A stretch of 64,000 nt of DNA from positions 124,001 through 188,000 of the forward strand of contig NZ_LDJL01000005.1 of assembly GCF_001431405.1 (NCBI RefSeq), read 5' to 3'. Shown piece after piece: positions 1-64,000 of this stretch. Position numbers and translations under genes: made by a program. The stretch comes from Pseudoxanthomonas dokdonensis. Lineage in GTDB: Bacteria > Pseudomonadota > Gammaproteobacteria > Xanthomonadales > Xanthomonadaceae. Each line of letters opens with the position of its first letter. Within the stretch, counting starts at the first letter, position 1. A model generated the notes under the pieces. The model made no database searches. It was not told the origin of the DNA and saw only the letters and a program-made list of their open reading frames with translations.

Positions 1-1397
1 AGGGCATCACCGGCATCGCTGAAACCGCTGATGGTTACCTTTATCTGTTGTCACGCGCCAGTATAGTTCGAGTGCCGCGAGCGGATTTCCTGCGGGGCTT
101 CGACCACCCTGCCCCGGAGCTGCCTGTCGAAATTCTGGATTTCGAAGATGGCCTGCAGGCACCCGCGGCACCGGGCTATGCGCGCAATGCCGTGGCCGGC
201 GGCGACGGCGCGCTCTGGTTCATGACCACGGACGGCATCGTGCGGATAGATCCGACACGCATCAGCCGCAACCCGCTGCCGCCACCGGTCAGGATTGTCG
301 GCGTGGCATACGGTTCGCAACGACTCCGTGACCCGGTGTCGGCAACATTGCCGGCTGGCGTGTCGCGGCTTGAGATCGACTACACGGCATTGAGCCTTAG
401 CGTGCCCAAGCGGGTCCGCTTCCGGTATCGGCTGGAAGGCGTTGATCAGGATTGGATCGAAGCAGGCAGCCGGCGCCAGGCGTTCTATACCAATCTGCGG
501 CCCGGCGACTATCGCTTTCATGTGATCGCAGCGAACAACGATGGCGTCTGGAACCAGGAAGGCGCAACGTTTGACTTCAAGCTGCCGCCCACCTTCGTCC
601 AGTCGATGTGGTTCAAGGCAATGATGGTGACGGCAGTGGCGCTGATATTGTGGGGCTTCTACCTGCTCAGGCTGCGGCACGCCACGGCGCGCTTGCGGGA
701 TCGTTTCGACGGTCAGGTCGCCGAGCGTGCGCGTATCGCCCGCGAGCTGCATGACACGCTGCTGCAGGAGTTCCAGGCGCTGACGCTACGTTTCCAAGGC
801 ACCGTCAACAAGCTGCCCGTCGATGCAGGCATGCGCGCTGACCTCACCAAAGCCCTGGACCGGGCGGACGAGGCGCTCAAGACAGGACGCGATCGTGTCC
901 AGGATCTGCGTAATCCGCGGATGGGCGACGACCTGCCGGAAGCCTTACAGGGCATCGCCAGCCAGGTAGTCGAAGCACGGCCGCTGGTGTTGCACTTGTC
1001 CTTCGAAGGCAAGCGTCAACCCATCACTGACACGGCGACCGAAGAAATGCAGCGCATCGCCGAGGAAGCACTGCGCAACGTGGTCAAACACGCGAATGCA
1101 TGCAACGTGTGGTTGCTTCTGGACTACCGCGAACAGGGGTTGACGATGTCGATCCGCGATGACGGCACTGGATTGGATGCGGCCGCTGACCGCAGTGACG
1201 GCCATTTCGGGTGTCTTGGCATGCGCGAACGCGCACAGCGGATTGGTGGACGACTGACGATACGGGCCGCCGCCGAAGGCGGCACCATTGTCGAGCTGGT
1301 GGTGCCTGGACGCTATGTCTATCGTCGCAGTCGACCGGGTCTATGGCATTGGCCTGGGCGACGCTCCGAGCAGGCTCAATCAAGGCCTTGGCGATAG
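1..1397 (+). CDS. Hybrid propeller/Y_Y_Y sensor histidine kinase, 5' end outside window
   Basis: The frame is open from the first bases of the window, so the start is missing; codons run from position 3. The visible N-terminal part carries beta-propeller-like repeats (GITGIAETADG, GGDGALWFMTTDGI), then a Y_Y_Y-type Ig-like domain ending with NLRPGDYRFHVIAANNDG. One membrane helix follows near 600-680. After it come a HisKA_3 dimerisation helix with the phospho-acceptor motif ARELHDTLLQ (about 740-770) and a HATPase domain with N, G1 and G2 boxes (EEALRNVVKHA, DDGTGL, GCLGMRERA). This is the periplasmic-sensing NarX/LuxR-partner class. Its natural partner would be a NarL-type regulator; the nearest one lies about 10 kb away at 11653. 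The last 25 residues are a basic tail without family resemblance. Confidence 0.9.
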   Translation, partial: GITGIAETADGYLYLLSRASIVRVPRADFLRGFDHPAPELPVEILDFEDGLQAPAAPGYARNAVAGGDGALWFMTTDGIVRIDPTRISRNPLPPPVRIVGVAYGSQRLRDPVSATLPAGVSRLEIDYTALSLSVPKRVRFRYRLEGVDQDWIEAGSRRQAFYTNLRPGDYRFHVIAANNDGVWNQEGATFDFKLPPTFVQSMWFKAMMVTAVALILWGFYLLRLRHATARLRDRFDGQVAERARIARELHDTLLQEFQALTLRFQGTVNKLPVDAGMRADLTKALDRADEALKTGRDRVQDLRNPRMGDDLPEALQGIASQVVEARPLVLHLSFEGKRQPITDTATEEMQRIAEEALRNVVKHANACNVWLLLDYREQGLTMSIRDDGTGLDAAADRSDGHFGCLGMRERAQRIGGRLTIRAAAEGGTIVELVVPGRYVYRRSRPGLWHWPGRRSEQAQSRPWR

Positions 1398-1470
1398 CGC
1401 CGGGTTGACCGCCGGCGCGGCGATGACATGGCGCTTTGGTGGCGCCGTCAAGGCGCGGTTGCAACGGCCC

Positions 1471-1486
1471 TCCCCCGCATGGGGGA
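1471..1486. terminator. Short G/C hairpin after the sensor kinase
   Basis: TCCCCC, a four-base loop and GGGGGA form a perfect six-pair stem 74 bases after the kinase stop. A second small inverted repeat (CCTCA/TGAGG, 1491-1507) follows. There is no T-run, so rho-independent termination is uncertain. Confidence 0.3.
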
Positions 1487-1552
1487 ATCACCTCACCTCC
1501 CGATGAGGCACGGCGGTCGCCTGGTGCATGGACGATGATGCAGCTACGTCCC

Positions 1553-1566
1553 CGTTTGGCCAAACG
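1553..1566. promoter_or_regulatory. 14-bp perfect palindrome touching the catalase start
   Basis: CGTTTGGCCAAACG is a perfect palindrome ending two bases before the catalase ATG at 1569. It occupies the place where a Shine-Dalgarno sequence would be expected, and none is visible. It could be an operator overlapping the start, or an RNA hairpin that controls initiation. Confidence 0.4.
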
Positions 1567-1568
1567 CC

Positions 1569-3023
1569 ATGAACAAACGCCTCAGTCACGCCAACGGCGC
1601 TCCTGTCGTAGACAACCTCAACACGCTGACCGCGGGCGCACGCGGGCCTGCGCTGCTGCAGGATATCTGGCTGCTGGAGAAGCTGGCGCACTTCGATCGC
1701 GAAGTGATTCCCGAACGACGAATGCACGCCAAAGGCTCGGGCGCCTATGGCAGCTTCACCGTGACCCACGACATCAGTCGCTACACCTGCGCCCACCTGT
1801 TTGCTGAAATCGGTCGCAGGACACCAGTGTTCGTTCGATTCTCGACGGTGGCTGGCGAGCGAGGCGCGGCCGATGCCGAGCGTGACATCCGCGGCTTCGC
1901 GGTCAAGTTCTACAGCGAGCAAGGCAACTGGGACCTGGTCGGCAACAACACGCCGGTGTTCTTCTTCCGGGATCCGCTGCGTTTCCCGGATCTCAATCAT
2001 GCGGTCAAGCGGGATCCGCGTACCGGCCTTCGCAGCGCCACCAGCAACTGGGACTTCTGGACATTGCTTCCCGAAGCGCTGCACCAGGTCACGATACTGA
2101 TGAGCGACCGCGGCATTCCGCGCAGTTATCGGCACATGCATGGCTTCGGCAGTCATACCTTCAGCCTGGTCAATGCGCAGGACGAGCGGGTCTGGGTCAA
2201 ATTCCACCTGCGTTGTGTCCAGGGTATCGAGAACCTGGACGACGCACAGGCAGCAGCACTGATTGGCGTCGATCGGGAAAGCCACCATCGCGACTTGTTC
2301 TATGCGATCGAGCGTGGCGATTTTCCGCGCTGGACGCTGCATGTCCAGATCATGACGGAAGCACAGGCCGCCCGCCATCCGCACAACCCATTCGACGTCA
2401 CCAAAGTCTGGCCCAAGGCCGATTATCCGTTGCTTGAGGTCGGCGTGCTGGAGTTGGACCGCAACCCGGAAAACTATTTCGCAGAAGTCGAACAAGCGGC
2501 ATTTTCACCTGCCAACGTCGTTCCCGGCATTGGTTTCTCACCCGACCGGATGCTGCAGGCGCGGCTGTTCTCGTATGGAGACGCACAACGGTATCGGCTG
2601 GGGGTGAATTTCAACCATATTCCGGTCAACGCGCCGCAGTGCCCGTTCCATAGCTACCACCGCGACGGCGCCATGCGTACCGACGGCAACCTAGGGCGCA
2701 CCCTCAGCTATTTCCCCAACAGCCACGGCGAGTGGGACGACAGCCAGGAGCGGGCGGAACCGCCCCTGCCCTTGCATGGCGATGCGGCGCATTGGGATCA
2801 CCGCATCGATGACGACCATTACCAGCAGCCCGGGGAGTTATACCGGTCGCTGCAGCCGGAACAACGTGAGCGCCTGATCTTGAATACCGTGCGTGCGCTT
2901 GCCGATGCCCCGATTGAGGTCAAGTTGCGCCATGCGCGGAATTGCTGGCTTGCTGACCCCCGTTACGGCGAAAGCCTGGCGCAGGCGTTGGGACTGGAAT
3001 TGCCACATCCCGAGCCGGCTTGA
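1569..3023 (+). CDS. Monofunctional heme catalase, small-subunit type
   Basis: A 484-residue catalase (2 H2O2 to 2 H2O + O2), the usual length for small-subunit clade 1/3 enzymes without the C-terminal flavodoxin-like domain of large ones. The active-site His is H53 in [13 protein letters not shown]. The essential Asn lies in [13 protein letters not shown] (N126/N127). The proximal heme ligand is Y336 in [15 protein letters not shown]. There is no signal peptide, so it is probably cytoplasmic. It opens a co-directional run of stress or detoxification genes ending near 10518, but the gap to the next gene is only 65 bases, so co-transcription is possible. The start is preceded by a palindrome rather than a clear ribosome site. 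Confidence 0.96.
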
Positions 3024-3088
3024 CGTTCGCACCCGTTCCACCAGTGGCTTGCCAGCGAGCAAGTCCTACACGCGAAAGAAGGATAGCC

Positions 3089-4165
3089 ATGACACGTCAC
3101 CTGTTGCACGCACTGTTGATCGGTTTGGCCTGCCTGCCGCCAGACGTGGTTGCGCAAAGCGCCCCGCTGCGTGTTCCGGTCCAACTGTTGAGCAACCTGC
3201 CGGAGGGCTTCCGCCATCCCGAGAGCCTGGCGGTGGATCCGACCACTGGGCAGATCTATGTCGGTTCCTTCGACGCCCGGATACCGGAGGCCAGCCGCAA
3301 CAACATGATGCTGCGATTGTCGGCCGAGGGCACGTTGCTGGCGGCCAAGTCCCTCGGCGACACGCCGATTACCGGCGTGTCGCTCCACGATGGCCACGTT
3401 TACTTCCTCAACTTTGGCAGCTCTCGACTGCAGCGCATGCGGGCCGATTTCACGGCAGACTCGCTGGTGGAGGAACTGGCCAGCTTCCAGGCATTGTCAC
3501 CATCCGCACCGCCGCAACGGCACATCAACAACCCCGACGGTAGCCAGGACACGGTGAATTTCGGTTCCGCCGGATTTGCAGCCATCAACGGCATGGTCTT
3601 CGACCGTTCCGGCAACCTGTTTGTCTCCGATTCGTTCCAGGGCGCCATTTACAGAATCGCCGATGCTGCTGCGTGCAAACCATGCCGGGTCGAGGTTTTG
3701 ACTCGCGACGGCCTGCTGGCCACGACCGGCTCGTTGCCATTCGGCGCCAATGGGCTCGCGTTCAATGCCGACGAAAGCAGGCTGTATGTCAACAACGCAG
3801 GCGATGGACGCGTGTTGTGGATGGCACCCTCGGGGGGCCCGCTGCACGTCCTTGCTGAAAGCATCCATGGCGCCGACGGCCTGTTATTCCACGATGGATT
3901 GCTGTGGGTCTCGGCCAACCAGGACGACGCGGTGATTGGGCTGGACGAGCACGGCCGCGAAAGGATTCGCGCCGGTGCGTTCCTCGGTATTGCCGAGGAT
4001 GGCTCACCGCGTGGCCTGTTGTTTCCCGCTGCTTCAGCGGTCCAGGGCAACCGCATGATCGTTGCCAATCTTGCGCTTCCCCTTACCGAAGCCAGCGGTG
4101 ACGAGTGGGAAGAAGACGTCACGCGGTGGAACCTGATGCAGTTCGAACTGCCCATGCTCAGATAG
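3089..4165 (+). CDS. Secreted SMP-30/gluconolactonase-like beta-propeller protein
   Basis: A 358-residue protein. The ATG at 3089 is chosen because a GAAAGAAGGA-like ribosome site precedes it and it opens directly into a signal peptide (MTRHLLHALLIGLACLPPDVVAQ). The mature part has propeller-type repeats: HPESLAVDPTTGQIYVGSF, INGMVFDRSGNLFVSDS, GANGLAFNADESRLYVNNAG, HGADGLLFHDGLLWVSAN. These resemble the SMP-30/gluconolaconase/LRE superfamily, members of which hydrolyse lactones or phosphotriesters. The substrate cannot be deduced. It probably acts in the periplasm. The position between catalase and an alpha/beta hydrolase fits a detoxification cluster, but this is inference. Confidence 0.75.
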   Translation: MTRHLLHALLIGLACLPPDVVAQSAPLRVPVQLLSNLPEGFRHPESLAVDPTTGQIYVGSFDARIPEASRNNMMLRLSAEGTLLAAKSLGDTPITGVSLHDGHVYFLNFGSSRLQRMRADFTADSLVEELASFQALSPSAPPQRHINNPDGSQDTVNFGSAGFAAINGMVFDRSGNLFVSDSFQGAIYRIADAAACKPCRVEVLTRDGLLATTGSLPFGANGLAFNADESRLYVNNAGDGRVLWMAPSGGPLHVLAESIHGADGLLFHDGLLWVSANQDDAVIGLDEHGRERIRAGAFLGIAEDGSPRGLLFPAASAVQGNRMIVANLALPLTEASGDEWEEDVTRWNLMQFELPMLR

Positions 4166-4285
4166 ACGCCCTCGCCAGAGCCAGCTTGAAGGCCTGAATG
4201 CCCCCAGGTGTACGGCGCTCCGGCAATGGCGGCTGCACGTGTTGATTGCAACGTGGAAAAGCAAGACCACTGGAGGATTACCGTG

Positions 4286-5197
4286 ATGAAACTCATGCCA
4301 ACCTGGTTGTCGCAGTCGCTTGTCTCCATCAATGCGAACGAAGTCGCCACCGCTACCCGCTCGGTGGATTCGTCAACGCAATATGTGCAGGTCGGCAATG
4401 ATCGCATCGCCTATCGCAGCACAGGCCAGGGACGGCCACTGCTGCTGGCCAACCGCTTGCGAGGCACCCTCGATACCTGGGATCCGTTGTTCCTGGATGA
4501 GCTGGCGCGCCAGCACAGGGTGGTGACGTTCGACTTTCCCGGCATCGGCTATTCCGACGGGACGTTGCCCGACGACATGTCACAGGTCGCGGCTTTCATT
4601 GACGCGCTTGCCGACGCGCTGCGCCTGGCGCAGTTTGCATTGCTGGGCTGGTCCTGGGGCGGTCTTGCCGCACAGGCTTACCTGCTGGACTATCCGCAGC
4701 GGCCGAGCCATGTGGTCCTGCTCGCCACCAATCCGCCGGGACCGGTGGAGGTGCCGTTGCAGCCCGAGTTCCTGCAGCGGGCGACCAAGCCGGTCAATGA
4801 CCTGGCGGACGAGGAAGTGCTGTTCTTCGAGCCAGCCTCCAGCCTCAGTCGCCAGCGCGCACGACAATCACACGACAGGATTTATGCGCGCCCCGGCGTT
4901 GTCGACAGAATCCCTGCCAGCGCTGAGCTGCTTCAACGCTATTTCACTGCTGCCCAGGGCTACCACGCAGACCATGAGGGGCGCCGTGGCCGCTTGGCTC
5001 AGGTGAACATCCCCCTGCTGGTCATCGCCGGTGATCATGACATCAGCACCGCTGGCCAGAACTGGTTTCCGCTGATAGGACAGTTGCGCGACGCGGAGTT
5101 CGTCTTCTATTCGCAAACCGGCCATGCGCCACAGCACCAGCATCCAGAGCGGGTGGCAGCGCATGTCGCCGCGTTCCTGGCGCGCCCGCATGCCTGA
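4286..5197 (+). CDS. Alpha/beta hydrolase
   Basis: A 303-residue alpha/beta-fold hydrolase. The nucleophile elbow is GWSWGG (Ser of G-x-S-x-G). The oxyanion region is LLLANRLRGTLDTWD. The acid is probably in LLVIAGDHDIST, and the catalytic His is in SQTGHAPQHQHPE near the C-terminus. The order matches the haloperoxidase/epoxide-hydrolase branch. A TGGAGGA ribosome site at 4271-4277 supports ATG 4286; GTG 4283 in the same frame is an alternative. No signal peptide is evident. The substrate is unknown. It lies inside the co-directional run that continues with a YcaC-like hydrolase. Confidence 0.85.
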   Translation: MKLMPTWLSQSLVSINANEVATATRSVDSSTQYVQVGNDRIAYRSTGQGRPLLLANRLRGTLDTWDPLFLDELARQHRVVTFDFPGIGYSDGTLPDDMSQVAAFIDALADALRLAQFALLGWSWGGLAAQAYLLDYPQRPSHVVLLATNPPGPVEVPLQPEFLQRATKPVNDLADEEVLFFEPASSLSRQRARQSHDRIYARPGVVDRIPASAELLQRYFTAAQGYHADHEGRRGRLAQVNIPLLVIAGDHDISTAGQNWFPLIGQLRDAEFVFYSQTGHAPQHQHPERVAAHVAAFLARPHA

Positions 5198-5352
5198 GCG
5201 CGCGCGCCAGTATGGATCGGCCAGGCATGGCTGGCCTCACCTGATCGAGGGGTGGGCGCTCACGGCTTTTCAGGGTGCCGCCGCCATTCCAATCCCATCA
5301 CCATGAGCTGCAAGCAATCCTGTCTCCCCATCGTGTCCCCCGAGGAAACGCC

Positions 5353-6009
5353 ATGACCGTTGCCAAAGTCGCCGCCGCCAGCAGACTGCTCTGTCCGGAC
5401 GACCACACCCTCATTCTGATCGACCACCAATCACAGATGGCATTTCCGTTGCGCTCGATTGATGTCGGCGCGCTGCGCAACAACGTTTCGCTTCTGGCCC
5501 GGACAGCGGTAGGATTTTCGGTCGCCACCATCGTCACCACGGTCGCCTCGAAGAGTTTTTCCGGTCCATTGTTCCCGGAAATAAGCGCGGAATTCGACGA
5601 GGCCGCGGCCATTGATCGGACCACGATGAATGCCTGGGAAGACGAGCAGGTCATTGCAGCCGTCAATGCCATCGGCAAATCGCGGTTGGTGGTTGCCGGT
5701 CTGTGGACCAGCGTCTGCATTGTCGGTCCGGTGTTGTCGGCGTTGGAACAGGGCTTCGATGTCTACGTCATCTCCGATGCCTGCGGCGATGTATCCGACG
5801 AGGCCCATGAACGGGCGATGCAGCGCATGATTCAAGCCGGTGCAGAACCGATGACCAGCCTGCAGTATCTGCTCGAACTGCAACGCGACTGGGCCCGTGG
5901 CGTGACCTATGCGTTGACCACCGGCATCGCCCGTGACAAGGCTGGCGGCTATGGCATCGGCATCCAGTATGCAAAAGCCATGTTCGACGGCCAGGAAGGC
6001 GGCCATTAG
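5353..6009 (+). CDS. YcaC-like isochorismatase-family cysteine hydrolase
   Basis: A 218-residue isochorismatase-fold protein. The family Asp is D24 in LILIDHQSQM and the nucleophile Cys is C122 in VAGLWTSVCIVGP. The segment GPLFPEI, the NAWED segment and the C-terminal ELQRDWARG are typical of the YcaC subgroup, an oligomeric hydrolase of unknown physiological substrate in Escherichia coli. Start ATG 5353 follows GAGGAAACGCC. It is separated by 8 bases from the DoxX gene, so the two are almost certainly co-transcribed. The substrate is not predictable from sequence; small amides or N-carbamoyl compounds are typical for the superfamily. Confidence 0.88.
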   Translation: MTVAKVAAASRLLCPDDHTLILIDHQSQMAFPLRSIDVGALRNNVSLLARTAVGFSVATIVTTVASKSFSGPLFPEISAEFDEAAAIDRTTMNAWEDEQVIAAVNAIGKSRLVVAGLWTSVCIVGPVLSALEQGFDVYVISDACGDVSDEAHERAMQRMIQAGAEPMTSLQYLLELQRDWARGVTYALTTGIARDKAGGYGIGIQYAKAMFDGQEGGH

Positions 6010-6017
6010 GCACCGCC

Positions 6018-6551
6018 ATGTCCAGCTCGCACCCGGCATCCACGCACAAAACCGCTTCGCGGTCGGTTGCCGCTGAAGGTGTGGCCGTGCCTGTCCCAGC
6101 CGACGCCCAACTGCTGCTGGACGTAGCGTTGCTGGTACAGCGCATCGTCGCCGGTGGCTTCATGCTGCCCCACGGGCTGGCCAAGTTGCTGGGTTGGTTC
6201 GGCGGCCCGGGCCTGGCGGGGTTTGCCAGTGAACTGCAGGCCTTCGACCTGCCCTCCTCGGCGCCGGTCGCGTTGCTGCTGGCCGTACTGCAGACCACGT
6301 TGGGTGCACTGGTGCTGCTGGGCGCATGGACGCGCCTGAGCGCACTGCTGGCGATGGCGTTCATCGCCGTGACCGCGACCCTTTCAGTATCAGCGGGTTG
6401 GTTCTGGAACCATCATGGCGCCGAGTATCCGCTGTTCTGGGCAGCCATCCTGTTCGCACTGATGCTGACTGGCGGCGGGCGTTTTGCGCTGGACGTTCAT
6501 ATCATCCGCCGATACCGCCTGCCGGGATACGAGGATCCCTGCTGTGACTGA
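6018..6551 (+). CDS. DoxX-family inner-membrane protein
   Basis: A 177-residue protein with about four membrane helices and the DoxX signature: an early helix with RIVAGGFMLPHGLAKL, then GWFGG and a central LLGAWTRLSALLAMAFI segment. DoxX proteins are associated with thiol and oxidative stress complexes and quinone-linked processes in several bacteria; the biochemical role is not settled. The N-terminal 30 residues are a polar extension. The end overlaps the next gene by 8 bases (GTG at 6544), which indicates translational coupling with the amidohydrolase. Confidence 0.85.
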   Translation: MSSSHPASTHKTASRSVAAEGVAVPVPADAQLLLDVALLVQRIVAGGFMLPHGLAKLLGWFGGPGLAGFASELQAFDLPSSAPVALLLAVLQTTLGALVLLGAWTRLSALLAMAFIAVTATLSVSAGWFWNHHGAEYPLFWAAILFALMLTGGGRFALDVHIIRRYRLPGYEDPCCD

Positions 6552-8493
6552 AGCCCAGCATGACCCTGGCCGGCGTCGCGTGGTGGCCATGGGCGCAGCT
6601 GGCATGGCCGCTGCATGGACCCTGCGTGCTACCGGCGGCACCCCTTCCACCAAGGCAGCCCGCATGGCCGATCTGATCATCCATAACGCCAGGGTCACGA
6701 CGTTGGTCCCCGCCGCCAGACAGACCGAGGCCATCGCCGTGGCTGATGGCCGGGTGCTGGCGACAGGCACCAATGCCGAAGTGATGGCATACCGCACACC
6801 GGCCACCACGGTTATCGATGCATGTAAAAAGCGCCTGATTCCCGGCCTCAACGACAGTCACACCCATCTCATCCGTGGCGGCCTCAACTACAACATGGAG
6901 CTGCGCTGGGAGGGCTTGGGTTCGCTGGCCGACGCGATGGCCCTGCTCAAGGCCCAGGCACTGCGTACGCCACCGCCACAATGGGTGCGCGTGGTCGGCG
7001 GTTTCAGCCAGTACCAGTTCAAGGAAAAGCGGCTGCCGACGCTGCAGGAAATCAATACTGCGGCGCCGGATACACCCGTGTTCATTCTGCATCTGTATGG
7101 CAGCGCGTTACTCAACGCAGCGGCGCTGCGCGCGGTCGGTTACACCCGGGATACTCCGGATCCGCCAGGCGGCCGCATCGAGCGCGACAAGGCAGGCAAC
7201 CCGACCGGGTTGCTGCTGGCCAAGCCAAATGCGCTGATCCTGTATGCGACGCTGGCCAAAGGCCCGCGGTTGCCGCCGGAATACCAGCTCAACTCAACCC
7301 GTCACTACATGCGCGAGCTCAATCGCCTGGGCATCACCTCGGTGATCGACGCCGGCGGCGGCTTCCAGGCCTGGCCGGATGACTACGCGATCATCCGCAA
7401 GCTGCACGCCGACAACGAGCTCACCGTGCGCATCGCCTACAACCTGTTCACCCAGAACAACGGTGGTGAATACAACGACTTCCAGCGCTGGACGGAAATG
7501 CTGCAACCACGCCAGGGCGATGACTGGCTTCGGCATAACGGCGCTGGCGAAATGCTGGTGTTTTCCGCCGCGGATTTCGAATTGTTCAACGAGCCGCGCC
7601 CGGACCTGCCGGCGCGGATGGAGCCGGACCTGGACAGCGTGGTGCGGTTGCTGGTCGAGAAGCGTTGGCCATTCCGTATCCATGCCACCTACGACGAAAC
7701 CATCAGCCGCATCCTGGATGTCTACGAGCGCATCGATCGCGAGCTGCCGTTCGCAGGCCTGCACTGGATCATCGACCACGCCGAGACCATTTCGCCGCGC
7801 AACATCGAACGGGTGCGTGCATTGGGTGGCGGCATCGCCGTGCAGCACCGGATGGCATTCCAGGGCGAGGCATTCGTCGAACGTTACGGCGCCGCCGCGG
7901 CCGCCCACACGCCGCCGATCCGGCGCATGCTGGATGCCGGCATACCGGTAGGCGCAGGCACCGACGCCACCCGTGTTGCCAGTTACAACCCGTGGACCGC
8001 ATTGCACTGGCTGGTCAGTGGGCGCACGGTTGGCGGTATGCCGTTGTACGGCGATGACAATCTGCTCGAGCGTGAGGAAGCCCTGCGGACATGGACGCAG
8101 GGCAGCGCCTGGTTTTCCGACGAGCAGGCAGTCAAGGGCACGCTGGCAGTCGGTCAGTATGCCGATCTGGCGCTGCTGTCGGCCGATTACATGCAGGTGC
8201 CAGTTGCCGACATCGCCGATATCCACAGCGTATTGACGGTGGTCGGTGGTCGCATCGTGCATGCTGACGACGACTACGCCCCGTTGGCCCCGGCGCTGCC
8301 GCCGGCAATGCCCGACTGGTCGCCGCGCAACCTGCCTGCGCGCGCGCGGCATCTGCCGCCGGCCAACACCATCGCTTCTGGCCGGGGCCATGGCTGCCGC
8401 GCTCATCGCCATGGTCACGCCGCCCACCATCCAGTGCCCAGCGGGGATGCGGGTTTCTGGGGTGCGCTGGGCTGCTCGTGTTTCGCCTTCTGA
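6544..8493 (+). CDS. YtcJ-like metal-dependent amidohydrolase, probable Tat export
   Basis: A 649-residue amidohydrolase of the YtcJ/imidazolonepropionase-like group. The N-terminal beta-sandwich segment is DLIIHNARVTTL...EAIAVADGRVLATG, followed by the metal-binding motif DSHTHL, the later histidines in RIHATYDE and WIIDHAET, and the metal/catalytic Asp in GAGTDATR. Start GTG 6544 is chosen for its overlap with the DoxX stop. It is followed by RRRVVAMGAAGMAAAW, which looks like a twin-arginine signal, so periplasmic location is likely but unproven. The last 60 residues are rich in His, Gly and Ala and end in GCSCFAF; they are not part of the domain. The substrate is unknown. Confidence 0.85.
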   Translation: MTEAQHDPGRRRVVAMGAAGMAAAWTLRATGGTPSTKAARMADLIIHNARVTTLVPAARQTEAIAVADGRVLATGTNAEVMAYRTPATTVIDACKKRLIPGLNDSHTHLIRGGLNYNMELRWEGLGSLADAMALLKAQALRTPPPQWVRVVGGFSQYQFKEKRLPTLQEINTAAPDTPVFILHLYGSALLNAAALRAVGYTRDTPDPPGGRIERDKAGNPTGLLLAKPNALILYATLAKGPRLPPEYQLNSTRHYMRELNRLGITSVIDAGGGFQAWPDDYAIIRKLHADNELTVRIAYNLFTQNNGGEYNDFQRWTEMLQPRQGDDWLRHNGAGEMLVFSAADFELFNEPRPDLPARMEPDLDSVVRLLVEKRWPFRIHATYDETISRILDVYERIDRELPFAGLHWIIDHAETISPRNIERVRALGGGIAVQHRMAFQGEAFVERYGAAAAAHTPPIRRMLDAGIPVGAGTDATRVASYNPWTALHWLVSGRTVGGMPLYGDDNLLEREEALRTWTQGSAWFSDEQAVKGTLAVGQYADLALLSADYMQVPVADIADIHSVLTVVGGRIVHADDDYAPLAPALPPAMPDWSPRNLPARARHLPPANTIASGRGHGCRAHRHGHAAHHPVPSGDAGFWGALGCSCFAF

Positions 8494-8495
8494 CC

Positions 8496-10139
8496 ATGCA
8501 GCCCGGTGATGCCAGCGCCGTGGATGCCGACCCGTGGTCTCCACTGCGCCAGACCACGTTCCGGGCACTATGGCTGGCGGTACTGGTCGGCAACATAGGC
8601 ACCTGGGTCCATGATGTCGCCGCTGCCTGGGTCATGGCCGAGACCACGTCATCGCCATTGATGGTGGCGGCGGTACAATCGGCGACCACCTTGCCGGTGG
8701 TGCTGTTTGCCCTGGTCGCCGGTACCCTGGCCGACAGCATCGACCGCAGGCGCTATCTGATCCTGGCCCAGCTGTGGATGTTGTCGGTGGCGACGTTGTT
8801 GGCGCTGTTGGCACAACTCGACATGCTTGGGCCCTGGTCGTTGCTGGCGCTGACCTTCGCTCTCGGCACCGGGGCGGCGATGGCAATGCCGGCGCAGGCC
8901 GCGATCATGCCCGAACTGGTGCCACGCCCACAGTTGGCGTCGGCGATCTCGCTCAACTCGGCCGGCATGAACATCGCCCGCTCGATAGGGCCGGCCATCG
9001 GCGGAGTCATCCTCGCCCAGGCCGGTCCTGCGCTGGCGTTTGCGCTCAATGCACTGTCCTTCGTCGGTGTGATCCTGGTGTTGTGGCGATGGCAGCCGGT
9101 AAAGATCGCGCCGGATTTGCCACGCGAGTCGTTCGTTGTCGGCTTGCGGGCCGGCATCCGCTTCGCCTGGCAGGCACCGGTTTTCCAGTCGGTGCTGGCC
9201 AAGGCGATCACGTTCTTCTTGTTTGCCAGCGCCATACCGGCGCTGTTGCCGGTGCTGGTGCGCAGCGAACTGGCCGCGGGTCCGGGCACCTTCGGCCTGC
9301 TGCTGGGTTGCATTGGCATCGGCGCGGTCGGCGGAACCCTGCTGCTGCCACGCTTGCGCCGCAACCATGACGGCGATGCGCTGGTGCTGGTCGCCACCTT
9401 GGCCTGCGCGCTGGCGACGATCGGCGTTGCCTGCACCCGCTCGACGCTGCTGATCGGCCTATTGCTGCTGGTATTCGGCAGCGGATGGATCACCGTCCTT
9501 TCCTCATTGCAGGTAGCTGCTCAGCTGTCGGTGCCGGGATGGGTGCGGGCGCGTGCGTTGTCGCTCTACATCATGGTGTTTGCACTGGGCATGGCGCTGG
9601 GCAGCCTGGCATGGGGGGCGCTGGCACAACGCATGGGCGTGACCATCGCATTGGCGACGGCGGCACTGGGGGCGGCCAACATGGCGTTGGTGGCACGGAG
9701 ATTCCGGCTGGGTGCCAGCGAACTGCTCGACTTCACACCATCGGCGCATTGGCCACAGCCGCTGGCCGTCGAGCCGCCAGCACATGAGCGCGGGCCGGTG
9801 ATGGTGATCATCGAATACAACATCGCCAATGAGGACCGGTCGCGCTTCCTTGCCCTCGGCCGCGAGCTGGGCCGGACACGACGTCGCGACGGTGCCATCG
9901 ACTGGCATCTGGTGGAAGACATCAGTCAGCCGGGCATCTGGCTGGAGTACTTCCTGGTGCCGACATGGTTACAGCACCTGCGCCAGCACCACCGGACCAC
10001 GGCCGATGACCAGCGTCTGCAGCAGCAACTGCGCGATCTACATCGAGGCCAGCGGGCACCGCGCGTCCGTCACTTCATCGGCGACGGCAAACATGCTGCC
10101 GCCATGGCGCCGCATGAGCATCCGGAGCCAGCCGCATGA
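8496..10139 (+). CDS. MFS exporter (MFS_3/EntS-like) with C-terminal ABM-type domain
   Basis: A 547-residue protein. Residues about 15-415 are a twelve-helix major facilitator of the MFS_3/EntS group (FRALWLAVLVGNIGTWVHDV at the start, PELVPRPQLASAISLNSAGM in the middle). The last 110 residues (MVIIEYNIANEDRSRFLALG onward) look like a small ferredoxin-like antibiotic-biosynthesis-monooxygenase/NIPSNAP domain facing the cytoplasm. This fusion recurs in the family. Start ATG 8496 lies two bases after the amidohydrolase stop, and the stop overlaps the next start (ATGA). It probably exports a product or toxin handled by the neighbouring hydrolases; the ligand is unknown. Confidence 0.88.
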   Translation: MQPGDASAVDADPWSPLRQTTFRALWLAVLVGNIGTWVHDVAAAWVMAETTSSPLMVAAVQSATTLPVVLFALVAGTLADSIDRRRYLILAQLWMLSVATLLALLAQLDMLGPWSLLALTFALGTGAAMAMPAQAAIMPELVPRPQLASAISLNSAGMNIARSIGPAIGGVILAQAGPALAFALNALSFVGVILVLWRWQPVKIAPDLPRESFVVGLRAGIRFAWQAPVFQSVLAKAITFFLFASAIPALLPVLVRSELAAGPGTFGLLLGCIGIGAVGGTLLLPRLRRNHDGDALVLVATLACALATIGVACTRSTLLIGLLLLVFGSGWITVLSSLQVAAQLSVPGWVRARALSLYIMVFALGMALGSLAWGALAQRMGVTIALATAALGAANMALVARRFRLGASELLDFTPSAHWPQPLAVEPPAHERGPVMVIIEYNIANEDRSRFLALGRELGRTRRRDGAIDWHLVEDISQPGIWLEYFLVPTWLQHLRQHHRTTADDQRLQQQLRDLHRGQRAPRVRHFIGDGKHAAAMAPHEHPEPAA

Positions 10140-10366
10140 ACATCAGATTCGCCATCGGCCTGCTGCTGGGATTCGTGATTGGCTTCGCCTGCCGATGGTT
10201 CGGCATCCCGGTGCCGGCGCCACCGGCGCTGGTCGGCGCCCTTTTGGTCGTGTCCATGAGTGCTGGCTATCAGTTCGCTGACCTTTTCGTTACCGCACGC
10301 AAGGCGCGCCATGTCCGTGATTGCGGTGGACCGGACGGCCTGACCGGTGTCGGTGACCAGGCATGA
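10136..10366 (+). CDS. XapX-family small membrane protein (copy 1)
   Basis: A 76-residue protein with two hydrophobic helices around the XapX hallmark: GFACRWFGIPVPAPPALVGA. XapX proteins are tiny membrane proteins of unknown function, often next to isochorismatase and amidohydrolase genes as here. It overlaps the MFS stop by four bases (ATGA) and its own stop overlaps the next XapX start, so it is translated as part of the operon. A 22-residue polar tail follows the second helix. Confidence 0.8.
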   Translation: MNIRFAIGLLLGFVIGFACRWFGIPVPAPPALVGALLVVSMSAGYQFADLFVTARKARHVRDCGGPDGLTGVGDQA

Positions 10367-10518
10367 TGGTGCTGGCTGGCGTCCTGCTGGCGCTTGCCAT
10401 CGGCACAGCTTGCCGGATGCTGGACATCCCACTACCTGCGCCGCCGCGATTGCAGGGTGCGTTGCTGGTGGTGGCGATGACTGCCGGATTCCTGCTGGCG
10501 GATCATCTGTTGCGATGA
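10363..10518 (+). CDS. XapX-family small membrane protein (copy 2)
   Basis: A 51-residue protein whose ATG at 10363 overlaps the previous stop (ATGATG). It repeats the architecture of copy 1: hydrophobic helix, RMLDIPLPAPPRLQGA, hydrophobic helix, basic end LLR. The shared core (I-P-x-P-A-P-P-x-L-x-G-A-L-L-V-V) shows an internal tandem duplication or a heteromeric pair. This small gene is easy to miss because of its length. Function unknown. Confidence 0.75.
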   Translation: MMVLAGVLLALAIGTACRMLDIPLPAPPRLQGALLVVAMTAGFLLADHLLR

Positions 10519-10644
10519 GAAAGTCGCGATGCAACGTCGCGACGCTGCTTGATGAGGGACTACCCGAACGCAGTCAGTAGCAGCGAGTTCGACGTCCATG
10601 CCGGGGCAACGGCCACCTTTCAATCCGTCGCTTAGCGAGCGTGG

Positions 10645-10693
10645 AAAAAACTCTTCCGCGGCGGCGCTGGGGGGGGAGCGCGCCGCGGAAGAG
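10645..10693 (-). terminator. Rho-independent terminator of the HD-domain gene
   Basis: CTCTTCCGCGGCG (10651-10663) pairs perfectly with CGCCGCGGAAGAG (10681-10693), and the stem can continue past a one-base bulge. On the minus strand the hairpin is followed by TTTTTT (10645-10650). It lies 75 bases after the stop of the minus-strand HD gene and may also stop plus-strand transcripts from the XapX side. Confidence 0.8.
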
Positions 10694-10768
10694 TGACAAA
10701 GGGAATGTGGGTAGTCGAGTTAACGCAGGAATAGTCCAGTCCTTCCCGCACGCATCGTCCAATCACGA

Positions 10769-11302
10769 TTACAAGCGAACCATCGGCAACGGATTGAGTG
10801 GGTGACGCATGAATCGCATCAGTACCAGCTTTGTCAGCCGTCGATGGAAACCGGCATCGGGAAACACAGCCCTCACCTGCTTGACCGCACGGCGCGGCAA
10901 TCCAAACCGGCGGGCGCCCATCGTCACGTCTATCCAGTCGGCACGCCGGAACAGCTCCACCTCCCTCGCCACGCTGGCAGGACAAGCGCTCAGTTGGTGA
11001 TGGTGCTGGATCATTGCACCCACTTCGGTCTTCCAGCTTTGCAGGCCCGCTCTTTCCAGGTAGGCCGCTGCCAACGCAATCGATGGTCCCACATAATCGA
11101 GCGTGCCGGCGGTCCAGATGCCGAGGTCGTGATGTGCAGCGGCGATGGCCAGTCTGTCGAGGTCGGGGCTCCTGCCGTCAGACAGCAGCAGATGGAAATT
11201 GAGCACCCTGTAAACGTGGTTGCGATAGCCCTCGAAGCTGGTACCCAACGCGTCGGCATGGTCTCCGAGAATCGCCTCCAGCCGCGGGACGTTGATGACC
11301 AT
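10769..11302 (-). CDS. HD-domain protein
   Basis: A 177-residue protein with a metal-dependent phosphohydrolase (HD) pattern: HVYRVLNFHLLL, then AIAAAHHDLGIW with the HD pair, MIQHHHQL, and FRRADWIDVTMG near the C-terminus. It resembles small HD-superfamily proteins related to nucleotide or (p)ppGpp-type hydrolases, but no specific reaction can be given. Start ATG 11302 is preferred because GGGAG stands seven bases upstream; ATG 11317 and GTG 11344 lie further up in the same frame. It is a single-gene unit between two plus-strand groups, with a strong terminator behind it. Confidence 0.75.
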   Translation of the reverse strand: MVINVPRLEAILGDHADALGTSFEGYRNHVYRVLNFHLLLSDGRSPDLDRLAIAAAHHDLGIWTAGTLDYVGPSIALAAAYLERAGLQSWKTEVGAMIQHHHQLSACPASVAREVELFRRADWIDVTMGARRFGLPRRAVKQVRAVFPDAGFHRRLTKLVLMRFMRHPLNPLPMVRL

Positions 11303-11652
11303 TCGTGGGACTCCCATTGCTGCCGTGGCCAGCTGATCCCGCACGGGCCCAGTGACTGCAGGCTACTTCCGCAGCGGCCTGCCGGCGTCGCAGTTAAGGG
11401 CCTCCACAAGCTCACCCGTTTGGGTGAAAACGCGCCGCGCAGGAATTGCTCCACTATACTGGCCTCCGTAACGCGGCCTGGACTCCGGACGGTAGCGGGA
11501 TATCCGATGTGCGCCACTTGGTGCGGGTTGCAGCCACGCTCATCGGCAGACGAGCCGCCGAACCCCGTAGATCAAGCGACTTTCCCCGTAGATGCTGTAG
11601 CTGGCCGCCAAGGCCCCGCCTTGATTGGCGCCCCCCGAGGAATTCACCCGGC
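11303..11652. other. 350-bp divergent intergenic region
   Basis: This gap separates the HD gene from the response regulator. It holds a six-pair hairpin (TCACCC/GGGTGA, 11412-11427) and a TATACT hexamer at 11455-11460 that could be a -10 element toward the regulator, though no good -35 sits at the right distance. I see no open gene in it. Confidence 0.4.
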
Positions 11653-12279
11653 ATGACAATCCGCATCCTCACCGTCGACGATCATCCAGTCCTGCGTGAA
11701 GGCATCGCCGCCATGCTGTCCGCCGACGATGACCTGGACGTGGTCGCTGGTGCGGGCAGCGCCGAATCCGGGCTTGAGGCATTCCGGCAGTACCTGCCGG
11801 ACATCACCCTGATGGATCTGCAGATGCCTGGCATGGGCGGGCTGTTGGGAGTGCGTGCATTGCGGGCCGAGTTCCCCCATGCGCGGGTCGTTGTCCTGAC
11901 AACGTACCGCGGCGACGGCAATGCGCGTGAAGCAATGGCGGCCGGCGCCTGTGGTTACCTGCTGAAGAATGCGTTGCGCAGCGAACTGGTCGATTGCATC
12001 CGTAAAGTCCACGCCGGCAGACGCTACGTCTCGGCCGAAGTCTGTGCCGACATCGCCGAGCATGTCGGCGAAGAGACACTGACCGCCCGCGAACAGCACA
12101 TCCTGCAGCTGCTCGCCGCCGGCCTGGCCAACAAGCAGATGGCCAATCAGCTGGATATCTCGGCCGAAACCATCAAGTCGCACCTTGCCCGCATCTTCGA
12201 GAAGCTCGGTGCCCGCAATCGCACGGAAGCCATCCACATCGCCATGCGCCGCGGAATGCTGAATCAGCCCGTGCTTTGA
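11653..12279 (+). CDS. NarL/FixJ-type response regulator
   Basis: A 208-residue two-component regulator. The receiver domain (1-120) has the acidic pocket VDDH at residues 9-10, phospho-acceptor D55 in DITLMDLQMPG, switch Thr in VVLTTYRG and Lys in GYLLKNA. The LuxR-type DNA-binding helix-turn-helix (about 140-200) reads LTAREQHILQLLAAGLANKQ followed by ETIKSHLARIFEKLG. Start ATG 11653 immediately opens into the first strand. It has no kinase beside it. The Y_Y_Y sensor kinase at the left edge of the window belongs to the class that pairs with such regulators and could be its partner across the intervening 10-kb gene run. Confidence 0.95.
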   Translation: MTIRILTVDDHPVLREGIAAMLSADDDLDVVAGAGSAESGLEAFRQYLPDITLMDLQMPGMGGLLGVRALRAEFPHARVVVLTTYRGDGNAREAMAAGACGYLLKNALRSELVDCIRKVHAGRRYVSAEVCADIAEHVGEETLTAREQHILQLLAAGLANKQMANQLDISAETIKSHLARIFEKLGARNRTEAIHIAMRRGMLNQPVL

Positions 12280-12399
12280 CGTCGTTCTCCGCAGCTACTC
12301 GACCAGCAGGTCTTGATCCGGCGTCCCCGGCGGCACAGATCCTTTGGAAGATTGGATTCCAACTCGCTTCGCTGCTCAGAACCCGCCGGAAGTTGATGC

Positions 12400-13917
12400 C
12401 TATGACGCCCTGCAGTAGCGGTCTATGTAGGCCTGGTGCGCCGGCATGGCAGCCGCGCCATCGGCGATTGAACGGTGCACGCGGGCGACGTGTTCGATGA
12501 GGGCCGGTTCGGGCATGTCGTCGACGATCGGATGGTAGCCTTCGGGGATGATGCCCTGCCCCAGCATCACCTGCACCCAGCTCGGCAGCGCGAAGAACTC
12601 GTCGCCGGTGCGGAAATAGCGCCCGCCGCTGCGGAACATGTCGATCTTGCGCCGCAGGGTGTCGGGGATCGACATCGTCCGGCAGTAGTCCCAGAACGCG
12701 CTGTCGCTGCGGCGGGTGGCGCAGTAGTGGAGGATCAGGAAGTCGCGCGTGCTTTCGTATTCGAATGCGGATTCCTCGTTGAACTGGCGCTCCAGGATGG
12801 GGTCGAAACCACGGTCGGGGAACAGGCCGAGGAGTCGCTGGATACCGGATTGGACGAGGTAGATGCTGGTCGATTCCAGTGGCTCCATGAAGCCGCTGGC
12901 GAGCCCCAGGGCGACGACGTTCCTGTTCCACAGCTTGCGGCGCATGCCGGTGGTGAAGCGCAGCGGGCGCGGGTCGGCAAGCGCGGGTCCGTCGAGGTTG
13001 GCCAGCAGCGTGGCGGCGGCTTCGTCGTCGCTGATGTGTTCGCTCGAATACACGTAGCCGTTGCCGATCCGGTTCTGCAGGGGGATGCGCCATTGCCATC
13101 CCGCCGTGCGGGCTGTGGCCCGGGTGTAGGGCGTTGGCGCGCCGGCGGTGGCGCACGGCACGGCCATGGCCCGGTTGCAGGGCAACCAGTGGGTCCAGTC
13201 GATGTAACCGGTGTCCAGCGTCTGTTCGATCAACAGGCCACGGAAGCCGGAGCAGTCGATGAACAGATCGCCGGCGACTTGCTCCCCGCTCTCGAGTACC
13301 ACGGCTTCGATGAAGCCATCTTCGCCGCGCTGCAGGGCATGGCTGATCTTGCCCTCGATGCGCTGCACGCCGCGCCGCTCTGCCAGCTCACGCAGGTAGC
13401 GTGCGTACAGCCCCGCATCGAAGTGATACGCGTAGGCGATGTCGGCCAGTGGCGAATCCTGCGGCACGTTGCCCGGGCTGGACATGAACTTTCCCAGCGG
13501 GGCCGCCAGGGTTGGCAGCGAATATTCGCCGATCGGCCGCGCCCGGCCGGCCAGGAACAACTTGAGCCAGAACTGATGGAACGGCAGCGGCCCGATGCCC
13601 TGGCCGATCCTGCCGAAGCCGTGCAGGTAGGAATCGCCAATCTGGCCCCAGTCATTGAACTGGATGCCGAGCTTGAAGGTACCCTGGGTGCGGGCAACGA
13701 AATCAAACTCGTCGATGCCCAGCACGCCTGCGTTGAACTGCTTCATGTAAGGGACGCTGGCCTCCCCTACCCCGACGATGCCGATTTCCTCGGATTCGAC
13801 CAGACGGACCGATGCCTGCCTGCCTAGGTACGTGGCCAGTGCGGTCGCCGCCATCCAGCCCGCACTGCCACCGCCGACGACGACGATGGATCCGATGGGG
13901 TTGCCGCTAGCCGTCAT
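12400..13917 (-). CDS. Flavin-dependent (tryptophan-type) halogenase
   Basis: A 505-residue FAD-dependent halogenase of the PrnA type. The FAD-binding GGGSAGW is near residue 16. The catalytic Lys is K82 in GTFKLGIQFNDW, the halogenase signature W-x-W-x-I-P is GWQWRIPL (274-279), and a Glu equivalent to the PrnA catalytic Glu is in MEPLESTSI (E348). All key residues are therefore present. Such genes are recurrent in TBDR carbohydrate loci of Xanthomonas and Caulobacter relatives, where their substrate is unknown and no flavin reductase is linked. It lies 53 bases after the fructokinase stop, same strand, so it probably ends that transcript. Confidence 0.92.
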   Translation of the reverse strand: MTASGNPIGSIVVVGGGSAGWMAATALATYLGRQASVRLVESEEIGIVGVGEASVPYMKQFNAGVLGIDEFDFVARTQGTFKLGIQFNDWGQIGDSYLHGFGRIGQGIGPLPFHQFWLKLFLAGRARPIGEYSLPTLAAPLGKFMSSPGNVPQDSPLADIAYAYHFDAGLYARYLRELAERRGVQRIEGKISHALQRGEDGFIEAVVLESGEQVAGDLFIDCSGFRGLLIEQTLDTGYIDWTHWLPCNRAMAVPCATAGAPTPYTRATARTAGWQWRIPLQNRIGNGYVYSSEHISDDEAAATLLANLDGPALADPRPLRFTTGMRRKLWNRNVVALGLASGFMEPLESTSIYLVQSGIQRLLGLFPDRGFDPILERQFNEESAFEYESTRDFLILHYCATRRSDSAFWDYCRTMSIPDTLRRKIDMFRSGGRYFRTGDEFFALPSWVQVMLGQGIIPEGYHPIVDDMPEPALIEHVARVHRSIADGAAAMPAHQAYIDRYCRAS

Positions 13918-13970
13918 GGTCGATCCTCATCCTGGTTGGTCGGGTTCGCCGCATCACGTGCGCGGCACGA

Positions 13971-14954
13971 TCACGACAGCAGCTGGTTGACTTCCTGCTC
14001 GGTTGGCATGGCGGCGAACGCGCCTTTGCGGGTGACCGCCAGGGCACCCACGGCGGCGGCAAAGCGCATCGCGGTGGCGATGTCGTCGTGACACGAGACG
14101 AACGCGGCGAGGCCTTCGCCAAGCCTGTCGTGCCGGGTCAGATGGAACAGCAGCCCGCCCACGAATGCGTCTCCGGCCGCGGTGGAATCCAGCGTCGTGA
14201 CCTGGAAAGTATCCACCTTCCCGCTCGCCGCACGCGTATGCCATGCGATGGGCCCTGCACCGTCCGTCACGACCAGCAGTTGCGCACGCTGCTGCCAGAG
14301 GCGATGCAGGACCGCCTGCTCGCCTCCCAGTGGTTGTGCCAGGTACTCGAGTTCCTCCCGCGACAGCTTCACCAGGTCAGCCTCGGCCAGCGCCTTCCAC
14401 AGCCGTGGCGTGGGGTCTTCGCCTTGCGGCCACAGGGCCGGACGCAGATTCATGTCGATGCTGACCATGGCGCCGCCAGCGCGTGCAAGACGCATGCCCT
14501 GGTAGGTGGCATCGGCGATGTCCGCCTCGGTCAGGCTGTTCGAGCAGACATGGAACACGCCCGTCCCCTCGAAACACGCCGGTTTGAAATGCGCGGCGCG
14601 GAACAGCAGGTCGGCGGCCGGTGGCCGGTAGAAACTGAAACTGCGCTCGCCATGTTCGTCCAGCGCCACGAACGCCAGCGCGGTCTTCGCATCGCCGGTG
14701 CGCACGATGCAGTCGGTGGATACACCCGCCGATGCCAGGCTGTCGAACAGGAAGTCGCCGAACATGTCCTCGCCGAGCATGCCGGCGAAGTGCGCATCGG
14801 CACCGAGTCGCGCCGCCGCCACCGCCACGTTCGCAGGCGCACCGCCGGCGTACTGCAGGAAACTGCGCGGAGCTTCGGGCGATGCCGGCGGCTGCGCCAG
14901 CATATCGATCAGGGCCTCGCCGAAGCAGACGATCCTGCGCGCCGGAGAACTCAT
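13971..14954 (-). CDS. PfkB-family carbohydrate kinase, probable fructokinase
   Basis: A 327-residue ribokinase-fold kinase. The start MSSPARRIVCFGEALIDML at 14954 fits the family N-terminus. The substrate-side motif is YAGGAPANVAVAAARLG and the ATP/anion-hole motif with the catalytic Asp is LDSTAAGDAFVGGLLF. The sequence fits bacterial fructokinases (fructose + ATP to fructose-6-phosphate). The locus context supports this: an AGE-type mannose isomerase at 25684 would supply fructose from mannose released by the mannosidases. It is followed by the halogenase and preceded by lacI on the same strand. Confidence 0.85.
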   Translation of the reverse strand: MSSPARRIVCFGEALIDMLAQPPASPEAPRSFLQYAGGAPANVAVAAARLGADAHFAGMLGEDMFGDFLFDSLASAGVSTDCIVRTGDAKTALAFVALDEHGERSFSFYRPPAADLLFRAAHFKPACFEGTGVFHVCSNSLTEADIADATYQGMRLARAGGAMVSIDMNLRPALWPQGEDPTPRLWKALAEADLVKLSREELEYLAQPLGGEQAVLHRLWQQRAQLLVVTDGAGPIAWHTRAASGKVDTFQVTTLDSTAAGDAFVGGLLFHLTRHDRLGEGLAAFVSCHDDIATAMRFAAAVGALAVTRKGAFAAMPTEQEVNQLLS

Positions 14955-15141
14955 GCGAGCCCACTCTGCGGGAAGGCACACGGAGCCCGCACGATGTCGG
15001 CGCGGCGAGGAAGAGCGGCAAATAGCGCGATGGGTTTCATGGCAAAGGTGATATTGGAGGAGGAACTTGGAGGAGATGCAAAGGTCGGATGCCGGCGCCC
15101 GCGGGCACGACACGCCGATGCGATGCAGGTCGGCGGCACGC

Positions 15142-16296
15142 TCATTTCAGCGCCGCCCCGCTGCTCTCGCGCACGGACAGGGTGACCGGTGCGATGGTCC
15201 TGTCGGGCGCGGTGCCTTCAGCCAGCTGTGCGAGCACGAGCTGCGCTGCCTGCCGCCCGCGTTCGCGTGGGTTGACGGCCAGCGTGGTCAACGGCGGTGT
15301 GGTCACCGCCGCCTCGGGGATATCGTCGAAGCCGGTGACGGCGAAGCCCTTGCCCGGCTGGATGCCACGCGCCAGCAGGCCCAGCATCAGTCCCAGCGCG
15401 ACCGTGTCGTTGTAGCAGACCGCTGCCGTCGGCGGCGCCTGGTCTCCGAACAGCTTCGCGGTCCCCGCGGCCGCTTCCAGGCGGTTGGGCGCGGATTCGA
15501 TCAGCCAGGACGGATCGACCGGCAGGCCCGCCCGTTTCATTGCCCGCGCATGGCCCGCGCGTCGCTGCCGGCACGAGCTTGAATCGGCATGTCCACCATA
15601 GAACGCGATGCGGCGATGGCCCAGGGCGATCAAGTGTTCGGTGGCCAACTGTGCGCCACGCTGGTTGTCCAGTCCGAGAAAGCCCCAGTCGTCGGCGCCG
15701 GCGAGTTCGCGGTTGAACAGCAGCACGTTCGCGCGCGTATCCAGCACCTTGTGCAGCTGGGCCGCATCGCTGCCCTCCGCCGGCGACAGGATCACCCCCG
15801 CCGGCGTGTGCTCCATCAGCGAGGCCAGCACGGCCTGCTGCCGTTCGGGCGATTCGCCGGTACTGCCGAGCAGCGTCACGTACCCCTTCTCGCCCAGGGC
15901 TTCGTCGACGCCGGCTGCGAATTCGGCGAAGAACGGATTGGACAGGTCGTTGATGACCAGTGCGACGCTGGACGACGTGCGTCGACGCAGGTTGGCCGCG
16001 CCGCGGTTGTAGACATACCGTTGCCGCTTCAGTTCGGCTTCCACGCGGGCGCGCGTGTCGGCGTGAACCAGCGGACTGTCGCGCAGCACCAGCGATACCG
16101 TGGCGCGTGAAACACCGATGGCATTGGCGATATCGGTGACGGTCACCACCCGCTGCGGATCGCGCGCGCGCACCGCCGGCGCCGCCTTGCCCGTCCTCGT
16201 CTGGGCAACAGCGCCTGCGTCCGCCTTCGCAGCCTTTGCAGACCTGGCGGTGGGCGTTCGCGCGGAAGCTGCCTTGGGCGGGCGTTTCTTACTCAT
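15142..16296 (-). CDS. LacI-family transcriptional regulator with basic N-terminal tail
   Basis: A 384-residue LacI/GalR repressor. The helix-turn-helix with hinge is VTVTDIANAIGVSRATVSLV at about residues 52-71, and the periplasmic-binding-protein-like sensor follows (VALVINDLSNPFFAEFAAGV to the C-terminus). Unusually, about 50 residues rich in Ala, Lys, Arg and Thr stand before the HTH, like a histone H1 tail. Start ATG 16296 is used; the next upstream ATG adds only ten residues. A LacI-type palindrome at 16297-16310 abuts the start, suggesting autoregulation. It probably controls the mannoside locus through the related palindromes near the TBDR and GH2 genes. Confidence 0.92.
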   Translation of the reverse strand: MSKKRPPKAASARTPTARSAKAAKADAGAVAQTRTGKAAPAVRARDPQRVVTVTDIANAIGVSRATVSLVLRDSPLVHADTRARVEAELKRQRYVYNRGAANLRRRTSSSVALVINDLSNPFFAEFAAGVDEALGEKGYVTLLGSTGESPERQQAVLASLMEHTPAGVILSPAEGSDAAQLHKVLDTRANVLLFNRELAGADDWGFLGLDNQRGAQLATEHLIALGHRRIAFYGGHADSSSCRQRRAGHARAMKRAGLPVDPSWLIESAPNRLEAAAGTAKLFGDQAPPTAAVCYNDTVALGLMLGLLARGIQPGKGFAVTGFDDIPEAAVTTPPLTTLAVNPRERGRQAAQLVLAQLAEGTAPDRTIAPVTLSVRESSGAALK

Positions 16297-16310
16297 ATGT
16301 ATCGATCCAT
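16297..16310. promoter_or_regulatory. LacI-type operator abutting lacI
   Basis: ATGTATCGATCCAT is a 14-bp palindrome with one mismatched pair and a central CG, as in most LacI operators. It shares the core ATCGATC with sites at 22127, 22228 (ATCGGTC) and 29745. Its place directly before the lacI start suggests negative autoregulation. Confidence 0.6.
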
Positions 16311-16371
16311 GACGACAATGCAGCAAGCGTAAACCATCATGCGGACTCCGATGGGTGGAACCGGCACGGAC

Positions 16372-18828
16372 TCAACGGCCGGCCCCTGCCGTCGACGCCG
16401 TTTCGACCGCGCATGGCGACAGCGGCAGGTCCTGCGCCTGCGTGCCCCAGCCTTGCGATGGCGGCGCATCAGCCAGGTCGAAGTGCAGGCGACCGCCTTG
16501 CCGCAGGCGCTCCCAATCCAGCCACACCGGCGCATGGTTGCTGCCGTCCAGCGTTACGTTGCGGATGTAGCGCGGCTTGCCGTCGCCAGCCTGCGGCGCT
16601 TCAATCCGCAGCGTGCGGCCCTGCCCCATGTCCACGTCGATGCGGGAAAAGCGCGGCGCGTGCAGCACGAACTGCCCGGTGCCGGGCACCACCGGATACA
16701 GGCCCATGGCACTGAACAGGTACCAGGCCGACATCGTGCCCAGGTCGTCGTTGCCGGTCACGCCATTGGGCGCGTTGGTGAACAGCTGCTGCGCCGCATG
16801 CAGCACCGTGGAGGTCTTCCACGGCTGGCCTATCAGCGTGTACATCCACGGCACGTGCAGGTCGGGCTCGTTATTCGGGTTGTAACGAAACTGGTTGTAA
16901 TAGCTGTACGGTCCGACCACCCATTGCTTGCGCGCCGCGCCATCCGGATCGGCGACCAGTGCATCGTAGGCAAAGAAGTCGTCCAGGCGTCGCGCGGCTT
17001 CCTGTGGCCCGTGCATCGCTTCCACCAGGCCTGGCACGTCCTGCTGCACCAGCCACTGGTATTGCCAGGCCGTGCCCTCGTGGAAGCCGTGGTGGGAACG
17101 CGGGCTGTAATGACCGTCCGACGGCGTGTACCACTCCCCGTCCGCGGTGCGCGGACGCGGAAAGCCGATGAAGCCGGCTGCCTCGTCACGCACCGACGCA
17201 TCCCACAGCGTGCGCCAGTTGCGTCCGCGGCGCTTCAGCACGGCGGCATCGTCGTCATGTCCCAGCGCATCGGCCATCAGCGACAGCGAGCAGTCGGCGA
17301 GCGCGTATTCCAGGGTCGCGGAGCCGCCATGGTGGGGATCCACGTCCATGCCTTTGGAAGGGTATGCACGATCGTACTGGACGAAGCCCTGCGCCAGATA
17401 ATTGGGATTGCCCGAACGGCCGGCATGACGTGAATTCAACGGTGGCACGCCGAACGCATTCCTGCGCAGGGCCGCGTACGCCTCCGCCTCGCGTCCCCGC
17501 AGCGCGCCGAAGCGCCACAGATCCACCAGGAACGGGGTGACCGGATCGCCTGTCATGATGTTGGTATCGAAGTTGGCATAACCCCAGCGCGGCAGCCAGC
17601 CGCCCTGCTGGTCGATGGCCAGCAGCGAACGTGCGATGTCCATGGCCCGCTGTGGCCGCAACAGCGCAATCAGCTGGTTCTGCGAGCGGTATGTGTCCCA
17701 CAGCGAGAAATATTCGTAATAGGTCCATCCATCGGCGCGATGGATGAGATCGTCGTAGCCCCGGTAACGGCCGTCGGCGTCGCTGCCAGCCATCGGCTGC
17801 AGCAGCGCGTGGTACAAGGCGGTGTAGAAGACCGCACGATCATCATGTCCGCCGCCGTGCACGCGCACGCTGGACAGCTCGGCGTCCCATGCCTTCTGCG
17901 CACGCGCGCGCATCTCGTCAAAGCCGAGCAAGCTGTCGCCGGCCATGCCCTCGCTACGCAGGTTGTTGCGCGCACCTTCGGCATCGACATGCGAGATCGC
18001 CGACACCGCGGTCACGCTGCGATCGCCGTCCAGGTCAAAGGTCAGCCACGCACCGCTGGGCTTGCCCTCGCCCTCCATCCCGTGGCGCGATCCCGGCACA
18101 CCACCGGCTTCACCCCAGGTGCCGAAGGCCTTGAACGGGCGATCGAACTCGAGGCGGAACCACGTGGTGTACTGATGGCCACCGCAGAAGCTCTTGGTCA
18201 CCAGCTTGCCTTCGACGGCGTGGTCACCGACCACGGTCAGGCTGCTGCCGATCACCGCGTGGCGTTCGTTGGCCTGGCCGATATTGACCAGTACATGGCC
18301 TTCCCCCGCCGCGGTGAAGGTGTAACGCTCCGCTGCCGCGCGGGTCAGTGCGGTGGCTTCCGCATCGATCCCGCCATAATCGGTCAGCCGCACTTTGTAG
18401 TAACCGGCCTGGCCGCTTTCGCCGTCGTGGCGGTAGCGTGATCCGTAACGCTTGTGGTCGAACGCCTGTGGATCGGTCGTGTCGAAGTCACCGTCAGGAC
18501 CGATGCGTCCGCTCACTGGCAACACCGACACCTGCCCACCCTGCTCCCAGCAGCCCGCGCCGGACAGGAAGGAATGGCCAAAGCCACGGATCCGCGGGTC
18601 GTCGTAGCGCCAGCCCGAGTAGTGCGAACCGATCGGGCTGACCTGGATCATCCCGAAGGGGGCGGACGCGCCGGGAAACGTGTTGCCGTCGTCCTTGCTG
18701 CCGATGAAGGTGTTGACCTCGGCACTCAGGCCTTGCGTTGCCGCGGGGCTGGAGGCGGCGGCAGAGACAGCCAGCGCGAACAGCAGTGGCATGGTGCTGA
18801 GCAGTGAAAGCGGGAGGTTTGGCTTCAT
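16372..18828 (-). CDS. GH92 alpha-mannosidase, secreted
   Basis: An 818-residue glycoside hydrolase family 92 enzyme, calcium-dependent exo-alpha-mannosidase by family. The signal peptide is MKPNLPLSLLSTMPLLFALA...ASS. The N-terminal signature is VNTFIGSKDDGNTFPGASAP; the catalytic domain has GWTYYEYFSLWDTYRSQNQL, the catalytic-acid motif NNEPDLHVPW (E654), and the base region GNDDLGTMSAWYLFSAMGLY. It lies 148 bases after the TBDR on the same strand, with a large palindrome between them. It should trim terminal alpha-mannose from glycans in the periplasm. Compare the longer GH92 at 22338, in which the acid is Gln. Confidence 0.95.
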   Translation of the reverse strand: MKPNLPLSLLSTMPLLFALAVSAAASSPAATQGLSAEVNTFIGSKDDGNTFPGASAPFGMIQVSPIGSHYSGWRYDDPRIRGFGHSFLSGAGCWEQGGQVSVLPVSGRIGPDGDFDTTDPQAFDHKRYGSRYRHDGESGQAGYYKVRLTDYGGIDAEATALTRAAAERYTFTAAGEGHVLVNIGQANERHAVIGSSLTVVGDHAVEGKLVTKSFCGGHQYTTWFRLEFDRPFKAFGTWGEAGGVPGSRHGMEGEGKPSGAWLTFDLDGDRSVTAVSAISHVDAEGARNNLRSEGMAGDSLLGFDEMRARAQKAWDAELSSVRVHGGGHDDRAVFYTALYHALLQPMAGSDADGRYRGYDDLIHRADGWTYYEYFSLWDTYRSQNQLIALLRPQRAMDIARSLLAIDQQGGWLPRWGYANFDTNIMTGDPVTPFLVDLWRFGALRGREAEAYAALRRNAFGVPPLNSRHAGRSGNPNYLAQGFVQYDRAYPSKGMDVDPHHGGSATLEYALADCSLSLMADALGHDDDAAVLKRRGRNWRTLWDASVRDEAAGFIGFPRPRTADGEWYTPSDGHYSPRSHHGFHEGTAWQYQWLVQQDVPGLVEAMHGPQEAARRLDDFFAYDALVADPDGAARKQWVVGPYSYYNQFRYNPNNEPDLHVPWMYTLIGQPWKTSTVLHAAQQLFTNAPNGVTGNDDLGTMSAWYLFSAMGLYPVVPGTGQFVLHAPRFSRIDVDMGQGRTLRIEAPQAGDGKPRYIRNVTLDGSNHAPVWLDWERLRQGGRLHFDLADAPPSQGWGTQAQDLPLSPCAVETASTAGAGR

Positions 18829-18891
18829 CCGTTCCTGTCCTGTGGTTCAGCGTGCGGAATCCGGACAGATGGCCGCGCGCGGGGAGATAAG

Positions 18892-18913
18892 TGGCCCGGC
18901 CATGGCCGGGCCA
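18892..18913. repeat. 22-bp perfect palindrome between TBDR and GH92
   Basis: The 22 bases are fully self-complementary around CCATGG (arms TGGCCCGGCCA and TGGCCGGGCCA). There is no T-run. It lies 64 bases after the TBDR stop and 64 bases before the GH92 start, so in RNA it could partly terminate or protect the receptor message. Confidence 0.55.
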
Positions 18914-18976
18914 TGGACCCCATGCAGCCCGTTGCCGGGCGGGAGAGGAAGCATGGGGCCCAAAGACCAGACAGGC

Positions 18977-21900
18977 TCAGAACTTGTAGGTCAGGCCAAG
19001 ATACGCGACGCGACCGGCATAACCGTTGGTGTAGAAGCGGTCCTTGGTGTCGTTGCCCAGGTGCGAGCGCGTCTCCTCCTCGGTCAGATTGAGTACCGAG
19101 GCGCTGACGCTGAGCGCCGGCGTGATGTTGTAAGCCGCATTCAGATCGACCTGGTAGTACGGCTCCTGGTAGACATTCAGCCCGTTGACGAGGCCCTGCA
19201 CCACTTCACCGCGACGGTTGTACGAGGCGCGCAACAACAGAGCCTCGGTTTCGTAGAAGACGGTGAAGTTGGCCTGGTTCTTCGCGCTGCCGGGCATCGA
19301 GGTCTTGCCGGCTTCGGTTCCGTCCTCCAGTGTCACCGCCGCCTTGCTGGCGTCGTTGTAGGTGTAGTTGGCCTGGAAGCCGAGGCCGAAATCCAGCGTG
19401 TGCTGTGCGTACAGTTCGACGCCCTGCGAAACCGCGTCCTGGCCACCGGCCTGGGTGCTGTAGTTCTGCACGGTGACCGTCTCGCCACCGACCAGCAGGT
19501 TGACGTCGGTGATCACATCCACCGCGAAGTTCTCGATGTTCTTGCGGAACAGGCCAACGCCGGCGACCGAGCCCGGGTGGAAATACCACTCCAGGCCCAG
19601 GTCGTACTGGTTGGCCTGGTACGGCTCCAGCCCCTTGTTGCTGCCCGAACCGTACCAGCCCAGCTCGCCCGCGCCACCGGTCAGGCGTCGATCGTCGACG
19701 TATTCCTCGCTGTAGTACTCCAGGCTGCCCGGCGAAGCGATATCGCCATAGCTCGGACGCGACATGACCTTGGACGCCGCAGCGCGCAGCACCAGGTCGT
19801 CGGTCAGATCGTAGGCCAGGTTGAAGCTGGGCAGTACGTCGGTGTAGGTGCGGTCGAGCGCGGCGATTTCATAGGATTCCGGACGCGCCACCCGTTCGTG
19901 CAGTCGCCAGTAGCCCTCGCTGCCACAGAATGTATCGGCGGGCGCGCCGGCAGGCGTCGTGTCGCCCTGGATGCAGGCCAGCGGATTGCCGTCGGCGCCG
20001 TCGAAGAAGTAGTCGTTGTAGGAGGTGATCTTGTCGGTCGAGTCGGCATGCTGCTTCGTGCGTGCGACGCGCACGCCGACGTTGCCGCGCAGACGGTCGG
20101 TACGGAAGTTGGCCTGCAGGTAGGTGGAATAGATCTTCTCGTCTACATTGTAGACGAAATTGTCCTCCTGGCGGGTCTGCATCGGGCCGTAGGTGCTGTT
20201 GAGGTAGCCGATATAGCCGGGGAAATTGATCGCCGGGTACGCGCTGGCATTGATGCCACCCGGCAGATTGCCCAGCGAGTTGATCAGGTCCGGCGAGAAC
20301 TGGGTGGCGACGCTGTTGCAGCGGCCTGCCCAGTAGCGGTTGTCATAATCGCTCGGGTCGGTGCCCGGGCATACCCAGTAGCTGTTGCCGGTGTTGCGGT
20401 GGATGCCACCGTCGCGCCCCTTGATTCCGAACTGCAGCGAGTCGAAGACATCGCCATCGAAGTGCCAGGTGCCGTCGACCTGGGCGTACTTCTGCTCGGT
20501 TTCGTTGCGGGTCCAGGAGGAGCCGGTCGAACCCAGGTCAACCTGCAGGATGCCGCTCTGCAGATTCTGCAGCAGCTCCGGCGAGAACGTCATCGACGGC
20601 GTGCCGGTCAGGTCCCACGCACTGGCGTAGTTGCCGTTGGTCCAGCTGCCGTCCGCATTCTGCAGGCGCGGTTTGATCGGCAACGAGAACTGCAGCGAAG
20701 GCCCGCCCTCGGCCCAGGTGCGGCCGAGCTTGAAGGACATGTCCAGCTTCTCGCCGCGCCATTCGCCGCCGAAATCGGCGGTCTGCGAAAGCGACTCTTC
20801 GATGTTGTAGCTGCCGGTGATCTGCGGCGTCGGCACGGTGCAGTCGTCCGACCCCCAGCCGCCCGGGGCCATGCCGGCGGCGGCGGCCTCTTCCTCGCTG
20901 CAGTAATACGCCTTGCCCGGATGCAGGCTGTAGCCGGCTCCGGTGACGATGGTCCCGCTGGGGTCGAACGTCAGCCCGTCGAGCAGACGGCCGCCAGGCC
21001 AGTTGCCATCACCGTAATAGCGGGCGATGTTCCATTCCGGGATCTTCAACGAGTTGGTCTGCGAATTCTGCGACAGGTCGAAGCGGAAGTAGTTTGCCGT
21101 CAGGGTCAGGTTGTCGGTCGGCTTGAACTGCAGGGTCAGCTGCCCGCCCTTGCGCTCGCGCTCTTCTTCCTTGACGTTGAAGTTGACCGAGGTCGGCATC
21201 ATGAAACCGGTGTAGTAGTTGCCGTTCTGGTCCCAGAAGCCGGTACCGCCCCACCAGTTGGAGTTGAAGTCCGATGGCTTGCCATTGACGTCGACGGCGC
21301 TGCCGCCTTCGTCACGGCCGTACCACTGCCAACTTTCGGTGCTGGCGCCCATGGTGCGGGTGGTGCGCTTCTGCTGGGTGTAGCCGACGAAGACGCCGAA
21401 CCGCTCTTCCTTGTCGTGCCAGGAATACGAGCCGGAGAACTGCCCATCGATCTTGTCGGTGGTGTCGGCCCAGGTGCCTTCCACATTGACGAAGCCCGAG
21501 TTGGACTCCAGCTCCAGCGGACGGCGCGTGTGCAGGATAACGGTGCCGCCGATGCCGCCTTCGTCGATGCGCGCCTCCGGCGTCTTGAACAGCTCGGCGC
21601 TGCCCAGCATGTTGGACGGCAGCAAGGTGTAATTGAACGAACGGGTCGGGTCACCGTTGGATTCGGCGCTGGCGATGTAGTTGCCATTCAACTCGGTCAA
21701 CACCAGTTCCGGCGACAGGCCGCGCACGCTGACGTTTTTGCCTTCGCCGCCATCACGGGTGATCAGCACGCCCGGCACGCGTTGCAGCGCGTCGGCGACA
21801 TTCTTGTCAGGGAACTTGCCGACGTCCTCGGCGGTGATCACTTCCACCACGGCGTTCGCGTTGCGCTTCTGCTCCAGGCTCTGCTCGATCGAGTAGCGAT

Positions 21901-22078
21901 AGCCCTTGACCGTCACCGCATCCAGGTCCGTGGCCTGGACCTCGGTCTGGGCCGGTGTGGCCGGTGCGCTGTCGGCCTGCTGGGCCAGCGCGTTGGCGGA
22001 TGCGACCGTCGCGGACAACGCGATGGCAATCCCTACATACAGTGTGCTGCGGTTGCGTGCGTTTGGCGTGCATTTCAT
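18977..22078 (-). CDS. TonB-dependent receptor, carbohydrate (CUT) type
   Basis: A 1033-residue outer-membrane receptor. Start ATG 22078 has GGGAGAGGG upstream and opens a signal peptide (TLYVGIAIALSATVASANA). A TonB-box-like DLDAVTVKGYR is followed by the plug domain (VVEVITAEDVGKFPDKNVAD, DALQRVPGV, GTVILHTRRPLEL). The large beta-barrel ends in the outer-membrane signature YLGLTYKF with terminal Phe. The plug type (GYRYSIEQSLEQKRNA) is the one found in Xanthomonas/Caulobacter carbohydrate uptake loci. It probably imports glycan fragments. Two LacI-type palindromes lie upstream, one over the predicted -10 element. Confidence 0.96.
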   Translation of the reverse strand: MKCTPNARNRSTLYVGIAIALSATVASANALAQQADSAPATPAQTEVQATDLDAVTVKGYRYSIEQSLEQKRNANAVVEVITAEDVGKFPDKNVADALQRVPGVLITRDGGEGKNVSVRGLSPELVLTELNGNYIASAESNGDPTRSFNYTLLPSNMLGSAELFKTPEARIDEGGIGGTVILHTRRPLELESNSGFVNVEGTWADTTDKIDGQFSGSYSWHDKEERFGVFVGYTQQKRTTRTMGASTESWQWYGRDEGGSAVDVNGKPSDFNSNWWGGTGFWDQNGNYYTGFMMPTSVNFNVKEEERERKGGQLTLQFKPTDNLTLTANYFRFDLSQNSQTNSLKIPEWNIARYYGDGNWPGGRLLDGLTFDPSGTIVTGAGYSLHPGKAYYCSEEEAAAAGMAPGGWGSDDCTVPTPQITGSYNIEESLSQTADFGGEWRGEKLDMSFKLGRTWAEGGPSLQFSLPIKPRLQNADGSWTNGNYASAWDLTGTPSMTFSPELLQNLQSGILQVDLGSTGSSWTRNETEQKYAQVDGTWHFDGDVFDSLQFGIKGRDGGIHRNTGNSYWVCPGTDPSDYDNRYWAGRCNSVATQFSPDLINSLGNLPGGINASAYPAINFPGYIGYLNSTYGPMQTRQEDNFVYNVDEKIYSTYLQANFRTDRLRGNVGVRVARTKQHADSTDKITSYNDYFFDGADGNPLACIQGDTTPAGAPADTFCGSEGYWRLHERVARPESYEIAALDRTYTDVLPSFNLAYDLTDDLVLRAAASKVMSRPSYGDIASPGSLEYYSEEYVDDRRLTGGAGELGWYGSGSNKGLEPYQANQYDLGLEWYFHPGSVAGVGLFRKNIENFAVDVITDVNLLVGGETVTVQNYSTQAGGQDAVSQGVELYAQHTLDFGLGFQANYTYNDASKAAVTLEDGTEAGKTSMPGSAKNQANFTVFYETEALLLRASYNRRGEVVQGLVNGLNVYQEPYYQVDLNAAYNITPALSVSASVLNLTEEETRSHLGNDTKDRFYTNGYAGRVAYLGLTYKF

Positions 22079-22125
22079 TTCAATCACCCTCTCCCAAGAT
22101 TGAACAGCTGACGACACGATTCGGT

Positions 22126-22155
22126 TTTGTATCGATCTAAATAGTTGGCAAACAA
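22126..22155 (-). promoter_or_regulatory. Predicted TBDR promoter
   Basis: On the minus strand TTGTTT (22155-22150), an 18-base spacer and TACAAA (22131-22126) form a sigma-70-like promoter 48 bases before the receptor ATG. The LacI-type palindrome 22127-22140 covers the -10 element, the classic arrangement for repression. Confidence 0.55.
22127..22140. promoter_or_regulatory. LacI-type operator over the TBDR promoter
   Basis: TTGTATCGATCTAA is a 14-bp near-palindrome around a central CG. It belongs to the same family as the sites at 16297, 22228 and 29745 and overlaps the predicted -10 of the TBDR promoter. Confidence 0.65.
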
Positions 22156-22227
22156 AGTCTGCCGCTACAGGACCCATGCGCCATGCGGCGCCCCGGTTCC
22201 CTCCCTGCCCCTCCGCGAAAGACCGGT

Positions 22228-22241
22228 TTAGATCGGTCTAA
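22228..22241. promoter_or_regulatory. Second LacI-type operator upstream of TBDR
   Basis: TTAGATCGGTCTAA is a 14-bp palindrome with one mismatched pair. It is centred 101 bases upstream of the promoter site, close to an integral number of helical turns, which would suit looping by a tetrameric or paired repressor. Confidence 0.6.
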
Positions 22242-22337
22242 TTCACGCGGCATACAATTATCACAGCGCTTTGCAGGTTGCATGCTGCCGCGCAACAAGC
22301 GGGCGACGGCAGGCCGTCCGGCGCCGCCGCCCCGAGC

Positions 22338-25300
22338 TCATGGCACAGCCTGCCGCGTCACCGGTTGCAACAGCTCAAGCTCGGCCAGCGCTGCCGCTGC
22401 CGGTGCATCGAGCCGCAACCGGTACGCGGCATAGTCGCCCGGATGTTCGACCCGGAAAGGACGCAGCTGCCGGCGCGACGGGAACGCCTGCCCACGCCGC
22501 TGGTCAAGCAGGGTCCAGGCGCCATTGCCGGAACGACCTTCCAGCGTCCATGACAGGCCTGCCAGTGCGGCGTCGGCGCTGGTAAGCGTGTAGTGGGTGA
22601 CGTGGGCCGGGGCCGCGAAGCGGAACTCGAGCTCCGCATCTGCAGGCAACGGCAGCGTGGTGGACGCGTCATCGTCGACCAGCGCCTCCGCCCTGCCCCG
22701 TCCACCCAGCGACACGCTGAGGGCTTTCGAGGTCATGTCAGCCAGTCCACGAGGCGCTTCGCCCGGCGGCGTCAGCGACGGCGGCAATGCATCGCTGCCG
22801 CTGCCCCATGCCGATGGCGCTGGGCCCATGACGAACTCCAGCGTGGCGCCGTTGGCGATGTCCTGATGGCGGATCCACGGCCGCGGCCAGGGCTTGCCGT
22901 TGACCTTCAGCGATTGCACGTACACGTTGTCTGCGTTGTTGTTGCGGGCGATCACGGTCAGTGTCCGTCCGCCCCTCAGATCAACCTCGGTGTACGGGAA
23001 TGCGGGCGAGCCGATGACGTACTCCGGCGCGCCCATCCTCAGCGGATACAGGCCCAGCATGCCGAACAGGTACCACGCCGACATCTCGCCGTTGTCCTCG
23101 TCGCCGGGATAGCCCTGCCCGATCTCGCTGCCCAGATACAGCCTGCCGATGATGTCGCGGGTGATGCGCTGCGTTTTCCACGGCTGCCCCGCCGCCACGT
23201 ACATCCAGGGAATGTGGTGCGAGGGCTGGTTGCTGTGCGCATACATGCCCATGCGCACGTCGCGTGCCTCGGTCATCTCGTGGATGATGTCGCCGTAGGA
23301 GCCGGCGAATTCCTGCTCCGCGGTCTCGGGCGTGGCGAAGAACTCATCCAGCCGCTGCGCCAACACATCATCTCCGCCGAGCAGGCTGGCCAGGCCGGCG
23401 GCATCGTGCGGCACGGTGAAGGCGAAGGTCCATGCATTGGCCTCGGTGTAATCGCCACCCCAGATGCGGGGATCGAATCCCGCTGCCGGTGAGTCCCACC
23501 GGCCATCCGGCGAACGTCCGCGGAAGAACCGGGTGGCGGGATCGAACAGGTGTACATAGTCGGTCGCACGGGCGCGGAAGTATTCCGCTTCCTCCGCATA
23601 GCGCCGGGCGCGCTCGGAATCCTTTTCCGCGGCCGCCAGTCCGCTGGCCATCTGCGCCAGGCCGAAATCATTGACCGCACCCTCCAGTGTCCACGACAGG
23701 CCTTCATGCACGCTGTTGTCCGCATAGCCGCGATACATCGACCGTGCCAACCCCTTGCGGCCAACGTTCGAGACCGGCGGCACCACCGTGGCATTGCGCA
23801 GCGCCGCCTCGTACGCCTCGTGGGCATCGAATCCGGTCACGCCCTTCAACCACGCATCGGCGAACGCCACGTCGGAACTGGTGCCAACCATCAGATCGGC
23901 ATAGCCGGGCGATGACCAGCGTGCGACCCAGCCACCATCGCGGTACTGCTGCAGGAAGCCATCGATCATTTCACCGGCCCGTTGCGGGGTGAACAGGGCG
24001 TAGGCCGGCCAGGTTGTGCGGAAGGTATCCCAGAAGCCGTTGTTGACGTAGATCCTGCCGGGCTTGACCGCCGCCGACGTCAGCTGGTCATCGCCACCGC
24101 TGTTGTCTTTGGACCAGCTGTTCTGGTCGGCATGGCGCCATTCGGGCTGGCCGGCAGTGCCGGTGTTCTCGTAGGCGATGTTGGGATACAGGAAAAGACG
24201 GTACAGGTTGGAGTACACCGTGACCCGCTGGTCGTAGCTGGCACCCTCCACTTTCACCCGACCCAACAGGGCGTCCCAGGCATCCTGCGCGCGCGAGCGG
24301 ACCAGATCGAAGCTGGCATCGCCGATCTCCTGCTCCAGATTGCGCTGCGCCTGCTCCACCGAGAGCAGCGAAGTCGCGATGCGCATTATCACTTCGCCCG
24401 ACGGATCCGGCGCGAACTTGACGTAACCGGTCGCTCGTCCGCTCTCGATCTTGCCGCTGTCCCGCCATGGCCGGTCGAAGCGGGCATAGACGAACATGCG
24501 CGTGGCGCCATTGGACAGGCCGCTGCGGGTATCGGAATAGCCACGCACGGTCTGTGTCGCCGCATCCAGCGCCAGACCTGCGCGGGCATCGACATTGTCG
24601 AACAGCAGGTTGGCATCGCCGCCTTGCGGGAAACGGAAGCGGAAGATCGCCGCTCGCTCGCTCGGTGCGATCTCGGCGCGGATGCCGTTGTCGAAGTCGA
24701 CGCGGTAGGCCTGCGGCCTGGCCTCCTCGTGGTCGTGGGAGAAAGAGAGCGCACGCTTGCCGCGGTCGGCCTCCGGCACACCGCGGGTCGACGACGGCAT
24801 GACCTGGAAGGTCTGGCGATCGCCCATCCACGGACTCGGTTCATGGCTGATCGACAGCGCCTGCAGGCGCGGCCGGTTGTCATCGCCGTTCTGTTCGCTC
24901 CACCGGTACAGCCAGCCAAGCGAGCCGGCATCGGTTACCGGCACCCAGAAGTTGAAGCCATGCGGCATGGCCGTGGCGGGAATGTTGTTGCCCCGCGAGA
25001 ACGTACCGTTGGACTGGGTGCCGCGGGTGGTGACCACGTAATCGCTGGGACGGTCAATCCGCGGCTGCGCCTGGCGCCGCACGGCGATGTCGTCGATCCA
25101 GCCGCTCGCGGCCGCGTCCTGACCGGGCTGGACCTGCAGCTCGATGGCACGGATGTGTTTGCCGCGCAGGGCCACCAGATCGCCCACGCGGACCTGCTTG
25201 TGCGCCCACTGCTGCGGATACAGCGTCTTCGATGCAGCCTGTCCCGCTGCGTTGGCCGCTGCGCCGTGCTGGTCCATCAGTCCCAGCTGGGAAAGCCTGC

Positions 25301-25718
25301 GTCCGTCGTCGAACAGGAGATCGACGGATACGCCAGTGGATGCATCGGCGTGGCCGTCGACGATCTCCGGAAGCACCATCCACGACAGGACCGTGTCCTT
25401 CTGCACCTCGATATCGACATCGAACATGCGCGCGCTACCCGCCGCATCCGCCCGGTAGTTAAGGGCCCGCTGTCCGCTGTAGCCCATTTTCGCCTTGGCC
25501 GCATACGGCCGCTGCGGACCGTCGCCGACGGCGATGCGGACAGCTGCCGGCTGCGCCTGGGCGGGTACCGGCTCTGCCTGCTCGAAGGAAGTCGCGAAGT
25601 CCAGATCGCGCGCCTGTGCCGGCAACGCTGCCGCCAGCAGGAGCAGCGTCGCGGCAATGGGCACCCGGTGCCTGCGCGGGGACTCAGTCATTCGCACGGA
25701 ATACGGATAGAACGTCAT
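22338..25718 (-). CDS. GH92-family enzyme with Gln at the catalytic-acid position, C-terminal F5/8C domain
   Basis: A protein of about 1126 residues, secreted (signal IAATLLLLAAALPAQA). After an N-terminal beta-sandwich with a lectin-like stretch comes the GH92 catalytic domain (NIPATAMPHGFNFWVPVTDA, FWDTFRTTWPAYALFTP, base region GDEDNGEMSAWYLFGMLGLY). A C-terminal discoidin/CBM32-like domain covers about the last 130 residues. The acid motif reads SNQPSHHIPWMY: Gln (codon 23226-23228, about Q831) replaces the usual Glu. In family 92 this exchange is known in enzymes that cleave mannose-1-phosphate linkages. Start 25718 has GGGAG upstream; ATG 25691, overlapping the isomerase stop, is the alternative. 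Confidence 0.92.
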   Translation of the reverse strand: MTFYPYSVRMTESPRRHRVPIAATLLLLAAALPAQARDLDFATSFEQAEPVPAQAQPAAVRIAVGDGPQRPYAAKAKMGYSGQRALNYRADAAGSARMFDVDIEVQKDTVLSWMVLPEIVDGHADASTGVSVDLLFDDGRRLSQLGLMDQHGAAANAAGQAASKTLYPQQWAHKQVRVGDLVALRGKHIRAIELQVQPGQDAAASGWIDDIAVRRQAQPRIDRPSDYVVTTRGTQSNGTFSRGNNIPATAMPHGFNFWVPVTDAGSLGWLYRWSEQNGDDNRPRLQALSISHEPSPWMGDRQTFQVMPSSTRGVPEADRGKRALSFSHDHEEARPQAYRVDFDNGIRAEIAPSERAAIFRFRFPQGGDANLLFDNVDARAGLALDAATQTVRGYSDTRSGLSNGATRMFVYARFDRPWRDSGKIESGRATGYVKFAPDPSGEVIMRIATSLLSVEQAQRNLEQEIGDASFDLVRSRAQDAWDALLGRVKVEGASYDQRVTVYSNLYRLFLYPNIAYENTGTAGQPEWRHADQNSWSKDNSGGDDQLTSAAVKPGRIYVNNGFWDTFRTTWPAYALFTPQRAGEMIDGFLQQYRDGGWVARWSSPGYADLMVGTSSDVAFADAWLKGVTGFDAHEAYEAALRNATVVPPVSNVGRKGLARSMYRGYADNSVHEGLSWTLEGAVNDFGLAQMASGLAAAEKDSERARRYAEEAEYFRARATDYVHLFDPATRFFRGRSPDGRWDSPAAGFDPRIWGGDYTEANAWTFAFTVPHDAAGLASLLGGDDVLAQRLDEFFATPETAEQEFAGSYGDIIHEMTEARDVRMGMYAHSNQPSHHIPWMYVAAGQPWKTQRITRDIIGRLYLGSEIGQGYPGDEDNGEMSAWYLFGMLGLYPLRMGAPEYVIGSPAFPYTEVDLRGGRTLTVIARNNNADNVYVQSLKVNGKPWPRPWIRHQDIANGATLEFVMGPAPSAWGSGSDALPPSLTPPGEAPRGLADMTSKALSVSLGGRGRAEALVDDDASTTLPLPADAELEFRFAAPAHVTHYTLTSADAALAGLSWTLEGRSGNGAWTLLDQRRGQAFPSRRQLRPFRVEHPGDYAAYRLRLDAPAAAALAELELLQPVTRQAVP

Positions 25719-26964
25719 GGCAGGCTCCCATGGTGTGGTAGTCGGTCTTGCCCGCCGGGCTCTTGTCATCGTCGTACTTCCGGTTGTGCCGGTCGAGGAT
25801 GCGGAACCAGGCGCCGTGGTCGTGGTCGATCATGTGGGTCCAGGCGTACTCCCACAGCCGCTCGTACCACTGCCAGTAGCGGTCGTCGCCGGTCACCGTC
25901 GCCAACCGGGCGGCGCAGGCCATGGTTTCGGCCTGCACCCAGAAGTATTTGTCGTCGTCGCAGATGAAGTGCCGGCCATCGGCCAGCGAGGGTCCGGCGA
26001 TGTCCTTTCTCAGCGACTCGGGCGCGAAGCCATACACCAGCCCACCGCACTCCCCGTCCCACGATGCCTCCACCGAACGGTCGAACAGTTCCCGGGCACG
26101 TGGCACCAGCCACGCCACATCATGGCCGGCATCACCCAGGTGTCGATCCAGGATCAGCAGCAGCTTGGCCCATTCGGTCTGGTGCCCGGGCTGGAATCCC
26201 CAGGGACGGAACAGGTGCCTGGGGTCGTCACGGTGGTAGTCGGTGTCGACCTGCCATTGCGCATCGTAATGCTCCCAGATCAGTCCCTCGGTCTGCCCGG
26301 CCTGGCGGCGTGTCATGTGGTTGGCCAGCAACAGCGCACGTTCCAGGTAGCGCGTGTGGCCGCTGGCCTCGTACGCGGCCAGCATCGCCTCGCACATGTG
26401 CATGTTGGCGTTCTGGCCGCGGTAGTCGCTGAACTGCCAGTCGCGCGTGGCCTCGTCGCGGTAGAGGCCGTATTGCGGATCCCAGTAGCGCGTTTCCAGC
26501 AGGTTCCAGTGCACGTCCATCCACGCGCGGCAGCTTTCAACCCCGGCCTTCAATGCGATGGAGTACGCCAGCAGCACGAAAGCCGCACCGTAACAGTGCT
26601 GGGTGGTGTCTTCGGGTTCGCCGTCGCGCAAGGTCCAGAAATAGCCGCCGCTGACCGGATCAAGATGCCGATCGCGCAGGAACTTCAATCCATGCTGTAC
26701 CGCATCGATGTAGGCGCTAGCCAGCGCCGGGTCGTCGTCGCCGAACTCCAGCGCCGCGGTTGCATAGTTGAAGACGAACCGCGTGCTGCTGACCAGATGG
26801 CGGTGCGACGTGTCATAGATGCGTCCGTCGTCCTTGAAGTAATGGAAGAACCCGCCCTGCGGATCGATGCAGCGCGGATGGTAGAAGGCCATCGTCTGGC
26901 GGATGTGATCGCGAAGGAAGGATTCGCTGCGGAACGCGGCGTGCGGAGGAACGGTGTGACTCAT
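25684..26964 (-). CDS. AGE-family sugar isomerase, probable mannose isomerase
   Basis: A 426-residue (alpha/alpha)6-barrel protein of the N-acylglucosamine 2-epimerase superfamily. Motifs RHLVSSTRFVFNYA, NANMHMCEAMLAAYE, WGFQPGHQTEWAKLLL and KTDYHTMGAC match the D-mannose isomerase/YihS branch, with His residues expected for proton transfer. The predicted reaction is D-mannose to D-fructose in the cytoplasm; there is no signal peptide. Its ATG overlaps the stop of the GH2 gene by four bases and its stop overlaps the GH92 start, so the three genes form one operon. A cytoplasmic fructokinase is encoded at 13971, completing the route to fructose-6-phosphate. Confidence 0.9.
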   Translation of the reverse strand: MSHTVPPHAAFRSESFLRDHIRQTMAFYHPRCIDPQGGFFHYFKDDGRIYDTSHRHLVSSTRFVFNYATAALEFGDDDPALASAYIDAVQHGLKFLRDRHLDPVSGGYFWTLRDGEPEDTTQHCYGAAFVLLAYSIALKAGVESCRAWMDVHWNLLETRYWDPQYGLYRDEATRDWQFSDYRGQNANMHMCEAMLAAYEASGHTRYLERALLLANHMTRRQAGQTEGLIWEHYDAQWQVDTDYHRDDPRHLFRPWGFQPGHQTEWAKLLLILDRHLGDAGHDVAWLVPRARELFDRSVEASWDGECGGLVYGFAPESLRKDIAGPSLADGRHFICDDDKYFWVQAETMACAARLATVTGDDRYWQWYERLWEYAWTHMIDHDHGAWFRILDRHNRKYDDDKSPAGKTDYHTMGACHDVLSVFRAND

Positions 26965-29666
26965 GGGATAGCGGTACTCCGGGAAGATGGCGGCACGGAC
27001 AGGACGTCCGCCAGGGTGGTGATGTGCAGCGCCCGGCGCAGCGCATCCGGGGTGGCGTCGGACGAAATACGCAGCACCCTGCGCTCGCCGGGGAGCAAGG
27101 TCAGCGCATTGTCGGATACTTCGGCATCGAGCTCGCCGAAGTCGATCCAGACCGCACGCGCCAACGCTTCGGCCGAGAGTTCCAGGGTCGCGCCCCGGCG
27201 GTCAGCTCGCAGCTGCGCATGGACGGCGGATGCGGGCCAAGCGATGTTGCGGGCCTCAGTGAAATAGACCAGCTGCCGCGAGACCGGCTCGCCCTCGACG
27301 TGCAGCTCGAACACCGCCACGGTCCGGGCGGGATCGGCGCCCGCCAGCAGATCGGCATCGTCATAGGTAGCCAAGCGGATGGCCGACAGTGGCGCCAACG
27401 CGACTGCATCGCGCTCGTCGCGCAACACCTGCCCGCGCAGATCCATTACCTTCAATCGCCACTCGCCGCGACGCGGCACGGTGCGGTCCGACACCGCGGA
27501 CACCGTCGTGCGCCCGTCCTTGCGCAGCGCCGTCACCGCCACCGGTGCGAAGAAGCGGCGCGCATGGAACTGCAGCGCCTTCCAGCGTCCAAACCAATCG
27601 ATGCCCGACCATGACGCACCTGGCCATACGTCGTTGAGTTGCCAGTACAGCGAGCCCATCGTGTGCGGCCGGCTGGCGCGATGATGGCGCGCGGCCAGTC
27701 CGATGCCTTCGGCCTGCATCACCTGGCTGAGATAGACGAAACCGGCGAAGTCGCGTGGCTCGCCGAATTCCATGCGGACATAGTGCAGGAGCCGTTCATT
27801 GCCTTTGCCGGCGAGGAACTTCTGGTGCGCTTCGACCGTCGGCGAATCGATGCGCTGCTGGTCGCCAGCGATGACCTGATCAATCGTCCTGGGCACGGGC
27901 CAGGCCTGCAGGCCGTACTCGGACATGAAGCGCGGCGTGACATCCAGGTATGCCGAGGGTGGGCGAGCCGGATTGCCCCACACTTCCCAGTAATGCATGT
28001 CGCCACTGGCGGGCGTGTTGGCCGTTTCAGCCATGTCGTCACTGGGCGAACTGGGCCAATAAGCGATGCCGCCCGCCTCTTCGGCCACGACGCGGCGCAG
28101 GTCACGGTCGAACAACTGCACGTAACCGTCCCAGACCCGTGCGGCGAAGGCGGGATCGGCATCGGTCAGCGTCTTGCCATGTCCCCAGTACTTCCAGGCG
28201 ATCTCTTCTTCATTGTTGCCACACCACAGCACGATGCTCGGATGGTTGCGCAGGCGCCGCAGCTGGTCTTGCGCCTCTGCCACCACGTTGGCCCGGAATG
28301 CAGGATCGTAGGCCGGCTGCATGCCGCCGCCGAACATGAAGTCCTGCCACACCAGCAGCCCGAGTTCGTCGGCGATGTCATAGAACGCATCGCTTTCGTA
28401 ATATCCCCCACCCCAGCTGCGCACCATGTTCATGTTGGCGTCCACCGCCGACTGCAGCACGCGCCGCAGCTGCGCAGGCGTCACCCGCGAGGGGAACATG
28501 TCGAAGGGGATCGAATTCGCGCCCTTGGCGAAGATCGGGATGCCATTGACGACGAATGCGAAACCGCGTCCCGCCGCATCCCGATCGCGGCGCAGCTCTA
28601 CGCTGCGCAGGCCGGTACGCACGCTGCGCGAATCGACCACTTCCCCGCCCTGCGCAAGCTCCAGCTCGAACCGGTACAGCGGCTGCGCACCGTAGCCGAC
28701 CGGATACCAGCGCTGCGGGTGGTGGACGCTGAAGGACAGCGGTACCCGGCCGATACCCTGCGGCAGCGACACCCGGGTTTCCTTCGCCAGCGTCCTGTGG
28801 CCGCCGGGTACGGTCTGCCACACACGCACCAGGTAAGCGCTTGGGCTGGCGATGTCCACGGTCGCGATGGCGGTCAGTTCGGCGACATCCTCGGCCACAT
28901 GGTCCTGGCGCAGCTGCAGGTCCTGGACACGGGCGACGTCCCAGCTGGTCAGTCGCACCGGCCGCCAGATGCCGGCGGTGACGTAGCGCGGACCCCAGTC
29001 CCAGCCATAGTGGTAGCCGGGCTTGCGGACGAAGTTCGCCGTCATGGCGTCTTTCGGCTCGTCGCCGTAGGGCGAGGGGTAGTTGCCGGCGATCCGGTGC
29101 GGCATGGCCTGCACGCCCGGCAGCAGGCGCCGGATGGGCGAATGCAGGACCACGCGCAGCTCGTTGCCGCCTTCGCGCAGTCGCCCTTGCACGGGGATGC
29201 GCCAGGTACGGAAGGCATTGTCCGCGTCCAGCACTTTCTCGTCGTTGAGGAATACCTCGGCAATCGTGTCGAGCCCGTCGAATGCCAGCTCGCTGCGCGC
29301 GGCCTCGCGCATGCCGGCGCTTACTTCGAAAGTGGTGCGGTATTCCCAGTCGGCCAGGCCGATCCATTGCAATCCCGCTTCTGGCGCACCGACATACGGG
29401 TCAGGAATCAGGCCATGGGCCAACAGGTCGGTGTGCACCGTGCCGGGCATCAAAGCCTTCCGCCATGCAGACCCGACCCCGGCCGGATCCTGGTCCCCTG
29501 CCCGCACCGGCAGCTGGCGGAATTCCCAGCCCTGATCCAATTGTCGTTGCTCCACCGCCTGCGCACCGGACAGCACGGCGCACAGCGCGATGAAGCACAA
29601 GGCACGCAGCACGATCAGGCGGTGCGTTGCCTGGACTGGCGTGGCGGCAATGAAGCAGGTGGGCAT
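26961..29666 (-). CDS. GH2 beta-mannosidase, exported
   Basis: A protein of about 901 residues with the GH2 layout: sugar-binding jelly roll (GLDTIAEVFLNDEKVLDADN, the mannosidase-type YHYGWDWGPR), immunoglobulin-like domain, then a TIM barrel with acid/base E486 in WCGNNEEEIAW and nucleophile E583 in FMSEYGLQAWP. YHYGWDWGPR and the sequence as a whole fit beta-mannosidases, which cut the Man-beta-1,4-GlcNAc of N-glycan cores. Start ATG 29666 is chosen since it opens a signal peptide (HRLIVLRALCFIALCAVLSGAQA) and lies downstream of the operator at 29745; ATG 29768 would place the operator inside the gene. Confidence 0.9.
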   Translation of the reverse strand: MPTCFIAATPVQATHRLIVLRALCFIALCAVLSGAQAVEQRQLDQGWEFRQLPVRAGDQDPAGVGSAWRKALMPGTVHTDLLAHGLIPDPYVGAPEAGLQWIGLADWEYRTTFEVSAGMREAARSELAFDGLDTIAEVFLNDEKVLDADNAFRTWRIPVQGRLREGGNELRVVLHSPIRRLLPGVQAMPHRIAGNYPSPYGDEPKDAMTANFVRKPGYHYGWDWGPRYVTAGIWRPVRLTSWDVARVQDLQLRQDHVAEDVAELTAIATVDIASPSAYLVRVWQTVPGGHRTLAKETRVSLPQGIGRVPLSFSVHHPQRWYPVGYGAQPLYRFELELAQGGEVVDSRSVRTGLRSVELRRDRDAAGRGFAFVVNGIPIFAKGANSIPFDMFPSRVTPAQLRRVLQSAVDANMNMVRSWGGGYYESDAFYDIADELGLLVWQDFMFGGGMQPAYDPAFRANVVAEAQDQLRRLRNHPSIVLWCGNNEEEIAWKYWGHGKTLTDADPAFAARVWDGYVQLFDRDLRRVVAEEAGGIAYWPSSPSDDMAETANTPASGDMHYWEVWGNPARPPSAYLDVTPRFMSEYGLQAWPVPRTIDQVIAGDQQRIDSPTVEAHQKFLAGKGNERLLHYVRMEFGEPRDFAGFVYLSQVMQAEGIGLAARHHRASRPHTMGSLYWQLNDVWPGASWSGIDWFGRWKALQFHARRFFAPVAVTALRKDGRTTVSAVSDRTVPRRGEWRLKVMDLRGQVLRDERDAVALAPLSAIRLATYDDADLLAGADPARTVAVFELHVEGEPVSRQLVYFTEARNIAWPASAVHAQLRADRRGATLELSAEALARAVWIDFGELDAEVSDNALTLLPGERRVLRISSDATPDALRRALHITTLADVLSVPPSSRSTAIP

Positions 29667-29744
29667 GCAGGTTCCAGTGGCGGGGGCCGACAAGCGCGGG
29701 GATCGCTCCTTCCATGCCCCGCTCCGGACCGGTGCGGCAGCATA

Positions 29745-29760
29745 ATTGGATCGATCCAAT
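29745..29760. promoter_or_regulatory. LacI-type operator of the GH2-isomerase-GH92 operon
   Basis: ATTGGATCGATCCAAT is a perfect 16-bp palindrome with central CG, 79 bases before the GH2 start. It is the best-formed member of the set that also includes 16297, 22127 and 22228. Confidence 0.7.
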
Positions 29761-29873
29761 AAAGTCATGTTTATCACGCCCATCCCTCGCTTGCATGCTG
29801 CTGCGCAGCAGCCGCCACGCCGAATCAGCAAGGCCGTTGCAGGCATCCTTTGGTCACGTCGGGTGGCGCGGCG

Positions 29874-30623
29874 CTAGCCTGCATCCAGCGCGTCCAGCGC
29901 ATCGCGCAGCACACGCACCCGGACTGCATCGGTCTCGCTCCAGCTGGTGGACAGGCCGGGCAGCACCACCGATGGCGCGCGCATCGCCGACGTGCGCCGT
30001 ACTTTCGCCGACGCATGGAATTCGCGTGCCCGGGTGAGCGAGGCCACCCGCGCGATGTTGCCCTCGTCGAGGCCGCCACCCGGCATGACCTGCAGACGAC
30101 CCTGCACCTGCTCCACGCAGGCCGCGATCAGCGCGCTTCCTTGCTCGGCGCTGGCGCGCCCGCCGGAGGTCAACAGTCGCGAGAATCCCAGCGCGGCGAT
30201 CCGCTCAAGCGCCGCCGCCGGGTTGCTGACCACGTCGAACGCCCGGTGGAACGTCACCGGCAGCAATCCCGCCGCTGCCAGCAGCTGTCGGCACAGCGGC
30301 TCGTCGATGTCGCCGTCGGCATCCAGTGCCCCGGCCACGATGCCGTCGCAGCCGATGCGCACGCAGGTTTCAATGTCACGCAGCATGACTTCGGCCTCGT
30401 GCGCGTCGTAGACGAAATCCCCCGGGCGGGGGCGGATCAGCACGAACAAGGGGATGCGCAGGCGCTCACGGGCAAGCGCCAGCGTTCCATACGAGGGCGT
30501 GGTGCCGCCGATCTCAAGCGCCTCGCACAACTCCACGCGGTCGGCGCCTCCCTGTTGTGCTGCCAGCGCCGACACCAGCGACCCGGCCGCGATCTCGAGC
30601 ACCCGAGCTGTGGGTCGACTCAT
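29874..30623 (-). CDS. cutC: CutC-family TIM-barrel protein
   Basis: A 249-residue CutC-family protein. Family motifs are LEIAAGSLVSALAAQQGGADRVELC (residues about 9-33), IGGTTPSYGTL, the metal-region FVLIRPRPGDFVY, VTFHRAFDV and LTSGGRAS. CutC was named for copper homeostasis in Escherichia coli, but its reaction is not established. Here it overlaps the glycosylasparaginase stop by four bases (ATGA) and sits inside a glycan-degradation locus, which argues for a role in sugar or glycan metabolism. Start ATG 30623 is set by that overlap. Confidence 0.92.
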   Translation of the reverse strand: MSRPTARVLEIAAGSLVSALAAQQGGADRVELCEALEIGGTTPSYGTLALARERLRIPLFVLIRPRPGDFVYDAHEAEVMLRDIETCVRIGCDGIVAGALDADGDIDEPLCRQLLAAAGLLPVTFHRAFDVVSNPAAALERIAALGFSRLLTSGGRASAEQGSALIAACVEQVQGRLQVMPGGGLDEGNIARVASLTRAREFHASAKVRRTSAMRAPSVVLPGLSTSWSETDAVRVRVLRDALDALDAG

Positions 30624-31636
30624 GTCGCCGCCCCGTCGTACACGGCATCGGACGCGTGCAGCGCGTCCTGCCTGCCAGCATCGCAGACGGCATAGACGAA
30701 GCCCGGATGCAGGGCGAAGGCGCCGACTTCGCCATCCCGGCTCATGGCCAGGAAGCACACCTGCAGCGATTTGCTGGCCTCGGGTCGCTTGCGGACGACA
30801 CGCGCGATGGCCGCGCGGCAGGCCTGCATCGGCGTCATTCCCTGCCGCATCAATTCCACGACCAGGAAACTCGCCGCATTGCGGATCATTTCCTCACCCA
30901 CGCCCGACGCGGTCGCCGCCCCGACCTCGTTGTCGACGTACAGGCCCGCCCCGATCAGGGGACTGTCGCCGACGCGACCGTGCATCTTCCACGCCATGCC
31001 GCTGGTGGTGCAGGCCCCGGCCAGCCGCCCGTTGCCGTCGATCGCCAGCATTCCCAGCGTGTCGTGGTTTTCCTTGTTGCCCGGTTTCAGGTTGCGCTCG
31101 ACATTGATCCGCGGCTGGTACTCCGCCCGTTCGCGCCATTCCTGCCACGCCTGCTCCGCTTCCGGGGTCAGCAGGCGCTGTTTGTGGAAACCCTGGGCCA
31201 TTGCGAACTGCTGCGCCCCCTCGCCCACCAGCATCACGTGCGGCGTGTCTTCCATCACGCGGCGCGCAACGCTGACCGGATGGTCGATATCCTCGAGCGC
31301 GGCCACGGCACCACAACGGCCGTCTCCATCCATGATGCTCGCATCCAGCGTCAGTACGCCGTCCCGGTCGGGATTGCCGCAACGTCCAACGGTGGGATTG
31401 CACAGCTCGCTTTCCGCCCATCGCGCGCCCTGCTCGACCGCGTCCAATGCGCTCCCTCCCGCGGACAGTTTCCGCCATGCCGCCTGGTTGGCGCCAACAC
31501 CGAAGTCCCAGGTGGATACCACACGCCCGCCGCTGGCGACAGCGCTCTGTGCAGGCCCGGCCATGACGCCACGGGCCAGTGACGCCGCAGCGGCGGTCAG
31601 CGCCATATCGCCCAGGAACTTTCTTCTGCCTTTCAT
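30620..31636 (-). CDS. N4-(beta-N-acetylglucosaminyl)-L-asparaginase (glycosylasparaginase), Tat-exported
   Basis: A 338-residue N-terminal-nucleophile amidohydrolase that splits the GlcNAc-Asn bond of N-linked glycopeptides. Autoprocessing occurs before Thr193 in the motif NHDTLGMLA. The later GRVGDSPLIGAGLYVDNE and the CTTSGMAWK segment are substrate-site motifs of the family. The N-terminus MKGRRKFLGDMALTAAAA is a twin-arginine signal, so the enzyme is folded before export to the periplasm. Start ATG 31636 has GAGGAGC upstream. It is the step that marks this locus as acting on N-glycoproteins rather than free mannans. Confidence 0.95.
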   Translation of the reverse strand: MKGRRKFLGDMALTAAAASLARGVMAGPAQSAVASGGRVVSTWDFGVGANQAAWRKLSAGGSALDAVEQGARWAESELCNPTVGRCGNPDRDGVLTLDASIMDGDGRCGAVAALEDIDHPVSVARRVMEDTPHVMLVGEGAQQFAMAQGFHKQRLLTPEAEQAWQEWRERAEYQPRINVERNLKPGNKENHDTLGMLAIDGNGRLAGACTTSGMAWKMHGRVGDSPLIGAGLYVDNEVGAATASGVGEEMIRNAASFLVVELMRQGMTPMQACRAAIARVVRKRPEASKSLQVCFLAMSRDGEVGAFALHPGFVYAVCDAGRQDALHASDAVYDGAAT

Positions 31637-31918
31637 GCGTGCTCCTCGATGGTTCAAACGGGACAGGAATCCCCGGTCCCGTCAGCGGATGCGGCATCGG
31701 CCAGACCACGTTGCCCATGCTCGATGCGCCAGACGGGTGCGCCCGTGGCGGTTCGAATCTTACGCAATAGCGTTACCGGAATGGCCTCTTGCCTACAGCA
31801 AGGGGCTGGCGTGCATGGTGCGACGACAGTATCCGCCACGTCAGCGCTCGCCGCGCGCCATGTCACATATGGCACGGCACACTGTATAAATGCAGCTGTC
31901 GACCCTCTGGAGCCGTGC

Positions 31919-32662
31919 ATGCTGCCGCCTCGCCCGCAGAATCGTAGCGACTTTCCCTTCTACGCAGGCATGCCAGTTTCATTGTCCGGGCGGCAATGGC
32001 TGGTGGTGCTGGCAGGCGTGGTGCTCGCCTTCTATCTGCTGACGGCGCCGTGGACGCATCCATTATCGCCCTGGGGAAGGTGGCTGCCGGCACTGCTGTT
32101 CTGTACGGTGCCGCTGGTGGCGCTGTCGTTGGTCGCCGGCCGTCACTGGACCGCCCCGTTCCATCGCCTGACCGGTCGCGACGCACTGCTGATGTTCGGC
32201 ATCGCCGTGTTGAACATGGTGGTCACGCTGCCGCTGGGCGCGCTGGTAAACGGCCTGCACCACGGCTCGGTCAATCCGTTGTTCCAGTCCATGGGACAAG
32301 CGGACGCGACGACGCGGTGGATGACGTTCGCGGCGATGGTGCCGCAACTGCTGGGCGAGGAATTGCTGACCATCCTTCCCTTCCTCGCCCTGCTCTGGTG
32401 CCTGGCCACACGCCTGAAGCTGCAGCGGCGTACTAGCGTGGTGCTGGCCTGGATACTGTCGGCCATCCCGTTTGCGCTGGTGCACCTGCCGACTTACCAA
32501 TGGGATCTGATGCAGTGCCTGCTGACCATCGGCAGCGCCCGCCTGGTGCTCAGCCTGGCCTACATCTTCTCGCGCAACCTGTGGGTATCCACCGGCGCTC
32601 ACGTGATAAACGACTGGACCTTGTTCGGTGCGGGGCTGTGGATGGCTTCCCTCGCCGATTGA
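31919..32662 (+). CDS. CPBP-family intramembrane protease (CAAX-type)
   Basis: A 247-residue membrane protein with about six helices. The CPBP/Abi motifs are recognisable: GEELLTILPFLAL (motif 1, with the Glu pair but no following Arg), FALVHLPTYQ (motif 2 His) and STGAHVINDW (motif 3 His and Asn). By family it is a putative intramembrane metalloprotease; the absence of the motif 1 Arg makes activity less sure. ATG 31919 has TGGAG upstream, and a TATAAA-like -10 lies near 31884. It is a single gene, convergent with the next one with five bases between stops. Confidence 0.75.
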   Translation: MLPPRPQNRSDFPFYAGMPVSLSGRQWLVVLAGVVLAFYLLTAPWTHPLSPWGRWLPALLFCTVPLVALSLVAGRHWTAPFHRLTGRDALLMFGIAVLNMVVTLPLGALVNGLHHGSVNPLFQSMGQADATTRWMTFAAMVPQLLGEELLTILPFLALLWCLATRLKLQRRTSVVLAWILSAIPFALVHLPTYQWDLMQCLLTIGSARLVLSLAYIFSRNLWVSTGAHVINDWTLFGAGLWMASLAD

Positions 32663-32667
32663 CGGCT

Positions 32668-33884
32668 TCAGTCAAGCCGATACGCAACGCGTGACCGGGA
32701 CAACTCCTGACCCGCGATACTTTCACGTGCGGCAATACGTTCGACCAGGCGGTTGATTGCAGCCTCCATCGCATGTGCTGTTCTGTCACCACTTTGGTTG
32801 GTGATGACGAAAATGCCCAGATCGTATTTCGGAATGATGTAGACGTAGCACTGCGAGCGAGGAACACCGCCATGATGCGCGAGTAAGTACCCTTCACCGG
32901 GTCGCCGGTGACGATATTCCAGAAGTAGCCGATGCTGAACTCTGAATCGAATCTTGCAAGCGGACGATGCGATTCCTTCACCGCTGATTCATCGGCCAGC
33001 TGGAATTCAAGATATTTCACTAATTCCGGGACAGTTGCCTTCACGTTCCCCGATGCGCCCCATGGCAGCTGCGGCATCGGCGTGGTCGGTACCGGGTTGT
33101 CGCTGTGATAGCCGAGCGCAAGTTGCGGTGTCTCGGCCTCACTTAGTTTGATTTTGACTCCCGTCATCCCCGCAGACTTATCGAAAAATCCGCGTAGTAG
33201 CGACTCATAGTCGCTCTTGTAGACCGTCTCCAGGATATGCGCTGCCAGCTCGGTACCCGTGCTTGAGTAAGCGTAGTCCTTTCCGGGTGCCTGGTGAATC
33301 TCGACAGCGTGCAAATCACTGAAGAAATCCGCTTTGCTGTAGCGTGCGTAGATAGCGTTGAGTTCGCGTGGCGTGCGTTGATCGGTGAAGTCCGCAAGTA
33401 CCGTGTTCGCCCGTTCCGGCAACATGTTCGGCAGTCCGCTGGTGTGCGACAGAAGGTGGCGGATGCGAACCGGCTCGCCCTCGTACTGCAGGTTCGGATA
33501 GTCGCCCTGCAGATACATTCGCACATCATCGTCCAAAGCAAGCCTGCGCTGCAGGACGGCATCGGCCATCAGGGTTCCTGCCATGGTCTTGCTCAGCGAA
33601 CCGATTTCATAGAGGGTCGCATCGGTCGGCGGACCTGGCCTGTCTGTCACCATGTCGCCGCGATGGCGGATGAACTTCTGGCCCCGGTATACCACTGCGA
33701 TCGAGGTCGAGTGCAGCAACGGCTGCTCCAGAAGCGTTGCTGCCACCTCTTCGATGTCAGCTCCCAGATCCCTGCCAGGTACATTCGCCTCCTCAACCGT
33801 GCAGCCCGCGGTCAACAGCGCGACAGACCATACCCAGTAGTTGAACCACCGCATGTGTAGAACCATCGCCGAAATCGCTTGCAT
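32668..33884 (-). pseudogene. Serine beta-lactamase-family lipoprotein, frameshifted
   Basis: The 5' part encodes a class C/PBP4-like serine hydrolase: lipoprotein signal (VALLTAGCTVEE), active-site S-x-x-K in EIGSLSKTMAG, and Y-x-N-type YSSTG. At about 32897-32902 the frame breaks. The family C-terminus continues in the neighbouring frame as GEGYLLAHHGGVPRSQCYV, including the HHGG motif, and then IIPKYDLGIFVITNQSG, ending at 32668. The unshifted frame instead runs on as a low-complexity tail to 32550. A single-base deletion (or sequencing error) in the CCGGG stretch explains it. The original protein would have been about 405 residues, acting in the periplasm on peptides or beta-lactams. Confidence 0.8.
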
Positions 33885-34063
33885 GCGTCAGTGCTGAGAG
33901 GGCCATGAAAAGGACGCCAAAGATAACCTATCGACATGCACTGCGCCTGCCTTTCCCGCAGCGGCCCATGCAGCTGCCAAGCAGACGCTGCATGGCGGTC
34001 TACCCCGGGTTGGAAGCTGCGCTAGCGGCAGCCGATCAAAATCCCTGATCACCATCACCGTCC

Positions 34064-34483
34064 CTATCCACCACGGCACCGCTGCCAGCCCCCGTTCGGC
34101 GAGCTGACCTGCTCCCAGCCGTTGGCCAGTTTGCGCATGGCCTGTCCGCCAATGCATGCCAGGCCTGTGCGGATGGCGGCGGCGGAGCCCATGGCGGGCA
34201 GGTCGATGACGTCGCTGGATGGACCCGGACGGCCTTGTCGCCGGGCTTCGTCCTGCAAAGTCCGGCTTTCGGTGTTTTCGCAGAAAGGCTGCATGCCGGG
34301 ATGCGGGTGCAGTCGATACTGTTCGCAGTTGAATGGCGTGGTGTCCTTGGCCATCGCGTTGTACGGCTGCAGCGGGCGCTGGGGTGGTGCCTTGTATTTT
34401 TGCGGGGGGCGATAGCTGTGCACGGTTTGTGCGGACGCCACCGCCATCTGGGTCAACAGGATCAGCAACAGCCATCTACGCAT
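34064..34483 (-). CDS. Hypothetical secreted protein
   Basis: A 139-residue protein with a clear signal peptide (MRRWLLLILLTQMAVASAQ) and a good GGGGGA ribosome site. The mature part is Pro- and Tyr-rich at first (RPPQKYKAPPQRPLQPYNAM) and has three Cys (CEQYRLHPHPGMQPFC, then C in AIRTGLACIGG) plus one near the end (WQRCRGG), so two disulphides are possible. I do not recognise the family. It probably forms its own unit; 180 bases without a gene separate it from the beta-lactamase-like gene. Confidence 0.65.
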   Translation of the reverse strand: MRRWLLLILLTQMAVASAQTVHSYRPPQKYKAPPQRPLQPYNAMAKDTTPFNCEQYRLHPHPGMQPFCENTESRTLQDEARRQGRPGPSSDVIDLPAMGSAAAIRTGLACIGGQAMRKLANGWEQVSSPNGGWQRCRGG

Positions 34484-34519
34484 GAATCCCCCTGTGTATG
34501 GTGCCCTGGCGGGTCGACG

Positions 34520-35056
34520 CTACGGCCGCCAATGCCGGTTCAATGCCGGCGACGGCGCCGGCGTGATGCTGGTGGTCGGCTGCGCTGGTTCGACCGGATG
34601 CAATGCGGCGTGGATTGCCTGTTCGTCCGGCATGGCCGAGACCTGCCAGCGGATCAGGCGCACGCCGGCAGCGGCCAGTGCCTTGTTCTTGCGCTCGTCG
34701 GCGGCCCGGCGCTCGGGCTTCAGATGGGTGGCATCGTCCAGTTCAATCGCGGCCAGCACCTTGCCGTCCATGCCGCAGATGACGAAATCGGCGCTCAGTC
34801 GATTGATCCGGTTATTCCACTCATGGAAGCGGAAGCCTTTCCTGACCCCGAGGAAACGCGACAGCTGCACCTGCGCGAATACCACTTCCGCAGGCAGCGC
34901 CTTGACCAGCCGCCAGTACAGCGTCTGCTCCGGTGGAGTCAGCAGTTTTTTCGAATAGAACGGCCACGGGCCGGAGAACGCCCGTGACGTACCCAGCCTG
35001 GCAAGCACTACGATCAACAGCAGAAAACAGATGAAACCGATCCAGCCGATTGTCAT
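34520..35056 (-). CDS. DUF2726-domain membrane-anchored protein
   Basis: A 178-residue protein with one N-terminal membrane helix (GWIGFICFLLLIVVLARL) followed by a DUF2726-type domain. The core FRFHEWNNRINRLSADFVI then GKVLAAIELDDATH has the spacing of a PD-(D/E)xK nuclease-like fold, though the final Lys is not obvious. Family function is unknown. ATG 35056 has GGGGGC upstream. It lies 105 bases after the TetR gene, same strand. Confidence 0.7.
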   Translation of the reverse strand: MTIGWIGFICFLLLIVVLARLGTSRAFSGPWPFYSKKLLTPPEQTLYWRLVKALPAEVVFAQVQLSRFLGVRKGFRFHEWNNRINRLSADFVICGMDGKVLAAIELDDATHLKPERRAADERKNKALAAAGVRLIRWQVSAMPDEQAIHAALHPVEPAQPTTSITPAPSPALNRHWRP

Positions 35057-35160
35057 TGAAGCCCCCTGAAGCATCCTGCGTGGGCACACTGTAACCGCTG
35101 GATGCTGGACTTGGCAGCCGCTTGCCGACAGGCTGCTGCGACATGGGTGCCCTGCCCTGG

Positions 35161-35811
35161 TTATCCATCTTCGCCCAGCACCCGTGCAATGGTCTGCCGC
35201 AGCACTGCGCGCAGCGTGTCCGCGGATAGATCCGGATCCCGGATCGCGCGCATCGCCAGGCCTTCGACCACTATCCGCAGCAGCAGGGTGCGCTGGCACA
35301 GCGCCGCTTCGTCAATGTCCCGGCCACGTGCCTGATCATGTTGCCGCAGCCAGTCGCGGACGTTGTCGCTGGTCAGTTGATCATGGCGTCGCAGGACGCT
35401 GGCGACCATCGGGTCGCGCTGGGCTTCGGCGGTGATTTCCGCATACAGGGTGACGTTGGCGATGGCGGTGTCATGGCCGGCGATGGTTTGTCCCTGCGCC
35501 CACTGCCGATAACAGGCCAGCAGTCCATCGACCATGTCCAGCGATGGTGGCCCCTGGCTGATCGAATCCTGCCCTTCCCGCAGCTGGTGTTCGATCAAGG
35601 CCAGGATCATCGCCCGCTTGTTGTCGAAGTAGCGATACATCAGCCCTTGGCTGATGCCGGCTTCGGCGGCGATTTCGCTGACCGCGGCGGCGTGGAAACC
35701 GTGGGCAATGAAGCATCGGCGCGCCGCATCCAGAATGCGCCCGCGTTGTGCATCGGCACGCTGGCTGGCACTGCTGCCAGTAGCGGAAGAACGGGCAGCG
35801 GGAGACGTCAT
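35161..35811 (-). CDS. TetR/AcrR-family transcriptional regulator
   Basis: A 216-residue regulator. The HTH is at about residues 23-70: ILDAARRCFIAHGFHAAAVS, then EIAAEAGISQGLMYRYFDNK. The C-terminal all-helical domain (about 80-216) would bind the inducer. Start ATG 35811. It is divergent from a TBDR gene; the 126-base spacer holds a GAATGA-N4-TCATTC palindrome suited to a TetR dimer. It therefore probably represses itself and the receptor-phosphatase pair, with the ligand imported by the receptor as inducer. Confidence 0.93.
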   Translation of the reverse strand: MTSPAARSSATGSSASQRADAQRGRILDAARRCFIAHGFHAAAVSEIAAEAGISQGLMYRYFDNKRAMILALIEHQLREGQDSISQGPPSLDMVDGLLACYRQWAQGQTIAGHDTAIANVTLYAEITAEAQRDPMVASVLRRHDQLTSDNVRDWLRQHDQARGRDIDEAALCQRTLLLRIVVEGLAMRAIRDPDLSADTLRAVLRQTIARVLGEDG

Positions 35812-35862
35812 ATGCGGTCCGGGATCATCCTGAAACCGCGGATGGTAGTACATACGCACCGA

Positions 35863-35878
35863 GAATGAACCGTCATTC
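35863..35878. promoter_or_regulatory. TetR-type operator between tetR and TBDR
   Basis: GAATGA, four bases, TCATTC: a perfect inverted repeat in the centre of the divergent spacer, 52 bases from the tetR start and 60 bases from the TBDR start. Symmetry and place fit a TetR-family operator. Confidence 0.65.
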
Positions 35879-35937
35879 ATTTGTCATGGGGCACGCCTAC
35901 ATTGCCCGGGTTCCTTCCACCTCCCCGTACGGATCCC

Positions 35938-38223
35938 ATGCGTCCTTCCCTATCCCGCGCCATCCTGCGCCCGCAGGTGCTTGCCGTTTCCATCGCCATG
36001 TTGCTGCCCGCACTGGCATTCGCCGAAGAAGCCGAAACCGCCGATACCGGAGTACCCGACGCGGTCTCGCTGGACCAGGTAGTGGTGACCGCGCAGAAGC
36101 GCGCCACCAACCTGCAGGAAACACCGATATCGGTATCGGTGGTCGATGCCGAAGCGCTGAAGGATCGCAGCGCGATTTCGCTGGCCAGTTTCGCCGATGG
36201 CTCGGTACCGTCGCTGCGGGTGACCCCGTTCGCCACCCGCAGCTCGGCCTTGAACATCGGCATCCGCGGCATCGGCGCATCCGGTGATGCCAACCAGCCG
36301 GCACGCGATGCCGGCGTCGGCATCTATGTCGATGGCGTGTTCCTGGGCCGTGCCCAGGGCCTGGGCACGATGCTGTACGACGTCGAACGGATCGAAGTGC
36401 TGAAAGGGCCGCAGGGCACGCTGTTTGGCCGCAACACCGAAGGCGGCGCGGTCAGCATCGTTACCCGCCAGCCGAGCGGTGAGTTCGGTGGCTCGTTCAA
36501 CGCCGGTGTCTCCAACTACAGCGGTTACAACAGTGGACTGCACCTGGATCTGCCGAAAGTCGGCGACGTCAGCTTCAAGATTGATGCGGTGCAGGCCAAG
36601 CGTGGCGGCACCACCGACAATCCGATGCGCGGCGAGCAGGATTTCAACAGCTACGACAAGCGCGGCGCGCGGCTGAGTGCGTTGTGGCAGCCGGGCGAGA
36701 ATTTTTCCGCGCTGTACGCCTATGACCGTTCCTACGATGGCACCACCCCGTACCACACCCAGGTGCTGGTGGCCGGGCCTTACCTCAGCCCGTTGCAACA
36801 GGCCGGCGCCAGCGATGACCGCCGCGACAGCTCGATCATCGGCGGTCCGCAGGAAGAAAACATCGGCCGGACCTGGGGTCATTTACTCAATCTGGACTGG
36901 ACGCTGTCGGACAACCTGACCCTGAAATCGATCAGTTCCTACCGCGAACTGGAACAGGGCCAGTTCGACATGGGCCTGGTCGATGCGATTTCCACCTACT
37001 CCGGGGCGGGTACACCGTTCGCGCGTTACAGCCTGGCGCAGGTCTACCAGCACCAGTACAGCCAGGAATTCCAGCTGATTGGCAACACCTCGCAGGTGCA
37101 GTACATGGCTGGCGCGTTCTATTACCACGAGACCGCCGGTGATAACGCGCAGACCCCCAACATGCTGCTGTGGGGACCGGGCGGCAACAGTTATACGCTG
37201 AACCCCGCGACCAATCCGCTGGACCTGTCCAACGTGCGCATCGACCGCGCCAGCAAGGCATGGACCGACAGCCTGGGCATCTTCGGCCAGGCCACCTGGA
37301 CACCGGCCTCGCTGGAACGGCTGCACCTGACCGCCGGCGGCCGCTACACCCGCGACGACAAGAACGGCATCCTCTACACCGTCAATGGCGCCGGCACCGA
37401 TCTGGCCTTCGACGATTCCTGGCGCCGCTTCGATCCGATGCTCAACATCGCCTATGACCTGGGCCAGGACACCCTGCTGTACGCCCGCTACAGCACCGGT
37501 TTCAAGGCCGGTGGCGCCAACTCGCGCTCGACCACCTACACCGCGTTTGACCCGGAAGAAGTGACCGCGTTCGAGCTGGGCCTGAAAACGCAGTTCTGGA
37601 ACAACCGGGCCCGTCTGAACCTTGCCCTGTTCGATTCGAAGATCAAGGACAAGCAAATGGACTTCACCCTGCCCTTCGATCCCAACAGCGGTGAAACGCG
37701 GACCACGATGGTCACCACCAACGCACTGAACGAAGGCGAGTCACGCGGCGCCGAGCTTGAATTCAACATCATGCCGCTGGACAACCTGTCCTTCAGCTTC
37801 AATCACGCCTACACCGACATCGACGCGCTGACCGCCAACGACCCCTTCGGTGCCGGCGTCGAAGTCACCGTGCAACCGCTGCTGGCACCGAAAAACGCCA
37901 GCAGCGCCGCCATCGATTACTGGATTCCGTTCTCCAACATGTCGTCACTGAAGTTCCACATCGACGGCAACTGGTCCGACGGTTTCTACACCAGCGAGTA
38001 CGACCAGACCCTCACCGACAGTTCGTTCGTGGTCAATGCGCGCATCGCACTGGTCGATGTGCCGCTGGCCAGCGACGGCGCCACCCTCGACCTGTCGCTG
38101 TGGTCGCGCAACCTGCTGGATGAGGAACACCTGTTCTACAAGCTCAACAACGCCGCTCTGGGCCAGACCGGCATCTTCAACGACCCGCGCACGTACGGTC
38201 TGGACCTGACCGTTCACTTCTGA
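35938..38223 (+). CDS. TonB-dependent receptor
   Basis: A 761-residue outer-membrane receptor. The signal peptide ends near LLPALAFAEE. The TonB-box region is LDQVVVTAQKRATNLQETPI; the plug has VLKGPQGTLFGRNTEGGAVS. The barrel ends in YGLDLTVHF with terminal Phe. The QKRxxNLQETPxxV plug type is the iron-complex/sphingomonad-like group, distinct from the carbohydrate receptor at 18977. The ligand is unknown. A secreted tyrosine phosphatase follows after 16 bases, so the two are co-transcribed, and a TetR regulator is divergent. Confidence 0.95.
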   Translation: MRPSLSRAILRPQVLAVSIAMLLPALAFAEEAETADTGVPDAVSLDQVVVTAQKRATNLQETPISVSVVDAEALKDRSAISLASFADGSVPSLRVTPFATRSSALNIGIRGIGASGDANQPARDAGVGIYVDGVFLGRAQGLGTMLYDVERIEVLKGPQGTLFGRNTEGGAVSIVTRQPSGEFGGSFNAGVSNYSGYNSGLHLDLPKVGDVSFKIDAVQAKRGGTTDNPMRGEQDFNSYDKRGARLSALWQPGENFSALYAYDRSYDGTTPYHTQVLVAGPYLSPLQQAGASDDRRDSSIIGGPQEENIGRTWGHLLNLDWTLSDNLTLKSISSYRELEQGQFDMGLVDAISTYSGAGTPFARYSLAQVYQHQYSQEFQLIGNTSQVQYMAGAFYYHETAGDNAQTPNMLLWGPGGNSYTLNPATNPLDLSNVRIDRASKAWTDSLGIFGQATWTPASLERLHLTAGGRYTRDDKNGILYTVNGAGTDLAFDDSWRRFDPMLNIAYDLGQDTLLYARYSTGFKAGGANSRSTTYTAFDPEEVTAFELGLKTQFWNNRARLNLALFDSKIKDKQMDFTLPFDPNSGETRTTMVTTNALNEGESRGAELEFNIMPLDNLSFSFNHAYTDIDALTANDPFGAGVEVTVQPLLAPKNASSAAIDYWIPFSNMSSLKFHIDGNWSDGFYTSEYDQTLTDSSFVVNARIALVDVPLASDGATLDLSLWSRNLLDEEHLFYKLNNAALGQTGIFNDPRTYGLDLTVHF

Positions 38224-38239
38224 ACAACCGGAGCACAAA

Positions 38240-39187
38240 ATGATCACCCACACCAGCAAACTGACCCAGGCCATCAGCCTGACCCTGGCACTGGGCCTGC
38301 CGCTGCTTGGCGGTTGCGCCAGCGCGCAGCTCGCCGACAAGCCGGCAACCGCGCCGGCGACAACCACCGCGCCCAGCGCGGCCACGGCCGTCGCCGCCAA
38401 TAGCAGCAACGTCGCCCCGACCGCCGATGATGCCCAGCGGGTGATGCCGTTGCAGGGGGCGTGGAATGTCCGCACGTTCGCCGGCCTGCAAGGCAGTCAC
38501 GGGCCGATCCCGGCCACCGCATTCGTGCGTACCGCCGACCTGAGCGGGTTGACGGACGCGGACCGCGATGCACTGGCCGCGGCCGGGGTCAACCTCGACA
38601 TCGATCTGCGTACCGGCGACGAGGAAACCCACTCGCCGGATCGGCTGGCCGACGATGCCCGCTTCGACTACAAGCGCATTTCGCTGATGGGCACCGAGAA
38701 GATGGACCTGCGGCAGATGATGACCTCGTTCCCGGACTCGCTGGGCGAAGCCTACGTGCAATGGCTGTCGGGCAACCAGGCGCAGTTCAAGCAGGTGTTC
38801 GAGCTGATCGCCGCGCATGACCAGGGCACCGTGCTGTTCCATTGCACGGCAGGCAAGGACCGCACCGGCGTGATCTCGGCACTGCTGCTGGATCTGGCCG
38901 GCGTGCCAGCCAGCGACATCGTCCACAACTATGCGATTTCAGCGCACTACCTGCAGGACCAGCCCAGGGACAACGCGATGATGGCCGAGGTGATGGCGCT
39001 GATGCGCGAGCACCCTGAAATCGCCAGCAAGATGGCCGGCATGAACGGCACCGCGCCGGAGAACATGCAGATGTTCCTGGATGCGCTGTACCAGCAGTAC
39101 GGCGATGCCGCCGGCTACCTGAAAACGATTGGCCTCAGCGATGGCGACATCCAGCGGCTGCGCGTGCGTCTGGGCCAGGCTGGTTGA
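38240..39187 (+). CDS. Secreted lipoprotein tyrosine/dual-specificity phosphatase
   Basis: A 315-residue protein. The lipobox is LLGGCAS, followed by an Ala/Thr/Pro-rich linker to about residue 65. The Y_phosphatase3-type domain follows, with the C-x5-R signature HCTAGKDRTGV and an upstream general-acid region (LDIDLRTGDEE). By family it removes phosphate from tyrosine or from phosphoinositides. Its export suggests a substrate outside the cytoplasm. It is coupled to the TBDR, so it may dephosphorylate the compound that the receptor brings in. A GGAG ribosome site precedes ATG 38240. Confidence 0.9.
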   Translation: MITHTSKLTQAISLTLALGLPLLGGCASAQLADKPATAPATTTAPSAATAVAANSSNVAPTADDAQRVMPLQGAWNVRTFAGLQGSHGPIPATAFVRTADLSGLTDADRDALAAAGVNLDIDLRTGDEETHSPDRLADDARFDYKRISLMGTEKMDLRQMMTSFPDSLGEAYVQWLSGNQAQFKQVFELIAAHDQGTVLFHCTAGKDRTGVISALLLDLAGVPASDIVHNYAISAHYLQDQPRDNAMMAEVMALMREHPEIASKMAGMNGTAPENMQMFLDALYQQYGDAAGYLKTIGLSDGDIQRLRVRLGQAG

Positions 39188-39254
39188 GTGGCCGGCGTTG
39201 CAGTCAGCGACGGCAACCCAGCGCCGCTGACCGCAACCAAGCTGTACGGATGAG

Positions 39255-39280
39255 GCCTGCGCGGCGATTGCCGCGCGGGC
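39255..39280. terminator. Shared hairpin between convergent genes
   Basis: An 11-pair stem (GCCTGCGCGGC / GCCGCGCGGGC with one G-U pair) with a GATT loop lies between the phosphatase stop and the chrR stop. Only TTGT follows, so it is a plausible but weak bidirectional terminator. Confidence 0.5.
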
Positions 39281-39295
39281 TTGTGGCCGTTGGCG

Positions 39296-39988
39296 CTACA
39301 GCTTGACGAAGCGCTGGATCCTGCGCGCCAGCCAGCCGCTGAAGCGCAGCGGTGCATCCAGCGCGGACACGCAGATGCAGGCCGCACCGGGGGCTGTGAC
39401 CGGCTGGTGTTCGACGTCCTGATCCAGATCCGCCACGTCACCCGGCGCGAACAACCCCAGCGCGTCGTTGTACGAGCCACGCAGGATCTGGGTCAGTTCG
39501 CTGCTGCCATGGCTGTGCATCGGCAGGCATTTACCGGGGGCGATCCGCAGCATGATCAGGGTCGGCATGTCGGCCGCGCGGATGCAGTGGACGCCGGGGG
39601 CAATCCAGCGCCAGCGCAGCGACCGCAACGAATCGCCGAAATACGGATGCAGCGATGCCGGCAGGTAATCCGGATCCGCCTGCGGGCATTCGCGTGGCGG
39701 TTGCCGCAATGCCGGTGCCGGTTCCCGTGACCGCCCTTCGCCACCGGGCTCGGCCTGCTCAAGCTGCGCCAGCATCGCCTGGCGCAATACCTCGCGACGC
39801 GGGCTGGGGACGTCGGGCTGGGTGCGATCGATCAGCGCGGCGCCGACAGTCTCGGCCAGGTGCAGGCGCTGGCGGCAATGCGGGCAGCTCTCCAGATGGG
39901 CACCGGCGACCACGCTCAACGCGGCCGGCAAGGCGCCAGCGGCGAAGCTCATCAGGGTTGATTCGTGCAGGTGGTGGCGTGGACTCAT
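39296..39988 (-). CDS. chrR: ChrR-type cupin anti-sigma factor
   Basis: A 230-residue zinc anti-sigma factor. The N-terminal anti-sigma domain has the zinc motif AHLESCPHC (H-x3-C-x2-C) near residue 31-38. The C-terminal half is a cupin with metal ligands in MHSHGSSELTQI and DVEHQPV. In Rhodobacter sphaeroides, ChrR holds sigma-E inactive and releases it in response to singlet oxygen through its cupin domain. Its ATG overlaps the sigma-factor stop (ATGA), the standard arrangement. It is convergent with the phosphatase gene. Confidence 0.93.
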   Translation of the reverse strand: MSPRHHLHESTLMSFAAGALPAALSVVAGAHLESCPHCRQRLHLAETVGAALIDRTQPDVPSPRREVLRQAMLAQLEQAEPGGEGRSREPAPALRQPPRECPQADPDYLPASLHPYFGDSLRSLRWRWIAPGVHCIRAADMPTLIMLRIAPGKCLPMHSHGSSELTQILRGSYNDALGLFAPGDVADLDQDVEHQPVTAPGAACICVSALDAPLRFSGWLARRIQRFVKL

Positions 39989-40608
39989 TTCGCGCCCCCG
40001 ACCTTGGATTGCAGTTGCAGGAACGCGCGGCGCAGGTGCGACTTGACCGTTCCCAGCGGCATCTGCAGCGCCAGCGCGATTTCGCCATGGCTCTTGGCTT
40101 CGAAATACGACATCCGCACCAGCCGCGCCTGCACCGCCGGCAGCTCGCTGACCCGCTGGTGCAGTCTTGCCTGATCGGCGTACTGCTCGGCACTGCTGCT
40201 AGCGGCCATGTCGTCGGTCGCGGCCTGTTCGATGGCGGCCTGCACCTGCAGCCAGCCACGTTCGCGGCGTACCCGATCGATATGCAGGTTGCGCGCGATC
40301 CGATACAGCCAGGTGCTGAGCGCGCCCCTGGCAGGATCGAATTCACCGGCGCGCAGCCACAGCCGCAGCAGACAGTCCTGGGCCAGTTCCTCGGCCACCG
40401 CCTCGCTGGCGCCCAGTCCACGCAGATAGGTGCACAGCCGCGGCATGAAATGATCGTAGATGCGCATGAAGCAGCCGCGATCACGCAGGCGCGCGACGGC
40501 GTCCATGTCCGGCGCCCAGTCCAACGGCTCGGTTGTCGGTTGCAGTGAACTGGACACGGTGCGGGCGCTGTCGAGGCAGGAAGGTGGCTTGCGCGGGTCA
40601 GGATACAT
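39985..40608 (-). CDS. rpoE: ECF sigma factor, RpoE/ECF11-like
   Basis: A 207-residue ECF sigma factor. Region 2 is FMRIYDHFMPRLCTYLRGLG then CLLRLWLRAGEFDPARGALS with the -10-binding WLYRIARNLHIDRVRRE. Region 4 is LPAVQARLVRMSYFEAKSHG then LQMPLGTVKSHLRRAFLQLQ. The start is uncertain: ATG 40608 keeps the DWAPDMDAVARL segment that lines up with related sigma factors; ATG 40506 would give 173 residues. No ribosome site is clear at either. The predicted promoter at 40673-40647 carries the same motif as two downstream targets, so it is probably autoregulated. ChrR is encoded immediately after. Confidence 0.9.
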   Translation of the reverse strand: MYPDPRKPPSCLDSARTVSSSLQPTTEPLDWAPDMDAVARLRDRGCFMRIYDHFMPRLCTYLRGLGASEAVAEELAQDCLLRLWLRAGEFDPARGALSTWLYRIARNLHIDRVRRERGWLQVQAAIEQAATDDMAASSSAEQYADQARLHQRVSELPAVQARLVRMSYFEAKSHGEIALALQMPLGTVKSHLRRAFLQLQSKVGGAK

Positions 40609-40646
40609 CTGCGGCAGGGGCTCGGGTGAAGGTGGCCTGCTGTATC

Positions 40647-40673
40647 TACGTGCCAGCGTCCGGTTTGGATGCA
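40647..40673 (-). promoter_or_regulatory. ECF-sigma promoter of the sigma-chrR operon
   Basis: On the minus strand TGCATCCAAA (40673-40664), 13 bases, CGTA (40650-40647). The same motif and spacing occur at 40684 and 41536. It shares its -35 region back to back with the divergent promoter. Confidence 0.8.
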
Positions 40674-40683
40674 GGCCCGGTGC

Positions 40684-40710
40684 TGCATCCAAAGCACTGC
40701 CTGCTGCGTA
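40684..40710 (+). promoter_or_regulatory. ECF-sigma promoter of the divergent secreted-protein gene
   Basis: TGCATCCAAA (40684-40693), 13 bases, CGTA (40707-40710), 30 bases before the ATG at 40741. It forms an 11-base inverted repeat with the opposite promoter. Confidence 0.8.
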
Positions 40711-40740
40711 AGGAACAGCAACCCATCCGCGGAATAACAC

Positions 40741-41526
40741 ATGCGTACCCGACGTTCCGGCCGCTGGCTTGCCTGCCTGGTCCTGGCCTGGCCGCTGACA
40801 CTGGCGGCGACGGAGTTGCAACGCAGCGAGGGTGTGGCCAGCAACGCCGACGGTCGGCCGCTGTACCGGGAAATCCACTGGCAACGCGGCGGCGATGCCG
40901 GCGAGCACTGGGTGCTGTACACCTGCCCCGACGGCGCACCATTCGCGCGCAAATGGCTGCCAGCGGCAACCTCCGCGCTGGCGCGCGGCTACCGGCTGGA
41001 GGACCGCCGCAGCGGCCAGCAGGCTACCGTCACGGTGTCCGCCGACAACGTGGCAATCGACTGGACGGAACAGCGCGGCGCCAGCGCACGGCAGCGGCAG
41101 CTGCCCTTGCCGGCGCAGGCAGTAATCGATACCGGTTTCGATGCCGCGGTGCGCAGGCACTGGTCGGAACTGATGGACGGCAAGGCAATCACCCTGCCGT
41201 TCCTGGTCCCCGGCCGGCAGCGCTTCTACCCGGTGCAGGTGCAACGCCAACGTGCGCTCGACTGGCGCGGGCAACCGGCACAGGCCATCCAGGTGGAGCT
41301 GGACACCTGGTATGGCGCGGTCGCACCGCGGCTGGCACTGGTGTATGCGGACAGCGACCGGCGCCTGCTGGAGTTCAATGGCACCAGCAACCTGCGCGAT
41401 GAGGCCGGCGATTATCCGCAGGTGGTGGTCCGTTTCGCGGCGCCACCTGCCACCGCCAGCGATCAGCAGCGGCAGCGCGACTGGCAGCGCCCGCTGGTGG
41501 CGCAGTGTGCAGCGTCGAAAAAATGA
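40741..41526 (+). CDS. Hypothetical exported protein, ECF-sigma regulated
   Basis: A 261-residue protein with a signal peptide (GRWLACLVLAWPLTLAA). I do not recognise a named family. The mature protein is mainly polar beta-type sequence with Trp and Tyr (REIHWQRGG, HWVLYTCPDG, DTWYGAVAPRLALVYAD), and has two Cys. It resembles small periplasmic proteins of unknown function found next to rpoE-chrR loci. It is transcribed from its own ECF promoter, divergent from the sigma gene. The next gene starts 69 bases downstream with a second ECF promoter, so it is a separate early target. Confidence 0.75.
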   Translation: MRTRRSGRWLACLVLAWPLTLAATELQRSEGVASNADGRPLYREIHWQRGGDAGEHWVLYTCPDGAPFARKWLPAATSALARGYRLEDRRSGQQATVTVSADNVAIDWTEQRGASARQRQLPLPAQAVIDTGFDAAVRRHWSELMDGKAITLPFLVPGRQRFYPVQVQRQRALDWRGQPAQAIQVELDTWYGAVAPRLALVYADSDRRLLEFNGTSNLRDEAGDYPQVVVRFAAPPATASDQQRQRDWQRPLVAQCAASKK

Positions 41527-41535
41527 TGAACTGCC

Positions 41536-41562
41536 TGCATCCAAACGCCACCCGGCTGCGTA
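41536..41562 (+). promoter_or_regulatory. ECF-sigma promoter of the lipid-modification operon
   Basis: TGCATCCAAA (41536-41545), 13 bases, CGTA (41559-41562), 33 bases before the desaturase ATG at 41595. Identical core and spacing to the two promoters at the sigma gene. Confidence 0.8.
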
Positions 41563-41594
41563 GATCCAGACAAGCGAGACACAGGGAGCCTTGC

Positions 41595-42551
41595 ATGCAG
41601 AGCGCAGCGTCACCGAACGGCACCAGACAGCGCCTGCTGCCTACCTTGCGGCGCTGGTTCGATACCGGGGTAGCCAGTGATGCCGGTCTGGAGCCGGCTG
41701 CGGCCCGGCGTATTGACTGGCTGCGGGCGCTGCCGTTCGCCGGGCTGCACCTGGGCTGCCTGGGGGTGATCTGGGTCGGCGCTTCCTGGACGGCAGTGAC
41801 GGTGGCCTTGCTGTTGTATGCAGTGCGGATGTTCGCGATCACCGGCTTCTACCACCGCTATTTTTCCCACCGCACCTTCCAGGCGTCACGGCCGGTGCAG
41901 TTCGCCTTCGCGGTGATTGGCGCGGCCAGCGTGCAGCGTGGCCCGCTGTGGTGGGCTGCCCATCATCGACATCACCACCGGCATGCCGATCAGGCGCTGG
42001 ACCCGCACTCGCCACGTGAAGCCGGCTTCTGGCGCAGCCACATGGGCTGGTTCCTGACCCGCGGCGCCTTCGCCACCGACTTTGCGCGGATACCGGATCT
42101 GGCGCGTTTCGCCGAGCTGCGCTGGCTTGATCGCTACGATACGGTGGTGCCCCTATTGCTGGCCGCCGGACTGTACGGGCTGGGTGAAGCGTTGCAGGCG
42201 TTCGCACCCGCGCTCGGTACCGATGGACCGCAGCTGCTGGTCTGGGGCTTCTTCATCTCCACTGTGGTGCTGTTCCATGCGACCGTGACCATCAATTCGC
42301 TGGCCCATCAGTACGGCACGCGCCGCTTCGAGACCGCCGACGACAGCCGTAACAATCCATGGCTGGCGCTGCTGACCTTTGGCGAAGGCTGGCACAACAA
42401 CCATCACTTCTTCCCGGGCACGGTGCGACAGGGCTTTCGCTGGTGGGAAATCGACATGACCTGGTACGGCTTGCGGATGCTGGCGGCGCTGCGGCTGGTG
42501 CATGGGCTGAAACCGATCCCGGCCTGGGTGCTGGCCAAGGCAAGGAGCTGA
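41595..42551 (+). CDS. Membrane fatty acid desaturase (delta-9 acyl type)
   Basis: A 318-residue integral-membrane diiron desaturase. The three His boxes are HRYFSH (about 86-91), HHRHHHRH (about 122-129) and HNNHH (about 269-273), and the membrane helices surround them. The order is that of acyl-CoA/acyl-lipid delta-9 desaturases, which put a cis double bond into acyl chains using O2 and an electron donor. ATG 41595 has AGGGAG upstream. It is the first gene of the eight-gene operon, and its product would be the unsaturated substrate for the methyltransferases encoded downstream. The next ATG is one base after the stop. Confidence 0.93.
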   Translation: MQSAASPNGTRQRLLPTLRRWFDTGVASDAGLEPAAARRIDWLRALPFAGLHLGCLGVIWVGASWTAVTVALLLYAVRMFAITGFYHRYFSHRTFQASRPVQFAFAVIGAASVQRGPLWWAAHHRHHHRHADQALDPHSPREAGFWRSHMGWFLTRGAFATDFARIPDLARFAELRWLDRYDTVVPLLLAAGLYGLGEALQAFAPALGTDGPQLLVWGFFISTVVLFHATVTINSLAHQYGTRRFETADDSRNNPWLALLTFGEGWHNNHHFFPGTVRQGFRWWEIDMTWYGLRMLAALRLVHGLKPIPAWVLAKARS

Positions 42552-42552
42552 G

Positions 42553-43830
42553 ATGCGCATCGCGGTCATCGGTTCGGGTATCGCCGGCTTGTCCTGTGCA
42601 TGGTGGCTGGACAGTGAGCACGAGGTCACCCTGTTCGAAGCCAACGATTACCTGGGCGGGCACACCCACACCCACGCGCTGCAGGTCGACGGCCAGGCGC
42701 TGGCGGTGGATACCGGCTTCATCGTCTTCAACCAGTCGCACTATCCGCTGCTGACCGCCCTGTTCGATGAACTGGGCGTGGCCAGCCAGCCGACCACCAT
42801 GGGTTTCTCGGTCCACAGCCAGCGCAGTGGCGTGGAGTACAACGCCAGCACTCTGGACGGCCTGTTCTGCCAGCGCCGCAACCTGCTGTCACCGCGCTTC
42901 TGGGGAATGCTGGCGGATCTGCGTCGTTTCTATCGTGACGCACCCTCGTTGCTGCGGGATGCGGATAGCCCGACCCTGGGCCAGTACCTGCAGGAGCAGC
43001 AGTTCGGTGACGCCTTCGTCGAAGAGCACCTGCTGCCGATGGCGTCGGCGCTGTGGTCTTCACCCACCGCGCAGGTCAGGGAATTCCCGGCACGCTATCT
43101 GGTCCAGTTCATGGCCAACCACCAGATGTTGCAGATGAGCGGACGCACGCCCTGGCGGGTGGTCAGCGGCGGCTCGGCACGCTATGTCGATGCGCTGCGC
43201 GCACGCTGGCGGGTACGCGAACGGCTGGAGTGCCCGGTCTACGGCATCGAGCGCCTGGCCTGGGGTGCGCGGGTGCGCAGTGCCGCCGGCATTGAGGGTT
43301 TCGACAAGGTGATCCTGGCCTGCCACAGCGATCAGGCGCTGCGCCTGCTGGAAGATGCCGACGCCAGCGAGCGCGCCGTGCTGGGCGCGATACGCTATCA
43401 GCCCAATGAGGTGGTGTTGCATACCGATGCCTCGCTGCTGCCACGCAACCGCAAGGCGTGGGCGGCGTGGAACGCGCACGTGCCGCGGGACCCGCGGGCG
43501 CCCTGCACGGTCAGCTACTGCATGAACCTGCTGCAGGGTCTGCCGGTCAGTACGCCGCTGGTGGTCACCCTCAACCGCAGCGAAGCGATCAACCCGGACA
43601 AAATCCTGCGCCGCTTGCAGTACGCCCATCCGGTGCACGATCACGCCGCCGTGCGCGCGCAACGCCGCTGGCGTGAAATCCAGGGACGCCGCCATACCTG
43701 GTTTGCTGGTGCTTACTGGGGCTGGGGTTTCCACGAGGACGGCATCCGCAGCGCCCGCAACGTGGTCGATGCATTACGCGAAACCCTGCCCGGCCTGCAG
43801 CCGGCACCGCCGCCGATGGTGCCGGCATGA
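42553..43830 (+). CDS. FAD-dependent amine-oxidase-like oxidoreductase
   Basis: A 425-residue flavoprotein. The N-terminal Rossmann motif is IAVIGSGIAGLSCAWWL with the following acidic residue in EVTLFEANDYLGGHTHTH. The C-terminal FAD segment is GAYWGWGFHEDGIRSARNV. It belongs to the group near protoporphyrinogen/amine oxidases that occurs in sigma-E/ChrR operons; in Rhodobacter sphaeroides a related flavoprotein takes part in converting methylated vaccenate to furan fatty acid. The stop overlaps the next ATG (ATGA). Substrate here is inferred from context only. Confidence 0.88.
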   Translation: MRIAVIGSGIAGLSCAWWLDSEHEVTLFEANDYLGGHTHTHALQVDGQALAVDTGFIVFNQSHYPLLTALFDELGVASQPTTMGFSVHSQRSGVEYNASTLDGLFCQRRNLLSPRFWGMLADLRRFYRDAPSLLRDADSPTLGQYLQEQQFGDAFVEEHLLPMASALWSSPTAQVREFPARYLVQFMANHQMLQMSGRTPWRVVSGGSARYVDALRARWRVRERLECPVYGIERLAWGARVRSAAGIEGFDKVILACHSDQALRLLEDADASERAVLGAIRYQPNEVVLHTDASLLPRNRKAWAAWNAHVPRDPRAPCTVSYCMNLLQGLPVSTPLVVTLNRSEAINPDKILRRLQYAHPVHDHAAVRAQRRWREIQGRRHTWFAGAYWGWGFHEDGIRSARNVVDALRETLPGLQPAPPPMVPA

Positions 43831-44594
43831 GCGCCAGTGCGATCTATTTCGGCAAGGTCTTGCACCGGCGCCACCATCCGCATGCGCATGCCTTCCGCTA
43901 TCCGGTCGCGCAACTACTGCTGGATCTGGATGAGCTTGAGCAGGTATTCGACAGGCGCTGGCTGTGGTCGATCAACCGGCCAAACCTAGCCGAGTTCCGT
44001 CGCAGCGACTATCTGGGCGATCCGGAGATCCCATTGGCCGACGCAGTGCGTGACCGCGCCGCCGCGGTAATGGGGCGACGTCCGACCGGACCGGTGCGGC
44101 TGCTGACCCATCTGCGCTACGCCGGCCATGTCTTCAATCCGGTCAGCTTCTACTACTGCTACCGCGCCGATGGACAGCAGCTGGATTGCATTGTCGCCGA
44201 GATCACCAATACGCCTTGGAAAGAACGCCATGCTTACGTGTTGCCAGTTGAAGATGGTGTTCGCCACGGCAACGGCTGGCGCTGGCAGTTCGACAAGTGC
44301 TTCCACGTCTCTCCATTCATGGCGATGGACTGCCGCTACGACTGGCGCCTGAATGCACCCGGCGAGAACCTGCGCGTACACATGCAGGTCTGGCGCGACG
44401 GCGTACGCCAGTTCGATGCGACTCAGCTGATGCAGCGCCGACCGCTGGACGCACGCGGGCTGGCGCGGGTGCTACTGCATTACCCGTTGATGACCACGCA
44501 GGTGGTCGCCGCCATTCACTGGCATGCATTGCGCCTGTGGCTGAAGCGCAATCCCGTGCACACCCACCCTGCCCTGGCCAAGGAGCAAAGATGA
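43827..44594 (+). CDS. DUF1365-domain protein
   Basis: A 255-residue protein of the DUF1365 family: HRRHHPHAHAFRYPVAQLLL at the start, SRPN-like INRPNLAEFRRSDYLGD, then LLTHLRYAGHVFNPVSFYYC and KCFHVSPFMAMDCRYDW. These segments are conserved in the family, which constantly accompanies the amine-oxidase-like flavoprotein and cyclopropane synthase genes, but its reaction is unknown. It overlaps the genes on both sides (ATGA before, ATGA with the cyclopropane synthase after). Confidence 0.92.
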   Translation: MSASAIYFGKVLHRRHHPHAHAFRYPVAQLLLDLDELEQVFDRRWLWSINRPNLAEFRRSDYLGDPEIPLADAVRDRAAAVMGRRPTGPVRLLTHLRYAGHVFNPVSFYYCYRADGQQLDCIVAEITNTPWKERHAYVLPVEDGVRHGNGWRWQFDKCFHVSPFMAMDCRYDWRLNAPGENLRVHMQVWRDGVRQFDATQLMQRRPLDARGLARVLLHYPLMTTQVVAAIHWHALRLWLKRNPVHTHPALAKEQR

Positions 44595-45838
44595 CCGAAA
44601 TGACGCCATCCCTGTCGCTACCCCACCCCGGCGCGCTCGATGCTTTCCTGCGTGGCCGATTGCTGGCACAGCTGGCGCCACTGCGTGCCGGATGCCTGCG
44701 CGTATGCGATGCGCTGGGTGAGGCCGTGCTGGGTGACCCGGCCGCCGCGACCGTGGTCAAGGTGACCATCACTGACCCGGCGTTCTATCGCAAGGTCGCC
44801 GCCCAGGGTAGCGTCGGCGCCGGCGAAGCCTATATCAACGGTGACTGGCGCTGCGACGATCTGGTCGCGCTGGTGCGGCTGCTGGTACGCAACCGCGACC
44901 TGCTGGATGGCATGGAACGCGGTCCGGCGCGGCTGGGCGGCTGGCTGCTGCGTGGCTGGAACCGGCTGCGCCGCAACAGCCGGCGTGGCAGCCGTCGCAA
45001 CATCGCCGCCCACTATGATCTCGGCAACGCGTTCTTCTCGCTGTTCCTGTCGCCGGACATGATGTATTCGTCGGCACTGTTCGCCAGCGAAGACGAAACG
45101 CTGGAACAGGCATCCACGCGCAAGCTCGATCGCATCTGCCAGCAACTGGACCTGCAGCCGGGTGATCGCGTGGTCGAGATCGGTACCGGCTGGGGCGGTT
45201 TTGCCCTGCATGCGGCACGCCATTACGGCTGCCACGTGACCACCACCACCATCTCGGCCGAGCAGCACGCACTGGCGCAGGCACGCGTCGAGCAGGCCGG
45301 GTTGAACCAGCGCGTCAGCGTGCTGATGCAGGATTACCGGGATCTGGATGGCCAGTTCGACAAACTGGTGTCGATCGAAATGATCGAAGCGATCGGCGCT
45401 GAATTCCTCGACACTTATTTCGCCACCCTGCAACGCCTGCTCAAGCCCGATGGCCTGGCCATGCTGCAGGCGATCACCATCGAGGACCATCGCTATCGGC
45501 AGGCCCTGCGCAGCGTCGATTACATCAAGCGCTTCGTATTCCCGGGCAGCTTCATCCCTTCGCTCAATGCGATCATGGCGGCCAAGACCCGGGCCAGCGA
45601 TCTGCAATTGATCGGCCAGCTGGACTTCGGCCAGTCGTATGCGCTGACCCTGCGTGCCTGGCGCCAGCGTTTCCTGGCCCAGCATGTGGCGGTGCGCGCA
45701 CAAGGTTTCGATGACCGCTTCGCGCGGTTGTGGGAGTTCTATCTGGCGTATTGCGAAGGCGGTTTCCTTGAACGCTCGATCGGCGTGTCGCAGTTGTTGC
45801 TGGCACGCCCCGGCCATCGACCGGCACTGGCGGGCTGA
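44591..45838 (+). CDS. cfa: Cyclopropane-fatty-acyl-phospholipid synthase family methyltransferase
   Basis: A 415-residue SAM-dependent enzyme. The C-terminal two thirds is the catalytic domain: AHYDLGNAFFSLFLSPDMMY, SAM-binding VVEIGTGWGGFALHAA, VSIEMIEAIGAEFLDTYF and IEDHRYRQALRSVDYIKRFV. The N-terminal region carries the acyl-binding module (YRKVAAQGSVGAGEAYINGD). By family it adds a methylene bridge or methyl group to the double bond of phospholipid acyl chains. ATG 44591 overlaps the DUF1365 stop and follows AAGGAG. A second methyltransferase follows in the operon. Confidence 0.93.
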   Translation: MTEMTPSLSLPHPGALDAFLRGRLLAQLAPLRAGCLRVCDALGEAVLGDPAAATVVKVTITDPAFYRKVAAQGSVGAGEAYINGDWRCDDLVALVRLLVRNRDLLDGMERGPARLGGWLLRGWNRLRRNSRRGSRRNIAAHYDLGNAFFSLFLSPDMMYSSALFASEDETLEQASTRKLDRICQQLDLQPGDRVVEIGTGWGGFALHAARHYGCHVTTTTISAEQHALAQARVEQAGLNQRVSVLMQDYRDLDGQFDKLVSIEMIEAIGAEFLDTYFATLQRLLKPDGLAMLQAITIEDHRYRQALRSVDYIKRFVFPGSFIPSLNAIMAAKTRASDLQLIGQLDFGQSYALTLRAWRQRFLAQHVAVRAQGFDDRFARLWEFYLAYCEGGFLERSIGVSQLLLARPGHRPALAG

Positions 45839-45839
45839 C

Positions 45840-46391
45840 ATGCACCGGTTCTGGATCAACCTGCTCGGCAACCAGTTGGTCTGGTTGTGCGCGGTAATTG
45901 GCGCCGGACGCGGCCTGCAATGGCCGGCATTGCTGGCCGCCGCGCTGTATATCGCCAGCCAGCTAGCCGGTGCGCCCAGGCCACGGGTCGAACTGCGGCT
46001 GTTGTGGCTGGCGTTGGCCTGCGGCGCGGTGGTCGATGGCGTCGCCGCCGGCAGCGGTCTTGTCGTCTATGCGGCAAGCGTGCCGGGGCCGTTGCCACCG
46101 CCATGGATCCTGGCGCTGTGGGCGGCATTCGCGATGACACTGACCACCTCGATGGCGTTCCTGCAGCGGCGTGCGTGGCTGGCCAGCCTGTTCGGTCTGC
46201 TGCTGGCGCCGCTGGCCTATCTGTCGGCGGCGCGCGGCTGGGATGCGGTGCAGTTCGCGGCACCGACATGGCGAGGAATACTGCTGCTTGGCATTGGTTG
46301 GGCGCTGGTACTGCCATTGCTGGCGGCCGCCGCGCGACGCTGGTCGCGCACGGCCCCGCCCGCACTCGACACAGCGGATGCACACCCATGA
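45840..46391 (+). CDS. DUF2878-family membrane protein
   Basis: A 183-residue protein with five or six membrane helices (FWINLLGNQLVWLCAVIGAG at the start; PPPWILALWAAFAMTLTTSM with the family Trp). DUF2878 proteins are unknown inner-membrane proteins typical of these sigma-E lipid operons. ATG 45840 lies one base after the cyclopropane synthase stop, and the stop overlaps the next start by four bases. Confidence 0.85.
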   Translation: MHRFWINLLGNQLVWLCAVIGAGRGLQWPALLAAALYIASQLAGAPRPRVELRLLWLALACGAVVDGVAAGSGLVVYAASVPGPLPPPWILALWAAFAMTLTTSMAFLQRRAWLASLFGLLLAPLAYLSAARGWDAVQFAAPTWRGILLLGIGWALVLPLLAAAARRWSRTAPPALDTADAHP

Positions 46392-47179
46392 TCGCGCTGG
46401 CCTGGGTTGCGTTGTATGCGCTGCTGTCGATGGCCTGGGGTTGGCACTGGCAGCAGCGTCATCAGAATATCGGCATCGTCGATGTGCTGTGGGCGGCAGG
46501 ACTGGGGGTGGCGGCGCTGTTGCTGGCCATCTTCGGCGAAGGCGCGGTGCTGCCGCGGGTCGCGCTGGCGCTGATGGCCGGCAGCTGGAGTACGCGCCTG
46601 GCCCTGCATCTGTGGCGACGGGTGAGCCATGAAGACGAAGATGGCCGTTACCAGTACCTGCGCCAGCACTGGCACGGCCATCAGGGAAAGATCTTCGCGT
46701 TCTTCCAGGCCCAGGCGCTGTTGATCGTGCTGTTCGCGCTGCCATTTGCCGCGGTTGCCGCCAATCCCGACGACGACGGCTGGGGCTGGCTGGTGGCAGC
46801 GATATTGGTATGGCTGGCCAGCGTGATCGGCGAAGCGGTCGCCGACCGCCAGCTGGCGCGCTTCCGCAACAACCCGGCCAATCGCGGCCGTACCTGTCGG
46901 ACCGGGTTATGGCGCTACTCGCGCCATCCCAATTACTTCTTTGAATGGCTGCACTGGTTTACCTACGTGCTGCTGGCGGCGGGGTCGCCGTGGTGGTGGC
47001 TGGCGTGGAGCGGCCCGCTGCTGATGTACCTGTTCCTGCGCTACCTCAGTGGCGTGCCCTACACCGAAAAACAGGCCCTGCGCAGCCGCGGCGAGGATTA
47101 TCGGCGCTACCAGCGCAGCACCTCGATGTTGTTCCCGTGGTTTCCACGCACACCTTCCGAACCAGGAGCTGATCCATGA
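46388..47179 (+). CDS. DUF1295-family membrane enzyme
   Basis: A 263-residue multi-helix protein of the DUF1295/steroid 5-alpha-reductase-like superfamily. Signature segments are QNIGIVDVLWAAGLG, SRHPNYFFEWLHWFTYVLLA with the R-H-P-N motif, and EDYRRYQRSTSMLFPW. Relatives are reductases or isoprenylcysteine-methyltransferase-like enzymes acting on membrane lipids. It is probably a lipid-modifying step of this operon. Both ends overlap neighbouring genes (ATGA), indicating tight coupling. Confidence 0.9.
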   Translation: MIALAWVALYALLSMAWGWHWQQRHQNIGIVDVLWAAGLGVAALLLAIFGEGAVLPRVALALMAGSWSTRLALHLWRRVSHEDEDGRYQYLRQHWHGHQGKIFAFFQAQALLIVLFALPFAAVAANPDDDGWGWLVAAILVWLASVIGEAVADRQLARFRNNPANRGRTCRTGLWRYSRHPNYFFEWLHWFTYVLLAAGSPWWWLAWSGPLLMYLFLRYLSGVPYTEKQALRSRGEDYRRYQRSTSMLFPWFPRTPSEPGADP

Positions 47180-48246
47180 GCACCGCAATCCCGACGACGG
47201 CCGTGCCGGCCACCGAACCCGGCCTGCTCGGCGCTGCCGAACGCGGCTGGATTCCCGATGCCGTGCTGCGCTGGGGTATCCGTCGCCTGTGTGCGCAGCG
47301 ATTGCGCGAAGAGTCCGACGGCGGCCTGGCCCGGCAGTCGCGGATCTTCAGCGAACGCATTGCCGAACTGGCCGGCAGTCCGCTGGCGTTGCACGTCGAT
47401 GCCGCCAATCGCCAGCATTACGAAGTACCGGCGGCGTTCTTCCAGGCCTGCCTGGGACCGCGGATGAAATACAGCAGCTGCTATTACCGCAGCGGCCACG
47501 AGACCCTGGCCGAGGCCGAACTGGCGATGCTTGAGTTGTACGCGCAGCGCGCCGAACTGGCCGACGGCCAGGACATCCTCGAGCTGGGGTGCGGCTGGGG
47601 TTCGCTGACGCTGTGGATGGCCGAGCGATTCCCGCGCGCCAACATCACCGCGGTGTCCAATTCCAGCAGCCAGCGCCAGCATATCCAGGCCCAGTGCCTG
47701 GCACGTGGTCTGGTCAACGTCCAGGTCATCACCCGCGACGTCAATCAGCTGGATCTGCCGGCGCAGGCCTTCGACCGCTGCGTGTCGGTGGAGATGTTCG
47801 AGCACATGCGCAACTACGGCCGCCTGCTGCGCAACATTGCCGGCTGGCTGCGCCCGCAAGGCGCGCTGTTCGTGCACATCTTTGCTCATCGCACGTTGAT
47901 GTATCCGTTCGACAGCGATGGCGAGGACAACTGGATGGGCCGGCACTTCTTCACCGGCGGACTGATGCCGGCCGCCGACACCCTGCTGCATTTCCAGCAC
48001 GACCTGCAGCTGCAGCAGCGCTGGCTGCTGGAAGGCAGCCACTACCAGCGCACCGCCAACCACTGGCTGGCCAACCAGGACCGCCAACGCGATCAGCTGA
48101 TGCCGGTCCTGCAGGCCACCTATGGCGATGCCGCCGATATCTGGTGGCAGCGTTGGCGCATGTTCTGGATGGCCTGCGCCGAACTGTTTGGTTACGACGA
48201 TGGCCAGCAGTGGCTGGTCGCCCATTACCTGTTCCGTCCACGCTGA
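47176..48246 (+). CDS. SAM-dependent methyltransferase, cyclopropane-synthase-like
   Basis: A 356-residue methyltransferase. The SAM motif is ILELGCGWGSLTLWMAERF. It is preceded by QHYEVPAAFFQACLGPRMKY and followed by VSVEMFEHMRNYGRLLRNIA and the family segment DNWMGRHFFTGGLMPAADTL. This last segment and the shorter N-terminus separate it from true cyclopropane synthases and place it with coclaurine-N-methyltransferase-like proteins common in sigma-E regulons. The presence of two different methyltransferases suggests a product more complex than a cyclopropane ring. ATG 47176 overlaps the DUF1295 stop. Confidence 0.9.
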   Translation: MSTAIPTTAVPATEPGLLGAAERGWIPDAVLRWGIRRLCAQRLREESDGGLARQSRIFSERIAELAGSPLALHVDAANRQHYEVPAAFFQACLGPRMKYSSCYYRSGHETLAEAELAMLELYAQRAELADGQDILELGCGWGSLTLWMAERFPRANITAVSNSSSQRQHIQAQCLARGLVNVQVITRDVNQLDLPAQAFDRCVSVEMFEHMRNYGRLLRNIAGWLRPQGALFVHIFAHRTLMYPFDSDGEDNWMGRHFFTGGLMPAADTLLHFQHDLQLQQRWLLEGSHYQRTANHWLANQDRQRDQLMPVLQATYGDAADIWWQRWRMFWMACAELFGYDDGQQWLVAHYLFRPR

Positions 48247-48256
48247 TGGAGGCCCC

Positions 48257-48790
48257 ATGCGCACTGTCCACCTGCTGTCCCTGCTCGCCCTGACCTTGCT
48301 CGCCAGCGCCTGCAGCAGCCACTCGACCCGCCCGCTGCCGCGTCCGCCGGCGGTCGATGTGCCACGCTTCATGGGCGACTGGTATGTCATCGCGCACATC
48401 CCGTCGTGGCCGGAACGCGAGGCTTACGACGCGCTGGAGTCCTACCGGCAACGCCCGGATGGCCGCATCCAGACCACCTTCAGCTATCGCAAGGGCAGCT
48501 TCGACGCCCCGCTCAAAACGATGCATCCGATTGGCCGGGTCGAGCAACAAGGCAACGGCGCGTTGTGGAGCATGCAGTTCGTCTGGCCGATCCAGGCCGA
48601 ATACGTGATTGCCTGGGTCGACGCGGACTATTCACAGACCATCGTCGGCCGCAGCAAGCGCGATTACGTCTGGTACATGGCGCGCACCCCGCAGGTCTCT
48701 GATGCCGATTACCAGCAGGCGGTCGAACGCATCGCCGCCCTCGGTTACGACATCCGCCAGCTGCGCAAGGTGCCGCAGTCGCCACGTTGA
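48257..48790 (+). CDS. blc: Outer-membrane lipocalin lipoprotein (Blc-like)
   Basis: A 177-residue lipocalin. The lipobox is LLASACSS. The lipocalin signature is RFMGDWYVIAHIP (G-x-W-Y), later segments are EAYDALESYRQRPDGRIQTT and YVIAWVDADYSQTIVGRSKR with the YVWYMARTP strand. Blc-type lipocalins bind fatty acids or lysophospholipids at the outer membrane. As last gene of the operon it probably traffics or scavenges the modified lipid. ATG 48257 has TGGAGG upstream, ten bases after the previous stop. Confidence 0.92.
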   Translation: MRTVHLLSLLALTLLASACSSHSTRPLPRPPAVDVPRFMGDWYVIAHIPSWPEREAYDALESYRQRPDGRIQTTFSYRKGSFDAPLKTMHPIGRVEQQGNGALWSMQFVWPIQAEYVIAWVDADYSQTIVGRSKRDYVWYMARTPQVSDADYQQAVERIAALGYDIRQLRKVPQSPR

Positions 48791-49029
48791 GCGAACTTTG
48801 CGGCCGCACCGCCGGCGGTCGCGCTTCCTCTTCTGTACAACGGCGGCGTCAGCAGGTCACAGTCACGGTTGCCTGGCGCGAGCCATCGACATCATCTCGT
48901 CGTTGCCGCGCCATGCACGGCCTGATTGCTGCTGCCATGCGCGCACATCGCAACAGCTGGCAGCTTCAGTTGGATGGAGGGCAGTAAGCCGTGAGTTAAC
49001 ATGCCGCCACTCAACTGACTGGAATATGC

Positions 49030-49518
49030 ATGCTCAATTATGCTCGCCTACCGCTTGCCGCCGCAGCCTGCCTGCTGCCGTTCTCGATGGCACTGGCGGC
49101 ATCGTCGACACCGGCTGCCTCCAACGCCCCGGGCAGCAGTTGCATAGGCGATGCATCCCAATGTCCGGCGTGGATGCCCTCACAGGCCGAGATGCGTTCC
49201 AGCATCGCGGACTATTTCTGCGAATTGGCCGACCAAGGACTCTTCCAGCCCAGGGTCAAGCAGCTGATCCGCGCCGAATCCTCACCATTGAACTGTGGCG
49301 CACTGCAACCGGAGCCCGGCTCCAATTTCGTCTGCGGCGGTGAAATGCGTTTCATCGGCAAGGGCGGCGAAATCCACCGCATCCAGTTCAGCCCCACACT
49401 CCGTCGCGAGCAGGACGGGCGCATTGCGTTCTATGTCGGTGATGACGAGCATGCCGAGCATCTCTGGCGGGTGCCTGCCCCGCGATCCAGCTCACCCACG
49501 TGCGCGCCGCATGGTTGA
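49030..49518 (+). CDS. Hypothetical secreted protein
   Basis: A 162-residue protein with a signal peptide (RLPLAAAACLLPFSMALAA). The mature part has five or six Cys (SSCIGDASQCPAW, DYFCELAD, LNCGAL, FVCGGEMRF, PTCAPHG), suggesting disulphides. No family is recognised. The end is odd: after EHLWRVPAP the sequence turns to a Ser/Pro tail, so the 3' end may be disturbed. It stands alone, with 239 bases before it that show nothing gene-like. Confidence 0.55.
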   Translation: MLNYARLPLAAAACLLPFSMALAASSTPAASNAPGSSCIGDASQCPAWMPSQAEMRSSIADYFCELADQGLFQPRVKQLIRAESSPLNCGALQPEPGSNFVCGGEMRFIGKGGEIHRIQFSPTLRREQDGRIAFYVGDDEHAEHLWRVPAPRSSSPTCAPHG

Positions 49519-49568
49519 ACACGGAATGTTGCCGGCGCAGTGAGGCGTAGATCTCTATGCGAATTGAT

Positions 49569-49702
49569 CAACATCCAGGGCGGCACTGCTGCAATTAGTC
49601 CGCGCGCACCTGCCCGGCGAGCCGGCCGAAGGGGTCCATAACCTGCACTACCACGTGTTCGAGCCGCGCAGCGTGCGGCTGCGCTGGAGCTACCGGTTCT
49701 GA
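49569..49702 (+). pseudogene. Possible TonB-dependent receptor C-terminal remnant
   Basis: Just before a TGA at 49700 one frame reads VFEPRSVRLRWSYRF, which looks like the last barrel strand of a TBDR with terminal Phe. The frame is closed upstream by a stop at 49565 and no start or plug exists. About 40 codons remain, so if real it is a decayed gene end. Confidence 0.35.
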
Positions 49703-49766
49703 CCACGCTGGCTGGCCGCGGCCTCTGCATCATCCGGATACGGAGGCCGTGAGCACGCCACCTGCG

Positions 49767-50780
49767 TCAACCGCGCGGTCCGCCCATCACCGGCAGCACC
49801 ACGCCATTGACGTAGGACGACATCACCGGCGAGGCCAGGAACACGTACGCCGGTGACAGTTCCTCCGGTTGCGCCGGCCGGCCCATGTCGCTGTCGGCGC
49901 CGAACCTGGCCACGTCCCTGGCCTTGCGGTCAGCGGGATTGAGCGGGGTCCATACCGGCCCCGGTGCCACTGCGTTGACCCGGATCCCGCGCGGCAGCAG
50001 CTGGCTGGCCAGCGATTTGGTGAAGGCGTGGATGGCGCCCTTGGTCGCCGAGTAATCCAGCAGTTCCTTGCTGCCGAACAGCGCCGTCTCCGAGCCGGTA
50101 TTGATGATGCAGTCGCCCTGCTCCAGGTGCGGCAGCACCGCGCGCGCCATGTGCAGGTAGCCGCCGATGTTGGTCAGCAGGGTTTCCTCGATCTGGTCAT
50201 CGTGCAGGTCTTCCAGCCGGGCGACGTGCTGCTGGAAGGCGGCGTTGTTGACCAGGATGTCGACGCCGCCGAACTGCTTGACGGTCTGCTTGACCGCGCG
50301 ATCGCAGAACGCCGAGTCGCGCACGTCGCCGGCGATCAGCAGGCAGCGCCCACCTTCCTTCTCGACCTGGGCGGCGGTCTGGCGGGCGTCTTCATCCTCA
50401 TCCAGATAGACGATGGCGACATCGGCGCCTTCGCGCGCGAACAGCACCGCCACCGCGCGGCCGATGCCCGAGTCGCCGCCAGTGATGATCGCGCGCCTGC
50501 CTTCCAGCTTGCCGCTGCCGGCATAGTCCGCGGCCAGGTAGCGCGGCGCCAGGTCCAGATCCTTTTCCTTGCCGGGCTTGGCCAGGTGCTGGGCCGACAT
50601 CGGTGGCTCGGGCTGCCTGCGGGCACCCGCCTGCACCGGCTTCTTCTTCGGCGGCGTCGGCTTGGCGGCCTTGGCGTTGGCGGTTCCAGCCTGGTCCTGC
50701 AGCTGCTTCTGGCGGGCGCTGGTGCGCTTGGCGGACGGCTTGCCGGCTGCCTTGGCCGGCGGTTTGCGCGTGGTTGCCAC
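49767..50780 (-). CDS. SDR-family oxidoreductase with basic N-terminal tail
   Basis: A 337-residue short-chain dehydrogenase of the YghA/YdaD group. The NAD(P)-binding motif is AIITGGDSGIGRAVA, followed by ILVNNAA, catalytic Ser in INTGSETALFG and Tyr/Lys in LDYSATKGAIH, and the C-terminal PVMGGPRG. The first 55 residues are extra: Lys-, Ala- and Pro-rich (KPPAKAAGKPSAKRT, KAAKPTPPKKKPVQ). YghA-like enzymes are general-stress proteins; the natural substrate is not known. It is divergent from the glucan synthase with 145 bases between. Confidence 0.92.
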   Translation of the reverse strand: MATTRKPPAKAAGKPSAKRTSARQKQLQDQAGTANAKAAKPTPPKKKPVQAGARRQPEPPMSAQHLAKPGKEKDLDLAPRYLAADYAGSGKLEGRRAIITGGDSGIGRAVAVLFAREGADVAIVYLDEDEDARQTAAQVEKEGGRCLLIAGDVRDSAFCDRAVKQTVKQFGGVDILVNNAAFQQHVARLEDLHDDQIEETLLTNIGGYLHMARAVLPHLEQGDCIINTGSETALFGSKELLDYSATKGAIHAFTKSLASQLLPRGIRVNAVAPGPVWTPLNPADRKARDVARFGADSDMGRPAQPEELSPAYVFLASPVMSSYVNGVVLPVMGGPRG

Positions 50781-50925
50781 GGAACGCTCCTTTACATGGG
50801 GAATGCAAGGATGCTGGTACAGATACGGTCATGAGCGGGTGAAGCATCGGGCCGGATTTCACCCGCCACTGGCACCGACAGTGCCATGATGCACTGCACC
50901 ACACCTCTACAGGACAGGATGGCGA

Positions 50926-53900
50926 ATGCCTAACGCGTGGCGGATTCTGAGTCGTTGGTTGAGATTGCGTCGTCGATTGTGGCGATGGGGGCGCGCCGCC
51001 ATGCGCAAGGCGCCGGCGCTGGAAGCCCCGTTGCGGGCGACCCTGCTGAGCAGCGAGCAGATGGAGGACCGCGGCCGGGCACTGGCCCGTGCCCACACCA
51101 TCGCCGCCCGGCCCTGCCCCGACCAGTTGCTGGGGCGGTTGAAGGAAAACGAGGTGCTGCTGGATTCGGCCTGCAGCCTGCTCACCTCGCTGGTGCGCCA
51201 GGACCTGCGCATCGCCCCGGCCGGCGAATGGCTGCTGGACAACTTCTATCTGGTTGAAGAACAGATCCGCACCGCCCGCCGCTATCTGCCCAAGCATTAC
51301 AGCCGCGAGCTGCCCTGCCTGGACAGCGGCCCGTTTGCCGGCCTGCCGCGGGTCTACGACCTCGCCCAGGAAGTGATTGCCCACGGCGATGGCCGTATCG
51401 ACGCGCAGAGCATCAGCCGTTTCGTCTCCGCCTACCAGGACGTCAGCCCGCTGCGGCTGGGTGAACTGTGGGCGATCCCGATCATGTTGCGACTGGCCTT
51501 GATCGACAACCTGCGCCGGGTCGCCTCGCGGGTGATGCGTGACGCCGGTGAGCAGCGCTCGGCGATGGAATGGGCGCGCGCGCTCAATCGCGCCGCCCTC
51601 GACAGCCCACGCGACATGGTCCTGGTGGTCGCCGACATGGCGCGTTCCAATCCGCCACTGTCGGGCACGTTCGTCGCCGAACTGACCCGCAACCTGCAGG
51701 GCGGCGGCGCGGTGCTGTCGATGCCGCTGGCCTGGGTTGAACATTGGGTCACCGAAAGCGGCCACAGCATCAAGGATCTGGTCTACGCGGAAAACCAGCA
51801 GCAGGCCGCCGACCAGGTCTCGATCAGCAACAGCATCCACAGCATGCGTTTCCTGGCCAACATGGACTGGCGCGAGTTTGTCGAAACCATGAGCCAGGTC
51901 GATGCCGAACTGCGCCAGGATCCGGCCGGCACCTATTCGCTGATGGACTTCAACACCCGCGATGTCTACCGGCACATGGTCGAAAAACTGGCCAAGCGCA
52001 GCGGCGTGGCCGAACCCGAAGTGGCGGCACTGGCCCGGCAACTGGCCGGGCAGCACCGGTCCGACCCGCTGCACGCACATGTCGGCTATTACCTGATCGA
52101 TGACGGCTTGAAGCAGCTCAAGCAGGCGGTTGCCGCTGCATCTCCACAAGGCAGGGTCGCCCATACCAGCCCGCAGCGCTTGCCGCTATGGGCGTACCTG
52201 ACGCCGATCGCCATGCTGACCGTGGCTGCCAGCGCGATCCTGCTGGCGCAGCTGGCCGGGCTGGGCTGGCCGCTGTGGGCTTTTGCGCTGGCGGCGCTGT
52301 TGTCGGTGGTGACGTTCAGCGAGCTGGCGATCGCCCTGGTCAACTGGCTGGCAACCATCCTGGTTACCCCGCGTCCACTGCCGCGGCTGGATTACAGCAA
52401 AGGCATCCCGGCGCAATCGCGTTCGCTGGTGGCGGTACCGTGCATGCTCGGCAGCACCGATGGCATCGACGCGCTGGTCGAGGGGCTGGAGGTACGTTAT
52501 CTGGCCAACCGCGATGCGCACCTGCATTTCGCCCTGCTCAGTGATTTCCTCGATGCCAGCGAGGAGACCATGCCCGGCGACGACGCCCTGCTGGACTACG
52601 CCAGCCGCCAGATCGCCAACCTCAACACCCGCTATGACCCCGAGCACGGCCAGCGCTTCTTCCTGCTGCACCGGCCACGGCGCTGGAACCCGCGGGAACG
52701 GGCCTGGATGGGCCACGAACGCAAGCGCGGCAAGCTGGCGGCGCTGAACGCGCTGCTGCGCCAGCACCGGCAGCGCAATGCCGCCGCCGGTGACGACTTC
52801 ATGCGCGTGGTCGGCAACACCGAAGTGCTGGCCAACGTGCGTTACGTGATCACCCTCGACAGCGACACCCGGCTGCCGCGTGACGCCGCCCGCGAATTCG
52901 TCGGCACCCTGGCGCATCCGCTCAACCACGCCCGCTTCGATGAGACCCGCAACGTGGTCACCCGCGGCTACGGCATCCTGCAGCCGGGCATCGGCAGCAG
53001 CATGAGCGGCGGCCGGCTGACCCGCTTCGCCCGCCTGTTCGGCAGCGAACCGGGGATTGATCCGTACACCCGCACGGTCTCGGACGTGTACCAGGATCTG
53101 TTCCGCGAAGGATCGTTCATCGGCAAGGGCATCTACGATGTCGACGCCTTCGAACACGCGCTGGACAACCGCTTCCCGGAAAACGCCATCCTCAGCCATG
53201 ATCTGCTGGAAGGCTGTTATGCGCGCGCCGGGCTGGTCAGCGATGTCCGCCTGTTCGAGGACTATCCCTCGCGCTATGCCACCGACGTCAAGCGCCGCTC
53301 GCGCTGGATTCGCGGCGACTGGCAGTTGCTGCCGTGGTTGTTGCCGTGGGTACCGATGGCCGGCAACGGCTGGCAGGCCAATCCGCTGTCGTGGCTGTCG
53401 CGCGGCAAGCTGCTGGACAACCTGCGCCGCAGCCTGGTGCCGTCGGCGACGCTGATCCTGTTGCTGGCCGGCTGGCTGGTGTTGCCGCATCCACTGACCT
53501 GGACCTTGTGGCTGTTGAGCCTGTTGTTGCTGCCGGCGATCGTGCCGGCGCTGCGCAACACCTTCGTCAAGCCCGAAGACATGACCCTGGAAACCCACCT
53601 GCTGCAGGTGGGCAAGGCAGTCGCGCGGCAATTGCAGCAGGCGTTGATCAACCTCGCCTGCCTGCCGTACGAAGCACTGTTCAGTGCCGCCGCGATCACG
53701 CGCACCCTGTGGCGACTGCTGGTCAGTCGCCGCCACCTGTTGCAATGGGATCCTTCCAGCGAGGTCGAACGACGGCTTGGCCAGCGCGGCAACATCGAGC
53801 TGGTCGGGATGCTGCCTTCGGCATTGCTGGCGGTGCTGGCACTGGTCGCGGTGGCGCACTTCAATCCGCAGGCGCTGGCAGTGGCCGCACCATTGACCCT

Positions 53901-56900
53901 GGCGTGGATGCTGGCGCCGTGGCTGATGGCCTGGCTGGGCCAGCCACCGCAGGCGCGCACCGCCGATCTGTCCGAACAGCAGACCGCATTTCTCGGCCGG
54001 CTGGCGCGACGGACCTGGGCGTTCTTCGAGGTCTACCTGCGCGATGAGGATCACTGGCTGCCGCCGGACAACATCCAGGAACACCCTTCGCTGGTCGTCG
54101 CCCGCCGCACCTCGCCCACCAATATCGGCCTGTCGCTGCTGGCCAACCTGTCGGCGTATGACTTCGGCTACCTGCAGGTGGATGGGGTCATGCAGCGCAC
54201 CAGCGCGACGCTGGCGACGATGGAGGCCCTGCCCCGCCACCGCGGCCATTTCTATAACTGGTACGACACCGAAACCCTGGCGCCGTTGCCGCCGCGCTAC
54301 ATCTCCACCGTCGACAGCGGCAATCTGGCCGGCCATCTGCTGACCCTGCGCCAGGGTCTACTGGCGCTGGTCGACGCGCCGGTGCTGGCGGCGAGCACCA
54401 TGACCGGGCTGGCCCACGCCTGTGGCCTGCTGCGCGAAACCGTGCACAACAGCGACTGGCTGGACCAGACCATGCGCCAGGCGCTGGAGGCAATAGCCGC
54501 GCGGATTGATGACGCCGCCGTGCAACCGCCACAGACGCTGGGCCAGGCTCTGGCCGTGCTGTCGGCGATCGAACTGCAATGCGCCCGGTTGCAGGAAAGT
54601 TTCCCGCCCAGCCTGCTGCACGACGATGCCAGCAGCCCGCATTACTGGCTGCGCGCGCTGCGCGAACAGGCGCAGCACGCGCTGCGTGAAATCCGCCATC
54701 TGGCCCCGTGGCTGGAAGACACCGCCACCGACGCGGCCGCCGAGAGCGTGGCCGAATCACGCATCCCCAGCCTGCGCCAGATCAAGGACCTGGCCGGGCA
54801 TCCGCTGGCACGGACCCGCGCCCGCGAACGCATCCACCAGTTGGAGCGGCTGGCGCACCTGGCCGGGCAGATGTCGCTGATGGAGTATGGGTTCCTGTAT
54901 GACCGCGGCCGCAAGCTGTTGTCGATCGGCTACAACGTCGACGAGCGGCGCCTGGACGAAGCCCACTACGATCTGCTGGCTTCCGAGGCCCGCCTGTGCA
55001 GTTTCGTCGCCATCGCCCAAGGCCAGTTGCCGCAGGACACCTGGTTTGCACTGGGCCGGTTGCTGACCGAGGTCAACGGCGATGCCACGCTGTTGTCGTG
55101 GAGCGGCTCGATGTTCGAGTACCTGATGCCGCAACTGGTGATGCCCAGCTATCCGGACACGCTGCTGGACCAGACCTCGCAGCATGCGGTCGAAGCGCAG
55201 ATCGCGCACGGCGAACGCCAGGGCATCCCGTGGGGCGTATCCGAGTCCGGCTACAACACCGTCGACAGCCGCCTCAACTACCAGTACCGCGCCTTCGGCA
55301 CGCCCGGACTGGGCCTGAAGCGCGGCCTGAGCCAGGACGTGGTGATAGCGCCGTACGCGACGATGATGGCGTTGATGGTCGCGCCGCGCGCAGCCTGCGA
55401 GAACCTGCAACGGCTGCACACGCTGGGCTTCAGTGGCCGCTATGGCATGTATGAAGCAGTCGATTACACCCCGGCGCGGGTGCCGCCGGGACAGGAATAC
55501 GCGTTGATCCGTTCGTTCATGGCCCATCACCAGGGCATGGGCTTCCTGGCCCTGGATTACCTGCTGTGCCAGCAGCCGATGCAGAAGCGCTTCACCGCCG
55601 ACGCCGAATTCCAGGCCACCCTGCTGCTGTTGCAGGAACGCATTCCGCACACCGGCGTGTTCCATCCGCACGAGACCGAAGCACAGGCGCCCAACCTGGC
55701 CCAGAACGAATCGGAAATGCAGCTGCGGGTGATGCGCTCGCCCAGCCCCAGCCGGCCAGCGGTGCAGTTGCTGTCCAATGGCCGCTACCACGGCATGCTG
55801 ACCAGTGCCGGTGGCGGCTACAGCCGCATCCATGAGATGGCGCTGACCCGCTGGCGCGAAGACAGCACCCGCGACCCGTGGGGCATCTGGTGCTATCTGC
55901 GCGACGTGTACAGCGGCGACAGCTGGTCGGCGGCCTATCAGCCCACCTGCGTCGACACCGACGAGTACGAAGCCATCTTCACCGATGCCAAGGCCGAGTT
56001 CCGCTGCAAGAACCGCGCCTTCGACAGCCATCTGGAGATCGCCATCTCGCCCGAGGACGACATCGAGCTGCGCCGCTTGCGGATCAGCAACCGTTCGCGG
56101 CGCACGCGGGTGATCGAGATCACCACCTACGCCGAAGTGGTGCTGGCCCCGGCCATCGCCGACGAGCTGCATCCGGCTTTCAGCAATCTTTTCGTGCAGA
56201 CCGAGATCGTCGCCGCCAAACAGGCACTGATGTGCACCCGGCGGCCGCGTTCGCATGACGAAGTGCCGCCATGGATGTTCCACCTGGTGGCGGTGCACGA
56301 TGCCGACGTGCAGTCGATGTCCTATGAAACCGATCGCGCGCGCTTCCTCGGCCGCGGCCGCACCCCGCGCAATCCGCTGGCACTGGATGAACTGGAGGCG
56401 CTGTCCAATACCAGCGGTTCGGTGCTCGACCCGATTGTCGCCATCCGCACCCGGATCGAGCTCAAGCCGGAGCAGACCGCGACCATCGACATGGTCTACG
56501 GCACTGGTCCTGACCGCGCCGCCTGCAGCGCCCTGGTCGACAAATACCGCGACCGCCGCCTCGCCGACCGGGTGTTCGATCTGGCCTGGACCCACAGTCA
56601 GGTAATTCGTCGCCAGATCAATGCCAGCCAGACCGATGCCCAGATCTACGAGCAACTGGCCAGCCTGATGCTGTACACGCATCCGTCGATGCGCGCCGAC
56701 AGCGAGATCCTGCTGCAGAACCGGCGTGGCCAGTCCGGGCTGTGGGGCCATGCGATCTCCGGCGATCTGCCGATCCTGCTGTTGCAGATCTCCGATGCCG
56801 AGAACATCGAACTGGTGCGCCAGCTGGTGCAGGCACACGCCTATTGGCGATTGAAGGGCCTGCGCGTGGATCTGGTGATCTGGAACGAAAGCCAGACCGG

Positions 56901-59703
56901 CTATCGCCAGCAGTTGCAGGATCAGATCCTGGGCATGATCGCCACGGATCCCGAAGCCACCCTGCTGGATCGTCCGGGCGGCATCTTCGTGCGCCCGGCG
57001 CAGCAGCTGACCCAGGAAGATCGCATCCTGCTCAGCACCGTCGCCCGCGCCATCATCAGCGACAAGCAGGGCAGCCTGGCCAGCCAGGTCGGCAAGCGGC
57101 TGGCACCGGAACGCGATCTGCCGCCATTGCTGGAGGTGGCCGAGACACCCCGCATCAGCGTTGCCGACAACGTGGACACGGTCGATGCCGGCAGCGCGCC
57201 AGCCGAGGATCCGCTGCTGGGCCTGCCGCCAGCGGTCGCACTGGGCGAAGACCAGGACCCGTGGCCATTCGAACCGGTCGAAACGCAGCAGTTGTTCGAC
57301 AACGGCATCGGTGCGTTCGCCGCCAGCGGTCGCGAATACATCGCCGTATCGCGGCCCGGCCAGCCGACCCCGGCACCGTGGTCCAACATACTGGCCAACC
57401 CGATGCTCGGCAGCGTGGTCAGCGAGAGCTCGACCGGCTATACCTGGTTCGAGAACGCACACGAGCTGCGGCTGACACCGTGGCACAACGACCCGGTCAG
57501 CGACACCAGCGGCGAAGCGTTCTACCTGCGCGATGAGGAGACCGGCAAGGTCTGGTCACCGCTGCCACTGCCCTGCCCCGGCAGCGGCGCCTACCGCACC
57601 CGCCACGGCTTCGGTTACAGCGTCTACGAACACATCGAAGATGGCATCGCCAGCGAGCTGTGGGTCTATGTCGGGCTGGAAGACCCGGTCAAGTATTCGG
57701 CGCTGCGGCTGCGCAACCATTCCGGCCGCGCCCGCCGCATCAGTGCCACCGGCTACGTCGAATGGGTGCTGGGTGATCTGCGCGCGAAAAACCAGATGCA
57801 CGTGCTGACCGAATGCGACAGCCAGACCGGGCTGCTGACCGCGCGCAATCCGTACAACATCGAGTTCGAAGGCCGCACCGCGTTCTTCGACGTCGATGCC
57901 GGCAGCCGCAGCTTCACCTGCGACCGCGCCGAGTTCATCGGCCGCAATGGCAGCCTGGCGCAACCGGCGGCGTTGCGCCGGCAGAAGTTGTCCGGGCGCT
58001 GCGGGGTGGCGATGGACCCGTGCGCGGCAATCCAGGTGCCGCTGGAGCTGGCCGCCGACAACGGCCAGCGCTGCCACGAGCTGGTGTTCCGCCTGGGCAT
58101 GGCCACCAATGCCGGCGAGGCCCAGCGCCTTGCGCTGCGCAGCCGCGGCGTGCAGCTGGCCCACGACGCACTGGACAGCGTGCGCATCCACTGGCTGCAC
58201 GTGCTCGGCAAGATCAAGGTCAGCACCCCGGAGCCGAGCGTCGACATGCTGGTCAACGGCTGGCTGATGTACCAGACCCTGGCCTGCCGCTACATCGCCC
58301 GCAGTGGTTATTACCAGTCCGGCGGCGCGTTCGGTTTCCGCGATCAACTGCAGGACACCATGGCCAGCGTGCACGCCGCGCCGGAGCTGACCCGCGAACA
58401 CCTGCTGGCCAGCGCCGCGCACCAGTTCCCGCAGGGCGACGTGATGCACTGGTGGCATCCGCCGCAGGGCCGCGGCGTGCGTACCCGCTGCTCCGACGAT
58501 TACCTGTGGCTGCCGCTGGCGACCAGTCGCTACCTGCAGGTGACCGCCGACCGCTCGGTGCTGGGCGAAAGCGTGCGCTTTGTCGAAGGCCGCCCGGTCA
58601 ATGCCGACGAAGAGTCGTATTACGACATGCCAACCACCTCGCACCAGCAGGCCACGCTGTACCGGCACTGCGTGCTGGCGCTGCAACGCGGCACCGAGCT
58701 GCTCGGGCAGCAGGGACTGCCGTTGATGGGCAGCGGCGACTGGAACGACGGCATGAACCGGGTTGGCGATGCCGGCAAGGGCGAAAGCGTCTGGCTCGGT
58801 TTCTTCCTGTACCAGACCCTGACCCAGTTCATCGCCGTGGCCGAGGCACAAGGCGACGCTGAAGTGGCCGACTATTGCCGCAGCAGCGCCGCCACCCTGC
58901 GCGACAACCTGCACCAGCATGCCTGGGATGGCGAATGGTACCGGCGCGCCTGGTTCGACGACGGCACGCCGGTCGGCTCGCACCTCAGCGACGAGTGCCG
59001 CATCGACTCCATTTCGCAGAGCTGGGCGGTGCTGTCGGGCGCCGGTGATCCGCAACGGGTGCGTACCGCGATGGCCTCGCTCGACAAGTACCTGGTCAAG
59101 CGCGACGCCGGCCTGATCCAGCTGCTGGATCCACCATTCGACAAGACCCCCAAGGACCCCGGCTACATCCGTGGCTATGTCCCGGGCGTGCGCGAGAACG
59201 GCGGCCAGTACACCCATGCCGCGGTGTGGACGGCGATGGCCTTCGCCGAGATGGGCGACAGCGCCACCGCATGGGAACTGACCCGCATGATCAATCCGGT
59301 CAACCATGGCGACGACGCCGACCGGCTTGCCACCTACAAGGTCGAGCCCTACGTCATGGCCGCCGACGTCTATGGGGTGGCCCCGCATGTCGGACGCGGT
59401 GGCTGGACCTGGTACACCGGCTCGGCCGGCTGGATGTATCGCCTGCTGACAGAATCACTGCTGGGTCTGGAGCGCATCGGCGATCGCCTGCGGGTGCGAC
59501 CGCGGGTGCCGGCTGCATGGCGCGACGGCTATCAGTTGCAGTATCGCCACGGCCAGGCGGTGTACCTGATCGAGCTGCGTCCCGGTGACCATGCCACGCA
59601 GCAGGTCTGGGTGGATGAACAAGCCAGCGCCGACGGCGACATCCCATTGCTCGATGACGGCCACGTCCACCACGTCCGCATCGAGTATCCGGCGGTCGAT
59701 TGA
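50926..59703 (+). CDS. ndvB: Cyclic beta-1,2-glucan synthase-type protein (NdvB/GT84-GH94)
   Basis: A 2925-residue inner-membrane enzyme. Parts in order: an N-terminal cytoplasmic region, membrane helices at about 424-482, the GT84 glycosyltransferase domain with metal/UDP-Glc motif TLDSDTRLPRD (about 642), and further helices at about 838-878 and 960-1005. Then come a glycoamylase-like domain (SESGYNTVDSRLNYQYRAFG, SFMAHHQGMGFLALDYLL, about 1315-1545), two carbohydrate-binding beta-sandwich regions, and a C-terminal GH94 phosphorylase-like domain with catalytic GSGDWNDGMN (about 2602). It makes and cyclises periplasmic beta-1,2-glucan from UDP-glucose, important for osmotic adaptation and host interaction. 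AGGACAGGA precedes the start. Its stop overlaps the next ATG. Confidence 0.95.
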   Translation: MPNAWRILSRWLRLRRRLWRWGRAAMRKAPALEAPLRATLLSSEQMEDRGRALARAHTIAARPCPDQLLGRLKENEVLLDSACSLLTSLVRQDLRIAPAGEWLLDNFYLVEEQIRTARRYLPKHYSRELPCLDSGPFAGLPRVYDLAQEVIAHGDGRIDAQSISRFVSAYQDVSPLRLGELWAIPIMLRLALIDNLRRVASRVMRDAGEQRSAMEWARALNRAALDSPRDMVLVVADMARSNPPLSGTFVAELTRNLQGGGAVLSMPLAWVEHWVTESGHSIKDLVYAENQQQAADQVSISNSIHSMRFLANMDWREFVETMSQVDAELRQDPAGTYSLMDFNTRDVYRHMVEKLAKRSGVAEPEVAALARQLAGQHRSDPLHAHVGYYLIDDGLKQLKQAVAAASPQGRVAHTSPQRLPLWAYLTPIAMLTVAASAILLAQLAGLGWPLWAFALAALLSVVTFSELAIALVNWLATILVTPRPLPRLDYSKGIPAQSRSLVAVPCMLGSTDGIDALVEGLEVRYLANRDAHLHFALLSDFLDASEETMPGDDALLDYASRQIANLNTRYDPEHGQRFFLLHRPRRWNPRERAWMGHERKRGKLAALNALLRQHRQRNAAAGDDFMRVVGNTEVLANVRYVITLDSDTRLPRDAAREFVGTLAHPLNHARFDETRNVVTRGYGILQPGIGSSMSGGRLTRFARLFGSEPGIDPYTRTVSDVYQDLFREGSFIGKGIYDVDAFEHALDNRFPENAILSHDLLEGCYARAGLVSDVRLFEDYPSRYATDVKRRSRWIRGDWQLLPWLLPWVPMAGNGWQANPLSWLSRGKLLDNLRRSLVPSATLILLLAGWLVLPHPLTWTLWLLSLLLLPAIVPALRNTFVKPEDMTLETHLLQVGKAVARQLQQALINLACLPYEALFSAAAITRTLWRLLVSRRHLLQWDPSSEVERRLGQRGNIELVGMLPSALLAVLALVAVAHFNPQALAVAAPLTLAWMLAPWLMAWLGQPPQARTADLSEQQTAFLGRLARRTWAFFEVYLRDEDHWLPPDNIQEHPSLVVARRTSPTNIGLSLLANLSAYDFGYLQVDGVMQRTSATLATMEALPRHRGHFYNWYDTETLAPLPPRYISTVDSGNLAGHLLTLRQGLLALVDAPVLAASTMTGLAHACGLLRETVHNSDWLDQTMRQALEAIAARIDDAAVQPPQTLGQALAVLSAIELQCARLQESFPPSLLHDDASSPHYWLRALREQAQHALREIRHLAPWLEDTATDAAAESVAESRIPSLRQIKDLAGHPLARTRARERIHQLERLAHLAGQMSLMEYGFLYDRGRKLLSIGYNVDERRLDEAHYDLLASEARLCSFVAIAQGQLPQDTWFALGRLLTEVNGDATLLSWSGSMFEYLMPQLVMPSYPDTLLDQTSQHAVEAQIAHGERQGIPWGVSESGYNTVDSRLNYQYRAFGTPGLGLKRGLSQDVVIAPYATMMALMVAPRAACENLQRLHTLGFSGRYGMYEAVDYTPARVPPGQEYALIRSFMAHHQGMGFLALDYLLCQQPMQKRFTADAEFQATLLLLQERIPHTGVFHPHETEAQAPNLAQNESEMQLRVMRSPSPSRPAVQLLSNGRYHGMLTSAGGGYSRIHEMALTRWREDSTRDPWGIWCYLRDVYSGDSWSAAYQPTCVDTDEYEAIFTDAKAEFRCKNRAFDSHLEIAISPEDDIELRRLRISNRSRRTRVIEITTYAEVVLAPAIADELHPAFSNLFVQTEIVAAKQALMCTRRPRSHDEVPPWMFHLVAVHDADVQSMSYETDRARFLGRGRTPRNPLALDELEALSNTSGSVLDPIVAIRTRIELKPEQTATIDMVYGTGPDRAACSALVDKYRDRRLADRVFDLAWTHSQVIRRQINASQTDAQIYEQLASLMLYTHPSMRADSEILLQNRRGQSGLWGHAISGDLPILLLQISDAENIELVRQLVQAHAYWRLKGLRVDLVIWNESQTGYRQQLQDQILGMIATDPEATLLDRPGGIFVRPAQQLTQEDRILLSTVARAIISDKQGSLASQVGKRLAPERDLPPLLEVAETPRISVADNVDTVDAGSAPAEDPLLGLPPAVALGEDQDPWPFEPVETQQLFDNGIGAFAASGREYIAVSRPGQPTPAPWSNILANPMLGSVVSESSTGYTWFENAHELRLTPWHNDPVSDTSGEAFYLRDEETGKVWSPLPLPCPGSGAYRTRHGFGYSVYEHIEDGIASELWVYVGLEDPVKYSALRLRNHSGRARRISATGYVEWVLGDLRAKNQMHVLTECDSQTGLLTARNPYNIEFEGRTAFFDVDAGSRSFTCDRAEFIGRNGSLAQPAALRRQKLSGRCGVAMDPCAAIQVPLELAADNGQRCHELVFRLGMATNAGEAQRLALRSRGVQLAHDALDSVRIHWLHVLGKIKVSTPEPSVDMLVNGWLMYQTLACRYIARSGYYQSGGAFGFRDQLQDTMASVHAAPELTREHLLASAAHQFPQGDVMHWWHPPQGRGVRTRCSDDYLWLPLATSRYLQVTADRSVLGESVRFVEGRPVNADEESYYDMPTTSHQQATLYRHCVLALQRGTELLGQQGLPLMGSGDWNDGMNRVGDAGKGESVWLGFFLYQTLTQFIAVAEAQGDAEVADYCRSSAATLRDNLHQHAWDGEWYRRAWFDDGTPVGSHLSDECRIDSISQSWAVLSGAGDPQRVRTAMASLDKYLVKRDAGLIQLLDPPFDKTPKDPGYIRGYVPGVRENGGQYTHAAVWTAMAFAEMGDSATAWELTRMINPVNHGDDADRLATYKVEPYVMAADVYGVAPHVGRGGWTWYTGSAGWMYRLLTESLLGLERIGDRLRVRPRVPAAWRDGYQLQYRHGQAVYLIELRPGDHATQQVWVDEQASADGDIPLLDDGHVHHVRIEYPAVD

Positions 59704-59963
59704 TGCCCGGCCGCCGGCCATTGGCGGATCAGCTGGCGCAGCTGGAAGCCGCGCTGGTGCCATGGCTGGCCAGCGCGCCGCATCCGGCCGCGTTCTGGCC
59801 GCAGTTCCAGGCGTTGGCCGACGAGATACGTCTACGGGCGGCACCCGCCGAGCGGCCATGGGTGGACGCGCGGATCGAACGGATGCTGCAGGCACGCGCG
59901 GCGGAGCTGCCGTTGCCGCTGGAGGCCGGACCGGCCAGCCGGCCGCCATCGCCTGCGTCATGA
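59703..59963 (+). CDS. Small protein translationally coupled to the glucan synthase
   Basis: An 86-residue protein whose ATG overlaps the glucan synthase stop (TGATG). It is rich in Ala, Pro, Leu and Arg, apparently helical (LADQLAQLEAALVPWLASAP, IERMLQARAAELPLPLEAG) with no membrane segment and no Cys. No family is recognised. Coupling suggests it is made in step with the synthase. Confidence 0.6.
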   Translation: MPGRRPLADQLAQLEAALVPWLASAPHPAAFWPQFQALADEIRLRAAPAERPWVDARIERMLQARAAELPLPLEAGPASRPPSPAS

Positions 59964-60183
59964 GCGGGCGTAGCGCCCTGCGGTGGTTACTGCACGCGAT
60001 ATCGCGCCATGCCGTGGTTACCCCAGCCTGCCCGGTGTCGGCCCCCGCTGCGCGCGGAACCATTCAAAGCGCTGCGCATGAAATGTCGATCCAGGCGTGG
60101 CTGGTGCGTCATTGCATCAGGGCATGGACGCCTGCCCGCCATCCAGTCCAACCGATCCAGCGAACACCCATAGAGGCTACGCC

Positions 60184-60582
60184 ATGAACAGGAAAATCTT
60201 CATCAACCTTCCCGTCACCGACGTGGCCAGGTCAGCGACCTTCTTCGAAGCATTGGGTTTTTCCCGCAATCCACGGTTCAGCGGTGAAGGTGGCGCCTGC
60301 ATCGTCGTCAGCGACACGGTCATCGTCATGCTGCTGTCGCATGCCCGCTTCCGCGACTTCACCCCCAAGCAGGTATGCGATACGCGCCAGGCGGTCGAAG
60401 TCCTGCTGACCCTGACCTGCCAGAGCCGCGACGAGGTGGATGAACTGGTCGCCAGGGCACTCGCGGCCGGCGGTTCCAGCTACGACCAGTCCGAAGACGA
60501 TGGCTTCATGTATTCGCACAGTTTTGTCGATCCGGATGGCCACGGCTGGGGGCTGGTGCATATGCGTGATGCGTCGGCGTAG
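60184..60582 (+). CDS. VOC/glyoxalase-superfamily protein
   Basis: A 132-residue vicinal-oxygen-chelate protein: INLPVTDVARSATFFEALGF at the start and FVDPDGHGWGLVHM at the end, the classic VOC frame. Metal-binding His/Glu are not fully convincing, so it may be a binding rather than catalytic member. ATG 60184 is preceded by GAGGCTACGCC. Stands alone. Confidence 0.85.
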   Translation: MNRKIFINLPVTDVARSATFFEALGFSRNPRFSGEGGACIVVSDTVIVMLLSHARFRDFTPKQVCDTRQAVEVLLTLTCQSRDEVDELVARALAAGGSSYDQSEDDGFMYSHSFVDPDGHGWGLVHMRDASA

Positions 60583-60665
60583 CCGCCAACGGCGGCATCT
60601 TCCTGGTTACCGGAGCACGTCGTCAGTATACTAAGCTCATCTTCGGCTGACGGGCAGCCATACGA

Positions 60666-60908
60666 ATGTGGTCGACCATGGACAAGCCCACGCGCGGTAC
60701 GCAATGGATGCTCCTGTTCGGAGGATGTCTGCTTTTCCTGATGGGAGGTTCAGCGTCGCTGCGCTGGCTGGCAACAGGTATCCCGCTATTCAAGCTGAGG
60801 GGTATCACCTACACAGGCATGTATGCGGCGATCCCGATCATCGGCTTCACCCTGCTCGGAGGCGCACTGATCGTGACCAGCACATGCAACCTGCGGCCTT
60901 GGCGATAA
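60666..60908 (+). CDS. Small two-helix membrane protein, hypothetical
   Basis: Eighty residues with two hydrophobic helices (WMLLFGGCLLFLMGG and YAAIPIIGFTLLGGALIV). ATG 60678 is an in-frame alternative start; neither has a good ribosome site. No family recognised. It precedes the DUF2007 gene by 30 bases. Confidence 0.5.
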   Translation: MWSTMDKPTRGTQWMLLFGGCLLFLMGGSASLRWLATGIPLFKLRGITYTGMYAAIPIIGFTLLGGALIVTSTCNLRPWR

Positions 60909-60938
60909 TCATCATTCCAATCAGGATTCGATTCACAG

Positions 60939-61349
60939 ATGCTCATCATCATCGGACGATACATCGATCCTTGGGAGGCCTACATACTGCGCGGGCTGCT
61001 GCTTGCCGAGGGGATTCCCGCCAGCGTCGCCGGCGATCAGCACGTGGTCGCCAACTGGCCGATGTCGATGGCGTTGGGCGGGGTCGCACTGCAGGTGCCA
61101 TTGGCATTCCGGGAACAGGCCGCGGCATTGATCGACGACTACCATGCCGGTGTCCTGGAACAGGCATTCCTGGCAGATGACCCCAGCCGGGCCGATACCT
61201 GCCCGGCCTGCGGCTCGTTGCAGATTGCCGCTGCGGTGCCGCTGACGCAGAAGCTGCTCGCGGTCGCCACCTGTCTGGTCGCTTCAGCGCCTTTCCCTGC
61301 CCGCGCCAGCCGGATGTCCTGTCGTGCCTGTGGCAACCATTGGCATTGA
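60939..61349 (+). CDS. DUF2007-type protein with zinc-ribbon end
   Basis: A 136-residue protein. The N-terminus GRYIDPWEAYILRGLLLAEG, IPASVAGDQHVVANW and LQVPLAFREQAAALI fits the DUF2007 (putative signal-transducing) ferredoxin-like fold. The C-terminal half has CPACGS and CRACGNHWH, a likely zinc ribbon. Function unknown. It is convergent with the DUF305 gene. Confidence 0.75.
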   Translation: MLIIIGRYIDPWEAYILRGLLLAEGIPASVAGDQHVVANWPMSMALGGVALQVPLAFREQAAALIDDYHAGVLEQAFLADDPSRADTCPACGSLQIAAAVPLTQKLLAVATCLVASAPFPARASRMSCRACGNHWH

Positions 61350-61368
61350 TCCCTGGCGCAACGGCCTG

Positions 61369-61875
61369 TCAGCGCTTTTCCGCTGCCTGCGTCGCAGTCT
61401 GGCGCTGGTCTTCGAGATCGGCGATCAATGCTTCCATCCTGGCTATCTCGCGCTCCTGGGTAGCGATGATGCCGTCGGCCAGTTCACGCACGCGCGGATC
61501 CACGATCCGCGCCCGGCGACTGGTCAGGATGGCAATGGAATGATGCGGAATCATCGCTTTCATGTACGCCACGTCGTCGACGGTGCGTTGGCTTCTCACC
61601 AGCCATAGCGCAACCCCGAACGTCAGCAGGCAGACCACGACAATCAGCAGATTGGCGCGGCCGTTGCTGTACATGCCGTGCATGAAGGCCAGCATCAGCA
61701 AGGCCATCGCCGCACCCATCAGCAGCGCCATCCACATCCGGGTCTGGCTGAAGAACAGGTGCGAGGCCGCATAGGTGTTGAGGTACATCAGGCCGAACAT
61801 CAACAACGTGGACACCAGCACCATCACGATGAAGCGGCGATAGCGCTGGCCGGCCTGTGCCTGTCCGGTGCTCAC
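61369..61875 (-). CDS. DUF305-family membrane protein
   Basis: A 168-residue protein. Three membrane helices (RFIVMVLVSTLLMFGLMYL, MWMALLMGAAMALLMLAFM, LLIVVVCLLTFGVALWLV) precede a periplasmic DUF305 helical domain with MKAMIPHHSIAIL and IIATQEREIARM. The M-I-P-H-H motif is the family's putative metal (copper) site. Its ATG overlaps the stop of the DUF4142 gene, so the two form one unit. Confidence 0.88.
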   Translation of the reverse strand: MSTGQAQAGQRYRRFIVMVLVSTLLMFGLMYLNTYAASHLFFSQTRMWMALLMGAAMALLMLAFMHGMYSNGRANLLIVVVCLLTFGVALWLVRSQRTVDDVAYMKAMIPHHSIAILTSRRARIVDPRVRELADGIIATQEREIARMEALIADLEDQRQTATQAAEKR

Positions 61876-62558
61876 GGCGCCTGCACCGGCCGCGCCTCGG
61901 CCGGGGCCACGCTGGTGTCGGTCGGGCCATCAGCGTAGCTGCCATGCTGCCGCGCCACGTCGTTGTCGGCCAGCAGGGTCTTCAGCTCATTGATCCGTTG
62001 CAGGGTGTCCTGGCGCGACTGCCGGACCATGCGTAGCCCTGGTTCCGAGCTCACCGCCGGCAGCACCTGCTGGTCGATGACCGCCAGCGCGTGCTGGTTG
62101 CACTTGAGCGCTGCCTGCAGATAGGCACCATCGCGATCACCTTCGTCCTGCATGCCAATCACCGCTTCCTCACTGGCGGCGGTCAGCCACAGGTCGCGGG
62201 TCGCATCCGAATCCAGATCGACCGGCAGCGTCTCCAGCTCCTGCATGTGCTGCTGGTGCTGTTGCATGTGGCGGGCGACCGTCTGCTGCAATTGCGGGTT
62301 GTGGCTGGCGCTGATGGCCTGGGCCACTTCGCGTTCGTGGTGGCTCAGGGCCAGCATGATGCCCAGTGCCTGTGATTCGGAACGGCGCAGTTCCGGCGGC
62401 GTCGGCAGCCCGGCGTCCTGGCTGGCTACCCGGGGTGCGTTCACCCCATCCAGCTGGCCGCCATTCCAGCCGTCAGCGGCGGTGGCCGACAACGAAGATA
62501 TGACCGAGCCGATACCCAGCCCCAGCGTGATGAAGAATCCTGAAAACAACGTGTTCAT
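61872..62558 (-). CDS. DUF4142-family exported protein
   Basis: A 228-residue protein with a signal peptide (LFSGFFITLGLGIGSVISSL) and a ferritin-like helical DUF4142 domain: ALSHHEREVAQAISA, HMQQHQQHMQELETL, AALKCNQHALAVID. The many His (HH, H-x3-Q-x2-QH) suggest metal contact. It is coupled to the DUF305 gene, also His-based, so both may handle a metal or its stress in the periplasm. Start ATG 62558 follows a GGGGGCAAG stretch. Confidence 0.85.
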   Translation of the reverse strand: MNTLFSGFFITLGLGIGSVISSLSATAADGWNGGQLDGVNAPRVASQDAGLPTPPELRRSESQALGIMLALSHHEREVAQAISASHNPQLQQTVARHMQQHQQHMQELETLPVDLDSDATRDLWLTAASEEAVIGMQDEGDRDGAYLQAALKCNQHALAVIDQQVLPAVSSEPGLRMVRQSRQDTLQRINELKTLLADNDVARQHGSYADGPTDTSVAPAEARPVQAP

Positions 62559-62678
62559 CGGCTTGCCCCCGCTCCTTCTGCGTGCGGCCAGCTTCGACCC
62601 GGCGATGTGGTCTTGATGTGTGCAAGCGGCGCCAAGCTGAACAGATCTGGTGTTTCGCGTCAGCGTCGTCGCCGGGCC

Positions 62679-62712
62679 GTGAAGGCCGGTGGTGGGCATC
62701 CACCACCTTCAC
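62679..62712. repeat. Bulged hairpin in the DUF4142/kinase spacer
   Basis: GTGAAG and GGTGGTGG pair with CCACCACC and TTCAC around a GCAT loop, with a small bulge. It lies in the divergent region, so it is not an obvious terminator. Elsewhere this 296-base spacer shows nothing gene-like. Confidence 0.45.
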
Positions 62713-62854
62713 GCCTTCATCACGCCAGCGAGGCCGCCAGCGGAGCAAAACATGAATGTCCAGTTCTCACAGAAAATGTGATTGAGAGTAATATGACCAT
62801 GTCACATTCGATGGGGGCGGCGACGCACCCGGACGCGCCACTTTTGGGGAAGCC

Positions 62855-64000
62855 ATGCCGGAAGCGTTACTGAAAGCCCTGGGCAAGCGTTGGTACCTGC
62901 CAACCGTCGTTGTCGCACTGTTCCTGATCGTCATCCTGCCGCATCTGTTGTCGATGAACCTGGCCCGGGACACCCTGGATGCCGCCAAGGCGGTCTCGCA
63001 CACCTATCAGGTTGAAGCAGCGGTCAAGACCCTGGCGATGGATGTACGCGATGTCGAGGCCGCGCTGCTGCAACAGGCGCTGCAGCGCGACGCCGACAAT
63101 CCACTGTTGAACAAGCGCATCAGCGAAGGCAGTCGCAACATCAAACCGGGGCTGGCAACGATTACCCGGCTGACGGTCGACAACCCCAACCAGCAGCGGC
63201 GACTGGGCCAGTTGCAGGAAGTGGTCGAGCGCCGGCTGGCGCTGTTCCGCAGCCTGTCCACCGCGCCGGCCGGGCAACAGGCCGAGCTGTTCGAACAGAT
63301 CAAAGGCGTGCAGATTGCCGGCCTGCTGGACCAGGTGCTGGCCGACGAACATGCGCTGCTGGCCGAACGTACCCGCATCGCCGCCACCAGCCAGAAGCGC
63401 GCCACCTATCTGAGCTGGACCTCGATGCTGCTGCAGCTGGTGGTGCTGGGCACGCTGGCGTTCCTGCTCAGCCGGCAGGTCGAGCGGCGGTTGAATGCCG
63501 AACGCGACATGCAGGCCGCCAGCGGCCGCGCGCTGGCGGTACTGCAGACCGTGCGCGAGCCGATTGCGCTGCTCGACGCCGAACAGACCATCCTGCTCAG
63601 CAACACCGCGTTCGACGAGTTCTACGGTCGCGAGAACGACAACCGTGCCCTGTCCGAACTGCCCGGCGCCTCATGGGACGACCCGGTGGTGTTGCAGAAG
63701 CTCACCGACGTGCTGGCGCGTGGCCGCGAGTTGTGGGATTTCGAGGTCCGCCAGCAGACCCAGGACGAGGTCTCGCGGGTGGTACTGATCAATTCGCGGC
63801 GCATGCATCTGCCCGACTCCGAAGAGCCGGTGGCGTTGCTGACCGTCAGCGACGTGACCGCGCAGAAGGTCCATGAGCAGCGCGTGGCCGACCTCAACGA
63901 ACAACTGCAGACCAAGGTCCAGCAGGTCACCGAGGTCAACCGCGAACTGGAGGCGTTCAGCTATTCGGTATCGCATGACCTGCGTGCGCCGCTGCGCCAC
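62855..64000 (+). CDS. Sensor histidine kinase, 3' end outside window
   Basis: The frame is open to the window edge (382 codons seen). ATG 62855 has GGGGAAGCC upstream. The first helix is LPTVVVALFLIVILPHLLSM. A periplasmic helical sensor (about residues 40-180, rich in Gln, Leu and Arg) leads to a second helix (LLQLVVLGTLAFLLSRQV), a PAS-like domain (VREPIALLDAEQTILLSNTA), a coiled-coil linker and the HisKA start SYSVSHDLRAPLRH with its phospho-acceptor His. The kinase ATPase domain lies beyond the edge. The HisKA type (EAFSYSVSHDLRAPLRH) is that of bacteriophytochrome-like kinases. The stimulus is unknown. Confidence 0.92.
   Translation, partial: MPEALLKALGKRWYLPTVVVALFLIVILPHLLSMNLARDTLDAAKAVSHTYQVEAAVKTLAMDVRDVEAALLQQALQRDADNPLLNKRISEGSRNIKPGLATITRLTVDNPNQQRRLGQLQEVVERRLALFRSLSTAPAGQQAELFEQIKGVQIAGLLDQVLADEHALLAERTRIAATSQKRATYLSWTSMLLQLVVLGTLAFLLSRQVERRLNAERDMQAASGRALAVLQTVREPIALLDAEQTILLSNTAFDEFYGRENDNRALSELPGASWDDPVVLQKLTDVLARGRELWDFEVRQQTQDEVSRVVLINSRRMHLPDSEEPVALLTVSDVTAQKVHEQRVADLNEQLQTKVQQVTEVNRELEAFSYSVSHDLRAPLRH

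Follow-up and report, generated by a model that had tools for sequence, protein, structure and literature searches.

A predicted three-promoter sigmaE-ChrR regulon with a TGCATCC -35 element at a lipid gene cluster of Pseudoxanthomonas dokdonensis

Within a stretch of 64,000 nucleotides of the Pseudoxanthomonas dokdonensis genome (the window), three copies of one sequence element very probably act as promoters of the adjacent ECF sigma factor of a sigmaE-ChrR stress system, which would drive three transcription units by reading (T)GCATCC with its region 4. The first-pass annotation of this DNA had proposed three targets of the sigma factor: its own gene, the gene of an exported protein and an eight-gene lipid operon. 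This proposal gains support from the conservation of the sites in related genomes and from RNA-seq data on Stenotrophomonas maltophilia mutants lacking either chrR or both chrR and rpoEc (PMC11832516). The finding is partly published: the regulon is already known in this close relative, and the additions are an internal promoter and a -35 code that is linked to an amino acid residue. A known oxidative-stress regulon is thus extended to a defined, predicted three-promoter layout in Xanthomonadales. The features are listed in Table 1.

Table 1. Predicted promoters and genes of the sigma-chrR locus (positions in the window)
Feature	Position	Strand	Remarks
Promoter 1, predicted	40647..40673	-	TGCATCC-N16-CGTA; before sigma-chrR genes; CGTA 38 bases from ATG 40608
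Promoter 2, predicted, divergent	40684..40710	+	Before exported-protein gene; CGTA 30 bases from ATG 40741
Promoter 3, predicted	41536..41562	+	Before desaturase and other lipid genes; CGTA 32 bases from ATG 41595
ECF sigma factor, 207 aa	39985..40608	-	Sigma70_r2, Sigma70_r4_2; recognition helix PLGTVKSHLRRAF (H191, R194)
ChrR family anti-sigma factor, 230 aa	39296..39988	-	TIGR02451 155.5 bits (cut-off 124.5); Cupin_7
Exported protein, 261 aa	40741..41526	+	Counterpart of smlt2375 by position
Fatty acid desaturase	41595..42551	+	PF00487 E 2.4e-27
FAD/NAD-binding amine-oxidase-like oxidoreductase	42553..43830	+	PF01593, PF13450
DUF1365 protein	43827..44594	+	PF07103 E 2e-86; family of UfaO
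Cyclopropane-fatty-acid-synthase-like methyltransferase 1	44591..45838	+	PF02353 E 4.1e-82
DUF2878 protein	45840..46391	+	PF11086 E 4.6e-34
DUF1295 protein	46388..47179	+	PF06966 E 1.4e-66
Cyclopropane-fatty-acid-synthase-like methyltransferase 2	47176..48246	+	PF02353 E 3.9e-37; NF008686 below cut-off
Lipocalin	48257..48790	+	PF08212 E 1.8e-44 for 48254-48790; ATG at 48257

The pattern TGCATCCAAA-N13-CGTA has three exact matches in the window, in agreement with the positions, the identity and the constant 13-base gap that had been annotated, and none in 100 dinucleotide shuffles of the window. A search of the genome (3,553,658 bases), which the first-pass annotation had suggested as a check, again returned only these three sites at the locus, and the backwards-pattern control gave no match. 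For the shorter TGCATCC-N16-CGTA there are likewise three exact matches in the genome and none in the control. When spacers of 15-17 bases are allowed, the core gives four matches versus four in the control; the core by itself is therefore not rare. Distinctive is the occurrence of three exact matches inside 916 bases, each 30-38 bases 5' of a gene, as expected from the distance of 30-40 bases to a start codon claimed earlier. The fourth core match (17-base spacer) was found to lack the start of a frame of at least 100 codons 12-75 bases downstream, in a check that aligned it at a 16-base spacer and thus one base short. The -35 elements of promoters 1 and 2 are separated by ten bases and form an inverted repeat. 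The AAA that follows TGCATCC is common to the three window sites, as the description of a 'ten-base -35' had implied, but it is absent from most relatives, so that only six or seven bases of this element, (T)GCATCC, form a conserved core; the leading T is replaced by C or G at some of the relatives' sites.

A wider regulon in P. dokdonensis is unsupported. Beyond the three exact sites, a search that kept the 16-base spacer but tolerated one mismatch gave 42 places in the genome (the exact ones included) versus 25 in the control. We inspected 27 of the 39 one-mismatch places (L096 was not aligned by the script), of which six are followed at 12-75 bases by an ATG or GTG that opens a frame of at least 100 codons; a few weak additional targets may therefore exist. 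Every inspected place, like the true sites themselves, falls within a long open frame, which makes the open-frame measure uninformative here. An Rfam scan of the window returned no matches.

The closest solved relative of the sigma factor is RpoE of Rhodobacter sphaeroides (2q1z, E 3e-27), and its neighbour corresponds to R. sphaeroides ChrR (2z2s, E 8.6e-32). The chrR gene follows directly downstream of the sigma gene with a reading frame overlap of four bases (39985-39988), and the TIGR02451 score of its product, next to an ECF sigma gene, exceeds the curated cut-off. The zinc anti-sigma motif of ChrR is H-x3-C-x2-C, which is present as HLESCPHC in the translation, together with the Cupin_7 domain. 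The HxH...E and H positions, which we take to be metal ligands, are kept in the alignment with R. sphaeroides ChrR. Judged by its sequence, the locus is a sigmaE-ChrR system; we assign it to the ECF11 type because of the pairing with ChrR and because RpoE is the nearest solved relative. The promoter reported as characteristic, although not defining, for ECF11 is TGATCC-N16-CGTA; the -10 element and the spacer are found here, with TGCATCC instead as the -35 element. Among named genomes (best 80 of 132 relatives), the best sigma matches are from Stenotrophomonas and other Xanthomonadales.

For the exported protein, the profile search found no Pfam or NCBIfam family, and a sequence search against solved structures gave a single match at E 0.52. 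The predicted model (pLDDT 91.1) has a barrel-like fold. With Foldseek, it weakly resembles the DUF1849 structure 6ntr (E 9.4e-06, TM 0.44-0.50, rmsd 6.7-8.2); only three DUF1849 chains and one bovine sperm axoneme chain reach E 0.001 or better, and the likeness to LolA/LolB has weaker E-values. This gives a weak lead that the protein might handle a lipid or lipoprotein. The oxidoreductase encoded behind the desaturase may be UfaD-like, UfaD presumably being a member of the same FAD/NAD-binding amine-oxidase-like family. DUF1365 is the domain of UfaO (PMC7380195), an enzyme of furan fatty acid synthesis, and for this reason furan-type products appear possible; the lipid genes would accordingly make furan-type or cyclopropane-type fatty acids.

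To compare related genomes, as had also been suggested, 40 Xanthomonadales loci including the window were scanned with at most one mismatch and a required 16-base spacer. This set keeps near-duplicates (e.g. L009 and L206, L030 and L032), and for L036, whose sigma frame is split, one piece was used just to locate the place. The sites are kept in relatives: the one upstream of the sigma gene is exact in 36/40 loci and has one mismatch in two (L022, L023), while a site with this spacer was not found before the sigma genes of L019 and L027. A close divergent site (0-1 mismatch, at most 50 bases away) is present in 28/40 loci, and 24/40 have another one, again with 0-1 mismatch, at a distance of 847-937 bases. 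In 21 of these 24 loci this third site lies 26-33 bases before the start of a protein similar in length to the desaturase; for L005, L034 and L036, the start chosen by the script gives 7, 15 and 0 bases. Under the same settings, 12/40 loci have no divergent site within 2.2 kb. Five of these 12 have a same-strand site downstream of the sigma gene (N16 in L019, with two sites, and in L021, L027 and L028; N17 in L018), and a sixth, L029, has such a site with a 14-base spacer only. The N16 sites of L019, L021, L027 and L028 lie near the chrR gene or past it, and an exported-protein homolog is found where the site lies in L019 and L027. In L013, L014 and L016 the sole divergent site is directly 5' of a desaturase-length protein, and a search for the exported-protein homolog in these three loci found none.

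The -35 form had been suspected to be lineage-specific. It is indeed the usual form in Xanthomonadales: besides the 40-locus scan, 30 ChrR loci were sampled from the order, a set that overlaps the 40 loci, and 17 of them have the exact TGCATCC form upstream of the sigma gene (nine of the others have one mismatch to TGCATCC or TGATCC, four have no site). However, TGCATCC-N16-CGTA also occurs upstream of more distant sigma genes in Kangiella, Ectothiorhodospiraceae and Rhodospirillales records. The code is thus common in Xanthomonadales but not exclusive to them.

The closest described counterpart is the sigma-Ec/ChrR regulon of S. maltophilia KJ (smlt2377-2379 and smlt2375-2367; PMC11832516), in which the pair rpoEc-chrR, with a sigma factor orthologous to that of the window, adjoins the same nine genes. 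Both loci share the sigma-chrR pair, nine divergent genes in the same family order and sigma boxes in the intergenic region, and the window thus carries the divergent lipid gene cluster of the sigma-Ec regulon as judged by gene families, order and predicted sites. According to RNA-seq, the chrR mutant showed an increase of 45-fold for rpoEc, 32-fold for chrR and 165- to 697-fold for the nine genes, and in the chrR rpoEc double mutant the same genes were at or below the wild-type level; the RNA-seq was done once and was accompanied by qRT-PCR of selected genes (PMC11832516). The S. maltophilia sigma operon has a third gene, chrA. The P. dokdonensis genome gave no match to the gene after chrR in locus L010, which was taken as chrA, in a search without a positive control; a tyrosine-phosphatase-family gene (PF13350; 38240-39187, + strand) faces chrR in the window, where S. 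maltophilia has chrA.

Unlike P. dokdonensis, Stenotrophomonas loci carry an extra site before a TspO gene. We detected TGCATCC-N16-CGTA in front of a TspO/MBR-family gene at 18779 (-) in L004, 18784 in L007, 18200 in L010, 18225 in L012 and 18804 in L044, and at 12592 in L006 and 12602 in L008; the identity rests on Pfam matches for the L006 and L010 copies and was judged by eye from translations for the others. The TspO gene is likely a further target of the sigma factor in Stenotrophomonas. A search of the genome containing the window gave no TspO match.

Other readings of the three sites have to be weighed. The inverted pair TTTGGATGCA-N10-TGCATCCAAA could be the operator of a dimeric regulator and not two -35 elements, for which the inverted repeat of promoters 1 and 2, ten bases apart, would speak. 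Among the 28 loci with a close pair, however, the arms are separated by anything between 9 and 49 bases in 27 (L022 was excluded from this range, the script having paired a different sigma-side site), which argues against a fixed palindromic operator. Moreover, the third copy is single, and CGTA is held 16 bases from ATCC in 83 of the 85 exact sites of both promoter classes described below. We have rejected this explanation as highly improbable. It is also conceivable, yet in our view unlikely, that genuine promoters stand only before sigma-chrR and the exported-protein gene, that the lipid genes are transcribed by read-through from the latter and that the third site is a relic. This would fit the S. 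maltophilia study, where MEME boxes were given only before rpoEc and smlt2375 and the nine genes were treated as one operon (PMC11832516), and locus L008, in which the exported-protein site is present and a third site with at most one mismatch was not found. Against a relic stands the retention of the third site in 24 of the 40 loci, in 21 of them at a nearly constant distance before the desaturase-length protein. In addition, smlt2374 reached 2088 TPM versus 744 TPM for smlt2375, i.e. 2.8 times as much in this single RNA-seq experiment (PMC11832516). Such a difference would fit an extra promoter between the two genes, where the third site of the window lies; the available text of PMC11832516 does not mention an internal promoter before smlt2374.

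With the three sites read as sigma promoters, the following mechanism can be proposed. ChrR would keep the sigma factor inactive until it is released by oxidative or membrane stress, as the Rhodobacter and Stenotrophomonas systems suggest. The freed sigma factor would transcribe sigma-chrR in a positive feedback, the exported-protein gene from promoter 2 and the eight lipid-modification genes from the third site, which would act as an additional, internal promoter. Its region 4 would recognize (T)GCATCC and not the classical TGATCC, whereas the 16-base spacer and the CGTA -10 element would be those of the classical members, and Arg194, a Leu in classical members, would shift the -35 preference. 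Inhibition by ChrR, stress release, autoregulation and control of lipid genes have been shown in other systems, and by analogy the same presumably holds in P. dokdonensis.

For the analysis of the -35 code, 134 adjacent sigma-ChrR pairs were collected from 95/108 ChrR loci, 38/80 sigma loci and the window; the loci were taken from among the matches listed, and some were sampled. Since the sigma loci were found by peptide patterns including QMPLGTVK, M183 is favoured among them; residues 191 and 194 lie outside that pattern. L036 was left out of the sigma classing, the 84-row tree and the residue-194 count. Among the 133 classed sigma factors, 39 have an exact TGCATCC and 46 an exact TGATCC site, including L027 (17-base spacer) and L149 (15-base spacer), while the 34 with one mismatch and the 14 without a site belong to neither exact class. 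The difference from the TGATCC of the Rhodobacter RpoE type, noticed in the first-pass annotation, is thereby borne out. In the TGCATCC class residue 183 is M, as against L, I or V in the TGATCC class; residue 191 is H in 37/39 versus R in 46/46; and residue 194 is R in 39/39, whereas in the TGATCC class it is L in 43/46 and never R. The window sigma factor has SHLRRA in its recognition helix versus SRIRLA in Rhodobacter, where RpoE has R191 and L194 by alignment.

In a larger count of 156 distinct ChrR-paired sigma factors (30 loci from the order added), the bases before ATCY-N16-CGTA were left free. The base two positions before ATCY ('-36') is G for all 61 R194 sigma factors with a site (n=66), and G in 1, T in 50 and A in 3 of the 54 L194 sigma factors with a site (n=84); a site of this pattern was not found for 30/84 L194 and 5/66 R194 members. 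With another residue at 194, G stands at '-36' in 0/6. Residue 191 as the determinant is weakened by the variety seen there (H, S, T, G, N, C and R) among R194 sigma factors that all have G at '-36', and by L270, which combines N191/L194 with GTGATCT. A sigma factor encoded on a Pseudomonas asturiensis plasmid, 50% identical to that of the window, has M183/C191/L194 and the site GTGATCC-N16-CGTA; L038 and L039 have M183/L194 with TGATCC, and L249 has L183/R194 with TGCATCC. Taken together, these combinations indicate that the code follows residue 194 more closely than it does 183 or 191.

From this covariation, Arg194 (Leu in classical members) is likely the cause of the -35 difference. The counterparts of residue 194, R176 in E. 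coli sigmaE and R175 in SigW, hydrogen-bond a base of the -35 element in crystal structures (PMC6713349), which makes a direct role plausible; the base that Arg194 would touch in the window sigma factor is deduced under the assumption of a fixed spacer. The full proposal is that, inside a single family of ChrR-controlled sigma factors, the -35 code was naturally rewritten from xTGATCC to TGCATCC, with -10 element and spacer unchanged, by a Leu/Arg change (in either direction) at the recognition-helix position that corresponds to R176 of E. coli sigmaE; the Arg would read a G one base further upstream. We put it forward tentatively, at slightly less than an even chance. Somewhat less probable still, but a serious competitor, is that residue 194 is a bystander and that the difference comes from other lineage-specific residues or a shifted binding register. 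Residues outside the helix (e.g. 51, 59, 121) separate the exact classes about as cleanly, and L207 contradicts the residue-194 rule, having Leu194 with a GCATCC-like site. The evolutionary changes are also few: on a tree without the helix columns (84 rows) the code and R194 change twice each, so that at most two independent code/residue pairs are available, too few for a test, and on a 123-row tree R194 changes three times, the third change not being secure. A quick tree placed the P. asturiensis sigma factor inside the Xanthomonadales clade; as sister placement gave a better-scoring tree that the test does not reject (p-AU 0.827), its value as a third independent change is weakened. With only two or three changes, causation by residue 194 is unproven. 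What speaks against a bystander is the base-contacting position of this residue and, within the helix, that 191 and 183 are largely set aside by the exceptions named above.

R. sphaeroides RpoE, an ECF11 sigma factor that controls a singlet-oxygen regulon, has promoters with a -35 element of the TGATCC type. Its system, although it provides the best-matching solved structures, therefore differs from that of the window in both the -35 element and the recognition helix. Furan fatty acid genes, one of them for a DUF1365 enzyme, belong to its regulon (PMC7380195, PMC6852236). PSPTO_1043 of Pseudomonas syringae and RpoE2 of Shewanella oneidensis, both of the ECF11 type, are autoregulated and share ChrR, the CGTA -10 element and the 16-base spacer with the window system, but their -35 element is TGATCC, in motifs that were called similar to that of R. 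sphaeroides (PMC5507510, PMC4336711). A literature search of titles, abstract starts and some passages found no statement of a TGCATCC code, which is not evidence of absence. TGCATCC is thus the motif to use for regulon searches in Xanthomonadales, since none of the three sites of the window would be picked up with the published TGATCC. Moreover, the two -35 codes found in nature, with a single residue as the strong candidate for their difference, offer a simple test of sigma-promoter specificity.

Some further observations were made alongside. Some genomes of the family (e.g. G030, G012, G124, G142) have 6-12 TGCATCC-N16-CGTA sites versus no control matches; among the matches listed there was no ChrR match for these four, which possibly lay outside the search. 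Tandem pairs of the site, 70-79 bases apart, occur in G012, G054, G124 and G142. Within the loci L258-L260, L260 contains a different sigma gene with its own upstream TGCATCC-N16-CGTA site, so that the code may serve a second sigma factor as well. The P. asturiensis pair (L264) is located on plasmid pCC1524 (NZ_CP047266.1, 94613-95781) as a Xanthomonadales-related sigma-ChrR pair with L194 and a TGATCC promoter. In L036 (Pseudoxanthomonas mexicana), the sigma reading frame is in two pieces around 9918-10600, by a sequencing error or as a pseudogene. Past the lipid cluster, one open reading frame of the window extends over 2925 codons (50926-59703, + strand).
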